Both the position numbers and the translations under genes were made by a program. A stretch of DNA of 64,000 nt. It comes from Amyelois transitella. Lineage: Eukaryota; Arthropoda; Insecta; Lepidoptera; Pyralidae. This document shows, piece after piece, positions 1-64,000 of the stretch. Each line of letters starts with the position of its first letter. Position 1 is the first letter of the stretch. The DNA is taken from positions 5,690,001 to 5,754,000 of the forward strand of contig NC_083524.1 of NCBI RefSeq assembly GCF_032362555.1, given 5' to 3'. The notes under the pieces are model-generated. The model was given only the letters and a program-made list of their open reading frames with translations. It was not told the origin of the DNA and searched no databases.

Positions 1-1
1 T

Positions 2-7
2 TTTATT
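2..7 (-). promoter_or_regulatory. Candidate poly(A) signal of the SCLT1-like gene
   Basis: AATAAA on the minus strand, about 115 bases past the proposed stop codon at 121-123. It supports ending the gene inside the window. Such hexamers are common by chance in AT-rich DNA. Confidence 0.35.
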
Positions 8-120
8 TTCATTAGGTACAAAGCCGAACTTGTAATAACTATATTTTTACTCAAATAAAATATATTTTTATAGACAGATGCTTAGATGCATCCTAACTTA
101 GGTCATGTGGCCAGGTTTTT

Positions 121-3100
121 TCATTCATTTTCAAAAACAAGACATACCAGTTCCTGGAACATTGCCTCCATCCGTTGTTCGGCGAGCGCCAATTTTGGAT
201 CTATGGCATTGCGGCATTTCTTCTCTTGTCTCATAAAACTATCATTTGTCGCTAATAGTACCTTATTTTCTCTACAAAAAATAAAACATTTGAACAATCA
301 ACATATCTGTAAAGTTCAGTACCTCTTCAGTATGTCCTAAGCCAAAGAATGCTGAAACCAGCGCGGCAGTACCTAAATATCTATTTCTTTCGAGTGTTTA
401 TAAAATAATATGATACAATGGCCTCTAGTAGGTACTTGGTTTAGTTGATGAGGTATTAGAAAAGGTCCGAACACACTGCCTTGAGGAACTCCATTGTTTA
501 CGTTACATTGGTCTGTCAAGTAGTGTGTGTTAGAATTATATTAAGATTGCAGAATATAGTCTTTTAGAATTTATTTTACCAACCTACAAAATGCTATACG
601 TGGTTGTTTTAAAACCCCCGATTATGCCCCTAGTATTTTGTTTGAACATAAGTAGTTTAAAATGCAATTGTTACCTCAGCACTTTATTGAGCAGCAACCC
701 CTTTTCTACCAGTTCCGAATCTAGATTTCTGATGTGCTGTAGCATATCTGCTACCTTTTCATTATAGTTCTCCTTTATATCGTCCACTTCCGCCCTGAAT
801 TTAGATTCTGCCTCACGATAAACTTCTGTTAGTTTTTGTTTTGTGGCGAACAGTTCGTCTGTACAAATGAAAATTAAACTTACTTACAATCTGCTACGAA
901 AAAAGCCGTATCTAATACGCTAAGGATTTATTTAGAGTAAGGTTTTATTATTCACTATGACAACTTTAACCGTCTGATCGGAATTAGATATGGGTAAAAT
1001 ACTTATTTGAACTTCTTGCTTAGCCTTTTCGCGACATATGTTTTTTACATATTTTTTGCTTATATAAGCCATATTTCTCACCTGATAAATCTTTTATTTT
1101 CTTAAAAGCTTCGTTTTTCTGCGCTGACACTAAGTCGAATAGTTGTAACGCTTCCGAGACCTAATAAAAAAAAATCATGGAATGAGTCAATAAATCGCCT
1201 TATAGAAATCTCTGAAAAGTAATGTACAGTTTTTACCTTTGCTTTAGCTTCTATTTCTTTCTTTATCCTATCGGAACTTTCTTTTTGACACATCAGTAGC
1301 TGACTTTTTAAATTCTCATTGTTCTTTATCTCTGCTTGCAAATTAACCCTCTGTTCTTCTAAAGTTTTGGTTGTTTCTGCTAGTTCTTTCTGCAGTTCTT
1401 CTGTTTTCGCTATATAATTAACTAATTCTTTTTCTTTGTTCCTCATATCGGTAGTTAATTGATTAAGTTTCTGATTTAACTCTTTATATTTTGTTTCTAA
1501 TTCGATGTAATCAGTAAGTGCTGTTTCTAATTTAAGTTCCATATCCCTTCTATCATCATTTGAATTCTGAAAAAATGTAGTACTTATGTGCGTTACTTAG
1601 TCGGTATAAAATCTTTATATTATAAGGCTTTAACTATATAGGAACTTGAGGTTGTAAGCTATCATGTACAGTCAATGACAAAGGAACCTGAATCCTTCTG
1701 TTGTTTTGGTATCAGTTGTTGTATCTAAGTACAAAATTCATTAGAGTATCAATTAATCAATTCTTACCTGTGTTCCTGTTCTGCTATACTGTTGATAAGT
1801 TTTAAGTTCTGTTTCTAAAGCGTCAATGGTCTTCTGCGATGTCTGCCAGAGGACATGCAAAGAGTCTCTTTCCTGAAAAATAATATCTAAGTATTTATAC
1901 TATCCACAAGATGGGCAGATGTTATCAAATCATCGACGATGTGTTCTACGGGGAAAGTAAGTAAAAATTTTAAGCAGAATAAACGCAGTACCACGCACAG
2001 CAGAAATGGACTGATATCATTAAACTTTTCAGACGATCTATGACCGCGACACGACTACTAAAAAAAAAGAGTTAATAAGGGTGAAATTCCGGTGTGACGG
2101 CACCGCTACTAATGTTTTTATTCAGCTTCCAAGCAAATGGCTAGTAAGTAAATAAGATTTATGTGTAGTACGGGGTTATTAACTTAGAACCAATGCGCAA
2201 TAGCAATGCACGTTTACAGGCGATGAGATAGAGATGAGTTATAAAGGGCGTATGACCGGGCGACTATAGTTCCTTCGCAGCCATTTAAGTTGAACTTATA
2301 TTCCGGGTAGAAGTATACCTTGGTTAGAAGGACAACTTGTCTTCGCAACTCCTCGGTTTCTTGTCCCTGATTAGAATCTTGCGTTTGCGGTTGAGGTTCA
2401 CGCAACAACTGCATTTTTTCTTTGAGCAGCATCGCCACCTGCTGGGATAATTTCTGGTTGTCTGCTATGAGGGACCGAATCTCGTTTTCCACAGTTGTTT
2501 GATTCTCCTGGAGAAATAAATATTTCTAGAGAAAAATTGTAATTTGCAGCCTTCAAACCCGCCACTTTTACAAGGTTTTAATAAGGTCATTATATAAAAT
2601 GACAAATTTCTTACCTACTGAAGAACTTGCACTAGCACTATCTTTTTTAAGAAGGAAAGCAAGCCGACGTAATGTTTCTCCCATAATCGGTATGCGGCCT
2701 TATAAGTTATAGCTTTGGCCACGCGTCTGCAAGTACCTAAATAGCACTATAATAACTAACATTAACTGTAAGGCCTCGGTCTCGAATTTTGCGGGCAGCG
2801 GGGCGGCGGCGGCGGCGGCGCGGGAGCGGCAGGATCTTGCGTATCGTCAAATGGACCGGGTCTCGAAAACAGAGGCGCGGGAGCGGCGCGGGGGCGGGCA
2901 ACGAGCGGTGCACTCCAGTCGAGCGGTGACCGTCCCGTGTTGCGCGTCTGCATTGTAGTATAGTGTTGTACTTTTTTTTGTGACGTTTCAAAATGTCCTC
3001 GGACGTGCAAGAGCAAATTATTTCGGCAATCTTTGAGAGGAGACCCATATGGAACAGCAAAGATGTGAACCATAAAAATAGAAGAATAATTAATCAATTA

Positions 3101-5882
3101 TGGGAAGAAATAAAAAACGAACTGAATATTGAAGGTAGGTGAATATAAAAATTATTTATTATGTTATATACAATGTTTATTATGGTTTACAAATTAATTA
3201 GTAGCTAATGGGATTATTTACAAAATATTCTTTGAATTTTTCACGTATATATTGTGCTTGATAAGACGTCCGGGCGTTGGTTTGTAATCGTGTTTGTAAT
3301 GTTTGTTGATTCGTATTGACAGTAATATAGGCAATGTCATTATCACCGTCCTTATCTCGGATAATGTTATGCAACAAACAGCAAGTTTTGATGAGTAATC
3401 TTGCATGACATTTGTTTGTCTCTATGGGCGATCTGAAAATATGCCACTTGGATCTTAAAATTCCGAAAGCACACTCAATAGTCTTTCGAGCCCGCGATAA
3501 TCGCTTATTAAATAACTCACTTTGTGCATTAAGTACGCTTTGTGGATAAGGTCGCATCAAATATGTTTTGAGTGGATATCCTTCATCTCCAATAAAAACC
3601 ATTGGTAGAACGATATCTGATGTGGGTAGATATTGTGGACCTGGTATATTGTAGTTATTACTTTGAAGTAAACGGTTCAAATTAGAGTAATGGAATGTCC
3701 CTGCATCACTTTGTTTCCCTCTTCCTCCAACTTCTATACAAACGAATCTTTTGTCAGCATCCGCGACCGCTTGCAAGTGCATCGAAAAGAAATGTTTATA
3801 ATTATAATGCGATGATCCAGCGAACTTAGGATTTTTTATTCGACAGTGCTTGCCATCAATAGCACCAACGCAATTAGGAAATTGCCATTTTTCATAGTAT
3901 TTTTCCGCTATATTTTTCAATAATTCTTCTGTCGGTTTTGGCATATGTAAATGTACCAAATTTTTCCATATAGCTTTACAAGTGCCATAAACTATGTTGG
4001 CTACCGTTGTTTTTCCCATTCTGAATGACAATGACAGTCTTTTGAAAGGCTGCCCACTCGCCAAAAACCTGAAAATTAAAGCATGTATATGTTAAAGTTA
4101 TGTATGTAATAAATAGTCTGTTCGTTCTTTGTTTCAGTGACCGATTTAAAGAAGAAATGGAAAAATTTAAAAGATCACTATAGAAAGGAATTAAAAAAAA
4201 ATCCTGCCCCTAGATCAGGAGATGCCGGAAATGTTAATCAACCCTCAAATTGGCAATATTTTTCTCAATTGAGGTTTTTGCAAGATGAAGTTGTACCAAA
4301 TGTTACTGAGGGTAATTTAAGCAGACCTGAAGTAAGTAATCAGATAAGTAATGATTCGTTTGAGACAGAAGACATATCTGGAGAAAACTCTCAAGAAGAT
4401 ACAACCGGTCATAATGAAGAATCTTCTATTTATCCACAACAACCTTCTACATCCTCACAAGAGGCTCCTGTTTCTTCTCAAGAAGCTTCTACATCATTGC
4501 AAGAAATTTCTACGCCTCCAAGAGAAGCTTCTGCGTCACAACGATCAAGAAAAAAGAGAACAGCGAATGACATAAGAACTGAATTTTTAGAATTGGAAAG
4601 GAAAAGGATAAGACTGCTGGAAAATGATTTATCAAATCAAAGTAGAAACGAGGCTTCTAGAAATGAGAATAAGTCTGATGACTACTACTTTTTTATGAGT
4701 TTACTTCCACAAATGGAAAAATTCACGCCCTTTCAAAAGTTTAGAGTAAGACAAAAAATTAATCAAGCTCTTCTAGATGAGTTAAGTGTAAATGAAAGCA
4801 CGTACCCTTCTAATGAATCATATATGTATGGGTATAGTACTCAACAATAGAGGTATATCAATCTTATAATGAAAATACTGTCAATAAATAACAAAACTGT
4901 GATTTAAATAGTTAACTAATCGTCGTACAGATGAGAACTTTAATTTTAGAGAGAAGATTTAGTTTTAAGATTAGCGTGGAATTATTATACTGACCACTAA
5001 GTATATCGACCTTGTAATAAAAATACTGTAAATGAGTGAGAAAACTGTGATTGTAGAAATAATTAATCGTAGTACAAACGAAAACTGTGATTTTAAAAAT
5101 AAATGACAAACTGTTATGTTACTTATTTCATACGAAACGTTTTTATATTATATTTTTCGTCAAAGATAAATAATTAAGGCTGATTAGTGTGTAGTAGGTA
5201 TTTAATTAAAATTATTGTATCTGGGAACTTAATACCGATGCCAAACTATTTACTAAATTAGTAGGTACAACACTTCCTTTTTGAAACTATCAATAAATAC
5301 AATTACAAATTACAATTTCGTTGTTTTACTTACCCAAGCGTTATGTATAATTTTTCTGCTGGAGATATACCTCTAAAACTTTTTGGATTAATTCCAGACT
5401 GTAAATCACTCTTGATAGTTTCTAGAATATAGTCAAAAGTTTCTACACTCATTCTGGTGTAGTCGTAGAATTTATCGGGATTTTGTCTCTGTTCTTCATA
5501 ATTTCGATAAAACTCGCCATTTATTTTCCTTGCCTTATAGTAGGGATCCACTTCTTCTTTTGCCCACAATAAATCGAGCGTTAGGAATACATTTGAATCA
5601 AAAAGATGTTGTCGCCGATTTTCAGACATTTCGTTTGCGAATGTCGACAACACAACCACGAACACATCACTACACCGCTACAGTACCGCGCGATCTGCCC
5701 GCTGGTTTCGAGAACAGGTATGCGTTGCCCGCCCCTCTCCCGCGCCGCCGCGCCGCCGCCGCCACCCCGCTGCCCGCAAAATTCGAGACCGAGGCCTAAC
5801 TACAGATACAGAACTTTCATTTAGTACTCACCCTGTAAAATTCCACTTCATTTTGAAGGTCTAAGAGATTCAAATTTTCCAT
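121..5882 (-). CDS. SCLT1: SCLT1-like coiled-coil protein (centriole distal appendage candidate), 7 exons
   Basis: Exons, in transcript order: 5832-5882, 2319-2507, 1768-1872, 1237-1566, 1082-1160, 675-858, 121-271. All have GT-AG borders and joining them keeps one open frame of about 362 residues. The protein is almost wholly charged coiled coil, with no signal peptide or membrane segment. The SCLT1 assignment rests on family knowledge: exon 3 has an LWQT block (about residues 88-91) followed by a heptad pattern like vertebrate SCLT1 (ELWQTVSQELDRLHKLYQ), and exons 1-2 (EFYRENQTT...LIADNQKL) resemble its N-terminal coil. Vertebrate SCLT1 is about 690 residues, so this protein is much shorter. 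The start is the first Met of exon 5832-5882. The stop at 121-123 is favoured because a minus-strand AATAAA lies at 2-7, but a GTATGT donor near 150 could instead splice out of the window. A Harbinger transposon sits in intron 1. The exon chain is firm; the name is moderate. Confidence 0.6.
2769..2771. repeat. Left target-site duplication (TAA)
   Basis: The TAA directly outside the left terminal repeat is matched by TAA at 5797-5799 outside the right one. Confidence 0.85.
2772..2826 (+). repeat. Left terminal inverted repeat, GGC-rich inner part
   Basis: Pairs with 5742-5796. The first 36 bases differ at one position; beyond this both ends run into (GGC)n and a GCGGGAG block. Further inward both ends share a GGGCGGGCAACG block, a possible binding site for the element's proteins. 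Confidence 0.9.
2993..4850 (+). CDS. Harbinger accessory DNA-binding protein with MADF and BESS domains, 2 exons
   Basis: Exon 1 is 2993-3134 (donor GTAGGT) and exon 2 is 4138-4850 (acceptor TTTCAG); the frame is continuous for about 284 residues. The N-terminal MADF domain (about residues 5-95) is spread over both exons: IISAIFERRPIWN, then LWEEIKNEL, then VTDLKKKWKNLKDHYRKEL and the closing YFSQLRFLQDEV. A Ser/Thr/Gln/Pro-rich linker with repeated SSQEA-like units follows. Near the C terminus is a BESS-like motif, FFMSLLPQMEKFTPFQKFR. In Harbinger elements the second gene encodes a Myb/SANT/MADF-type protein that helps transposase bind the ends and enter the nucleus; that role is inferred here. 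The single intron (3135-4137) contains the whole of transposase exon 2 on the other strand. AATAAA at 4883-4888 lies 33 bases past the stop. Confidence 0.9.
3198..5629 (-). CDS. PIF/Harbinger DDE transposase (HARBI1-like, DDE_Tnp_4), 2 exons
   Basis: Exon 1 is 5334-5629 (donor GTAAGT) and exon 2 is 3198-4068 (acceptor TTTTCAG); the joined frame encodes about 388 residues starting at MSENRRQ. An upstream in-frame Met at 5665 would add 12 residues. The protein has the usual layout: an N-terminal helical region, FLASGQPFKRLSLSFRMGK at the start of exon 2, then the RNase H-like nuclease with D in GAIDGK (about 170), D in FIGDEGYP (about 260) and E in IECAFGIL (about 297). All three catalytic acids are present and the length is normal for the family. 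It should cut the element out and insert it at TWA sites together with its partner protein. Exon 2 lies entirely inside the intron of the plus-strand MADF gene. Minus-strand AATAAA motifs at 3155-3160 and 3176-3181 could end the transcript. Confidence 0.92.
4858..5097 (+). repeat. Diverged direct repeat inside the Harbinger element
   Basis: About 85 bases from 4858 recur near 5008 with divergence. Shared blocks in order are AAAATACTGT, AAAACTGTGATT and TTAATCGTAGTAC-like. It lies in the noncoding space between the MADF stop and transposase exon 1. Confidence 0.6.
4883..4888 (+). promoter_or_regulatory. Candidate poly(A) signal of the MADF gene
   Basis: AATAAA 33 bases downstream of the MADF stop codon, inside the transposase intron. 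Confidence 0.45.
5742..5796 (-). repeat. Right terminal inverted repeat, GGC-rich inner part
   Basis: Reverse complement of the left terminus at 2772-2826, with one C/T difference in the outer 36 bases and a slightly different GGC-run length. Confidence 0.9.
5797..5799. repeat. Right target-site duplication (TAA)
   Basis: Copy of the TAA at 2769-2771; 3-bp TWA duplications are diagnostic for PIF/Harbinger insertion. Confidence 0.85.
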
Positions 5883-6408
5883 GTTTAGAGCACGTACCTA
5901 GCGTAGGTATGCCTAACAAAGACTACCTACATAAGTAAAAGGAATTATGATTTTTAAATCAACTCATTTAAATTTGTATTAACATTTTGCATCATATATT
6001 CTATTTTAATGTAAATTAACGCTAATATTAATAAGGAAATAATAATCGGTTCTACAACATATATTAACATCATAAGAACGAATAAAAACTAATTTTGTTT
6101 TGTTCACGTATCTCGATTTGTTTACATTTCGCGCGGTAGAAGTTGGGTAACCAGGCAACAACTTTTTACTGCATAATATGCAAAAGTCTTCCTTTCAACT
6201 TTTTTGGTTTGCTTGTCGCTGTCAATGTCAAAATTGAATTGACTATTTTCTATTGCGTGTTTACATTTTTGGTTTCGCATAAATGTTTGTAAAGTTTTAA
6301 AATATTTTTGCATTTTCTGATAAAAAAAGTAAATACAGATAAAATATTTTACATTCGCAATGTGCACTAATATTAATAATTTCTTTCTAGCATAGGGGAA
6401 ATCCTATA
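5883..6408. promoter_or_regulatory. Divergent promoter between the SCLT1-like gene and HDAC11
   Basis: The 526 bases separating the two start codons must carry both promoters and 5' leaders. No TATA box stands out. The clearest site is the X-box at 6147-6159. The rest is AT-rich and I see no other recognisable element. Confidence 0.6.
6147..6159. promoter_or_regulatory. RFX X-box
   Basis: GTAACC-A-GGCAAC fits the RFX consensus GTNRCC N(0-3) RGYAAC in both half-sites with a 1-base spacer. It lies 265 bases upstream of the SCLT1-like start codon. RFX factors drive ciliary genes in animals, which agrees with that gene being a centriole/cilium component. Confidence 0.55.
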
Positions 6409-9400
6409 ATGACCAGGTTCGTTGTATTTCGATTTGTTTTGGTACCTTTTTTACTTTTAATTTATTGCTAACAATGAGATTGAGTTGTTTGTATTTTGCA
6501 GTTTGTATTTCGATATCAGCGACAGTCAGTGGCCCATAATTTATCATGAAAAATACAATGTATCATTTCTGGGTTTGGAGAAAATGCATGTATTTGATGC
6601 TAAGAAATGGGGCAATATTATTAAGGTTTGTGTTTTCTGCTTTCTGATATTTTAAATAGCGAAATAATGAAGCCGCGTGCACACACAATACTCTAGATAA
6701 GTTTTACTTAGGATGTAAATATGAATTTGTAAGCATAAGTAACTAAGTATGAGTATTTAATCCCCAAAAAAGTTGTAATAGACAGCTACTTCTGTGTTAT
6801 AAATTGGTTCTGAATAATAAAGACATCAATACGTTTTAGCATTTGAAAGATGAAGAGTTAATAGATGATGAGAGCATTGTGAAGCCACAAGAAGCAAAGA
6901 AAAGTGATTTGCTTGCTGTACATACAAAGAAATATCTCAGGTCTCTAAATGTAAGTATTTTATTTATTCTGCAACTTGCATTCTGATCAAAGAAACTATG
7001 CCCAAGAGTAAACTCAAAATACCTGCCACAATTTGAGACAATATTAGTGGTCCTTCCTTTTAAAACAATCCATCCATGTACATGAATAGCCCCTCAACTA
7101 ATTGACCGATTAAGTCACTTGCTTATAGGCCCTTCTGGTTGTTGTACAATCCTAGATACCTCCGGAACAAAGCAGTCATGTGAAGCAAGCTATGGGAATA
7201 TGTATATTTCTTAGTTATAACTTTGGGAATATGTATATTTCTTAGTCTGATATAGGTAATAAAATTTTTTTAGCTAGCTTTTGTCAGAGGAAGAGAGAAT
7301 ATGAGATTAGGTCATAAATAGGCATTTATTTTGTCCCAGCTTATAAATACTGTTACACAAACTGTTAGCAAAATTGATTTACATAGCAGTTAAGCAATGT
7401 AAAGGGAATAAAATAGATGGCTACCACCAGTTAATTATACTTTTGTAATTATTGACTACACCTACATTTAATTATATATAAAAGGTGATTAAAATAATGA
7501 TAATAAATGCAATCAGATAGATTAATGACTGTAAATTAACTTTATAAGACTTTTGATAAGCATGTGACTTAACAAATCTTTATTTTCAGTGGAGTGCCAA
7601 AGTTGCAATGATAGCTGAGGTTCCAGTTGTGGCTTTTTTGCCAAATGCTTTTGTACAGTATGCATACTTGAGACCTATGAGGTAAGTAAAGGCTGTGTGT
7701 TACTGTAAGTCAATAGAATAATATGAATGCGTTGTGTGGTTCTCGGCATTGATATAAAAAAATAGAACCTCCATTTCTTTCCTATGGATGTCGTAAAAGG
7801 CGACTAAGGGCTAGGCTTATAAACTTGGGTTTCTTCTTTAGGTGATGTACTGGCAACCTGTCACTATTTAAATCTAAATTCTATTAAGCCTAACAGCTTT
7901 CCAAGACTGTTGGCTCTGTCTACCTCACAAGGAGGGATATAGTCGTGATTATATGTATGTATGTGATCAATAAAATGATACGAAATTCAATGAAGATTTT
8001 AAAACTGCTGCCCTTTTGGACTACTACAACACTCGCTAAGTAACTCGCTATCCCCTGACGGCTACTTGCTGTAACTAATATCTATAGCTTAACCCACATC
8101 CTCTTAAATATTGTTAAACTAGTCTGCTAATAAAGATTGTAGTTATTCTATGGATCTTTAAATGATCTCTCATACCGGCGACGTTTTACGTTAATGTCAC
8201 CAAGATATTTTGGTATCTTTGTATTGCTGTGTTATTCACATATCTATTAAGCAGTCTAATCATGTACACTACCAATCTATCCAATACCATCTAATAATAA
8301 TAATGGAGCTTAAATTACAAGACTAAAAAATAACCCCTGGTACACCCAGTTTATTTAAGGTGAACTATAAGAAAAATATGGTCTTCGTACATCCAGGTTG
8401 ATTAACAGGATGAACCATGGGTGAGGACTGGTTTTATTTTTAAAAGCAGATGGTGAGGTGAGTACTTAATAATCATACTCGTATCATACTTCTTATTTGG
8501 AATCAGTGTCTTCATCTCATAATTTGCCATCTCCTTGCAAAGACTTTATCCTAAACATGCCCTTACAGGTTACAAACAGGGGGTTCAATCTTGGCCGGTA
8601 AGCTTGCCCTTGAAAGAGGCTGGGCTATCAACGTGGGAGGGGGCTTCCACCATTGCAGCGGCGACCGCGGCGGGGGTTTCTGTCCGTATGCCGACATCAG
8701 CCTGCTGATACGATGGCTGCTCGACTCGCAGATGATACAGAACGCTATGATCGTTGACTTGGATGCTCATCAGGTAAACTTGGATCTTAATTCTTCCATA
8801 TTAGCGGGCAACACTAACGCGAGCTTGCCCTAGAGCTATCAATGTGGGAAGTTGCTGCCATTGCAGGTGGTAGTGCAATATGACTCTTAAAGTAAACTCA
8901 TTAGAGTAAAAATTGGTTCGGCAGGGTAACGGCTACGCCCGCGACTTCCTCGGCGTGCCGGAGGTATACATAATGGACATGTACAACCGGGACATATACC
9001 CGAAAGACAAACAAGCCAAGAAGGCCATACGGAGAAAGGTCGAGTTGAGGTGTAAAGTGGAGGATATGGAGTATATGCTTAAGTTGAGGCAGTAAGTATG
9101 TCTTTCTCTCTTTTCTTCTTCTCTCGTGTTCTACTCTCTTTCTCTCTCGCTCGGTATCCAATTATACATATAAGAGAAGACAAAGGACCTTCTCGCGGGA
9201 GTGCAAATCTATGCAGACGGAGCAGCAGGAGTACTCTAGTAAAGAATACTGTCGCTTGCATTCTCCGCTGTTGTCATTTTAAGAGGACGCATGTTTGCAA
9301 ATGATTTTAAGTAATAATCTTTGAAAGTCATAATGTCATAGTCATTCCTTTTTTATCCTTATCCTAGTGACTGTTAGATCATGGGACTTTATGTACAAAC

Positions 9401-9916
9401 AAACTGCAGTTAATTCTACACTCATGTCAAGAAAAAATAATGTTTTTACAGGAATCTGAAGGCAGCCCTGGAGGAATTCCGGCCAGACATATTGGTATAC
9501 AACGCCGGCACCGACATCTTGAATACCGACCCACTCGGTCTAATGTGGATTACCGAATTGGTAAGCTTTTTTTGGTATTGAAGCGACACATAAATAAAAG
9601 ATTGCGGTCTAGGTTAAGGTTACGTGTTGCTTAGATTTACGAACTGGTGTTGCTAACAATTAAGATATTGTAAGTGCATTTGTTCATTATTCACGTTTCG
9701 TATCTTCTAACTCACCCATGAAATTATATTTTATTTTCCTTTTAGGGCATCATCAAACGAGATGAATTCGTGTTTCAAATATGCAAGGAACACAATATCC
9801 CTATAGTGATGCTGACTAGCGGTGGATACCTTCGGAAGACTGCCAAGATAATCGCGGACTCCATCGTGAATCTCTACAACAAAGGCCTCATATCCGGCAA
9901 CGGCGAGAAAGATTAA
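6409..9916 (+). CDS. HDAC11: Histone deacetylase 11 (class IV HDAC), 8 exons
   Basis: Exons: 6409-6416, 6502-6625, 6840-6950, 7590-7681, 8569-8773, 8925-9091, 9452-9560, 9746-9916. All introns are GT-AG and the sum is 987 bases, giving 328 residues (human HDAC11 has 347). The enzyme is a Zn-dependent lysine deacylase; vertebrate HDAC11 mainly removes long-chain fatty acyl groups. Visible motifs are QWPIIYHEKYN at the start, GGGFHHCS (His139/His140), DLDAHQGNG (Zn ligands Asp177 and His179), NAGTDIL (third ligand Asp257) and SGGY (Tyr300). All catalytic residues are present, so it should be active. One change stands out: Tyr184 replaces His in the family's usual GNGHERDF. The first coding exon is only 8 bases (ATGACCAG) before an 85-base intron with a plain GTTCGT donor, so the extreme N terminus is the least certain part. 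Confidence 0.95.
7194..7246 (+). repeat. Two exact 22-bp direct repeats in HDAC11 intron 3
   Basis: A 22-base unit beginning GGGAATATGTATATTTC occurs at 7194-7215 and 7225-7246, separated by 9 bases. Confidence 0.85.
7733..7964 (+). repeat. Family-A SINE-like copy in HDAC11 intron 4
   Basis: Runs from a GTGTGGTTCTCGGCA head through GGATGTCGTAAAAGGCGACT and TTGGCTCTGTCTACC to a (TATG)n tail. It is nearly full length compared with the copy at 53641-53872. Confidence 0.8.
8821..8873 (+). pseudogene. Decayed partial copy of HDAC11 exon 5
   Basis: The short intron after exon 5 repeats blocks of that exon in order: GCTTGCCCT, CTATCAATGTGGGA (exon: CTATCAACGTGGGA) and CCATTGCAG, with small deletions between them. 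The source is 8599-8661, so the offset is about 220 bases. The copy has lost the reading frame and is spliced out. Confidence 0.7.
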
Positions 9917-9930
9917 GTCTCGCATTTTAT

Positions 9931-9955
9931 GGCAACACTGGCGGCCAGTGTTGCC
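9931..9955 (+). other. Perfect GC-rich hairpin just after the HDAC11 stop codon
   Basis: GGCAACACTGG (9931-9941) and CCAGTGTTGCC (9945-9955) pair perfectly over 11 bp around a CGG loop. It starts 15 bases past the stop codon, in the 3' UTR. Confidence 0.85.
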
Positions 9956-10135
9956 CTAGGAACAAATAACCTACATTTGGTAGAAAATCGTATCGTAAAT
10001 TCCATATTTTCTTGATATTAAAACGCAGAGTATATTTATATCAAATTAAATTTACAATTGTAGACATAAGGCTATTGATCTCAACCATTACGGGTGCCAA
10101 GTTAAAAGTGCAAAAAAAGCATAGAATTATTTATC

Positions 10136-10300
10136 GCAAATTCAATTTGCAATTAATAGAATTTAGAAAAGTTATTTGATGTCAGCATTTTTAATGCATA
10201 CCTAGTTTATTTATAGCAAATGCAATTTGCCAATTTAGAATTTAGGGAATCTTATCTCAGAATTTCAAGTGCCAAAGTAATTGTAGCAAATGAAATTTGT
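10136..10300 (+). repeat. Three spaced near-palindromes in the HDAC11 3' region
   Basis: GCAAATTCAATTTGC at 10136-10150, GCAAATGCAATTTGC at 10216-10230 and GCAAATGAAATTTGT at 10286-10300. Each is a near-perfect 15-base palindrome, at 80- and 70-base spacing. Neighbouring AGAATTTAG blocks also recur, so the units look like an old tandem duplication. Confidence 0.75.
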
Positions 10301-10538
10301 AATAGATTTAATTTTCTAGTCACTTACTAGGATTTTTTTATGCTATAACATTTTTGTTCTAGTAAACTAGAATATGTGATACAAATGATATTTACAGGTT
10401 CCATATTAAGCTACAGAGTTATATTTTCCAACTTTAAAATATATTTAGATATATATTCATTATAGAACTGTCAAAAGTATTTCCAATATATATTTTTAGT
10501 CCATTGATCCCGTAGTTTTAATTTAATATGTATATCAA

Positions 10539-10544
10539 AATAAA
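10539..10544 (+). promoter_or_regulatory. Candidate distal poly(A) signal of HDAC11
   Basis: AATAAA about 620 bases past the stop; another is at 10588-10593. Which one is used cannot be decided from sequence. Confidence 0.3.
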
Positions 10545-11383
10545 AAAAGAGTTGAAAAAAATAAGGTTTTAGTCATACGAGGTACCAAATAAAAGAAACC
10601 ACTTAAAACATAAAGTTTATTAAAACTACAATAACAAAGCAATATCAAACTGTATTGCAATTATTTATCACAAATAACGAGGTGAAATGAGCATTGGTTA
10701 CAGAAAATATTACTAGTGTTGCTTCGAAAAATGAACCTTAATGTTTGTTTCACATAAAAGCTAATAATTCTACAAATTTCGCAAAAACCCAATGTTTAGA
10801 AATACCTAATCAAAGCAATTTTTTCATATTTCAACGCAATTTATTTAATTTTGTTTTTAATATTATGATCCTTGCAATTACGTACAATACAAGGGATATT
10901 TTACCATACCTACTATTTCAAATATTTGAAAATCGAATGATGATATTTCAAATTGCTTCGACTATGGGTTTAAGAGTTGACAATAAAATTCCATTTATTA
11001 AAGTAAAAGTGGATGTGAAAATGAATCTAAGAATTTATTCACTCATAGTAAGTACAACTTTAGCTTCGAAGTGGCTAAGCTACGTTGAAATAATTTTGTT
11101 TGGTGCATGATATATTTGAAGTCGTGTTGATTTTTCATTCAAAGACTAATTTGACTATGTATAAATAATACAGGTATTAACTAACGTACCTTTGTATTTT
11201 ATCTCGGACGTTTCGAATCATAATATCTACGTGTAACGCGAAAGTTTAAAATCATATAACTATTTTGACTTCAAATTGAAATCAAATTTGTCCACAGGGA
11301 TTTCAAGTGATTAATACCTATATCAAAAATTGGAATGAACTGTCATTCCAATTCCCTTTGTCAAAATTCTGTCATTAACACAT

Positions 11384-14300
11384 CTATCTGGTGGTAGTAT
11401 TAAACTGCGCGTAATACTCGTCGGTCGGCGTGTTGTTGTTGACCACCTCCCTGTAGTACTTCTCTTTCTCCTTCTGCTGCAGAGCCAGGAGTTGGTTCTC
11501 TTCCATTAGCTGGCGGGCCATCTCACTGGATGTGAAGAGAAATGAATATATATTAGGGTAGGAGTGCTTACAAACTTGGGATTCTTTTTTAGGCGATGGT
11601 TTAGTTGAAACCTGTCACTAGTTGAATCTCAATTCTATCGTTTAGCCAAATATCTGAACGTGGCCATTCAGTCTTATCAAGACTGTTGGCTCTGTCTACC
11701 CTGCAAGGGATATAGACGTGACCATATGTATGTATGTAGATCCTAGTACCTTGGGCTCTTCTCCTAAGTGGTGAGGATGTTGCCCGGACTACAGCCAGGA
11801 CGAAGAATATACTGTAGGCACTTTTTATCCTTTTGCTTTTGTATGCATAGATAAAATCTCAAGTATTACCGTCTCTTTCTCTTGTCTGCGATGTCCTGGC
11901 GTGCCACTTCTCGCTGGATAGACTTGGCCAGCGCCTGCCATTCAGCCTCCATCTTCTCCAAAGCCTCGCGCTTAGCCTGTATTGATAACAGTTTTTTTTA
12001 TTATTGTTATTCATTCAGCCATACTGGACATCAGGACATAAACATAGCTTTTTCTCAAAGATGGATCAATGGATAGTGTACTGTACATATACTTAGTAGG
12101 TACCTAGGCATATCGTTTTACCGAAAATACATAACGATTAGAACCTAAGGAAAGTAGAACGAAAGATTCAAACTTCAAATGTTCAGTTTACCTTGCAAAC
12201 CCACCCTTAATTTGTTGTTAATATGTGAAGAGTTCATTCATGAGAGTTCACTCTTCTACTTCTTTCCTCATGCCAAACAGTTAAGTATCGATAATAACCG
12301 AACCCACCCTTGAAAAATGTGCGGCTTTCTGACAATTTTACCTTCGCAGCTATCATTTGTTCCTTTTGAGCAGCGTAGAACTTCTTCAGCTCCTCTTGGT
12401 TCATACCCTTGTACATGAAGCCGATTGCCCTGGCGCATATGGAAAACATTTTATGATCGTAACATTACATATTCCATACAGCTTTTGACAGAAACCAACC
12501 GATGCTCTTACGGTAAGGGAAAAATATCGTGAGGAACCTGCTCATTTAGGCCACTGAATGTGTATCCATGCATGATTTAATATTGGTTAGGTTCCCTCAC
12601 AACAACTGCGGAGGTCAGACAGGAGTCGTATGTAAAAACCTGACTTACCTTATCCAGGGATCACGGTCATTTGTCTATTACGGGCTTCATTCAAGACTAA
12701 ACTTGACTTGGACTTACGGCACACGGATGATCATGACTGCCATCACTTCAAAAGGATTCTATTAAGACTGACTACCAGCCTTAATAGAATCTTTTTGAAG
12801 CATAAGATAACTACTCTAAAAGCCTTGCAATATTTAGATACCTATTTTTTCCGAGCGCACTCTTGGCAACATCGGGGTTTTCTGTGAGCATGTCCGAGGT
12901 GAGGTTGTTGTACATCTCTGCCGTGTTATCAGCCTCTTCTTGCTCTTTCATTATCTGCTCCAGTTGCTTCTTTTCAGCGGCCTGAAAATTTGATTACCAA
13001 TTTAATGCTTAGAAAAGCAGTCTTATAGTGACTTCTCTGGTCTCCTAGGCCAGCAACCTAACTATAAAAACAAGAGAATAAAATCCAAAGCTTCGTTATA
13101 CCGCGTGTTAACCTGCCTCGGACGATAGCAACTTCCTCTCCATCTTATCGTAATGGATCTTGAATCTAGCATCCCATGTTATGATCTATAACAATTCGCT
13201 CCTAGACCAGCATTCTGTATAAACAGGAGAATACAAACCAAAGCTTCGTTATAGCGCAGGTTAGCTTGGCCTAGCCGGTAGCGACACTCTCTTTCCATCT
13301 TGTCCAGCTCACTAGCTCTGGCGTCGCGCGCTTTAATTGCCATCTATAACAATGCGATTATGATTACAGCTTGACCTTCCTAGTTCAGGATGTCGGTGAA
13401 CATGGAAAAACAACGGGTATACGTGGGGGTAATCTGTCTCATCCTTGTGTGTCGCTCCCGAAGCATATGTGTAGCTCCTGGTTTATTTATATCCATGTTT
13501 CGACATTTCGCTTCTCATATTGTTCCGTATTCAGCATTAATTTTTTAATGCATAGGGTCGTTTAACTTGGAGTTAATCACTAATTCACTACATATCATGA
13601 AGTACCCCAATTTTCTCTGTTAGTATGTATGCGATAATGTCGGAAAGTTGTGGACAGATTTTGTTCCTGTTTAAAATGTTGGAAAGGTTTCTGAGTAAGG
13701 GGCCCGAGCGAAGCCGAGGCAGGTCGCTAGTTATGAATAAAGACATTAATTAGATAAAATTCACCATGTATGCAGCCTCAGCCTTCTTTCTCTCCTCTTC
13801 AGCTCCCTGTCGCTCCTGAACTTGCTGTTCTAACCACGCGTTCTTCTGAGCGGCCATTATCTTGCGGCGCTCTTCGAAGTTCAGGTCTTCTCCTTCAAAT
13901 CTGACAAAATAAAGTAGAATATTAACGTATAATTGTCTTCTAAGCTATTATTGTTGTTACTACATGTTCTTCTGATCGGCCATTATAGATCTTGCGAAAC
14001 TCTTCAAAGTTAAGATCTTCGAATCTTGACGAAAAAATACAATCGTGTGCTGTATTTATGAGGTTATAACCACCACTTCTAAACTTATGTTGTACAGCAT
14101 AGCAGGACCTTGGGCTCTCTGTTAAATTATTACTTTCGTCTACTTACTTCTGCGCACTCGACATGCCGACTGGTTCACCGTCGGAAGCCCTTGGTGGTAG
14201 TTGTTTTTTCAGTACATCAGGATCGTTGAGATCGAATTCTCGTCTGTCTTCAGGACGCTGGTAACTTTGACGGTAAGAATCTATTTCAATTCCCATGCGA

Positions 14301-15588
14301 CGGCGTTCCTAAAAGATATCAATATTATTATATTTTAGTGTTATTTTAATTTTATGTGTATAACTTTCAGTTGAGTGAAAGTTATAAATATAAAATGACA
14401 TCTTTAAAAATAAGCCATGTTTAAAAAATCTTCAGAAAGGAGGATAAGTAATTTCATACTTTTATTGTTGAATTGGAATAAAAAATAAATAAAACGTGCA
14501 CAAAATCCTAACACGTGTGATACAAGAGGTGCAGGAAATTATTTAAATAGGTTCCTAATTAAAAGACAGTTAAAAGAACAGATTCTCTTTAACTACTTAT
14601 AAAGATTGTAACTACCTTCTTCCCAGTTGCAATTGTAGAGAGTTACCTCCTTTTCCCTAGCTTCCAGGACCACGGCCAGGTTGCTGTCCTTTATCATCTG
14701 CGTGGCGAAGGCCAGGTTCTTTCTGTTCTGCTCATCCAGCTCCGCTCGCTTCTCTACTATCTGCCGCTCTAGGAACGGTACATCCACCTATCAGTGCAAA
14801 TCACGTTTTTAACTTAAGGCGTGGACGATTTTGTCGTGCGATAAGCTATCGCTGTCCCGTTTTAAGTCATAATAAAAAGCGAAACAGCGATAGTTAGTAG
14901 GTACTATAGAATTAGGTTATTCAGTATTTTTCTAGGCCGCAGATGAGAAGCTTATGTCGGTGACTGATTCCACATCAGCACCACATCTTTGTTCCCAGCA
15001 GCGATCTTAATTGGTGCCTCAATAATCCTAAATTTTCGTAAGAAGAAGAAAAGTGTTTTTCCAGTATAGGTACGTAGTAAGTAGTGACTTAGGGAAGAAA
15101 CTAACTTTTAATACTAGTTTAAACTATAAGTAATGTAAGTGAATGTAGGTCCCTATTATTAGGGTAATGGAGAGACACTATGAAAATGATTCAATCCCTG
15201 ATTGACCGACCCTTCAATCCTAGTCATAGCTGGAAAACGGGATAATTGGGGAGGACCCAGGAAGGACGCAGCCGAAACTAATGGTATAAAGACTTATTTG
15301 TGGATTTCTGGTAAAATTTAAACAAAATGCTACGCAAATCTTGTTGTTCCTCGTGTTAAAGATTCTTTTTTTCTCTCCAGCTCCGATCGCCGCTGTTTCT
15401 TTGTATTTTGTGCCTCCTTTACCAAGACCAATTAAGGGAATTGTAATAAAATTATAAAATCTTACGCCAATCTTCCTATTCCTTGCGTTGAAGATCCTGG
15501 ATCTTCTCTCCAGCTCGCATTGTCGCCGCCTTTCTCTATTCTGCGCCTCCTTTCGGTCACTCTCGTTTGCTATTTGCATTTTCATCAT
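11384..15588 (-). CDS. RIBC2: RIB43A-like protein with coiled coils (RIBC2), 9 exons
   Basis: Exons in transcript order: 15466-15588, 14647-14787, 14148-14308, 13765-13900, 13239-13343, 12842-12981, 12342-12429, 11870-11976, 11384-11525. All borders are GT-AG. They total 1143 bases, or 380 residues, matching RIBC2 (about 380). Family landmarks appear in order: RIFNARNRKIGVD across exons 1-2, RREFDLNDPDVLKKQLPPR and KFEGEDLNFEERRK across exons 3-4, then LTSDMLTENPDVAKSALG, KGMNQEEL and the C-terminal DEYYAQFNTTTR. RIB43A proteins sit inside ciliary and flagellar doublet microtubules as microtubule inner proteins, so an axonemal role (sperm tail, chordotonal neurons) is expected. Start: ATGATGAAAATG after an in-frame-stop-free leader; the second or fourth codon Met could also serve. 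Decayed copies of exons 1, 4 and 5 lie in the adjacent introns. Confidence 0.95.
11560..11739 (+). repeat. Family-A SINE-like copy, 5'-truncated, in RIBC2 intron 8
   Basis: Begins within the family at ACAAACTTGGGATTC and ends with TAGACGTGACC(ATATG)TATGTATG. It is inserted antisense to RIBC2 between exons 8 and 9. Confidence 0.8.
12746..12800. repeat. 21-bp fold-back hairpin in RIBC2 intron 6
   Basis: Arms 12746-12766 and 12780-12800 pair with one mismatch around a 13-base loop. It does not match either SINE family and has no flanking direct repeat that I can see. Confidence 0.8.
13085..13185 (-). pseudogene. Decayed tandem copy of RIBC2 exon 5
   Basis: About 101 bases resemble the functional exon at 13239-13343: both share CAAAGCTTCGTTATA, the CTCTCCATCTT region and the CTATAACAAT acceptor. 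The similarity continues into the flanking intron (CTCCTAG..CCAGCA). The copy has frame-disrupting changes, in-frame stops and a lost GT donor (GGAT), so it is not usable. Confidence 0.8.
13668..13733. repeat. Lepidopteran retroelement end fragment
   Basis: Contains CCCGAGCGAAGCCGAGGCA followed by GGTCGCTAGT, a recurrent end of dispersed repeats in moth and butterfly genomes. Assigned from general knowledge; the class is not resolved. Confidence 0.4.
13966..14037 (-). pseudogene. Decayed tandem copy of the 5' part of RIBC2 exon 4
   Basis: Matches 13829-13905 over the GTTCTTCTGA-CGGCCATTAT, CTTGCG, CTCTTC-AAGTT and GATCTTC blocks, with a 4-base insertion (AGAT) and a deletion. It lies in intron 3 upstream of the functional exon. 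The frame is broken and there is no donor. Confidence 0.75.
15334..15421 (-). pseudogene. Decayed tandem copy of RIBC2 exon 1
   Basis: In intron 1, about 132 bases downstream of exon 1. CTCTCCAGCTC, CGCCG, TGTGCCTCCTTT and the donor side AAGATTTGC|GT match 15466-15555. A 1-base loss in a run of seven A residues shifts the frame relative to the upstream part. The start codon region was not copied. Confidence 0.75.
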
Positions 15589-16468
15589 CTTGAAGCGTTA
15601 ATCAGTTTTATATCCCAATAAAAAACCTCGCACGTAAAACTGAAATACAAAAATTGGCACCGAACAAACAACTCGCGTTGCTATGGGATGTTATGACGAG
15701 TAGAGGGGATTTATGGCGAAAAGGAAATTCTAGGGGAATTTAATGAGCAAAGAGGTAAATTTCGTATAATTTTTTTAAAATTAATTTGCAATTCTTTAAT
15801 TGTATACATATATTACGCCTCTTTTTTGCTTAATTCTGTTGTTTAGGGTTAAAGGTGTTTTCTCACTTGAAACTTTGAAATTTTATTATATGAGTATTTT
15901 TAAGAGTGCTAGTCAATTTTACATCCATTTTGTTATACTGAAGTTTTTAACATTCTAAGTGGAAATTGCTATTCGATAGCAAAACATAAAAATTAACAAC
16001 ACTTAACAGTGAATGCGTTCTAAATTATGCATACGACTTTAAACGCCCTTCGATAACTACCTACGTGATACATTGGAATAACACATGTTATATAGAACAT
16101 TTCAGCTGCTATCATTATTTTGGAAGTTCTACCAAACCACAGCATTTTTACCGCTGGCAACACAAAGCGCGAATGTATGTGTGCGTCACCACGATACGCT
16201 ACTACATGTGCGAGGCGGCTTGCGTATCGTAGCACCAGCGTCTCGTAGCGGATCGTAGTACTGCTTGTACTGTTCACCCTGCCGCGCGCTTCAGTAAGAT
16301 CATTTGGTGTTTCACTCACTCGGGTGCCGATCGCCTAAGAGCGTGAGTGACGCGTGCGTTCTTCCTATTAACAATTCGTATTCGGTGTTTAGCAATCTAT
16401 TTCGGGTAAACAAAACAGTGTGTGCCGTGCCAGTGGGTTCGTACAATATCGCTGTGTAATGTGACGGT
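15589..16468. promoter_or_regulatory. Divergent promoter region between RIBC2 and the class V aminotransferase gene
   Basis: 880 bases between the two start codons. The half facing the plus-strand gene (about 16140-16460) is more GC- and CpG-rich than its surroundings. It contains TCAGT (16291-16295), the arthropod initiator core, and CGTATCGTAG/CGTAGCGGATCGTAG runs at 16213-16258. The RIBC2 side has GTTGCTATGG (15677-15686), one base from the left part of the classical X-box. Transcription starts are not determinable. Confidence 0.45.
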
Positions 16469-19400
16469 ATGACAAGTGTTTTGAAAAAGTCTAAAGGTAC
16501 AAAAGGCAAATCAGAATCCATGCAAGAAGATTTGCCTTCGAGATGGGGGACCGACTCCCTAGGGAGCAACGATGATGGCGCGAAGCTGATGAAATATATC
16601 GATGACAACATTATTGGAAAAGGAAATGCGTTCTGCGGACCGTTTGGAAGAAGAAAAGGTGAGAAATAATGTATTTTAGACAATAGAATAAAAAAATCAC
16701 AATTTTTTTTTTTTTACTTTGCTAACAATCTACAGCCTACCAAATCTGAAATTCTGGATGGGCATACTGATCAAGTAATAATTTAAAGACTAGAACTGTT
16801 TGAAAAGATTTTTCCAATATTCCATCGAAAAGAGCGAACATTTTCCTAATTTCGGAAGGTGTTAAAATCATAAATAACAAAATTAATCTACCTAATTAAT
16901 TAAAACAGTGTGTCCGCGTATCATAACTTATTTTAAGTAAAATAAAAGATAATTTATTGATCCAACACAAATTCGTTGGGCGCCAATTGTAATTGCGGAT
17001 ATCTATGCTTACTTGGCACTGCCCATCAAATTATCATAACAAATACCCAGTATCTTGCCAATAATCGAAACAACACGATCGATTCAAATAAGATTATCAT
17101 AATTCATTCTGTTGAAGATTGAAAGATGAAAGCAATTTTTTCCTCATATTTGTTAAGAAACAAAAAAGCCACAGCGAAACGTATTTCGACAAGTAAAACT
17201 GGTTTTAAAGGTCGCCAGGGAGAGATGGGAGCAAAAACCTGGATGTTATGTTACAAATTGTTGAGTGAATTAAACAGAGAATCTTCAATTATCTTTGCTT
17301 TTTATTGTTTTAAACTTTAGTGCTCAAAAATGTACAAGCAAATCTATTATCACAAAGTACCTATGCTCTGAATGAACCAAAAGGCTAAATAGAACTAAGA
17401 TAGTATTGGATGGTGCGTTATGAGCAATCATGCATTCAAAACACGGGAAATAATAAAATTTAAAGTACGTTACAAAAATATTCTCCTCCGTGAGAATAGG
17501 TTTCTGCAAAAATATCAACAAATTTTTATCTACAATTTCAGGTTTGTCGTTATTTGTATTTGTTTACATCGGAACCACGATACGAGCTTCGAGCTCATCC
17601 TACGCCGTGGGAGTATTGTAGGTAAACTTATGAATCTTTACGATCAAACCAAAAAACACAAAATCGCTTCACACTATAGCATGATTCATCGTGATGTTTG
17701 CCAGATACTAGTTGGAAGTTCAAGAGCGACATGTCAACACGTACAAAGGATGTCAATCTCATGTTACACATAACGGACTTGATGCATATTAATTTAAACT
17801 GCGGAAGTATTGCAATAGATATAGGAATAGCAAATGCATTCACGTGTCGGGTCGCGTGTTCCCTGTTCAGCTAACTCTTATTAGTTATTGATTGTTATTG
17901 TAAATACATCAATCGCACTTTGATTGATCCCTGTTTGAGTTTTTATCTTTGCTATTTTCTCTATTTTATGCTCCATGGGATCCGCTTTCTGACGGCTTTT
18001 TATTTCATGGGAAAGAATTATGGTTTTACTTAGCTGTTGCAAAAAATGCGTCTTATAGTATTTTTATAAATGGATATGGATTATTTTTATTTAATTTACG
18101 AGAAATTTCTGATTTTGTACTACGTACCTAAACTACTTTATTTTACAAAACAATGAGATTAGTTTTTTGTTAATGCACCGGACATTGGCGTGACGTTATG
18201 AAAAAAAATTATGTTTTTTAGTATATTATTGGAAATTGAATCTAAATGATCTAATTTTCAAATAAAAATCAAAATTTGATGTTTAACAAAAATCATGATA
18301 TTATCATATTCCCAATGACTTCTTACTCTCAAATTGTAAATTAAATAAAGCTTTGGTTTTTATAATTTTGTTTACGATTGCTATCTTTGATTACCTCATT
18401 ATCAACACTTTTATGTCAAGAGTAGGTAATATTATTTCATAGCATGATGAATTAAATAACACAGCTTCAAAGATTAAATACAGTTACAAATTTTATCAGC
18501 TAAAGTTAAATATTATTCAAATTTGACGGAAGATTGTGGATTACAAATGTATCTCATATAATGTTACACAACGATAACTTTATTCTTAAAACATGCCTAA
18601 ATGCCACTTATGACGTCAACAAGATGCTAATTTTTGTTTCCTTCCACAGTGCTTTCGTAATGTATTGTTGTATTTGTTTGACTTCTCGCTTTTGAGTTGA
18701 GTTTTCTTTTTAATTTTTCAAAACACCAATTTCATTAAAGATAGCATTATGATTTAAGTATCCAACCACGTTAGATTCCTACAGAGGCAATAAGACATGC
18801 CAATGATTCCTTGAAATTCTAACAAAAATATATTATTTTTGGTTTATATTCCTCTGTTAAGCAAGTTACTAAGGTCAGAAGAGATATATTCTTGTAATTC
18901 TTACCTTCTTTCTTTTCTAACTGAATCGTGGTCTAGGACTTCGGTTTACTTAAAAATGCCCAGCCTATTTGACAATTTCTCCCAATACGAGAAGTCTTAG
19001 TAGTTATAAAGCACAAAGCAAATTAACATTACGATACGTGTGTTCTTTTAATCTTGCTCTTTTTCCCACAAAAAATGTATCATAATAAGAAAAAGATTGT
19101 CGTCCTCTAAAATTAACTTTAACCCTGGCACAATGCCGTCGCCTCGAATATAGTACGGATGTCTTCCATTCAATTGACCACTTTTATAAGATTCTCGGAA
19201 TTGAATCGTTACGATATTTTGGCGGTACAATAATAAGCAGTTTGTACTTGAATTATGTAGTTATGGACTCAGTACTATATATATTTAAATTAATTATGTT
19301 TTCTTTGTCTACCATTTTGGTACGTAATTCCAAGGTCTTTTAATTAAGTGAGGTAATAAATGTCTTATAAATGTTAAAATTAAAAATGGTCGAGTGTTTA

Positions 19401-22400
19401 GTATCGGGAAGGTAAAAAAATCCAGAACAACTTATTAGAAAGGTAAATATTATTCTTGATCACTCGAAAAACTTAGTATAAATATGTATCTATTTAACCT
19501 AAATAAAATCTAAATTACCAAAATTTGCTTTTGCGTAAATGGTATTCATACATGTTTGTAAACTTCAAATAAATAAGTATGATACAGTAAATATCAGTTT
19601 CAATATCACATTAAAGCATATTTTTGCAATTTATTCGAACAGCTGAATACTATTTGAGTTTTCATGTATAAATACCGTTCACATCATGTGCTGGAGTCGT
19701 GTAAAATGCCTATTTGTGTGAGGATCAATTACGTAATAATTATGTATGGAGTGAAGCGCCGCGATGCCAGATCGTATGGTTCCGTTGCCAAACCAACACG
19801 CATTATCTACGCAAATATTTAAATTTTGGCTTTATAAGTATGTACATATTTTATCCAGTTCTGATTGACAACAAACCTTTTTTATTTTTTTCCGCGGCAA
19901 AATACATACATACATACATATGGTCACGTCTATATCCCATGCGGGTTAGACAGAGCCAACAGCTTAAAAAGACTGATAGGCCACGCTCAGTTATTTGGCT
20001 TAATGATAGAATTGAGATTCAGGAGATGACAGGTTGCTAGCCCATCGCCTAAAAAAAGAATCCCATGTTTGTCAGTCTATCCCTTAGTCGCCTTTTACGA
20101 CAACGTCCGCGTATATTTAATACACCAAACCTATATAAGTCGTTATAAGTAAAGTACTGGCAATTCGATGATAGATAAAAAAATCGTATGTAAAATGCAT
20201 TAGATTTTGAAGATTGTTAGAACCAAGGAATTTGTAGACAGAACAGATAGATAAGCAGGGGAAAGTTTATTAAAAAACATAACTTGTGTTGTTTAACAGA
20301 TATACGAAAAAACATGACGTTGCTATCCTTAAAGAAGACTGAGCCAATAGGCTTGAAAATACTGATTTTGTTTGCCATTACCAGATTGATTATTTATGGC
20401 AATATCAATATTTTATACTTTACCTTATGTATCTAGGTAGTTATTGAATACGTACAGAATGTGGTCACATTCAGTCTTTATCTATCCATAGAGCGCGTCC
20501 TTGTTTACACTACCGCATAATGTACTACTTTATTTAAAACAATAGCTATTAGCTTGATATATGATGATAAATTGTTACAATTGAGGTATCCCGTGACCAA
20601 AGGGCAAGTTTGTAGCTCGGGGAATACAATGTTGTTAGATATTTCATCTCACTTTTTCGATTTGAGAGTACTTACAATTTAAATACATATAGGTATCTAT
20701 TAAAAAGGTTTTTTAAAAATATAATGCTATTTCTAAAATACATTTATAAAATGCTAGTAAATTATTTATTTTACAATTCTTCGGTTTTGTTTAGTTTCAT
20801 GCACTAAACAAGCTTTCAACATTGATGGGTTGACTAGAAGAGATTGTTTTAGTTTTTTTTTAGGTTGTGTTGTAATGCTTATTATTATTGTAACCATATG
20901 TTACAATATAAGTTTATATATCTATTTTGATGTTAATATGAATTCAATTTAAGTTTCCAGAGACCACGAGTCCACCATTCGTAAAAAAGTAAAAAAAAAA
21001 ACATTTATAGAAAAATTTGAAAATTCGTCCCATCACCATCATCATCATCATCTATCTTTTTATACATATTTAATTTTCCATAAGTAGTTCATTTGGAAAT
21101 ATTCCGCCTAACGATCTAGTTAAGAAACATTAATTTTAAAAAATTTTAGCATAACGTTTGCATAATTAATACACATTTTCTTTACATACGTACGCCATAT
21201 GTTGATATTTTATATATTTATAAGTTTAACATAGGACATTAACATGTGACCATAGCGGTGACTGTGTTCTCGGATATGCAAATTTTTAAAAGCACGTGTC
21301 TATAACAACTGTTACAGTTGCACTTATAATTGATATTAAGTCTATTGAAAACATTTGTAATGTTCTCTTTTAGGGAATATCCTAAAGATTTCCTGATGAT
21401 TTCACACATATATCGCGAGTCCTGATAATTATGTAGAAAGGTCGCATTTTGTGAACTATCTGAATTTATTTTTAAGAATATTAAGAATTTAATTTTAATA
21501 ATATTAAGGGAATATCATTCGTACATAGTAAAGGCACCTCGACCTAGAGCTAAAATCTCTATACTTACTTAGTTGTGATATCACATTTAAGTACTTACCC
21601 ATAATGCACTCAGTCTTAAAACCAATGTAATGGCTAACTTTATGGCCATACACGAGAAGACGAACACTACAGTGACGCCTGGTGAGCCTTTATTAGTATT
21701 TTCTTTCTTTACTCTGATCTATCATAAAGACTGGAAGAAAGCCTGTTAGTGATTAATCGAAAGCTTTTGCGACTGCTTACCATTGCAATTTTTTTCTATG
21801 GAAAATTAAAATTACATGCGATACAATAACTCCTTATTATACCACAGTAAATTACAGCAAATTCACAATCATGTATTAAAAACAAAGCAGCGAAAGGCGA
21901 TTTTATCACTAAAAGCTATCTCTTCCAGGTAACCTCCAGGTATTGTGTAAAAACCTCTCTTAGAGAAGAGAGGTAGGTAACTCCTTTAATTGACCATTAC
22001 ACCAAAACTTCAAAGGAAAAACAATAAGCAAACCAGTTAATACTGGTCTGTTTCTTCTTATGGACCTCTTTGTAGGTTTAAAAAGTGTGTAATCAAGCTC
22101 GATTAGCATACAATGTGAACAGCTGTACAGAAAAACATTTTGTCATGTACATTGCGTTATATAAGTAGGTAAACAGCAGACTAAATGGCGTCGCTGGGTA
22201 TACGTTACTTCAATAATCACTTGTTTGTCGATTTGAGGCGATAACAACGTCTGGTTACGAATGCTTTAGTGACCTTGTGGTTTTATCATCATCACCCTTT
22301 GACTAGGTCGAAAAACCATGTCTCAGAAATTTATACCACTAAGTCATGATTTCATGAACGTGGCATTTAAGTCTTTTTGAGGCTGTCTGTTAAACGCGGA

Positions 22401-25400
22401 GGGGATGAAGGCGTGAAGTAAGGAAGCAATTTGTTAAACCATTTTCGGATACAATCCAGGAATATGTTTTAGAAAACTACTCTCTGTAAACATGAGAACG
22501 TATCGTAGATTGGATTAGGTTTCATGTAAAACGTGGTTTTCCCTTTTATCCTTGTGAGATATCCACGTAAAGAGAGCTATTAGCCATCTCTTTTAGGTGG
22601 ATTAAAACTAACTTTTCTAAAGAACCGGATACTACATGCCACACGCTTTGTTGATGAGGCGAGGCGATAAGATCGTCTGCTTACGAATGCTTTGCATCGG
22701 CGGCCTCGCAGCATTATCGTGATCGTGAGTTGTAAAAACTAAATTAGTTTGACGGATCTTTTAGCTTCGTTGCTTGGCAGAAGTTTATAGATTTTCTTTA
22801 GTAAGTACGAGATAAAATGGAATATGGAATAAAATGGAATAGATGTAAGTAAGGCGCTTTAAATACTTCTCGGAAGAAAAAGAGACAGGCTGTCCGATCT
22901 GATCAATTGTTCTGTATTTTTTGTTAACTATATTGAGATATAGTTAACAAATTAGTTAATATTTACTGAGGTAAAATATCAAATCTGTATTCATCAAGGT
23001 GCCGTCTTTCAAGTTTTGGTTGTAGGGCTGTAGAAGTATAACATTAGCACAGTTTTACTTTTGCTTATTCGAAATGATAATAACTATAAGTAAAGATATC
23101 ATATCGAGGTCATTTGAGCAAATCAGAACACAACTCGGGCCATGAAATTATGTTTTCGATTTTTATTTTTTCAAAGATATCAGTGATCGAAGATAAGACA
23201 CAAGGCTTGAGTCCTAATAGGAAACTTTTCAGAAGTGTTCCACTCCTAGATTTAAATCTAGATTAAATATAGGACGATATGGTAGGAAGTTAAGTAGTGA
23301 TTCATTTTCTCAGGAATGGTATAACAACTGGTATCTAAGTGAAGAACTGAGTCAGATTAAGATGATGATAAATAATTACATCATTCGTAACGCAAAGCGT
23401 ATCTATAATTTATGATTTGATCTACCCTTTAATCTGTAAATAACTTATGATGTTTTTGTAAAGAACTAGATTAAATCTGCCGCTTCGATGGCCTAAAATA
23501 GATGATAATATAAGCCTCGGATAAAGGCATTGGTTCTAACGTCGCGTAAAATACTTTTTAAACTTGTGTTTACTATGACAATTTTCCAATGGGGTTACTT
23601 TAAGAACTAATTAAACATATGTAAACGAATCGGCTATACCTATGGTTAACCAGTAACATTGTATGTAACACGGATGGATTTTTTTATAAAAAAAAATATT
23701 TGCTTTAAATGCTCTATTTATTATAAGTTTCTCTCTCTCTCCCTTTCCATACTCCTTATTACTCTCTCACTTCGCAGCTCGGTAACCCATTTCAGTATCA
23801 AACCAAGTCAGCATGTATATTCTAATAATCTTTAGTTGTATCATCAGTAGTTTAGTTTTATTGATATAAGTACATAAAATCACGCCTCATTCCCGAAGGA
23901 GTTGGCACAGATTACATCTTTTTACTTGCCACGATCCCTGTATACCTACTTTCGGCCCTTTCATATTCAGAACACTCATCTTGCAAGCTCGTCCGTTCAG
24001 GTAGAAGTAGAAATATAAGAAGATTTATTTTCAAAATAGGATACAGGGTATTGTTTATTGATGACAACCTGACCTTTTGCCGGAACGTCAGTTAAGAGTA
24101 TTTTTAGTTTAATTTTAATTACAATTTTATCAAAATGTGGACTTATAGGCAAGTTTGTCTAGTCCTAAAACTTTGTGGAAGTTACCCATATTAGTGAAAC
24201 TAGTTTGTAAGACAGGTTTCGCGTTTCACTCGCGTCACACTCATAGGTGTTTGTAGGGTCAATATGTGACCGCTTTTAACTTTATTTGACCAGTTGTGAT
24301 ATTTACACCAATATGACAAATGGGAAAGTGTTGTAGCTATTTTTACACTTCAGACTTAAGTTTGATTTGCTATAAATTGTAAAAGTATATATTGTAGGTT
24401 TTCCTCAATTCAACATGTTTTTGAATCTATATAAGTGAGTACAAAAGAAATCCACATTTGTCATCAATATGATTTCATAGGTACTTATACACAATAATTT
24501 CTTCTAAAACCCGAAACGTCATACTATTTTTTATTGCTTGCTTATTATATAATCCTACTATTCTAAAAATGTTCTTGGCGCACCTAATTCGTAGTGCCAT
24601 AAAATGATGTATTATAAAGAATGATAAGACCCTTGTCACAAATACGATACCTAATTTTATAGCGTATTTGTAAACAAATAGGTTTGCCTATTGTATTCAT
24701 GAGGTTAGGTGGGCCTATATCTGTTTGTTTGTACATATATATCTCGTTACGCAACGCCGACCTTCATGTGTTTTTGACCGGTTTTTATTCAATTAGTTCC
24801 ATTATCAGTCATAGTTGTAAACATTATGATAAGTGAATATAAGAATATTGTTATATCAGTGTTTCGTCATTTTGATATGCACAGGAAATAAAATTGTCTT
24901 CATCAATTTACGTTGCTGGAGATTAAGAATTAATAAACACGTAAAAAATGCTAAATTCATAATGAATATGTATTTTCTTCTATTAAAAATATGAATTTTC
25001 AACCGATTTCAAAGTAGGAGGTTTTTAATAAGTCTTTTTTTAGAAAAAACTAGGCAATGTTGACTACTGAACTACATATTTATATACAAACATGTAATCA
25101 TGAGTTTATCCTTACGGGGCAGACAGGCCCAACGATCTTGAAAAGACTGGAAGGCCACGTTCAGCTGTGGGGCATAATTATAAATGATGAAGATGTATGA
25201 AATGATTGGTAATTGGTCTTGAATTTAATCTTTCATTACAAAAAGCGCAATTCCCAATGTGAAATATTTCGACATCTTTCGATATTTTATTTTCGGGAGA
25301 AAAGAGCGAGACATTATTTGCTTGTTGGAATACAGACTTACTAGACATTAAACAATTAGAACAAATATTTAAACATAGTTTTCATAAATATAACCCTTTT

Positions 25401-28400
25401 GTTTACAATGACTTGAAGCTAATATATTTAAACAAATATCAGCTGTTGTCTATAAATAGGTAAGAAACAATTCTCAATGCCATTCACTACGACAATGCGT
25501 TAGATATCTACGTGGATATTTATTTTATTAAAAAGAGAATGTTGGAGTCACCGAATACATTAAAAATACTACTTGGAGTAAAAGAATACATACCAATATT
25601 TGTAAATGGTACAATAAATAGAGATGAATTGTAATAAAAAAGTTGCACGTTCAAACAACCTGTTTCGTCAAAAATTACTAATATGTAGGTGCAGATCCTG
25701 CTTTTTCTCTTTTTTCAAAATCATCTGAATAAGATCATTGAACACCAAATACTCATTTATCATATTGTCTATTAAAGCGTTTTTATGTTTTCATTCTAAG
25801 ATATTGGCTTGAAAACTAAGATTCTTATATGTAGCAAAAGTTTATCTCACCTCTCTGGATAGGAGCGAATCTCGTCTGACATCCGCAACCTGTGCAAAGG
25901 AACTTAATCCTTATTAAAACATGGTAAAAGCTTCACAAGATTTGCTTATCCCCTTAGTTGCCATTCACGACATCGATAAGAAAAATGTCCTATTTAAAGT
26001 ACCGGGAACCACACGGCATATTATTTACTTCAAACTGTAGTAAGCCGTAAATCTACTACAGGTGAACTTGTGCTAAAAGGCATTATCTGCTAGTTAACAC
26101 ATTCACGGTCGTCTACTTGCCTCACATAAATCTGCCTTATTCGCTTTGTATTTGTGTCCATATATATACAGACAAACATATAGTCACGTCTATATCCCTT
26201 GCGGTGTAGACAGAGTCTTGAAAAGATTGATAGGCCACGTTTTTAGCGCTTTGGCTTGATGATAGAATTGAGATTCAAATAGTGACAGGTTATCTATCGC
26301 CTTAAAGAAGAATCCCAAGTTTATAAGCCTATCCCTTAGTCCATATTGTCCATTTGACCCAAGATACAACTTAAGGCCGGTTTGTTTTATCTATTTCAAT
26401 ATTTCTTGTTACCAAATAGGTTCTATTTTGTTCTGCATACATTTTTTCTTTAAAGATTCTCAAGGCTGTGCATACTAATATCATTAATGAGAGGAAACTG
26501 CGTGATTACATAAATGAATAGTTACCATGCAGGGCTATTAATCTTGGCATATAATTATTGATTTTGCAAATTGAGCTTCTTTTTTATTGTAATCTATTTT
26601 TAGTATACATTACTAATGTTTGCTAGCTGCTTTGTCCGTCCTGCAAGTTCGATACGATTTTTTATCGCTCATATTTTACAGGAATTTCGAGAAACACTAA
26701 TAATTATGCTTGCCCACTTAGGTACGTGGGAACTTCATGGATGGAATTTCGTAAAGAAATTATTTCATGAGAGTTTTGATGAAATTGGTGTTTTGTTGTA
26801 CAAGCCACTTTAATCACAAATTTCTCCTCTTTGGGATTCCAAAATCAAATTTATACCACATTTTTTTTGTTTCTTTAACCGTCATTCATTTGTTTTAATG
26901 TAAGATTTGTAACAGTTACTATATTTGGTGTAACATTTAAATTAAGTATAAGTTTTAAAGAAATAAGATCTTTGACTCCACAGGAAGTAGAATAGCAGGA
27001 AAATGTAGATGTAAACGGCAGTCAGCAATTATGCGAAGGAAAATTATACCATTCCGCCATGTTCAATGACAAGTTGCTAACGCACACAAATTGTACAGTC
27101 ACTTGAGCAAGCACAGTTTTTATTTTGATTATGCATTGATAACAAGGAGTCAAAAATAAGGATATTTAAAAGTGCTTCTATTTTTAAAATATATCTTAAA
27201 ATATTCAAAAATTGGATACTGGCCAGTTATTTTTATGCAGTGGTAGGTTTTAATAAGAACAGTTTCAAACTGGCCAATTAATATTTTCGATGTCACATAA
27301 TATGATAAAATTATGTAAATACACTAAAGTTAAAATTGTTAAAGTTTTTGTTCTTGTCGAATTATTCTTAGTTATTTTTTTTGGGCTTAGTCAGCTGGTA
27401 AACGTAAACGAGCTGACTTTATCGTAGTAGGCTTCTACAGTTCAGACAAAATAAACCAATACAATACAATTGAAATTCAATTTCAATGTTAAGAAATGCA
27501 AGTTAAAGAAACCTTACTTGTGTTGCTAACTGTACCAATACCAATAATAATTTGCGTGGGTTATCGAGGTCGATTGGTTACCGTTTCAGTTATTTCGGTT
27601 CAATTTATGTTAAACAATAATTTGTGATATAATATACGCATGATTGAAATTTCCGCCCAATAAGTTTAAGATGAAATTAAACATATAATTATATGAATAA
27701 TCGAGGCTATAAAAAATTGCGCCAAAGAATAAATACGTAGATATAGTTTGGATTTTTTTAAACAATAATTAAGGCATTGAACACGTAATGAACTTCAAAC
27801 GTTTTTTTTAACGCAGTTAACATTGTTATGAACGTAAATAACATTGCGAGTACATAAGGATATAATTATATCTTAAATTAAGGACAAAGAAACCTTAAAA
27901 TAGTTGATAAAAATAAATCATATTTACCAAATTATATAAGAACAATGATTGCCAAATCATTTAGATAATTTATAGGCTGCCAAAACCCATTGTTTAATAT
28001 TAGAAATATATATCTAACAGATAGTAGGAAGTGACATTGCTACTGAATTTGCTAACCTTTTACTGTCACTGCGAATAGAAAACCTGTTAGTATTGATAGC
28101 AGATAGATCTGTGTGGGTCGGCAAAGGTCATTTAAGATTATTATCTGTGAAATTTTATTGCGCAAATCTTTTGTATGCGAACCAAGTTAATAAGGAATTG
28201 AAATGAAAAGGTAAAGTTCAGAACTGCCTATATTAAAAAAAGATCATGAAATAAGGGTGTGTGATGGGCTAGCAACCCGTCACTATTTGAATGTCAATTC
28301 TATCATTGAGCCAGGTAGTTGAATGTGGCCTATAGGTCTTTACAAAATTGTTAGCTATGTCTACTCCGCAAGGGATATAGACGTGATTATATGTATGTAT

Positions 28401-31400
28401 GTAAATAAGGTTGTAAAAAAGTAATATTGATTAAAAACTAAATTCTTAAATTATAAAATTGTCGGTTACTCTTTCCATGGGTACTATTCACAAGTGAAAA
28501 TAATGTTTATCGATAATTCAACGTTATCCATAGAAGTAATGCGATATCCAAATCGGCCTCAAAGTGGTTTTGTCACAGTCTGAAGGCAGTCCGGTGGCTT
28601 AGGCATTATCATTACTTATCATTGCAGTTATCTGAAGGTCGGTGGCCGTGGGTCAGATGACAAATCGAGATACAGGACGGGCGTTATAAATATTTATTAG
28701 TTTTGTTGTTATTAACATATACATATATCACGTCTGTGTTTCTTACGAGGCAGACAAAGCCAATAGTGACGAGAATAAAAGGCTTCGTTTGGCTAGATGA
28801 AAGTTAAAATAAAAAAATAGTGATACAAATTATATGTAAAAGTGTATTATTATATGTTTATGTATGAACTATGAACAAAATTAAGATATTTACGTTAAAC
28901 TATTTGCTAGAACGAAACACATCTCGGAAAGAAAGTTTTGACAATAAAATCGAAAGTGTATTTTGCATATTGGTGAAATTTTTCCACGACATGTTTATCT
29001 GGATTTATAACTGACAATATCTGATTTAATATATGTCTACATCTATTGTGGATGAAATAGGCAAAGATAGTCGTGATAACAACTAATAAAGTCTAGTGTT
29101 CGGGGACAAAACATTTGAATTCGTTTGGATATTTTGGTTTCCTGTGGTCATTAATGGCCTTGTTGGTGATATTTTCGATTCGTATCAAGGTCAGGTTGGA
29201 AAAAAATTAATAACTAAATCTGCCTACGACTAGTTCAGCCTCATATGAAGAAGTTAATTAGCTTCGCTTTAAAATTTCTAAATGAATGTATATTATCTAC
29301 GAAACAATATAAATTTATAACCGCAATTAATTTATAATAGATAAGTTAAAACTTAGATTTGATATTAAAGAATAATTTTTGTTATACATTTGTCTAATGT
29401 GAAGTAGATTTCATCCAGAACAAAAGTATACATATTTTCTGCACTAACTAAATACTATTATGTGTCTACCTATTTTTAATTTCGTCCGTTCCTAAAGTCT
29501 AAAGTGCGTAAAAACAAACACTAATTAGTTGTTGACAGCTCGAAAGTAGGCCAAAAGGTTGACGGACTGACACCGAGACGATGTTTTCATATATATAGAC
29601 GAACTGTCGTTGTTGTGACTCAATTTTCTTGGCGTGACATTTTACTTAAAATGGTTCGAGAGGAAAACCGGAATTCCAACAAATAAATGCAAAAGTAAGT
29701 TAATCTTTTTTATTTTGTACCCTTACCAATTAAAACACTAAACCTCTGAAGTACTGAAAAGGAAATAAGTAATTCCATATGGGCGAAAGCTACTGACAAT
29801 ATATGTAATTTTAAATCATGCAATTGCTACTTGCGACGTTTAGGGTACACTTGACCTGACTTTTCACTAGAACGTCCCCGATTTGTTTAAGGTTCGAGCG
29901 TATTGGTCTTTCTTCTTCAAAGTTCCTATTTTCATTTCATGATTGTATGCATATGATATAGTGCATGAAGTAAAGGTAATATGCAGGGATCGTGGTGATG
30001 TTAGAGGGATGTAGTCATTGCCTACCCTTACGAGAAAGGGGCGTGATGTTTTACGTTTTTACTGAGCTGTTATGACATGTGGTTTTAAAAAAAAGGTCTA
30101 TATAAATTACTGACAGTCGATTGGGTCATGAAGAATGATCGTATAAACTGATGGGAACGCGCAAACAGTAAAATTAATTATTCAAATGCGTGAACGCATT
30201 TGAACAATTTATTTTCAAATGCGTTCGGAATCTACTGAAGTAGATCCCGAGATAAACATACAACTATTTTTACATCTTTGTAAAATTAGAAAATCCGCCG
30301 TGTTTAAAAAGCTAATCTTTCAGACGCTTGCTATTTTCAGACACTAGATACTTATCGAGCTGCTTGCCAGATCTATTTATTATTTTTTGATATTATCTAC
30401 ATACAAACATATCACGTCTTTATCCCTTATGGGGTAGACAGAGCCAATAGTCTTGTCAAGACAAGGCCACGTTCATCTGTATGGTTTAATGAAGGATTTG
30501 AGACTCAAATACTGACAGTAGAATATTGTTTAAAAAATATACAAAATAATTTTAAATAGGTATGTAGAAATTTTACTATAGATATATACTAATTTAGTCA
30601 TATGATGAAAATCTTCCGAGTTATATGCAAATTAATTTGCCTTTTGTGCCTTTTATGGTTAAAAAAGTTAGATAGTTTTTAAGTAGCATTATGTCCGTGT
30701 TCATAACCATACATAGAATTGTGCCTCGTTCCCGTAAGGGTAGGCAGAAACTACATCTTTCTACTTGTCACTATCCCTAATATTTCTTTTGTCCACATTC
30801 TTACCAGAAAATTTATGAGAATGCGTTCATATCAATTTGGTCTTATATAGAACATTTCGCCTTTACAAGTTTGAGAGCAAAGAAATGGCCTTGTTTGGGT
30901 CAGGGCTTTCATCAAGGTGTTTTATGAGTACTACTTTAGTTGGCTTAGTATCTTTATAGGATTCCAGGTTTCATTTTGAATGACAGTAAATATTCGTACA
31001 AAATGTTTTTTTTTTTAATTTGCGCGTATAGGTTGGTTTTTGTAATTGGTACTACATTCATCGTGATGCTGCTGGCAAAAGCAAGTAATCTATACAACCT
31101 TTATGAATTCGGAATTACACACATAAAATAACCTCTTCATTTATCCGATGTCTAATAAAGACTCTCATTCATATCAGACTTGAATGATTTCTCAGTGACT
31201 CACTGTCGGATTCACGTGAAGGAATCCGCTGTCACCTCGAGTAGTGGCCATTTTGTAAAAATACTACAAAGATTGTTCTGTTCCCTTATCATAACGAATG
31301 GTGTTTTCCTTCCTCTTGTAGCAAAACAACTTGTTTATTTCTATATACCTAAAGCAAAACATTGTAAAATTTTATCAGTAAGGCCGTTTGGACAAGAATC

Positions 31401-34400
31401 GTCGCGTGTTCTTGCATCCAAATAATACCTAGCTTATGTCTTTGAGTCATTTGCGATTTGGCAGGAAATGCCCTATCTATAGGTATATATCTAAAACTAT
31501 CAGAGAAGTCGTGTTTTGATTAAATGAAGCCCGTTAACATAGTTGGTAACTCTCATGTCGTTTCTTTCTCAGCAGTCTAGCTGTTTCTAGCCGATCTAAA
31601 AACGTATCTTAAATGACACCCACGATAGTCCCCGTCTTCTACCTAATAGCACCGTGCTTTAAAAACTATGATATAGTTAAAACTTTTGTTCCTCTTCCTA
31701 CGGCATTCATATGATCTCTTGTAACTGGTTATCAGTGCAATAAAGATAATACAAACAAACATACGTTATACTACAATGACCTCTGATCCCCTGTGTAGAC
31801 GGATACGAGAGATATGTCATTTATCTTATCACACAGATCCTAAGTATCTCTGAATTGTTGGGACACCACATACACAATTGGTATCACGGCATTCATATAT
31901 GAAGTTGCGCAAGCGCAGCCCAGCAACAGCGGTGTTGCTAGTTATCACGGCGGCACTTCATGGCCAAATGTAAATATTTATTTTGTTTTAAGTTTAAAAT
32001 TACGAAATTTTGTCTCATTCACTAAAAGGTGCTCTTGTCGTTCTTGGCGTAAATCACTACTTACTTATGTTTATAAAAATATGTATCAAACGGGTAGTCT
32101 GTTTACTCGTAGTTGAGATCTGAGTGATATAACTCAGCAAGCTCGTAAAAGCCGTAAAACTATGAATATCTTTTATACAAAATTGCAAGACTGCGTCACA
32201 GTTCAGTTTGTATTGTTGTTTAACAAATAAAATAAATAACAACTTTCATATTTTTATGATCAGAAAGTTAATACGTTCGATCCGCAGGGAACACGATTTC
32301 TTCTAAAATGGTTTCTAACATCGATATAGAGGATTTTTTTCAGCGCCCGTAGCATTACACGGGCAGATCCGTCACTTTTATTATGACGTAAACCCGACTG
32401 CGATAGTTTTTCGCACGATAAAAACGGCGTCGCGCGTGCCATGCTATGGGGCCAGGACTGATTTACTTAATTAATTAATAAAAATTATTTTCTTATTCAT
32501 TTATCTACGTACTCCTTTCCATTATCATCTTGTAAAACCGAGTAAGAGGCCAATAGGTGAAAATTGAATTCCTTGATAAAATCTGAATTATTATTATTCA
32601 ATACAGATTTTAGATATTTTATATACACAATGACAAAGAATGAAGGCATATCGCACGCAGTTCTTTATTCATTTAACTTCATTATAAAAGAAAGTCAGGT
32701 CAAAAATAGTTATCCTTATCTGGTGAGATGAACGTGGATGACGCGAAAGAAGTATCCAGGGATCGTAGCAAAGGGAAATATGTGGTCATCCATCAAAAAA
32801 GAGGTGTAATTTTAATGTAATGTATGTATGGTTTACAATAGTAATGTATGTATTGTATGTACTTTAGTGCAAAATATGTAAAAGACGGACTATAAACTAA
32901 ACCGATGATCTGGAATAAAAGACGATAAATATTATGACGTACTATCTTAAAGAAACTCATGTGTATACCAGCGTGTATATCGCACACGCACGTAAATTCG
33001 GTACACGTGGCGTGGTTTACGACATAAACAGAAAAACATACATTTATTAGCAGCTGGTACTGCAGTGACTCCCAAGGTGATCGCCCACTACGCCTGCTGA
33101 CCTTAACCAAGGCATTTATATACTTAGGTACCGCCTCTAAGCTAACTTCGACTTGGGTACTAATATTCTGGTATCGAATTTTACTTTAGAATACAGAATA
33201 GGACCTCTCCATATCTTTTTTATGGATGTCTTAAAGGCGACTAAGGAAATAGCTAATAAACTTGACATTTTACTGGTAGGCGATGGGCTAATCAAGCCAA
33301 ACAGCTTAACTACTGACTAGATTCATTGAGTGATAATTATTGTTATCTTTTTAAATTACAGTTACTTTGTATAAATGAATAAGTATATAAAGGTTTAACG
33401 GCTAATAATGATGATACTTTTTTATTACAGGTAAGTTAATTTCGTGAGGTGACGATATTGGGGAGTCATAATTGGAAGACAATCGTAAGTGATTTGCATC
33501 AGCAGTATTTTTTTTCTACAAAAGAATCACTGAACAGAGTTGAAATTGTTTGTGCAAATGAAAAGATCATAATGCATGAATGATGTCATGTACCTTAAAT
33601 AATAAAAGCCTGATTGCTTAGAGCATTATTAGGATGATATTAAGCCTTACAGGCTCAATTACAAATTGGATCATTGAACTTTATCTTACGGCCTGTATCG
33701 TCATTACTCGTACCTGTCATTCATACACATTTCACTGTACTTATTATAAAAGTTATATATAAAAGTTTGACCTGATCATATCCACTAGACCGGACTTGGT
33801 TAGTCCAAACACGTACTTTCAATTTTATTGGGCGTTTTATGGCTAGCGATAAGATTATACAGGCCAATTGTCTATGATTTAGTAGAATAGAACTAAAGGC
33901 ACGCCCTTTACTCTTATCTGGACAGGATAAATCAAGAGCAACAACCGTCCAATTGGCCTAAATTAGAAAAACTGTTAGTAATATGAAACAGTTCGTCAAC
34001 CTCTCTTTGATGGACCGCTGTCATTTGATCTACTCGTCAAAATGTCCGTTTTAATTATTTCAGTTGGCAAAAAAAACATGCGTAGGTATGAGTATTAATA
34101 GTGCAGAGACAGACAGCTTGACGCCCAAGGTTTACTGAACTTACCAAGTACGAGTATGATTAATGTATGCCTAATTTGTGCTATTGTCATGGTCTATGGC
34201 ATCAGCCACAATTGATATTGTCTCATGCCCTCTGAAAATTTGTAGTTCAATGGCTTTTCATGGGCATTTTTTACTCGTAGTCATATAGTGTATACTTATT
34301 GGTTTTTCTCATTCTTTTAACAGAATTAACATGATAATTTAATCGTGCGTTGCGTGATGTGAAATGTTTATACGAAGGAAAATTACAGTCAAGACAATTT

Positions 34401-37400
34401 TGCTGGAATTCGAAATACAAGGATGATATTAAAATGATGGTGTAATAGCTCTTAATTCTTGGAAACTTTGATGTGGTTAGATTAATTGCGTACTGCTATG
34501 TGTTAAAGATGAGTACAATGCATAATTGATTGCCTCGGTAGATTTATTTTCCGTGAGGGAAAAACTGAGTCAGCATGACTTTATTATTATTATTTATCAA
34601 TAGAAACGTACAAATCAGTCACTGATTGTAAGATGATTACTTTATTGTTACCTTTTTTTTTAACTTTTGTTCAAAGCAAATGATGCGACGGAAATTGATG
34701 AATAAATTGGTTTCGGAGAAATAAAGAATATATGTTTTGCCCAAACCCGTTATTTTTCTGGAGCACTTTAAATACACCTGATATTGTTAGCTTTCTGTAG
34801 AATATATAATAACTTTCTTCATGCCTTCTTGTTTCCCTCAATCAGAACTCTCCACACGTTCTCTCATTGAAACGATTGGGAGACATTGTGTAGCTTTGTT
34901 TTGGATAATGTAGAACAAATCGATTTTTGAAGAGGTATTTACCTAGTTGTACTTTTATTTGTTGCTATATGTACGTCAACGTTTATTAATATTTTCTTGA
35001 TATAAGAAATTGCTAAACCAGAGGACGCACGCGCAGTGTTCAACTGTAAGAAAGCTTTACACACCCCTTTATCGCTTAGCTTTTGCTTAAAAATAGAAGA
35101 TAATTTTATTCCTAATTAAAATAACTAAAATTAATTTAGCTGTTGCCAAGCCAAAATTAATTTCCCTGTCGGTTAGAGGTCCGAATATAGAAAGTCTGGG
35201 TCACGTTTTACCATACCAAAATAGCTGTTACATTGCCTACTTATCCCAGACTGCCTGACGCCGAGGTCATCGACCTTGAATTAAGTCACTGACCTCACGA
35301 ACGGGTCTGTCAAATCAATGTCGGACATGTGGCGAACATATTCGACGATAATCGTTTGGCTAATTTCTTTTTTAATTAGTTTTGTTGCTAAGAACATTAG
35401 TTTATTAACCTTGATATGCTGGTTTCTTTCCATTCCGTAATTTTCGTACGAATACTATGCGAATTTTAGTACATACATAACATATACATAACATATGTAT
35501 CGCAACAACGAAGCCCACTAGGCCTTCCGAAGTTCCCACCATCACCGACCAGTTTTACACGCATGTGATATAATGATTTATGACTCGTGGTCACACCCAT
35601 TTTCTTTCAATATTTCTTGTGGTCCCACTCACCTTAAACTCTAAGGGTTCAACGAAAAATTAGGTACCTACTTATTAACTAGGTCAGGTTAAAGTACCAT
35701 AAACGGAAGAGCGCTTGGCTGAGAAAGTTATGAAAATAGATGTAGCAAAAGGTAGGTAGGTATGTAGGAATCGTGGCAAGGGAAAATATGCCGCCCTTCG
35801 GAAAAGAGGCGTTAGTCAAGTAAAATCAAAAGTACCAATTGAACAGTTTCGGTTAGTATCATCTGACGTGTTTTCTGATTAGATAACCAAAGGTCATATT
35901 TATCGAATATCCTAAAATAGACCAATCGTACTTATCATATTATCACTGATAACGAAATCCGGTATTGAATTATTTTTCTGATCTATCGTGACGGAAATTA
36001 TCATTATATTTTTCCTAAATTGTTAATTTAAATTTCAGACTTTTATGATTAACAGTCTTCCTTTCTTATATACCTATGCTCTGTTTATTCTAAGGATAAA
36101 GATTTTATGTTTATTTATTTATATTAAAAGTGGTTATGAATTATGTGTATGTAGGTATATGGATTTAAATTGCAATCTTTCATCAAAATACGATAAAATC
36201 TATAGTTATCAATTTGTTTTCGTTCACATAATTTCTGAGTAAGAGTTTGTAAACTTACATAGATAACTATGCAAATTTTATTATCTCAATATAGATTAGA
36301 TACGAATAGCTTTTATACAAATATTTGCTTATTATATTATACATTATTTAAGTAAATCATATCACGTTGCACAGCACACTTCATGTCTCGAGAGAGATTA
36401 TCCAAGCATTTGACGTCACCCATACAAACGGCTGCGGCTTATCGCCTCAAAATAATGCTAATGCTTATAAATAATGTAAACTAAAGTATTAAAATAACTA
36501 AGTGGTGAACATGGCATTGTTATCATTATATTTGTATGCTATTCTGGAAGTGAGGAAAAAATATAGTGTGTATCAGTTCCTTTCTTTTCACCCGCAGACT
36601 TTGAAATTTCTTTATAGGAGAGCCTCAGGAGTTTTTTTAATTAAATTCAGAACCTAGCTGAATGGTCGATGGACGTGGACAATTTAATAATATCTAAACC
36701 AACGTTATGTCTAAAACCTGTTCACATACAGGTGAATGAATTATGATGTGATAGATCGCCTTGCGCAAGTAATGTAAAAAAATTGCTAGAAAATATTAGC
36801 GGCGGCTCACCTTGGGTTACTTGCAAATATTAATTCATGAAATTAGTCAGATGTCTTTGCTAATTCAATACAAATTGATTCATTCAATACTATGAACATA
36901 TAATTAAGTAGCTTAATGATTAACATAATACTCGTAGATGGGCTTGATGTAGCTAAGTCAATAAAGGCAAGGTTAAAATGAATAAATAGATGATAAGAAA
37001 ATTTATGGAGAAAATAAAGAAAATGAGGATGGAAAATACTCCACTGGTAAGAAATTACATTATAATGATGTTGTTTATTAATCAAATTAGTTGATTTGAT
37101 TCTATAATTTGCTTGATTCTAAAAAGGTTCTTCATTGCTAACGAATTACAGATTAACTATTAGTTGTACAAAATTTGAAATCCAAAATTTGCTAGGCAGA
37201 AATTTCTCGCAGACGTTAAAGAGATTGACAACACTTGCATCATCGAATTGAGCATTGAAAATTCTCTAGTTTGATTATATGGCACAGCACTGGAACTGCC
37301 TATGCCCTCAAGCCAAACGATATGCGATGATGAAAACACTCTTCTTGACTATTAAAATACACAACTTCACAAGAAACACTACCGGAATCGCTGCTGACTA

Positions 37401-40400
37401 TGATTCGATCGATAAACACCTTTGTTATTCTATTGGCTATCACATAACATAACAACAAAAGGCAGGAACAAATATCTGATCCCTTGTCTCAAAATAGTTG
37501 GGTTTCCTCATTCCGCCCTGTTATGATGTTGGCATAAACATGTCGTGTTACGTTGTAAACATGCTTGACCCGGTTCGCTCCAAAGAGAAGTAATGCAAGT
37601 CTCGGAATTACATTTTGAGGCCATTCTTTAGTTGATAAACAAAGAAACGCCACGTAACGAATGGGGTCAGGGTGTAAGTATATTTCAGGGAAGAATTTAT
37701 TGCACATGTATAGTAATTTCACTTTACATTTATCGAGTACCGTTTTTTGAAGATTTCAATATTGTTTTTACAAGCAGTAACTTAAATTTCTACTATGTCG
37801 CAGGAAAAAGCTGAAATTATATGACACGGCAAAATCTAGTCTCTCTAAGTTTATGATCATTCATAGGGGCTTTGGGATAAGATACATAAGAAAATTGGTC
37901 AATTTAATGAAATAGCTTTAAATTTTTTGTTGAGTCCTGTTAAAAAAACATGTTTTATGTAGTTAATATCATAAACTTTGGAAAGTTCAATTCATTTATG
38001 AATGAAATAGAATCAATATTTAGAATGAATTTATGAATGAAATTTTTGTATGAAGTTTAATGTCGAACTGTGCTGAAAACCAAATTAGCTATCCATACAA
38101 TAAACATAACTTATATATTATGCAAATTTATGGAAGCTACCTTTGGAACGAAACGCGAGTTCTATTCTAATAATAAAATTTTAATGTTCTTTGCGAAATA
38201 ACAATGTAAGATTTTCCTTTTCACATAATGCTAAATCTTTATATGTATATCGCAGCAAGATATTTCGCACTACTTAATATTTTGGATTTCACTATTTAAC
38301 TGGTAGGGTTTGTTCAGGTAATTCAAATTTCATGATTGTATTGTAGTTAATGGTCGGAGTCTGATAAAACATGTAAGTGATGCTTTAAGAGTAGTTATGC
38401 CATGCTGTGAATATAAATATTTGCGTTAGGTTTATATGGTCGGCGCCATGCCTAACATTAAATAAACGTAAGTAGTAAAGTTGTAAGTACATCCATCTCA
38501 GTTTGGTCCAAAGGTTCGACTGGCAGAGAATGCCTTGTGGCATTAAGTCCACCTGTTGTACATTTTACGTGCGTAAAGTTTATATAAATAAAAGTATTGA
38601 TCATCATTAGCCGATTATTCTAGCAGTAACTCATTTTATTCCTTCTTGTGAGATAACTTATATCCATCATAATGGTTTACAAGTAAATTATTATTGTATA
38701 AATAGCCACATCCGCGTTACTATATCAAAGGAACCTTCAAGAAATAAATGTAATAATGCGAATTATTACAGAAGTCCGATCACTAACTGACCGCTAGATT
38801 AATTGTTGTATAATTCCCTCGTAAGGAAGTTACAATTGCTTTGAAGGAGACTTATCTGCCATTCATAGGTAAAGAAGTAATACATTTTCAAAATGTTTTA
38901 CTTGAACACAGTATGTTACCTCGGAAACCCAAGTAGTATTTGAATAAATATCTAGTATAAAATACTGTTAGAAAATCAGATTTCCAAAGGTAATATGTGT
39001 TCTTTATCCAAAACCGTTAAATGGATTTTGCATAGACTCGTATTTAAAATCCATCAAACGTGTTTTTAAAGCCGTATTTAAAGCCCCGAGTAAGTTTTAA
39101 GTAATTGCGTAAAACGGTGCGTTTGTTAAGTCTATTCATATTGTAATATTTTATTAGCCATCATTGTATTTTATCTAACTTATCAAGTGACAGGTCAAGT
39201 AAACGCAAGTATAGGAAATTCTTCAATGTCGAATCGGATGTCTAGATCTTATCATTAGAATGCTAGTTTTTCTCACTTTATAAGATCTCCCACAGAAAGT
39301 AGATATTGTTTGGTGCCTCTAATTCCCGAATGAGATAAATACGAGTATTATATAATACGAGTATCATCTATTAGGTACCTATCTTAATATTACTAAATTA
39401 AATATTTATGTACTTAGCCTATTTGTACATTTTTGAAACATCGTATTTGATAAGAATTTATGAAGGGTTGGAAACGCGCGTGGCGGGAAGGCACACGTTT
39501 CGGTTTTAAAGGTTTTAGGAGATTTTTTATTTAGAGTAAATTCTCAAAATATAATGAAATCAAATTTTATGTAATTCACAGTATGTCTACGCCAACTTCT
39601 GTAACCGCTTACCAACAAGATTTCATTGACTTATGAGTTCTAAAAATTGTTAAATATCTACATTGTTAGCAGTTTTTCTAGCTTATAAATATTTATTGAC
39701 GCCATTACATAAGTAAGATACGTACAAATGGAAAATACCGGCTATTTGCTGTATTGAATGTAAATCTAAAATTATGTCAATGTAAATGTTGTTATATTTC
39801 TTTGCGTTCTGTAAATCTGAATAGGTTTATAAAGGGTGACTAACATGTAAATTAAGAATAAACGCAAGGTATATAACACGTAAGAGATAATATCTCTCAA
39901 GGGATAGACAGAGGCAAAATTTATAAAGACTACGAAGGCCACGTTTAGTTTGCTTTTACGAAATTCATGGGAAAGATATGGAGAGGTTCTATTTTTAAAT
40001 GCCGGCAACCACACGACACCAAAAAATACTTTATATTATTAAAACATTTATCAGATCAAATTGTACGAGATATTGGACCTACTTTTTGACTACTAAATCA
40101 AATTAACATAGACATAAATCACAAGTCGACCTAGATCATGATCGGGAGACGACGACACCCATAAAACTTCAAACAGAGGCTGATTCACGCCACAATAAAC
40201 GTATTGTCTGGGCTGACCCGATGATGGCGAGGTCCAGTAATCTAAAAAACAGCTAAATAAATTTATTTCAGTATTGAATAACTGGATTTATTTAGCAGAA
40301 AGCAATAAAAAAGAAATAATTTCAGTCTTAGTAAATTTTCACACATCGCTAACATAAATCTTATGCGGCGTATTTCCTAGAATCGATCTGATTGATCGAT

Positions 40401-43400
40401 GTCGTAAAAGGCGACTAAATAAATAGGCACATTCATCGATCGCAGCGCGCTTTTACCATGATATAATATATATCCAAAAATTGCATTGTTTAGACGAGTT
40501 AAAATAAAGCGACTTAAACAATAATACTTAAATAAGTTGTTTAAAAATTTTCTTGAAATAATAAAGAAGTATTATGAAAATAGTTGAGAAAATTTTGAGT
40601 CGATTCTGAAAAATTCTTATCAATCATGGCGTCACCTCCGAAATTGTTGTTTGCTTTTCTGTGACGCAAGCGGCGTGTTTGGACAATTAATTAGGAGAGG
40701 AGACAATCGCTGACCGATAGGTGAGGAAACTCATACAACTGCTATATTTCTAACTGATAAAGTAAATGAATATGGCTAATTTGTTGTTAAGCGAATAGGT
40801 TTGGAACTACTTACAATTAAGTCTTAATTTTTCTTGGTATTTTATTTGTTCATTCATATATTTTTTTAGAATGCATTGTAATTTTTTTTTGCAAATAAAT
40901 GCAAAGATGATTTTGTTGTTATGTTTATGTGTTTTAAGTAAAGTCACAAACCACACATAAGTACACGTTAATTTATAATTGAGCTCCACTGTTACTTGTT
41001 ATTACACTATGTACATAAAAAGCGTGAAACTGTGTGGTATCTACAGCAATTTAGAAATTTTACTTGTTTTTTAGATTTCCGACGTCTCATATAATTTTTT
41101 AATCACTATTTATTCAAATCTCATAATTATTTGAAGAACGTATAACCTGTTGTTAGTATGAAAAACTCTGAAGGACAAGAGATATTCAAAAAGTTCCACA
41201 ATAAATATCCTCATTTGTAATTCAAGGAGCATCTGTACTACACATTTAAGAAGAATAATGATCAATATCAATGAGACATATTTTAAACCTCATTACAGAC
41301 ATGGTCATTCAGATTTATTTAAGCAATGTAGTAGATATATGTATAGTGTTGGTGTGTCTTTTCCAAATAAATTAAAAAAAAGCCGTCGTGTCGTGTCTCC
41401 ACGAACGTGGTCTTTTACGATTCTGTTTACGTATTTAAATACCACATTGTTATTGTTTTTTACGAGCCTATGAATGTGGTACTTTCAACGTGCTTTATCT
41501 GCTGTGCTAATACGCATGTCCTTACTTACGTCTTTAATCTAATTCCCATTGAGATTACATTGTATTAATGCGACTGTATGATTGTCAATTAGTAGAGTAA
41601 CATTACCATTGTTGATTTCATATGTCGCTCTACGGAAGTGCGCGTCAAAATCTAAGGTGTGAAGAATGGCTCTTACTGGTAAACAGTGAACAATAGTAGT
41701 AGGCGGGCAACGATCAACAGCTTGTTATTTTTTTATTCGATAGGTTTTTGCTGAGGGCTCTAGCGGATGCACGCGTTATTTTATCTGTGCCTATGCGCCT
41801 ATGTTCAGTTAAATTTATGGAGATGATTCGGATGTTTGTTTTGATACATATGTCATTCACCTTTTGTATTATACTGATGAATAAAATTATCTACATGTAA
41901 TTTATTAACATTATCATATTATCATACGTACATATAATCACGACTATATCCCTTGCGGGGTAAACAGAGCCAATAGTTTTGAAGAGACTGATTGGCCACG
42001 TTCAGCTGTTTCGCTTAATGATAAAATTGAGATTCAAATAATGACAGGTTGCTAGCCCAACGCCTAAAAGAAGAATCCCATAATCCTTATCAAAATTATT
42101 ATTTTCCAAATTATGTATTTTTTACGCTGAAGTCACGTGTGTGGCAGGTCTCTACAAATCAAATCTAATATCTGTTGTTACTTCCCAAATCCCTTGCCAA
42201 ATTCATCTATCACAGCAGAGTACCATTCTAAATTTAGAAGTCTTTCGAAAGCACTGCGGCTAGCGTTTAATGTTACGTAAATTTATTGCTTATATGACTT
42301 GATTCTAGCTTTAAATTCTTGCGAATTGGAACAGGATTTTACGACTGAGTACAATAAACGAGAGCACTAAGACAGAATACCAGACCAAGCTCGACAACTC
42401 ATACCGACGATAATACTTAAACTGACCTACATAAACTTTTCCACGATTCACTTTTTCATTGTGACTCATTTACACGATTATCGTTGAAAGTTTATAATGT
42501 TATTTGTTGTCTGTGTGAGTTATTTTAAACAACGATAAATTTAGTAGCCACCTTTTCAGATACTTTTTTAGCTCGAGACGCAACGAAATGTAACTAGTTG
42601 ACATTGTAGTGCGTTTAAATTTTGTTTCTCGTTATATCAGGTATTATTCGTTTATATTAGGTGATATTAATACGTGCGTATGTTTAGATATTTATGTTGT
42701 TACCTTTAAACCATATGTAAAAGTAGATGTTTACCAGGAGCTAGCCTCGGAAGTGTGCAAATGCAATGCGCAAACATATGCATAAAATTAGTGCTAACGA
42801 TATTGCTGTATTGTGTGACTTGTGTCTTTGTTTTGCTAGTACATATATGATCTTATCTATAAGTTGTATATAGGTCCCCATCCTATTCCACGTGCAACAA
42901 TCTCTTCTCAGAAGCAACCGACAGCTTTACTATATCACATGATATAAGTAACGGTAGTACGGCGTTCCACAAGGTATTCACCTGGGACCTTTTTGTTTTG
43001 CGATTGAATTACATTAGCTGTACGTAGTAGTGGGCCTAGGAATTCGATGTGCACGCGAAACCTAATACTGTTGTTTGTGAAATGTTACGTCAAGTCACGT
43101 GGCCCGATAACGTGAATGACCGCCAATCTCACATTTCTGTTTTGATTGTTGTTTAAAAAATTTTAAATCTATGAGAACTTGTGATATTAGGTTTTTATCT
43201 AATTTTTGTATATCGGCCTCTATACATTTAGTTTGAAAACATAGTGTACTACAATATTTTGGTACGTCTAGGTAAATTCTTGAAGTCATAAATAAGAGAT
43301 AGAAAACACGTGTCTTAAAATAACGCAATGAATAAAATTTACGAGAACTGAAATTAGAATTTCTCGAACGAAATTCAATGTTGGTTTTATGTATTTTTGC

Positions 43401-46400
43401 ACATTATTACGAATGTGCTGCATAATAAATGTAATGCTAATGTTGTAATGGGTACTAAAACCACGACCTACGACGGCTGCACCTATCATTCACATAGTTT
43501 TACTCTGTTTACGAAGTCAGTATTATTTCTTTGACAAAATTAGTTCACAGAATTATTTATAGTGACACGCTATTAATGTATTCTTAATTTATTGAGATAA
43601 CAGACAGCCTGGCGACTTTTCAAGAGTCATAGACAACAAGTCGTAAAATAAAGGAATCAAAATATCAAACAATGCAGGCAGATGAAACAATGCTCTTCAC
43701 CATAAAACGGATCGATAGAACACCATCTTTTTGTATTGACTCACTATATGTGAGATCGATAGGGGGTGTAATTTTATTTTGAATTTATTTCAATGTTTTG
43801 AGTATACTCCTAAGATCATTTAATAAGTGTTCTCCAATATCAGAACAATATTAAGGAATATCAAACGACAAGTTGCGGCATATAAACTTAAAAAAAATTG
43901 TAAAAATAATCTTATAATAGGATTGTTTGCTAAAACAGTTTTCGCGTTTTCTTGAAAGACCTGTACCATTATTTATCGCTTTTGGGATTTGAACAATTGT
44001 CATAAAATGAGTATTAGGATCGATGATGTTGCCTATTTGCACTGAAGAAAAACATTAAATACGTACCTACGTATTTAATGTTTTTCTTAAATAACGATTG
44101 AAACAGGTTACGATTACCTATCGTAACCTGTTTCAATCGTTACGATTCCAATACGACATTGACTCTTTTGATCAATAGCCAAGACATTAGAGATAGTCTT
44201 GTTTCGAACAGCGTTTAATTAGATAGTTTATAGTGGAAAATCACTATGTTCAGGCGCCAGATGGACAGATGCCAACCTTTCACCTTTCTTGCAAAGGCAT
44301 TGTTTGAGATAATTATCTTATTATGAGTGTATATTAAAAGGGAGAAACTCAAAATGGATTGGTCTATATCTCTGAGATAATGATGAATGTTATTGTTTTT
44401 AAATTCAGTGTAACGAGTCATAAAATAAAGAACTTGATACATACTAACAAATCAAAGCGTGCTTTGTGATATTTCCAAATTGACAGTTTTTAGGTATCTA
44501 ATTTATAATTATGAGTGTGTAACGGATATTTCAATTGGTTAATAAGTATTAATACGTATCATCAAATTAAAGCCAGATTTTTTTAACATACTTGAAACTT
44601 TCATTGACCCGAAGTGTCCAAACTCAACTACAACTAATTAATGTAAAGAAATCTTTACCAATGTCATGCGTAGGTAGATTCGGTCGGTGAACAAGTTATG
44701 ATCGTCACAAAGTATGCCTCCCACGACGGCTGTTTATATTCATACTGCTTTTAACTGCATATAACGGCAAAACCAACTTGTTAAATCTAGACTTCTTATA
44801 AGGTTAATACGCTGACACCTATTGTAATTTTATCTCGTCAGAATTGTTAAATGTGTATCTACTAAATTAATGGGGAGAAAAACGTTTAATAAAACGTTTT
44901 TGTTAGTTTGTGCAATGAATGGGTTTTTTATTGTTATGTTCACCATGACTTACTGGTTAAAATATGGCACTAGTCAAAGGCAAGTTTTGATAGAATATTG
45001 TAGCAGATAAGGCAAATGTAGCATTCAGAACTCTATCCATCTTAAGCCAAATTTAGTTTTAATAAGCCTTTTTTATTTAGTAACAATAATAATTTAAAAA
45101 AATAATGTCACACCTACTCTTTCGGATGAGTTTAATAAATCTGCTTGCGGCGGAAAGCGCATTTTAATTTTATTTTTGCCAGACTAGCGCGCCAGATAAA
45201 AATTTATTGTGAATCAAAATACTATCAATGTGGTGTGCTATACTTTCTCAGTTGCCAGAGCATTCGTTTCGTGCTAAATCCGTATTTTGCTAGTTGATAC
45301 AAAACGTAATGACGATCTCTTTCCGTCGCCTAGTTGGCAGTACTCCAACGCAAAAAGCTCTAGTTTTGATTGCTGAAATTGATATAACAGTTTCTGGTAT
45401 TTTGTTATGTTTACAAAGACTTCAATCATTAGATATTACTGCATCTGTTAAATAGCTAATAAGGTTAAAAATTCCCAAGATTGGTTGGTGCACTTTGTTA
45501 TTACTATAACTGTGCAAAATTTTTCTGTGTACAATTTTTTTTTGGCTATGTCATTCAGTATAAGAATTTGTGCAAGAATCCACTTGGACGTATAATATTA
45601 ATTGTTCAGAGTATGAACATAATATACAGTATTAGTTAACTGAAATCTAATGATAATAATGAGGACACAGATTTTCGCAAAACTACAGTAGAAACAGAAT
45701 TATGTGAAAGTGAGTGAAATTAACCAGGAATATATTTTAGAGATATTGTTAAAAAATGAATATGAATTTTAAATACGATGCTTTAAAAATGAAATTATGA
45801 CGTAAACAAGCTCCTTTTATCCGATTATTAATATTTATAGTGACAGTAATATATGTAAGTCCTTAAGTGTAAGTGAATCACGTTATACACCCAATAAAGG
45901 TGTCAAGGATGTAAATTCACTGAAATACAAAGTAAATTACAATTAATAAAATGAACTTTACTCAAACTGCGCACAAAATTTCGATGTTTCCGGTAAAGGG
46001 GCTTGTTTGTGAAAGAGACAGTGCTATAAGAGGGACAAGGAGCGATATAAAACAAATGTGACCCTGAACGTAAGGCTGGCCTACTCCCGCTACCGATGGA
46101 TCAATAATCCGGGACCCCTCCAGGAATAAGGATGCGTAATACCGCCGCGTAGTAACACTGCGTAGTGGGCCAAAAGAGCAATGTACTTTCCTTGAAATGG
46201 CTCAAGAAGTTTAAGGCCGTGAATGAGCGGACGAACTACGTTGTATCATAGAATACATAATGCCACGTAATTTGTATCTCGGTTACGATGGTTCTACTCG
46301 TACTGATATCTTTGTAAAATTTTTGGGCCGTTTTGAGAGTTATAAACGTCGGTGTAGCCTAATAAGTATGCAGGGATCGGGGCAAGTGGAAAGATGTAGA

Positions 46401-49400
46401 ATTTCCCTATCCCTCCGAAAAAGAGGTGTAAGTATGTGTGTGTATGTAGTCTTTTTAAAATTGGCAAAATTTTAAAAAGACTTTACATACACATGAATTT
46501 TGCTTTTTACAATTTATATTTACAATAACATTTTGGGAACGCTTTATTAGTAATGGTACCTACTATTTTTTTTAATACTAAGAAGTAAAAAAAAACGTGG
46601 CAGTGGTTTTCGTTGTTAATTTATTTTCATGTCAACAATATTCCATGCAAAATTAGAATTTCATAGATGTGGTCATGGTCACGCGCTGGAATTTATCATA
46701 TCGGTATTACTTTTCCTATATGTTTGATCTGATTGGTTAAGATTGATGTTAAATCTTTTTGCAATCTGTTGTCTAGGTTAACGGTAAATATTAGATTTAT
46801 CAAGTATCTTTTTATATGCACGCTCAATCTCTTCGGTACCGCTATATAATACAGGTATAAAAAGTAGAAGTACTGGTTCCATAAACTTCCCACTCTTTCG
46901 CCCACGCGTGTCTTGGGTACCATCTAAAGTTATTTCAATGATGTCAGTTAATGCATTATTTTAAATACTTTTGTCAAGGTTTTGCTAATTACATCAACAT
47001 TTTTATCAATATGGTTAAATATAAATTATAACGTCTCAAACAGGCTTAGACTTATAAACTTGGGATCCTTTTAGGCGATGGGCTAGCAACCTGTCACTTT
47101 GAATTTCAATCCTTTCATTAAGCCAAACAGTTGAACGTGGCCTTTGAGTCTTTTCAAGACCGTTGGCTCTGTCTACCCCGCAAGAGATTTAGACGTGATT
47201 ATAAGAATATATGTCTCATACATTAACCATTTGCTTAAAATCTCACCAATATCATTTATATTTACAGGGTAGGTATTTAATAATAGCTCTTGAATTGAGG
47301 AATTCGTTTCACCGCCAAAATATCCGGTGAATTCTATTTTTGTGCTTCGCACTTTATCATTAGCTCAATTGATGGCTAAATTGGCTGAATTGATAAGCCT
47401 GTTTGTTTTTGTTTCGTTCATTCATACAATTCGTTTCGTATGGTGAATTGTTTTTACACAAGATTCCATTACGTCACACGCTCATTAAAAGATAAGGCAG
47501 TTATTGCAGTTTTTTATTCGGTATGCAAATAAGTTTCTTGAACTGCATTTTTTGTGACACTATTTTAAAGTTTTGATCTGATTAACTTTCCCAGATCTCC
47601 TTCTGCCAGTTTTTCTAATATTTTTGGCCTATACTTTTTCTTTTATTTTTTATACATAAATATCACAAAATCATTAAAAATACATACTCACATATATTTA
47701 TAGTTACTCGATGACATGAAGATACTCGACAAATCAATGACTAAATGAACAAATATCTGGTACAATACAATTTAAAAAAAAGTTACAGTTTCGCCACCGT
47801 CCATTTTATTCTTTTTTTAGGCAACGGGCTCAATATCATCTTGTTAGCCAAACAGCTGAACGTGGCCTAATTGTCTTCTCAAGACGGCTCTGTCTACCTC
47901 GTAAGGGTTATAGATGTGATTATATGTATGTATTTTATAATGGGTCCAACTTTAGGTAGTTGATTCGTTTTCAGAATGACATCATAATCTCTTTATATGC
48001 AGTAATAACACTGATGTTTTACTTGGCTTGACACTTCTCTGGCTAAAAACAAGAAATATTTAATAAAAACTTTAATTTTACTGCTTTATAATTAAACTAA
48101 CTTTACCTACCAATATTAACATAGATACACCTTAGTAGATCATTTCATTGCTATAGATTAATCATATCATATTGATAAAAAGTATTTACTTAAAAAGCAA
48201 AGCCGTTCTTCTTTTTGAGCAACCGAATTTCAAACGAATTCTTTAAGTCACGGGTTATAAATACATCTCGCTTAACCTTGGAATTTGTAACAATAAAAAA
48301 TATAAATCTTACTAACACGTTGTACATAATACATACACCGACACATATACTGGTGTGAACTGGTATAGAACAATGGACTGTTGTGAATAAATATAAATAG
48401 GTTTTAATTTCTGAGCGGACATTTAAAGTTTTTACTTCAATTTTTTTTAATCACTTTTTACACAAAATCTTTCTTCTTCTCTTTCTTTCCCTTCACTTCC
48501 TTTTCGCTTCGTTCACTTTCATCACTCTTTTCATGCAAATTCGTGTGTTTTTAGTACTCTTGACCTACCTTGATTTAAAAATCACAGGTACAACTAACTT
48601 TATCTATTGAATTATACTGAAATAAATAGGGATTGTCTTGCTTTAAACTTTTAGTAATACTAATATATTCTTATAATTTCCTTAATAGTAGCAAGTAGTT
48701 TACCTACGGAGTCAGAAGAAAATGTTGTCATTTTGTAACTCAAAAGACAAGGAAACAGATTAGTTAAGTGTTATGACTTAGGCATGTAAAAAATTCCTAT
48801 GCTGTGTCTCTTAAACACTGAGTAAAAAAGTGGAACCACCTTCTGAGTTAGATCGAGACGTCTAGTAATAACTCAGGAACAATAATATTGATCCTATAGT
48901 TCAAAGTACAACTCTTTTAACAATTTAAAATACAAAACCTTTGCGTAGTAGTATCGCAAAAACGTGAACAATAGTTAGTACAAAGCCATTGTTGTGTTAG
49001 TAGTCGCACTCGGGTTAGCTCGTAAATACGGCCACGTGTTCGGCATAAATTCTCGCATTCAAGGTTGGGGGAAATAAAACCGGTTTGTGGACGCTTTTTA
49101 TGAAAGCCTTTATGTTTTAGTATCTTGTAATCGATATCAGTTTTTAGTTATATATCTTTAAATAGTCAATTAAATATGTTTTAATTTTTGATACTCCTAA
49201 ATAGATTTGGATGAAACTATACCTACTTACACGCAGGGCCGTTGTCAAATTGTTCAAAATCAGTTGTTGAAAAATTGCAGAGATGATAGAAATTTCTTGA
49301 GATTTGTATTAAGAGGATGCTAATACAACAATAATATTTATTGTAACAAATACAATTTTTATACATATCGGTCTACAAACATTAACAACGCACATCACCG

Positions 49401-52400
49401 CCTTAGTTAAAAGCTTTGCTCTTATCTTAAGAACAATGGCCACAGCCATATCTGATTTAGGTACTTTTCTGCATTATATAGACATAGTAGAACTCAGTCA
49501 GGCAGAATCCGTGGCACAGATTATAATAGATATATCTATTCGGAGAACAAATATCAGTGTAACTAAAGTTCAATTTGCCCGCCCTGTGAAATGACTCAAA
49601 GTCCCATGAGTCGCAAGCTGGCATGTTTACTACTGCGCAGCGAAGTGAAGAATGTCAACAAATTAAAGAATAACACCACAATAACAATGGCAAAAACCCA
49701 GAATTGCAAGAAATATCTTTGAATTTTTTGTTAAAAATTATTTAACAAATATTTCGTTTTGTTTGAGACTCGAACCCGGGAATGCGTGAGGTAAACAAAG
49801 ACGTTATAACACCATGAATGGGACTTTCCTTAAAGTTTTCTTTGGTCTGCCTACTTCACTTATATGGTTAAATCTTATGATCTTTAATTTCGGTTGTTCG
49901 TTGATAGGCATAATAGCTTTCTATTTGTTCGAACTATACAAATTAAATTCAAATTATATACACATTCATAAAATTAAGCCCCTTACGCAAAAGGGTAGTC
50001 AGATACTAAGTATATCTTACCACGATCCCTTTATATTTCCTCACTTCATCTACATACAAATTAAAACCATAATTACAAGGCTTTCAATACTAGGCAAAAA
50101 TTTTCATAGTTCTAATGTTCACAGTTAGTATGAAAAGCTCTTATGAAAAACATTGTTTTCAAGGTCTACCCACGTGGTTCTTCGAGTATCATTTAAATAT
50201 ATCAATGAGTCATTACTAACTACAACCCAACTGAACAAACAATATTATAAACAAACAAATGTGGAACTCGCAAATCTTTGATTGTTAATGAGTTTACTTT
50301 GCGATTCGGCGATACATTCCAGCTATAATTAAAAATTATTGCCAAAACAAAAATTTCGGAAACAAAATCCGAGATATTTAGTAAATATCCACTTTTCGAG
50401 AATAAAACGTTTTAACCCCTTATAATGTCTCTTACGCCTTTAGTTAAAGCGCAAATAAAGGCTATCTTTTTCGCGGATAATATGAGCGGACGACTGATGA
50501 AAACAGACGAAAATTTCAACAGATGTACGGAAAAAAATATTTTATCTTACATACGAGTATAAGTGTAGTATAAAGTGTAAAGTAAAAGAATAAAGTTTTG
50601 ATTCACGCACGAAATATAAAATTTTAAACATCCTCAATCAAAAGTTACGGGATACAATGTTTTGGAAAATGCTTCCCTCCGTAATGTTTTGTTCTCAAAA
50701 TGCATTATTTACGTATATTTGGGAAGTTAAGTTCTCAAGTTACGTATAACACTACGTGACCTGCCATAACGATGTTTAAAATGTTCTCAGAATTGTTATT
50801 GTTTTGTTTCTGTTAATAATATGCACGTTTATATACTAGAGTACGCCCACGTGAAGCAAAAAATCGCGCTAATTTTCTTTTTCACGGCAATTTCGGGAAA
50901 TCTTTTCTTCATGTACCTCTAAATCAAATAAAGAACCTATCAACTGCCAAATAGGTAATCTTTAAATCCAGGGTTTGGGCTGTGGGTTGATTTAGTACAT
51001 CACATAGTCGGTTAGTTTTCTCTTTGTATATTTAGCTAGAGAACATTCGAGATTCCGCCCGGGTAAAGAACCTGTGAAAAATAAGGTCAATCAATTTACT
51101 TCCGTAAATTTTTTTACTCCTTAAATACGTTAAGTTTATTTAAACTCCCCGCACTTCGCTTTGTCAAAGAAACAATTTAAGACAATTAATCAGATTTCTA
51201 TGATGTTACCAGTTGCATATTCAGCTTGTTTTAGGGCGCTTTATTTTCTAAGATTATCTGCATTAATAGTTACTAGGTCTGTTCAAATATTTAGAATTCT
51301 GTTAACAGATGACTTTACTTGCCTTTGAAAATCAACACAGATAGTATCTCAGTACATTTATTAACATGTTTATGGGCCCGCATGGATCCGTGAAATGTAA
51401 TAAACATTAGAGTGAGCGTAGTAAAGTGAACTATACCATTTGGACTCTATAGTATTTATGTTTATTGATAAGTCCATGACATCACCATGTTTGTTACACA
51501 TTTTTAACAATAGTGAGACAAATCAGATTTCTAAAAAAAGGAGTTAAATATGCCGTATGGTTCCCGACACCAAGAGACAGAATTCTATTTCGGACTCCAA
51601 GAGTTGCAAATACAGGTAGGAGAAAATGTATTTATGAAAACCATTGTGTTTGTAACATGACAGCTATAATACAATCATTATTGACTCAGTTAATACGTTA
51701 ACTGAGTCAATAATGATTGTATTGCTATTGGCATTTATTTAGCAGTAATACGTTACTGCTAAATAAATGCCAATAGCAACATTATTACTATAGGAAAACA
51801 TTATGTATGTATACATGCGTGAGATTTTTTTGTTAATAAAGAAACTATTGATTTCATATCGTTTAGGCTATGGTTTGGCAAATTTTCACAATCTCTGAAT
51901 ATTGATCAGCCTCGAGTTTTGTGTCTATTGATTCTGTCTACCCCGTCAGAATGAATATTTCTACCTTTTATTTTTTATAACAAATAGTTAATTCCGTAAG
52001 CATAACTTAGCGTAAATTATTTACAAAATTTACATTAATAAAATTTAAAAACGTGCTTTCTGTAAATATGAATTTAAAAAAAAAATGCAAGTGTTATAAT
52101 AAGTAAATTCCGTAGCGGTTTCGTCGCAGCGCCGAGTCGTAGAAATTTCGTAGCGCGTAGAAAACATTAAATTTATAAAATAATAGGTAAATTCCGTAGC
52201 GGTTGCGTAGCAGCGTCGAGTTGTAGAAAGAAACCCTCGCAGCATGTTGGGTCTTATTACTGGAATGTCCAGTCGGTTTTTAATACAACGTAGCCGTAAA
52301 AATGATAAAAAGTTTTATTCCATAGCGGTTCCGTAGCATCAGCGCTGAGTCGTAGAAACTTCGTAGCGCGTAGCTTATGTAACTTAAATTTACTGTGATG

Positions 52401-55400
52401 TCACAAAATTAAATTTGTAGCTTTGCATGAAGACAATTATGAATACAGATGAAGCGAGAGAGTAGTACTACTAATCGTCTTCCATTTATCCGTCTTAACT
52501 ACGTCCTCCCCCCGATTTTCGTCTAAATCGAAAAAATGCCCTTTCGAAATAAAATAAACTTTTAAACTTATCTATCACTTAGCTTCTTCTCTTTGCTGGA
52601 GTTTCGTAGGGCCAAATCAGTATTTTCATCCTTATACATCTATTTTTGAACTCAAAATCGTACGCTTCATTGCGCAAGAGAAATACGGTGGCCAATGAGA
52701 TTCGCGATGCGATCAAGGTCGCTTCGAGTATTTTTGAGATAGTGACGACAGCACCAGCATTCAGAGACACGTGTATGTTGGGACGAGGTGGAAAGGTTTG
52801 TATGTAAATAAACTTTTATGTACGTATGTATACAATTTGAGACGTATGGTTTTTGTTACTTTGGATCATTTGATTTCGCGATGAGCGATTATTGATTATT
52901 ATGGAAATAAGCACATTTATCTAGTTCAAGTTTCCGTGCCAGTCTCGTTTTCCAATTTACGAAATTACCACGCATGTCTGGTAGTTATGAAAATCATAAT
53001 TATAAAATCAATTAAAAATAGTTTGTACCAGCTGCTTCTCTTCCTGGGTATATTATTAAATTCTATCAAGAGATTTGTTTACAAATGTGGGATTTTCTTA
53101 TAAGCGATGATGGGCTAGAACCTATTCACTATCTGAATGACAATTTCATCATTAAGCTACCCAAGCTCAACGTGGTCTTGTTTTGGTGAGTAAGTCTTTT
53201 CTTCGATATTGCCTCGTCTACCCCGTCATGGATAAAGACGTGATACGTATGCCATTTAGGTGAAACAGGCAAAAGCTTGTTTAGTAAACAAAATACATGT
53301 AGCGCTTCACAATCGCAAGTATTAGATAGAAAAATAATATTTATTTATCATAATCTTTACGTTCGAACGTTTGCATAAAATATTATCGCAGTAAATAAAC
53401 ATAGGCACTTAGCAAACACGTGAACCTAAAGAGTTATGTGGACTTCGATTTTTATTGTCATGTAATAAATAATTACTAGCGTCTGCCCGCGGTTTCACTT
53501 GCAAGTAAATTGTAGCCCCCATAAAGTTTCATCCCGATTCAGTAGAATTTAAATGAGCAGAAGGCCAATGACCATTTCTGAATTCAGAGAATTGAGTCTC
53601 TGAATTCATAAATGGTTATATAAAGATTATTTATTATCTTGCCGTGCCGTGTCGTTCCCGGCACCAATACAAAAAAGAATAGGACCACTCCATCTCTTTC
53701 CCATGGATGTCGTAAAAGGCGACTAAGGCTTATAAACTTGGGATTCTTTTTTAGGCGATGGGCTAGCAACCTGCCTCTAGTTGAATCTCAATTTTATCGT
53801 TAAGCCAAATAGCCGAACGTGGCCATTCTGTCTACCCCGCAAGGGATATAGACGTGACCATATGTATGTATGTATTTATTATCTTTATCCCTAACACAGG
53901 ATAAGGCCAATAAACTTGAATTGACCAAAAGGCTACATTCAGCTGTATTCGTACTTAGGCTAGTAAGTAAGCAAAGTGGGGTGTATTATTATATACATTA
54001 TGTATGTCAATATGGGTTGACAAAGTTAACCATAGGCTTTCACGATTAATTAAGTTATACCACCTTTTGCTTTACTTGTACACTTTGGTCGGACAGGGTA
54101 CCTTAACTTCCAATCTCATAGGCATGTCACATAATACATCTTTGAATTCAATAAAAAAAATCAACTTTAATTCAACTGAATCACTTTTTCCAAATTTAAC
54201 TAAATCTCTTTATCTCTGACTGTAAGTATACAGACTTAATGTATAAGGCATTTCTGACTGATTTGCATCTTGGATGTTTAAATATATAAGTATTAGGGAA
54301 TTATAAAATAAAAGTATTGTTAAGGTATCCCATAACTTACTTTGGTGCTAGCTCAAACAGTGTAATTTGTCCCGAATATTTTATATTTTCCCTACTAGAC
54401 CAGCAAAGGCACACCCCTTCCTGCTTACGACTTTGCAGTATCGAGTGAACGAGTATGAAGGTCATGGTAACAAAGGAGTCTTATCAACGCTTATCAGTAC
54501 CACTACCAAGGGAGCGAGACCTCTTGTGTTATTTGAAAACAATCGATATTTTTTTTAATGAAAATATTTACAATCTTATTTTATTGAGTTTGATAAAATA
54601 TCGATATAGTTGTTTGTAGTATTTTGTGTTTGGGAATACGTGTGAATTGCATGCAATATATTATTCGTTATAGATAGTTTACGCCAAACTTTAGCGGTAA
54701 CTTTGGCATGAAAAATTTATACGGTGCAACATAAATTTTGCTGAACTGAAGATTTGACAGCTTGTTACGTTTTGCTTTTCGTAATATGTGCTACAACCCA
54801 CATCTTTTTTTCTCTAAAAAAAGAAAGACACAGTAAATTATTTCAAGCGACAATTATAATATAGATACGAGTATACCAAATTGACAGGGTTATTCCTCAT
54901 TTTGGTAACATGTAGTGAATCATAAAATTGAAGCTTACTTAAAGCTTGTATTTTTAGTTGTACTTCAGAAGGCAATTAAAGCCACAAGGCTTCACTCTGA
55001 TCATGCTTCGTTCGAATGACATTATGTTAATATTGACTTTAAATATTAGTATGTACATATCGCAAACATCGAATCGAACTGCTTAGAGATAACAGTAATG
55101 TGATATACCTACCTTCTGGCGTTAGTCACGGTAATACTCGTAACCTCACTCCCGAAGAGGAACCTGTATTTGACTGGAGTAAGTGAGGTTGTTATACGAA
55201 GCGATTTCTGTCTGACTTCCGCAACCTTTCCAGGGGATCCTAACTCACATTGGATTTTTACACATCCAGTTGCCACTAATGTAATATCCTACTTTACATG
55301 GTGAATTATCATGTTCAGACTGCGACATTTAAAAGTTAAATGATTTCGAAATATATTCATGAAGCCACCTGTGGATTTGAAAAGATCAGATTTTAGGTAA

Positions 55401-58400
55401 ACATATTTTTTGTAAATTTGACTGTAAGTTGAGAGTTTGAGTCGCTGCATAATGCAATAATTTCTCAATTCCCGCAGGAAAATGCCGAAAGGTCTTTCAT
55501 CAATCAATCAATATGTATCAAATTCGTGCGTTATTAATTGGCTTAGTTATAGCAAAGCAATACACAGGTATAGCTGAAACGTCTGGATGTAGAAAGCTGA
55601 AAAACGTTTGTTTCTTAGGAATTTTAGTTCCATAATTAAGCCATACAGCTTTCAAGACTGTTGGCTCTGTCTTCCCTGCAAGGGATATAGACATTTATAG
55701 TTTGTATATGTTTCTTAAGATGCAGAGTAAGCATTTAGAGAGGATTCCCCCAAATTCTCACAGGAACAGAATTTAATGGGATTTTTCGTTTAAATCATGC
55801 GGAGCCGCGGGACTACTCAAGTTTATATAATTTTAAACACAAACTAATCGGCAGTCATTGAGCACATTATAAATATGTACAACATAAACCGAACATGTAC
55901 GTAATTCAATATGTAGTTTCATAATTATACATGTAACAAAGACAATAGAATAAAACGTGATTTGCATGAGTAAATAAACAATGTAAGCTATGTAGGTAAA
56001 AGGACTGCCGTGACACAGACAAACAAACACAAATGTGGGCTATAGCTATGCTAATTAATTAATCATCGCAGATTGTGTACAGTCATGAACAGACATAGAA
56101 TCCTGAGTCCTGAAATGAAATAGAATGGCATTTTTTTGCGATACTCAGTGTTAAACGTTATTAGTTTTGTTACCATTATGACTATATTCATGTTATAATT
56201 AATCAATAAATATATCTATAAATCGTCGAATATGTTCTAGTAGTTAACACTACAACAATTAGGACAATTTCGACGAAATTAAGTACAGAGATAGAAGAAG
56301 CGAGAAAAGACCTTTAGGAGTAACAAAGTCTATTTTCCTACGGGAATTAGAAAGACGTGAATTTTATGTGGGCTGCGAGGAGCCGCGGTCAAAAGCTAGT
56401 AACGCGTGTGGTAAAATTTTCTCCCTGACCTGTGCTTGTTTTTACTTAGTAAATATAAAAATAGGTAATAGTTAGTTTTAATAAACGGCTTGGTACTCAT
56501 AGTGTGATAGGAACTACATAAAATTAGTCATAGGCAAAGGCATATTATGTTGATGTAGGTATAACATCACGTGCGCTGACATGCACCGCACGAATGCAAT
56601 AACTTAATTTTATGGCACCAATTTTATATCGATGTTTCATATCGATAGTGCACAACACTAACAGTTGGTACTATGTATACTTCAATAACACATCAGGCAT
56701 CAAGGTTATTCGTAATCGTAATTGAACTAATTCGTTTGCAAATTACTGGACTATACCAGTGGTATAAAACTTTAGCGTCGGTGGCGTATTGGGTAAAGCG
56801 TTTCGGTGTGAAAAGGTAAGCTGTTTCAAACCCATGTCTGTTGTTAGCTATGCCCAATAGGTAATATTGTGGAAACTCTCCTGTCTACTCCAAGGTCGAA
56901 TTATCCCACACTCTTTTTCACCTCTCTTCGGACGATATATCGATGTAGTTCCTATTTTCTACTTCTCAAGCAAGGTTTTTGGAGGACCGTTGATCCACCA
57001 AAAGTCAAGTCAGGAAGAAAACCCAGGACAAAGATTACCCGTAAGTAAAGTTAGAAGTTCATTGATATTAGAACTAAAGGTTGTAACTCGCCGAAACCCA
57101 GATAACCTAGCGAGGTGTTCATACGTTTGGTTAATAATTGAAGTGTTTTTTTTACATGTATTTGAATTAACAAAAATAATAATATAGCGCGATCATTCCA
57201 ATGATATAAATAAAACTTACGGGATGTTTAGATTTCTTTACACTAATCTATGACGTCATCTGACTATCTCTCCGTTAATTGAATCTCTTGAGATATGGGT
57301 CAAATGTTTCAGTTATCATTGACGTATTCGCGTCTGATAAAAACCTTTTAATTAATTGAATTTCATTGTTTTTCATAAAGCTGCTTTATGATATTGTTCA
57401 AACAGGGTTATGTTAGGGCACGCGGTATTTATTAATTATTTTATCAATACGTTCAAGGAAAAGAAACTATTTTATTTATCACGCTGTATTATTTATTTAA
57501 TGGTCATACTTACCTATATTATTTAGTAGTTTCAATAACTGCTTTTAGTATTGTCGTTCTGATTGTAAAATTTGGCTCCAAAGCTCTCGTCTGCTACTAG
57601 AAGCGTCTAAAATACGAACAAGTGAGGAAGTAAAGAAAATACAAAACGAATTATTATTATGTAAATATCAAGTGTTGTAATAAATGTAGTATGTAGTATA
57701 AAAATTGATAGATTCCGATTTCATTTTTTGTACTTACTCGTATTGACTTACATTAATTAAAATACACTTTAAATCATTTCACAATATAATTGCGATCGCT
57801 TTAAAATAGGTAAATGAAAAAAATTAAGCAAAAAAACTAAAATACATACATCGATATATTCATAGAGTACTTTGAACTGTGAAAAAGGTAGTGGTGTTTT
57901 GAATAAGTAACATTATGGATCGGATAACAAACAATTGTATGCTGACGGTATCTCTTTGCATATCGTCCACTGGGTGACTTTGACCGAGTTCAAGGCACTC
58001 GGGTTAGGTAGGCACTAGATTTTTGCATGTCTAAACCTATTTACATGTTAAGTCGATAGTTTTATCTACAAAGGTCGTATGGCCTGAGTTATTTCGAGGG
58101 AGGGTGGCACCTTTTTAATGACAATTGCATATCCTAGTATAAGTAATCATTATGTCTTTGTTTGTTCCGGGTTCATTCATATTTGAATCTCAATTCTATC
58201 ATTAAGCTGAACGTGGCCATTCAGTCTTTTCAAGACTAATGGATCTGTCTACCCCGCAAGGGATATAGACGTGACTATATGTATGTATGTATGTATCTTC
58301 TAATATGTACCTATACATATAATATTTATTTCTGAGTATTTATACATATAGGGTGTAGTTAGTCTTTTCTATAATCTCTGTAATTTTTCTTACTTATATT

Positions 58401-61400
58401 ATTATTGTATTTTGCATAGAGCAAAAAAATTATGCGAAATTTTGTGTTCTATAGTTTATTCACCCCAGTAAAATCTAATTTCCACAAGGCCGTCGCTGAC
58501 TCGACAATCTACATTTTTCGTAGCGAGGTCATTCACCTTCTTAGTTTTTCTAGTCTCGATAATTATTGCTAATTTATGTGTTTTTAGAATAAAATTGTAT
58601 TTTTTAGGTCATGTTGTGACTGTTGGTTTGATAGATTTTCTAACAGGATGCACGAATTTTTATGAAATGAGTAAAATAATGGCGGTGGTTTTTATTCACG
58701 TTTAAATTTGGACTAAACTTGAAACTAACGTATATTGTTGCAGCTTCGGAGATTTATTTTCTAATTTATTTGTATTTATTAAATTTCTTTTAGTTCTTTT
58801 ATTTTTCCTATACTATTTATCCATACTAATATTATAAATAAAAAATATTATTATTTTTATTTGTAACGAATAAACTCAAAACGACTGGGCAATTTCGACA
58901 ACGAAATTGACTCAGAGACAGAATAGACCTTCAGGATTAACTTGGCATACTATTTTTTGGAAATTTCCACGGGAACGGCAAAAACCGCAATTTAAGTTTA
59001 ATGCAGGCGGAGCTGCGGTTAACAGTTAGTCTTCTATCAAAATAAACCTATTAACTCATTGATATAAAGTCTAGAAATCTGGTCACCTAGTTACCAAAGC
59101 TGATATAAATAGATAAGTGAAATTGTGTGAATGGAATAATTATTGAAATATCTGCAGATAAATAAGCAGACAGATTTCGCTATGAAATACATCGACTGTT
59201 GGTATTGTATCGCTCAGATAAGGGGTGTCCTTGGTACCGTAATGTATGCGACAGGACCACTCTACTGTTATCGAAGTGTAAATACAATGTATAAAGTTTG
59301 AAGTACATGCAGATTATTTTATTTAAATGCTAGTACTTATAAAATCGTAGACATGAGTGAGAACTGTCTGCGACTTAAAACTTAAAGACTTAAGACTTAA
59401 TAAATAGCACTGTTATAAATTTGTTAATTATTCTATATTTGATTTATTTCTGAATTTGTTTCACATCTATTGCGGTTAATAAGCTCTGTTTTTATACCGC
59501 CAAAGTAAAACGGAAAATCTCGTATATTAATCGTTCCCGTAGGAATTTTGGGATATCTCTAATGCGGGCATTATATTACAATACTTACTAACAAATTACA
59601 AGCGACACCTTAAATATTTTATCATCCCATAGCCACCCCATCGTGGGCCCATCTTTTGGGGACATGTAAATGAACTATGACATGCATCTTTAATTATTAT
59701 TGATTTATCAGTTAGATTTTTAATGTAATAACTTTCCCAAACAGGTATAAACATAACTTATATTCCACAGTGGTGTACTGCGACTACAGCGGGTCAGGCA
59801 GAGCCTTGCACTGGGTCGAGGAATACGTGTCGCGAGATGTGCTGCCCACTCACGCCACGCGATGCACGGCGTTGTCCTACACTTCAGGACAGAGTGAAAT
59901 GTACAGGTATATAACTGTGACCTAAATTTGAAATCTATAAATATTAAACTTAAACCTATTTTATCACAAAGTCTAATACCATGCATAAACCTCATGATAT
60001 CTGAGGCCAAAGTTTACCTTCTTGATTAACTTTGAAATTTCATATCCTTAAAAAAGAAAAATGTTTTTAAGTGGTTTCTCTTTTCGCTCATATGGTAAAC
60101 TTTATAGTTTTTCTGAATTTCATTTGTATCACTAATCAAATATATAGATATACCTAATTTGTGTGTTATTTTTGTCTTTATTTAGTATTTTTTTCGGCAG
60201 ATCGGAGGCCAAATCGATAATCCGAGACGCCGTGGGCGCCTGCTCTGATGATGTAGTGGTGCTGGGAGCTTCCTTGACGAGGTTCCTTCGGGCCCTGAGA
60301 CCGGAGAAGGTGGCCTTGTTTGTGTCTTCCAGAGAAACTGAGAGGCAACTGGCGCCGTGGAAAGAATGCGGGGCTGAGGTGAGATTGTTTCCTTAATATT
60401 TAGATATTATAGACTTTATAATCATTTGCATCGAAGAAATTGCACAACTTTTGTGGTAAAGCACGGAGGACCCAAAACTGTAATAAAGGAAATAATGTAA
60501 GCATTTGCGTAAAAAACATCGATGTAGGGAACATTACCTACCTAGTCAAATATATATCCTTTTCTTTATGATAAAAACAGCTTAACTACATACTTTGTCC
60601 TTTTATTAGTTGTAAAATAAGTGAATTAACCCATAGCAATAAACGAATAGCGAAAAATAATAACATCAACCATTGAATTATCATCCAAATAAATTATTTA
60701 TGCACACTTTAATTAATTGCCTTAAAATTTAAAGGACCCAATATGAACTTCACAGATTTTGGGGAGAAACCTAAGTAACTGTCACATATCTACTGATGAC
60801 AAAGTACATCCAGGCACACAACTTGAATGCCGACTATATTTGTAGAACGTGTCCTAAAGACCTTCGCTAGTCATACAAATATTGACTTTAATGGCCAACC
60901 TCGCTCCAACAACGCCTTTCTATCAAACATTCATAATTATGGTCACGTTTGTCCCTAATGAGGTAGACTGTACTTCAATATTTAAGGAATTGTGAGCATT
61001 GTGACAGAGTAGTTAGTTAATCTCAGAGACTTGCCTTTTTTAGATTTCCACGGGAAGAAAGCAGTTCGTAAATTGCTTTGGCTTTTTCCCCACAACTATA
61101 GTCCTTTTTATTATACCTACATAAACAATCATGAAATATCTTTTAATCAATAAAATGCATTTCTAAAATTAAGTACGGTTATAAGCAAAAATAATTTAAA
61201 GGAAGTAACATTTTGAGAACTATTATTGAATTTTCCTTTTTAGACTCATTATTATAAATTTAATTAAAATGTATTTTCAAACAAATAACTTGATTTTGGA
61301 AACAATGGTTTTGAGTTTGAAGTGCTGTAGGTACCTAAGTATTAGGTATTGCAGTCGCTAAAAGCAAAATAAAAGCAAGCGGCCTTGCTCCTTCAATCGT

Positions 61401-64000
61401 AAAAGTGCATTACGTAAAGAATTGCTACAGTATAGAGTAGGCAAAAACGTACAGACAAAGCTACATTGATTAAAATAAATTTAATATATTTTTATTGCTC
61501 TCTCTTTGAGCTATGTGGTTTGTGTAAGATTGTCGTCAAAGTAAGTGGTTTGTGTAAGAAAGTCTGCAAAGTTTTTCACCCGAATGTCGAACTGCCAAGT
61601 ACATTTTCTGTTGTCAATAAGTTCCCGAAAACTAGCAAAATATAGGCAGCGTTACCTAAATATAATTTCCACAGAAGTATTAGTTATTTTTTTAAAGGAT
61701 TGCCTTTAACAATTGTTCAGTTCAGAAAAATCTTAACAAAAAATCATAATCTTTGTATGTCTCTCTTTATATCTACTTGGCAGCTGCATTAACACATCAC
61801 GCATGCCGAATGCACTCGTTATCGGCAAATTCCTTTGCTTATCAACGAGCATTGAGACTGGGAAACCTTGCGCGCCGCATGGCAAATGATTCAATTCAAT
61901 CGTGCTTAACAAGGCATGCCAAAAGCCGTTTCTTTAAGAAAATCTTACACTGAATTGTGTAAAAACCATCGAATTTACATTCAGCAGATTAAGAGAACTC
62001 AAGATAAAACAACTGAGTTTATGTATTAAGGTTTTCCAAACTGGCGGGCCGCAGTCACATGTGGAGGAAGCTTCAATCTCTGTGACCAATTTAACACATG
62101 TGCTGTTTATTACTCTAAATGTTAAATAAATAGACAGAGCCCAGACACGTCCTTCAGCGATATGCATGTGAACACCGTCAACTTGTTTGAGCTATACTAA
62201 TTGATTTTTATTTTTTCGTGTTTGTTTTGTATTAGCATTCTTAGCAGGTTGGCGTGAAACTTTTTTCTTGTCCTATTGATGCAAGTCATCAGACAAATTG
62301 TTTAGATGTTTTGTTGCCAGGTTCAACTTTTAATTCAGTTAAAGAATGTACTTTTTATTATTTTGCACCTGTCGTTTCAAGATTAATAGAACATTCGATA
62401 TATTAAATCTTCTCCACAATTTGTCTCTACTTTTCTGAACATTATCATTCCGAGATCTGGTTGTTACTACATATGTAGGTCTTCTGATCTGATTGTATAC
62501 ATACCAAACGATCTCAAGTTTTCATCCTCTACAAGGTTTATAACTACTTTATAACTTAGTACACTATCGGATAATACAGATTTAGGTCCTTATTGAAAAG
62601 CGCGACTAGCTTTTCAGCAGTAGTAATATGATGGGTTATTGTGGCCACTCTGTCCCAAACTACCACTCATTTGTCAACATATCCTAGAAAAATGCAACTC
62701 GTAAAAAACTCAAAGTGGTTTCTTTGTGATCAGAGAAAATTTTACTATAAAAATATCTGAAAGAGGAACAACATAGAATTTCAATCATAAACAACCGGTT
62801 GGTAAAAAGCAATACAGTGTTCTCCAAACAAGAACAAGGGTGCCGCTTCTGCGAATCCCATTTCGGCGAATTACGTCACTTTTGGAGTTTGCGACGCAAT
62901 TCGTGACGTGCCAATTGGTCGTTCGGGGCTCTACGACCCTGGATGCACGTGTAATACGCAGTATATGGTTAAGTAAGAGTAGACTAATAAGCTTAAATGC
63001 TCCACAAACTATTTCAGTAATTGTTAAATTTTTTCTGAAGTCTTTTGAAATGGCAATATATTTGATTTAGACCTCGTCGTCATCGTCGCGTTTAGGATAC
63101 AAATTTTGAGTTAGTTAAATTTATTGTGTAAAAAGTTTTTCATAATAACATTGAATCGCATAAATTTTCTCCGATTTACAACATACAAGCATGTAATTTA
63201 ACGTCATACAACATGTAATTATGGAAAATTATAGTTATTTAGGTCAAATGGTAATTTTCGTTAGGACCAGCACGCGATCGGTGGTGTCGTTCACCTCTGC
63301 ACTATTTAATTCTATTCTGAACATGTTCTAAACACTTATTCCGATTTCGCAGTACTAATCTGGTTAACAATTGAAGTTTATCGATTGATAGATTGTAGGG
63401 CGTTAACCTGTCTTTTGTAAGGTGCTTCTTGAAAGAATTTACCAGAAGTGAACTAAAGAAAAGTATTTGAAATACACGTTCACTTCAAGTCTTTAAAAAT
63501 ATATACTTAGTACTTTACAGTCGACTGTACACAATGAAAACAAATTTACCTTTTTATATGCAGATTGCATATGAAATAAATGTATGAGGTTTCGTATTAA
63601 ACATTGCATTGAAGAAAACCAGTGGCAAAATTAAAGTGTGCATAATTCACGATGTGTGTACATTTGACGTCAATGACGCACTGCAACTAAAGTGTCATAA
63701 ATACTTAAACTTACAAAATAAATTCTTATTAAATTTTTCTTTATTTCCAGATAATCAAAATACCAGAAACAAAAGAGGGTTTCATTGATCTGAATAATCT
63801 TGAATTGAGGCTGCAAGAGAATTCCGGTACCGGGAAGAGAATGATCGGGTTTTTCGCCGCAGCTTCCAAGCTGACAGGTGTCTTAGCGGACGATGTGGCC
63901 ACCACTCTTCTTCTACACCAATACGGAGCCTGGTCCTTTTGGGATTATACCCTTGTGGCGCCATCTTCAGCTGTTGATATGAACCCAACGTTCGCTGGCG
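16469..64000 (+). CDS. Class V aminotransferase-fold PLP enzyme (cysteine desulfurase-like), N-terminal part, 4 exons visible
   Basis: Exons: 16469-16658, 59771-59906, 60201-60378 and 63751 to beyond the window end. Junctions keep frame (phases 1, 2, 0), giving about 251 residues so far. Recognised from the family pattern: LMKYIDDNIIGKG, NAFCGPFGRRK joined to VVYCDYSGSGRAL, YTSGQSEMYRSEAKSI, GAEV followed by IIKIPE, then LLLHQYGAWSFWDYTLVAPS and VDMNP. These are the N-terminal, cofactor-domain segments of a eukaryotic group of aminotransferase class V proteins related to cysteine desulfurases and selenocysteine lyases. The PLP-binding lysine (normally in an HKF motif shortly after VDMNP) lies beyond 64000, so activity cannot be judged. 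The substrate is unknown. There is no signal peptide; residues 1-25 are Lys/Ser-rich and probably disordered. It is transcribed divergently from RIBC2. Confidence 0.85.
19912..20106 (-). repeat. Family-A SINE-like copy
   Basis: Reverse orientation: (CATA)n tail first, then TCACGTCTATATCCC, AGACAGAGCCAACAG and the CGCCTTTTACGACA-type head side. Confidence 0.85.
21031..21052 (+). repeat. Short CAT/ATC microsatellite
   Basis: CATCACCATCATCATCATCA-type run of seven trinucleotide units. Confidence 0.8.
22921..22950. repeat. Perfect 12-bp inverted repeat
   Basis: TTGTTAACTATA and its reverse complement surround a 6-base TTGAGA loop. Confidence 0.85.
23880..24112 (-). repeat. Family-B SINE-like copy, interrupted
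   Basis: Has ACTTGCCACGATCCCTG, then CTTGCAAGCTCGTCCGTT, and after an AT-rich insertion of about 65 bases resumes with TGACCTTTTGCCGGAACGTC, the order seen in this family. Confidence 0.7.
25085..25175 (-). repeat. Family-A SINE-like fragment
   Basis: Tail-side part only: GGGGCAGACAGGCCCAACGA, AAAGACTGGAAGGCCACGTT. Confidence 0.7.
25846..26005. repeat. Retroelement fragment, family C
   Basis: GCGAATCTCGTCTGACATCC, GCAACCTGTGCAAAGGA and AGTTGCCATTCACGACAT align in order with the copy at 55137-55290, so it is dispersed. Its class is not clear. Confidence 0.5.
26165..26341 (-). repeat. Family-A SINE-like copy
   Basis: GTCACGTCTATATCCCTTGC through ATTGAGATTCAAATAGTGAC to AAGCCTATCCCTTAGTC. It lacks the outermost head. 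Confidence 0.85.
28262..28402 (+). repeat. Family-A SINE-like copy, 5'-truncated
   Basis: TGATGGGCTAGCAACCCGTC to a (TATG)n tail. Confidence 0.8.
28717..28790 (-). repeat. Family-A SINE-like fragment, diverged
   Basis: Tail-side blocks CACGTCTGTGTTTCTTACG and GGCAGACAAAGCCAATAG. Confidence 0.55.
29848..30060. repeat. Family-B SINE-like fragments in opposite orientations
   Basis: 29848-29925 reads minus (TTGACCTGACTTTTCACTAG, AACGTCCCCGATTTGTTTAA). 29983-30060 reads plus (CAGGGATCGTGGTGATG, GAAAGGGGCGTGATGTTTTA). Two insertions or an internal inversion. Confidence 0.6.
30181..30226. repeat. Triple fold-back of a 10-13 base word
   Basis: TTCAAATGCG (30181-30190), its reverse complement (30195-30204), then TTCAAATGCGTTC (30214-30226). 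The middle copy can pair with either neighbour; with the last one it pairs over up to 13 bases. Confidence 0.8.
30400..30518 (-). repeat. Family-A SINE-like copy, truncated
   Basis: ATCACGTCTTTATCCCTTAT, GGGGTAGACAGAGCCAATAG and GAGACTCAAATACTGACAG. Confidence 0.8.
30708..30800 (-). repeat. Family-B SINE-like fragment
   Basis: GCCTCGTTCCCGTAAGGGTA, GGCAGAAACTACATCTTTCT and ACTTGTCACTATCCCT. Confidence 0.65.
32755..32830 (+). repeat. Family-B SINE-like fragment
   Basis: CCAGGGATCGTAGCAAAGGG to AAAAGAGGTGTAATTTTAAT and a TATGTATG tail. Confidence 0.6.
33190..33310 (+). repeat. Family-A SINE-like fragment, head side
   Basis: AGAATAGGACCTCTCCATAT, GGATGTCTTAAAGGCGACTA and GGCGATGGGCTAATCAAGCC. 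Confidence 0.7.
35680..35825 (+). repeat. Family-B SINE-like copy
   Basis: AGGTCAGGTTAAAGTACCAT, then GAATCGTGGCAAGGGAAAAT and CTTCGGAAAAGAGGCG. Confidence 0.6.
39878..40018 (-). repeat. Family-A SINE-like copy
   Basis: CAAGGGATAGACAGAGGCAA, GAAGGCCACGTTTAG, then directly the head: TTCATGGGAAAGATATGGAG and GCCGGCAACCACACGACA. The middle is deleted. Confidence 0.75.
41925..42080 (-). repeat. Family-A SINE-like copy
   Basis: ATCACGACTATATCCCTTGC through GGTTGCTAGCCCAACGCC to AAAGAAGAATCCCATAA. Confidence 0.85.
44045..44088. repeat. Perfect hairpin 1 of the twin at 44 kb
   Basis: Arms of 21 bases (44045-44065 and 44068-44088) pair perfectly around a CC dinucleotide; the tip reads TACCTA. Confidence 0.95.
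44092..44142. repeat. Perfect hairpin 2 of the twin at 44 kb
   Basis: Arms of 23 bases (44092-44114 and 44120-44142) pair perfectly around TACCT; the tip again reads TACCTA. Three bases separate it from hairpin 1. Confidence 0.95.
46367..46445 (+). repeat. Family-B SINE-like fragment
   Basis: ATGCAGGGATCGGGGCAAGT, GGAAAGATGTAGAATTTCCC and CGAAAAAGAGGTGTAAGTAT with a short TATG/TGTG tail. Confidence 0.7.
46434..46492. repeat. Fold-back hairpin, about 24-26 bp arms
   Basis: TGTGTATGTAGTCTTTTTAA and following bases pair with the reverse complement ending ACTTTACATACACA, with a 2-base bulge and a GGC-type loop. The left arm begins in the tail of the family-B copy, so the fold-back formed after that insertion. 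Confidence 0.8.
47043..47205 (+). repeat. Family-A SINE-like copy, 5'-truncated
   Basis: GACTTATAAACTTGGGATCC to TTGGCTCTGTCTACCCCGCA and TTAGACGTGATTATA. Confidence 0.85.
47808..47935 (+). repeat. Family-A SINE-like copy with internal deletions
   Basis: TTCTTTTTTTAGGCAACGGG, AACAGCTGAACGTGGCC and ATAGATGTGATTATATGTAT. Confidence 0.8.
48470..48580 (-). repeat. Family-B SINE-like fragment, inner part
   Basis: TTCCTTTTCGCTTCGTTCAC, CTCTTTTCATGCAAATTCGT and TAGTACTCTTGACCTACCTT. Confidence 0.55.
49735..49800 (-). repeat. tRNA-like fragment (possible SINE head)
   Basis: On the minus strand CCCGGGTTCGAGTCTC resembles a Pol III B box (GGTTCGANTC) about 50 bases after a TGGTGTTATAACGTC A-box-like stretch. 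It does not fold into a convincing whole tRNA. Confidence 0.3.
49975..50065 (-). repeat. Family-B SINE-like fragment
   Basis: GCCCCTTACGCAAAAGGGTA, ATCTTACCACGATCCCTTTA and CCTCACTTCATCTACAT. Confidence 0.65.
51668..51723. repeat. Perfect hairpin 1 of the twin at 51.7 kb
   Basis: Arms of 26 bases (51668-51693 and 51698-51723) pair perfectly around the loop TACG; the tip reads TAATACGTTA. Confidence 0.95.
51724..51777. repeat. Perfect hairpin 2 of the twin at 51.7 kb
   Basis: Arms of 25 bases (51724-51748 and 51753-51777) pair perfectly around TACG; the tip again reads TAATACGTTA. It abuts hairpin 1 with no base between. Confidence 0.95.
52101..52376 (+). repeat. Three imperfect GC-rich CGTAG repeats
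   Basis: Copies at 52101-52160, 52185-52230 and 52315-52376 share TTCCGTAGCGGTT, CAGCG-CGAGT-GTAGAAA and TTCGTAGCGCGTAG. GC content and CpG density are far above the surrounding intron. The first two copies also share an AATARGTAAATTC lead. Confidence 0.85.
53088..53251 (+). repeat. Family-A SINE-like copy, diverged
   Basis: TGATGGGCTAGAACCTATTC, ATTAAGCTACCCAAGCTCAA and CTACCCCGTCATGGATAAAG. Confidence 0.75.
53474..53545. repeat. Retroelement end fragment
   Basis: ACTAGCGTCTGCCCGCGGTT followed by GTAGCCCCCATAAAGTTTCA, a recurrent motif of lepidopteran LINE-type ends (general knowledge; class not resolved). Confidence 0.45.
53571..53616. repeat. 20-bp fold-back hairpin next to a SINE-like copy
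   Basis: Arms 53571-53590 and 53597-53616 pair with one mismatch around ATTGAG; the inner 12 bp (TGAATTCAGAGA) are perfect. It ends 11 bases before the target duplication of the copy at 53641. Confidence 0.85.
53641..53872 (+). mobile_element. Full-length family-A SINE-like retroposon with 13-bp target duplication
   Basis: Starts GCCGTGCCGTGTCGTTCCCG, passes through CCATGGATGTCGTAAAAGGC, GGCGATGGGCTAGCAACC and CTACCCCGCAAGGGATATAG, and ends (TATG)n. TATTTATTATCTT lies at 53628-53640 and again at 53873-53885, so it inserted by LINE-type target-primed reverse transcription. There is no long open frame, as expected for a non-autonomous element. It defines the length (about 232 bp) against which the other copies are judged. 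Confidence 0.9.
55137..55290. repeat. Retroelement fragment, family C
   Basis: GCGATTTCTGTCTGACTTCC, GCAACCTTTCCAGGGGATCC and CAGTTGCCACTAATGTAATA match the order seen at 25846-26005. Confidence 0.5.
55622..55692 (+). repeat. Family-A SINE-like fragment, tail side
   Basis: AAGCCATACAGCTTTCAAGA, TTGGCTCTGTCTTCCCTGCA and AGGGATATAGACAT. Confidence 0.75.
56260..56403. repeat. Retroelement 3' fragment, family D
   Basis: GGACAATTTCGACGAAATTA, AAGACCTTTAGGAGTAACAA and GAGCCGCGGTCAAAAGCTAG. The same blocks in the same order occur at 58883-59030. Confidence 0.55.
56780..56840 (+). repeat. tRNA-like sequence (possible SINE head or tRNA pseudogene)
   Basis: GGTGGCGTATTGGGTAAAGC resembles an A box and GTTTCAAACCC a B box, 40 bases apart, as in tRNA-derived SINE heads. 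The acceptor stem does not pair, so it is not called as a functional tRNA. Confidence 0.4.
58176..58296 (+). repeat. Family-A SINE-like copy, 5'-truncated
   Basis: ATTTGAATCTCAATTCTATC, GAACGTGGCCATTCAGTCTT and CTACCCCGCAAGGGATATAG with a (TATG)n tail. Confidence 0.85.
58883..59030. repeat. Retroelement 3' fragment, family D
   Basis: GGGCAATTTCGACAACGAAA, ATAGACCTTCAGGATTAACT, TTTCCACGGGAACGGCAAAA and GGAGCTGCGGTTAACAGTTA, matching 56260-56403. A shorter piece (GATTTCCACGGGAAG) is at 61043. Confidence 0.55.
60379..63750 (+). other. Intron 3 of the aminotransferase gene, about 3.4 kb
   Basis: The GTGAGA donor follows GCTGAG and the TTTATTTCCAG acceptor precedes ATAATCAAAATACC; the joined protein (GAEV/IIKIPE) is contiguous in the family. 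Apart from a small retroelement piece near 61015-61090 and a GC-richer patch at 62840-62945 of unknown nature, I see nothing in it. Confidence 0.7.

Follow-up and report, generated by a model that had tools for sequence, protein, structure and literature searches.

Two loci in the window, the whole 64,000-nucleotide stretch of Amyelois transitella DNA that was analysed, each consist of two adjacent hairpins whose tips carry a common word in the same orientation. A third locus of the same build, L021, interrupts a SINE-like repeat whose other copies give its ancestral state. We lean towards the view that a single mutational event left each twin hairpin as its scar, rather than two events or a mobile element. 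In our best reading of its origin, the ends of one staggered break would both have been copied backwards and then joined.

Anatomy of the twin hairpins

Loci A (44045-44142) and B (51668-51779) are as the earlier note had described them, and all four stems are perfect. The single rule that it had drawn from them fits both, and recurs at L021, where the ancestor is known from the repeat copies. Locus A is built as follows:

44045..44069, + strand: native left flank and first centre copy (TACCTA at 44064-44069, or TACC if the centre is read as 4 bp)
44070..44088, - strand: inverted left-flank copy, 19 nt following TACCTA (with a 4-bp centre, 21 nt at 44068-44088)
44089..44091, no strand: joint of 3 nt, AAA, microhomology absent
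44092..44114, - strand: inverted right-flank copy, 23 nt, 100% complementary to 44120-44142
44115..44142, + strand: second centre copy and native right flank (TACCTA at 44115-44120)

The left hairpin pairs 44045-44065 with 44068-44088 (21 bp) around the 2-nt loop CC, and the right one pairs 44092-44114 with 44120-44142 (23 bp) around the 5-nt loop TACCT, with 100% complementarity in both. The longest direct word common to the tips is TACCTA (6 nt, 51 apart) and the longest inverted one has 4 nt; depending on the reading, the tip duplication measures 4-6 nt, with which 4 bp is compatible but not forced. A priming microhomology of 2 bp (TA) is present near the left tip and none is clear at the right. 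Across the 327 Mb genome the segment 44000-44200 had no match other than itself, and no paralogue was found. Locus B has the following parts:

51668..51700, + strand: native left flank and first centre copy (TAATACGTTA at 51691-51700; TACG at 51694-51697 under the 4-bp reading)
51701..51723, - strand: inverted left-flank copy, 23 nt (with a 4-bp centre, 26 nt starting at 51698)
51722..51745, - strand: inverted right-flank copy (reaching 51748 under the 4-bp reading; TT at 51722-51723 is common with the preceding copy)
51746..51779, + strand: second centre copy and native right flank (TAATACGTTA at 51746-51755)

Here the arms are 51668-51693 and 51698-51723 on the left (26 bp) and 51722-51748 and 51753-51779 on the right (27 bp), each fully (100%) complementary around a 4-nt loop, TACG, and the two hairpins overlap by 2 bp (TT). 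The tips have TAATACGTTA as their longest direct common word (10 nt, 55 apart) and 4 nt as the longest inverted one, and 3 bp (TTA) of priming microhomology lies near the tip at both ends. The tip duplication of 4-6 bases claimed earlier thus holds at A and falls short at B, where it measures 4-10 nt according to the reading, 4 bp again being compatible and not forced. Within the 64,000 nt of the window the hairpin stretches of A and B had no other match. A protein homology search with the ORF at 1102-1596 returned 4 unnamed hits. The probable ancestral state of each, A-t-rcB with t as the centre, is a reconstruction and not a reading from an uninterrupted copy.

The third twin, L021:2023-2137, comes from a sample covering 295 kb of this genome and lies within a common SINE-like repeat, estimated from that sample at tens of thousands of copies; a literature text search with sequence words of this repeat returned no matching paper. 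Five other copies, aligned with L021, carry the uninterrupted state, and the insert occurs in none of the 40 junction-spanning repeat matches listed (40 of 56). Compared with them, L021 shows, in order, a duplicated ATTA (4 bp), a 28-nt inverted copy of the left flank (exact across 27 nt), 7 nt, and a 26-nt inverted copy of the right flank (2 mismatches), so that 61 bp stand between direct repeats of ATTA. Both loops are about 0-1 nt, and no clear priming microhomology lies near the tips. The tips alone leave the orientation undecided, since their longest inverted (TTAAT) and direct (ATTAA) common words both have 5 nt. The duplication is set at 4 bp because the other repeat copies show the uninterrupted sequence; taking ATTAA instead would need an ancestor absent from them. 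Among 99 repeat insertion candidates, an inverted match of at least 9 nt to one or both flanks occurs in 14, and L021 alone combines long matches to the two flanks (27 + 14 nt).

Chance and frequency

Hairpin scores were compared with those of 200 local order-2 shuffles of the window. Six hairpins of the window score at least 17, against a shuffle mean of 0.0 and a highest shuffle score of 15; the earlier exclusion of chance is borne out, no shuffle having matched the strength of the A and B hairpins. At a score of at least 13, the window holds 11 hairpins, some imperfect, and the 295 kb sample 29. Three adjacent pairs were observed where 0.113 were expected, and 1 of 2000 permutations reached three, the window being a preselected one; outside it, at least one pair arose in 155 of 2000 permutations. 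The unbiased frequency is one twin per 295 kb.

Three twin patterns made of SINE words gave 0, 1 and 1 matches across the genome, where about 0.0002 (the pattern built from 9-mers), 0.47 and 0.47 would be expected by chance; the reversed patterns gave none each, and the counts are close to chance. Signatures of one-ended inversion in the SINE numbered seven matches at six places, and their reversed control none. One twin-pattern match and a one-ended match with the same start imply a second hairpin (6-nt loop by coordinates). This putative fourth twin was left uncounted, as a chance word among the seven one-ended matches has an estimated probability of about 5%. Likewise, the weak pairs at L016:5867, L028:4996 and window:30170 were not taken as twins because the partner scores only 9 or 10; about half of one such pair is expected by chance (an estimate), and the tips at L016:5867, whose sequence was inspected, have no common word.

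Origin of the twins

At A and at B both hairpins share a tip word in the same orientation, which argues for one ancestral centre. We propose that the single-copy ancestor would break, or its fork stall, at t, leaving a short stagger. Each 3' end would then grow by copying backwards the flank on its own side, the left-hand one for about 19-28 nt and the right-hand one for about 22-27 nt, and the ends so extended would be joined, through a 2-nt microhomology at B, with 3 nt at A and with 7 nt at L021. As both ends carried t, the centre would end up duplicated in direct orientation. The net gain is 51 bp at A, 55 bp at B and 65 bp at L021, and a point against this reading is that the right hairpin of A requires one extra nucleotide. 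A break, more probably than a stalled fork, would have been the trigger. The copying could be the work of Pol theta, acting in SD-MMEJ, or of Pol delta together with NHEJ, and the stagger may have been a 5' one of 4 nt that was filled in, as for trapped topoisomerase II. Loops below 3 nt are hard to accommodate in an intramolecular primer, so that switching between strands or ligation of ends better accounts for at least L021 and the left hairpin of A; simple foldback priming is disfavoured by the loops of 0-2 nt.

The standard four-point template switch copies one contiguous stretch, and the L021 insert is not one contiguous reverse-complemented stretch between native segments: it reads rcA and then B, which do not adjoin each other in the ancestor. 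Serial switching at a fork, to which we give a real but minor share of the probability, yields the identical sequence: the nascent strand would leave at t, switch to the opposite strand and copy the left flank backwards there, jump to the distal end of the right flank, copy to the centre and re-enter a few bases upstream of its exit. No hairpin loop is needed, in keeping with the short loops (0-2 nt) at L021 and A, and every junction of locus B has 2-3 nt of microhomology (TTA, TT, TAA). The relevant part of PMC8794818 moreover documents perfect stems formed by template switching in a single event. The price is three switches per event, two separate inverted stretches and an outward-then-inward order, and no clear microhomology is seen at several of the A and L021 junctions. 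Of the causes named in the earlier note, snap-back synthesis during end joining and template switching remain the best explanations.

An excision footprint, left by a DNA transposon that duplicates 4 bp of target and whose flanking ends were capped as hairpins and opened 20-28 nt inside, is improbable. A, B and L021 all allow an apparent direct duplication of 4 bp, and some transposases are known to produce hairpins at the flank ends. However, transposon-end sequence was seen at none of the three loci, the duplicated words (ATTA, TACC, TACG) have no obvious common target, blunt hairpins would not leave loops of 2-5 nt, and transposition hairpins are normally opened near the tip. The transposase and hairpin-capped ends suggested earlier find no support, with no element ends seen and tip loops irregular at 0-5 nt.

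It is still less probable that two independent foldback or template-switch events took place side by side. Single hairpins are common in this genome, as the sample count shows, and one-ended signatures exist in the SINE; but the paired hairpins share one direct centre (6 nt at A, 10 nt at B, the 4-bp duplication at L021), which independent events would not produce. An artefact of assembly or sequencing, judged from the assembled sequence, is equally hard to credit, as a regular internal rule is repeated at three separate loci, the contigs are chromosome-sized and the known foldback artefacts are far longer than these twins. A mobile double-hairpin element or palindromic MITE is the least probable of all. 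The shape recalls the double-hairpin elements of mitochondria, which also have two adjacent hairpins; those elements are repeated, whereas the arms of A, B and L021 are private to each locus, look unrelated to one another and equal their own flanks, and several copies sharing sequence were not found (for both pairs within the window, and for 44000-44200 genome-wide). A contiguous small circle inserted in inverted orientation gives the right order, but would have to be of about 50 nt, and is kept as a curiosity only.

Returning to one break with both ends copied, a more specific form of it is speculative and on balance doubtful. It would be a recurrent germline mutation in which a topoisomerase-II-like 4-nt 5' stagger is filled, the ends are clipped about 20-28 nt inside and the 3' tails are copied backwards and joined, so that a twin hairpin and a direct duplication of 4 bp result; the genome may contain such scars in the hundreds to thousands.

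Relation to known processes

Foldback insertions at HO breaks in yeast resemble the twins as short inverted copies of break-adjacent sequence; as the pertinent sections of PMC11724301 describe them, copying starts at a microhomology, the junctions are NHEJ-like or Alt-EJ and the HO overhangs are 4-nt 3' ones. At breaks with 4-nt overhangs these one-ended insertions are mostly about 5-34 bp, the majority below 14 bp (PMC11724301, same sections). The insert is likewise an inverted copy of break-adjacent sequence at L021, against the SINE copies, and at A and B, by arm complementarity. The yeast foldback is a hybrid, with one end copied, the other captured and a 41-nt loop, while the twins have both ends copied and the centre duplicated; double inverted insertions in yeast come from distant loci, unlike the two-flank copies of the twins (both from the text on these classes in PMC11724301). 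The twins do not follow the one-ended pattern, both flanks being copied at A, B and L021.

SD-MMEJ and theta-mediated end joining share with the twins inverted templated insertions, and may share with them priming by snap-back over a few base pairs and microhomology at the joint (PMC7407515, PMC11292364, in the parts concerned). There, SD-MMEJ prefers repeats of 2-4 bp (PMC7407515) and stem-loop synthesis by Pol theta starts from two terminal pairs (PMC11292364). The twins differ in having two mirror-image copies of 19-28 nt per product and loops of 0-2 nt at some ends. Template-switch mutations, like the twins, make a perfect stem from the flanks in one event, and 4-nt loops are enriched in rRNA data; as we understand the model, there is one inverted stretch per event, whereas the twins have two, outward and then inward (relevant portions of PMC8794818).

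Four-nucleotide overhangs left by Top2 lead to de novo duplications of 2-4 bp (ID17), and the 4-bp direct duplication, ascribed to a filled 4-nt overhang, may resemble that of the twins, although inverted flanks are not described in the relevant text (PMC11477040). In the twins the direct duplication comes to 4 bp at L021, given the repeat copies, and may be 4-6 bp at A and 4-10 bp at B.

The earlier suggestion of an undescribed mutation type in this lineage stays a conjecture: one-ended versions are already published, and in a literature search of limited depth no published description of the two-ended form was found. The twins are best read as the two-ended form of foldback or template-switch insertions.

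Known one-ended inverted templated insertions come from engineered breaks and cancers. With the two-ended form fixed in a wild genome, and with one case verified against its ancestor and carrying a 4-bp duplication, population genomes would reveal break geometry, copy length and joining without induced breaks. The appearance of two perfect hairpins in a single step would also bear on the origin of new stem-loops and of fragile palindromes.

Anatomy of the twin hairpins

Two sites of the window, loci A and B, consist each of two adjoining hairpins:

Window 44045-44142, locus A: a 21-bp hairpin, AAA and a 23-bp hairpin, both stems perfect
Window 51668-51779, locus B: 26-bp and 27-bp hairpins with 2 bp in common, both stems perfect

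Both loci are real and exact as earlier described, with 4 of 4 stems perfect, and chance cannot explain them, as the earlier note had held: the window contains six hairpins scoring at least 17, against a mean of 0.0 in 200 local order-2 shuffles, whose top hairpin score was 15. At the tips (the loop ends), the hairpins of a pair have as their longest direct common word TACCTA at locus A and TAATACGTTA at locus B; the longest inverted one has 4 nt at each locus. Since the direct words are longer than the inverted ones, a native centre, t, would once have been single and is now double. Judged from the sequence, the two copies of the centre enclose the inverted left flank followed by the inverted right flank, the derived form reading as A t rcA B t rcB and the ancestor as A t rcB (A and B here being arms, not loci).

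The window also has weaker hairpins, of which some are imperfect and presumably older, and open frames lie elsewhere in it:

Window 12746-12800, 14349-14396, 22920-22951, 30170-30226, 46448-46482 and 53571-53616: examples of weaker hairpins
Window 3198-4091 (minus strand) and 4113-4850 (plus strand): DDE_Tnp_4 (Harbinger-like) transposase and MADF/BESS protein, divergent open frames
Window 15220-15597 (minus strand): open frame with a RIB43A match

The hairpin at 30170-30226 is nested, contains repeated CAAATGCGT and is shaped as if one template switch had returned upstream of its own start. At 52096-52373, within a few hundred bases of locus B, a unit of roughly 50 bp (around TAAATTCCGTAGC) occurs three times, in diverged copies. 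The transposase and MADF/BESS pair has the usual two-gene layout of Harbinger-like elements.

A third twin within a repeat

An unbiased sample of 30 stretches of 10 kb (L001-L030; 295 kb readable, 5 kb of L001 being N) was taken from the same assembly (327,366,114 bases, 33 contigs; the window is C20:5690001-5754000). One stretch, L021, holds a third twin:

L021:2023-2077 and 2085-2137: two hairpins inside a SINE-like repeat

The repeat, which resembles a SINE known from Lepidoptera, is widespread in sample and window (196 consensus matches, 110 of them of at least 100 bp); together with assembly size and contig number it would agree with a moth or butterfly. When the two native halves were joined, BLAST gave 56 junction-spanning matches, and the insert was absent from all 40 of these that were listed. 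Against the consensus the halves overlap by 4 positions and leave 61 extra bases; alignment with five other copies makes the duplicated ATTA and the insert clear. In order, the insert has 28 nt of inverted left flank, one extra T among them, then TTCATTC, then 26 nt of inverted right flank with 2 mismatches. By themselves the tips are equivocal: a 5-nt word is shared both directly (ATTAA, 62 apart) and inverted (TTAAT); the 4-bp reading (ATTA, 65 apart) was adopted because it gives back the sequence of the other copies. Five SINE insertion candidates were counted against the consensus. When 99 insertion candidates from all repeats were tested for inversion, 14 showed an inverted match of 9 nt or more to one flank or both. 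Long inverted matches to both flanks, exact over 27 and 14 nt, exist in L021 alone; none of the remaining 13 exceeds 13 nt on one side and 7 nt on the other.

The single rule that had been put forward describes both window loci and recurs at L021. The insertion unit is 51 bp at A, 55 bp at B and 65 bp at L021, with inverted copies of 19-28 nt. All three sites are compatible with a direct duplication of 4 bp (TACC, TACG and ATTA, respectively); where 4-6 bases were formerly proposed, locus A allows up to 6 and locus B up to 10. The joint has 3 nt at A, is an overlap of 2 nt at B and has 7 nt at L021.

Two further hairpins in repeats were observed in the sample. At L028:8883-8935 a SINE copy is extended at the 5′ end by its own first bases in inverted form, with 22-bp arms. 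The complete hairpin is spanned by 5 of 108 matches, so that a few SINE copies may share it; it may come from self-primed cDNA, another route to a hairpin. L002:964-1007 looks like the same case in another repeat.

Frequency in the genome

With low-complexity arms excluded, the sample has 29 hairpins scoring at least 13; the window has 11. L021:990-8885 is hairpin-dense: the 10 kb of L021 include six such hairpins, among them both of the twin, whereas the remaining 285 kb of the sample contain 23. At a score of at least 12, window and sample together give 49, of which the 13 with copies elsewhere were left out of the 'unique' counts, thereby removing the L021 twin itself; 'unique' hairpins scoring at least 14 number 10 in the window and 18 in the sample. 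Adjacent pairs in window plus sample were 3 (0.113 expected), and as many as 3 arose in 1 of 2000 permutations. Outside the window there is one pair, and 155 of 2000 permutations gave at least one, so it is not striking alone. Extrapolation of one twin per 295 kb yields roughly a thousand per genome (Poisson range, about 30 to 6,000).

The genome was also searched with SINE word patterns in twin order, reversed patterns serving as controls. Three twin patterns gave 0, 1 and 1 matches, close to the chance level (expectation 0.0002, 0.47 and 0.47; controls 0). A one-ended pattern, with one flank only copied inverted, matched 7 times, at 6 sites (control 0); its chance expectation should be about 0.47, carried over because its words match the base composition of a twin pattern with that value, and the 7 matches point to real one-ended events. 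One of them starts at the same position as a twin-pattern match, the coordinates alone implying both hairpins; the estimated probability of a chance word there is about 5%. At G000:C23:1010779-1010869 two one-ended matches overlap on opposite strands, with coordinates that imply a larger palindrome.

A possible origin

The sequence algebra of the twins agrees with one staggered break. The left top strand would be extended by backward copying of its own flank, the right bottom strand likewise, and the extended ends would then be joined; extension of these two strands would leave the tips in the same orientation. That the left and right copies are similar in length points to one shared limit, possibly the clipping of both 5′ ends. 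Components of such a route appear in the literature: one-ended foldback insertions at yeast breaks with a 4-nt overhang (PMC11724301), Pol theta stem-loop synthesis starting from two terminal pairs (PMC11292364), SD-MMEJ (PMC7407515) and 2-4 bp duplications from trapped Top2 (PMC11477040). Snap-back synthesis in end joining was one of the causes suggested earlier. The hairpin loops of 0-2 nt at L021 and at the left hairpin of A count against simple foldback priming. Inter-strand switching at a replication fork explains those loops better and for that reason keeps some standing, although we consider it rather unlikely.

Perfect inverted repeats have been surveyed in 118,019 genomes (PMC13155455), in a paper whose main text does not contain the words Lepidoptera, insect or Arthropoda. 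A limited literature search gave no description of the form in which both flanks are copied inverted. One-ended foldback insertion is already known; its two-ended variant may be new.
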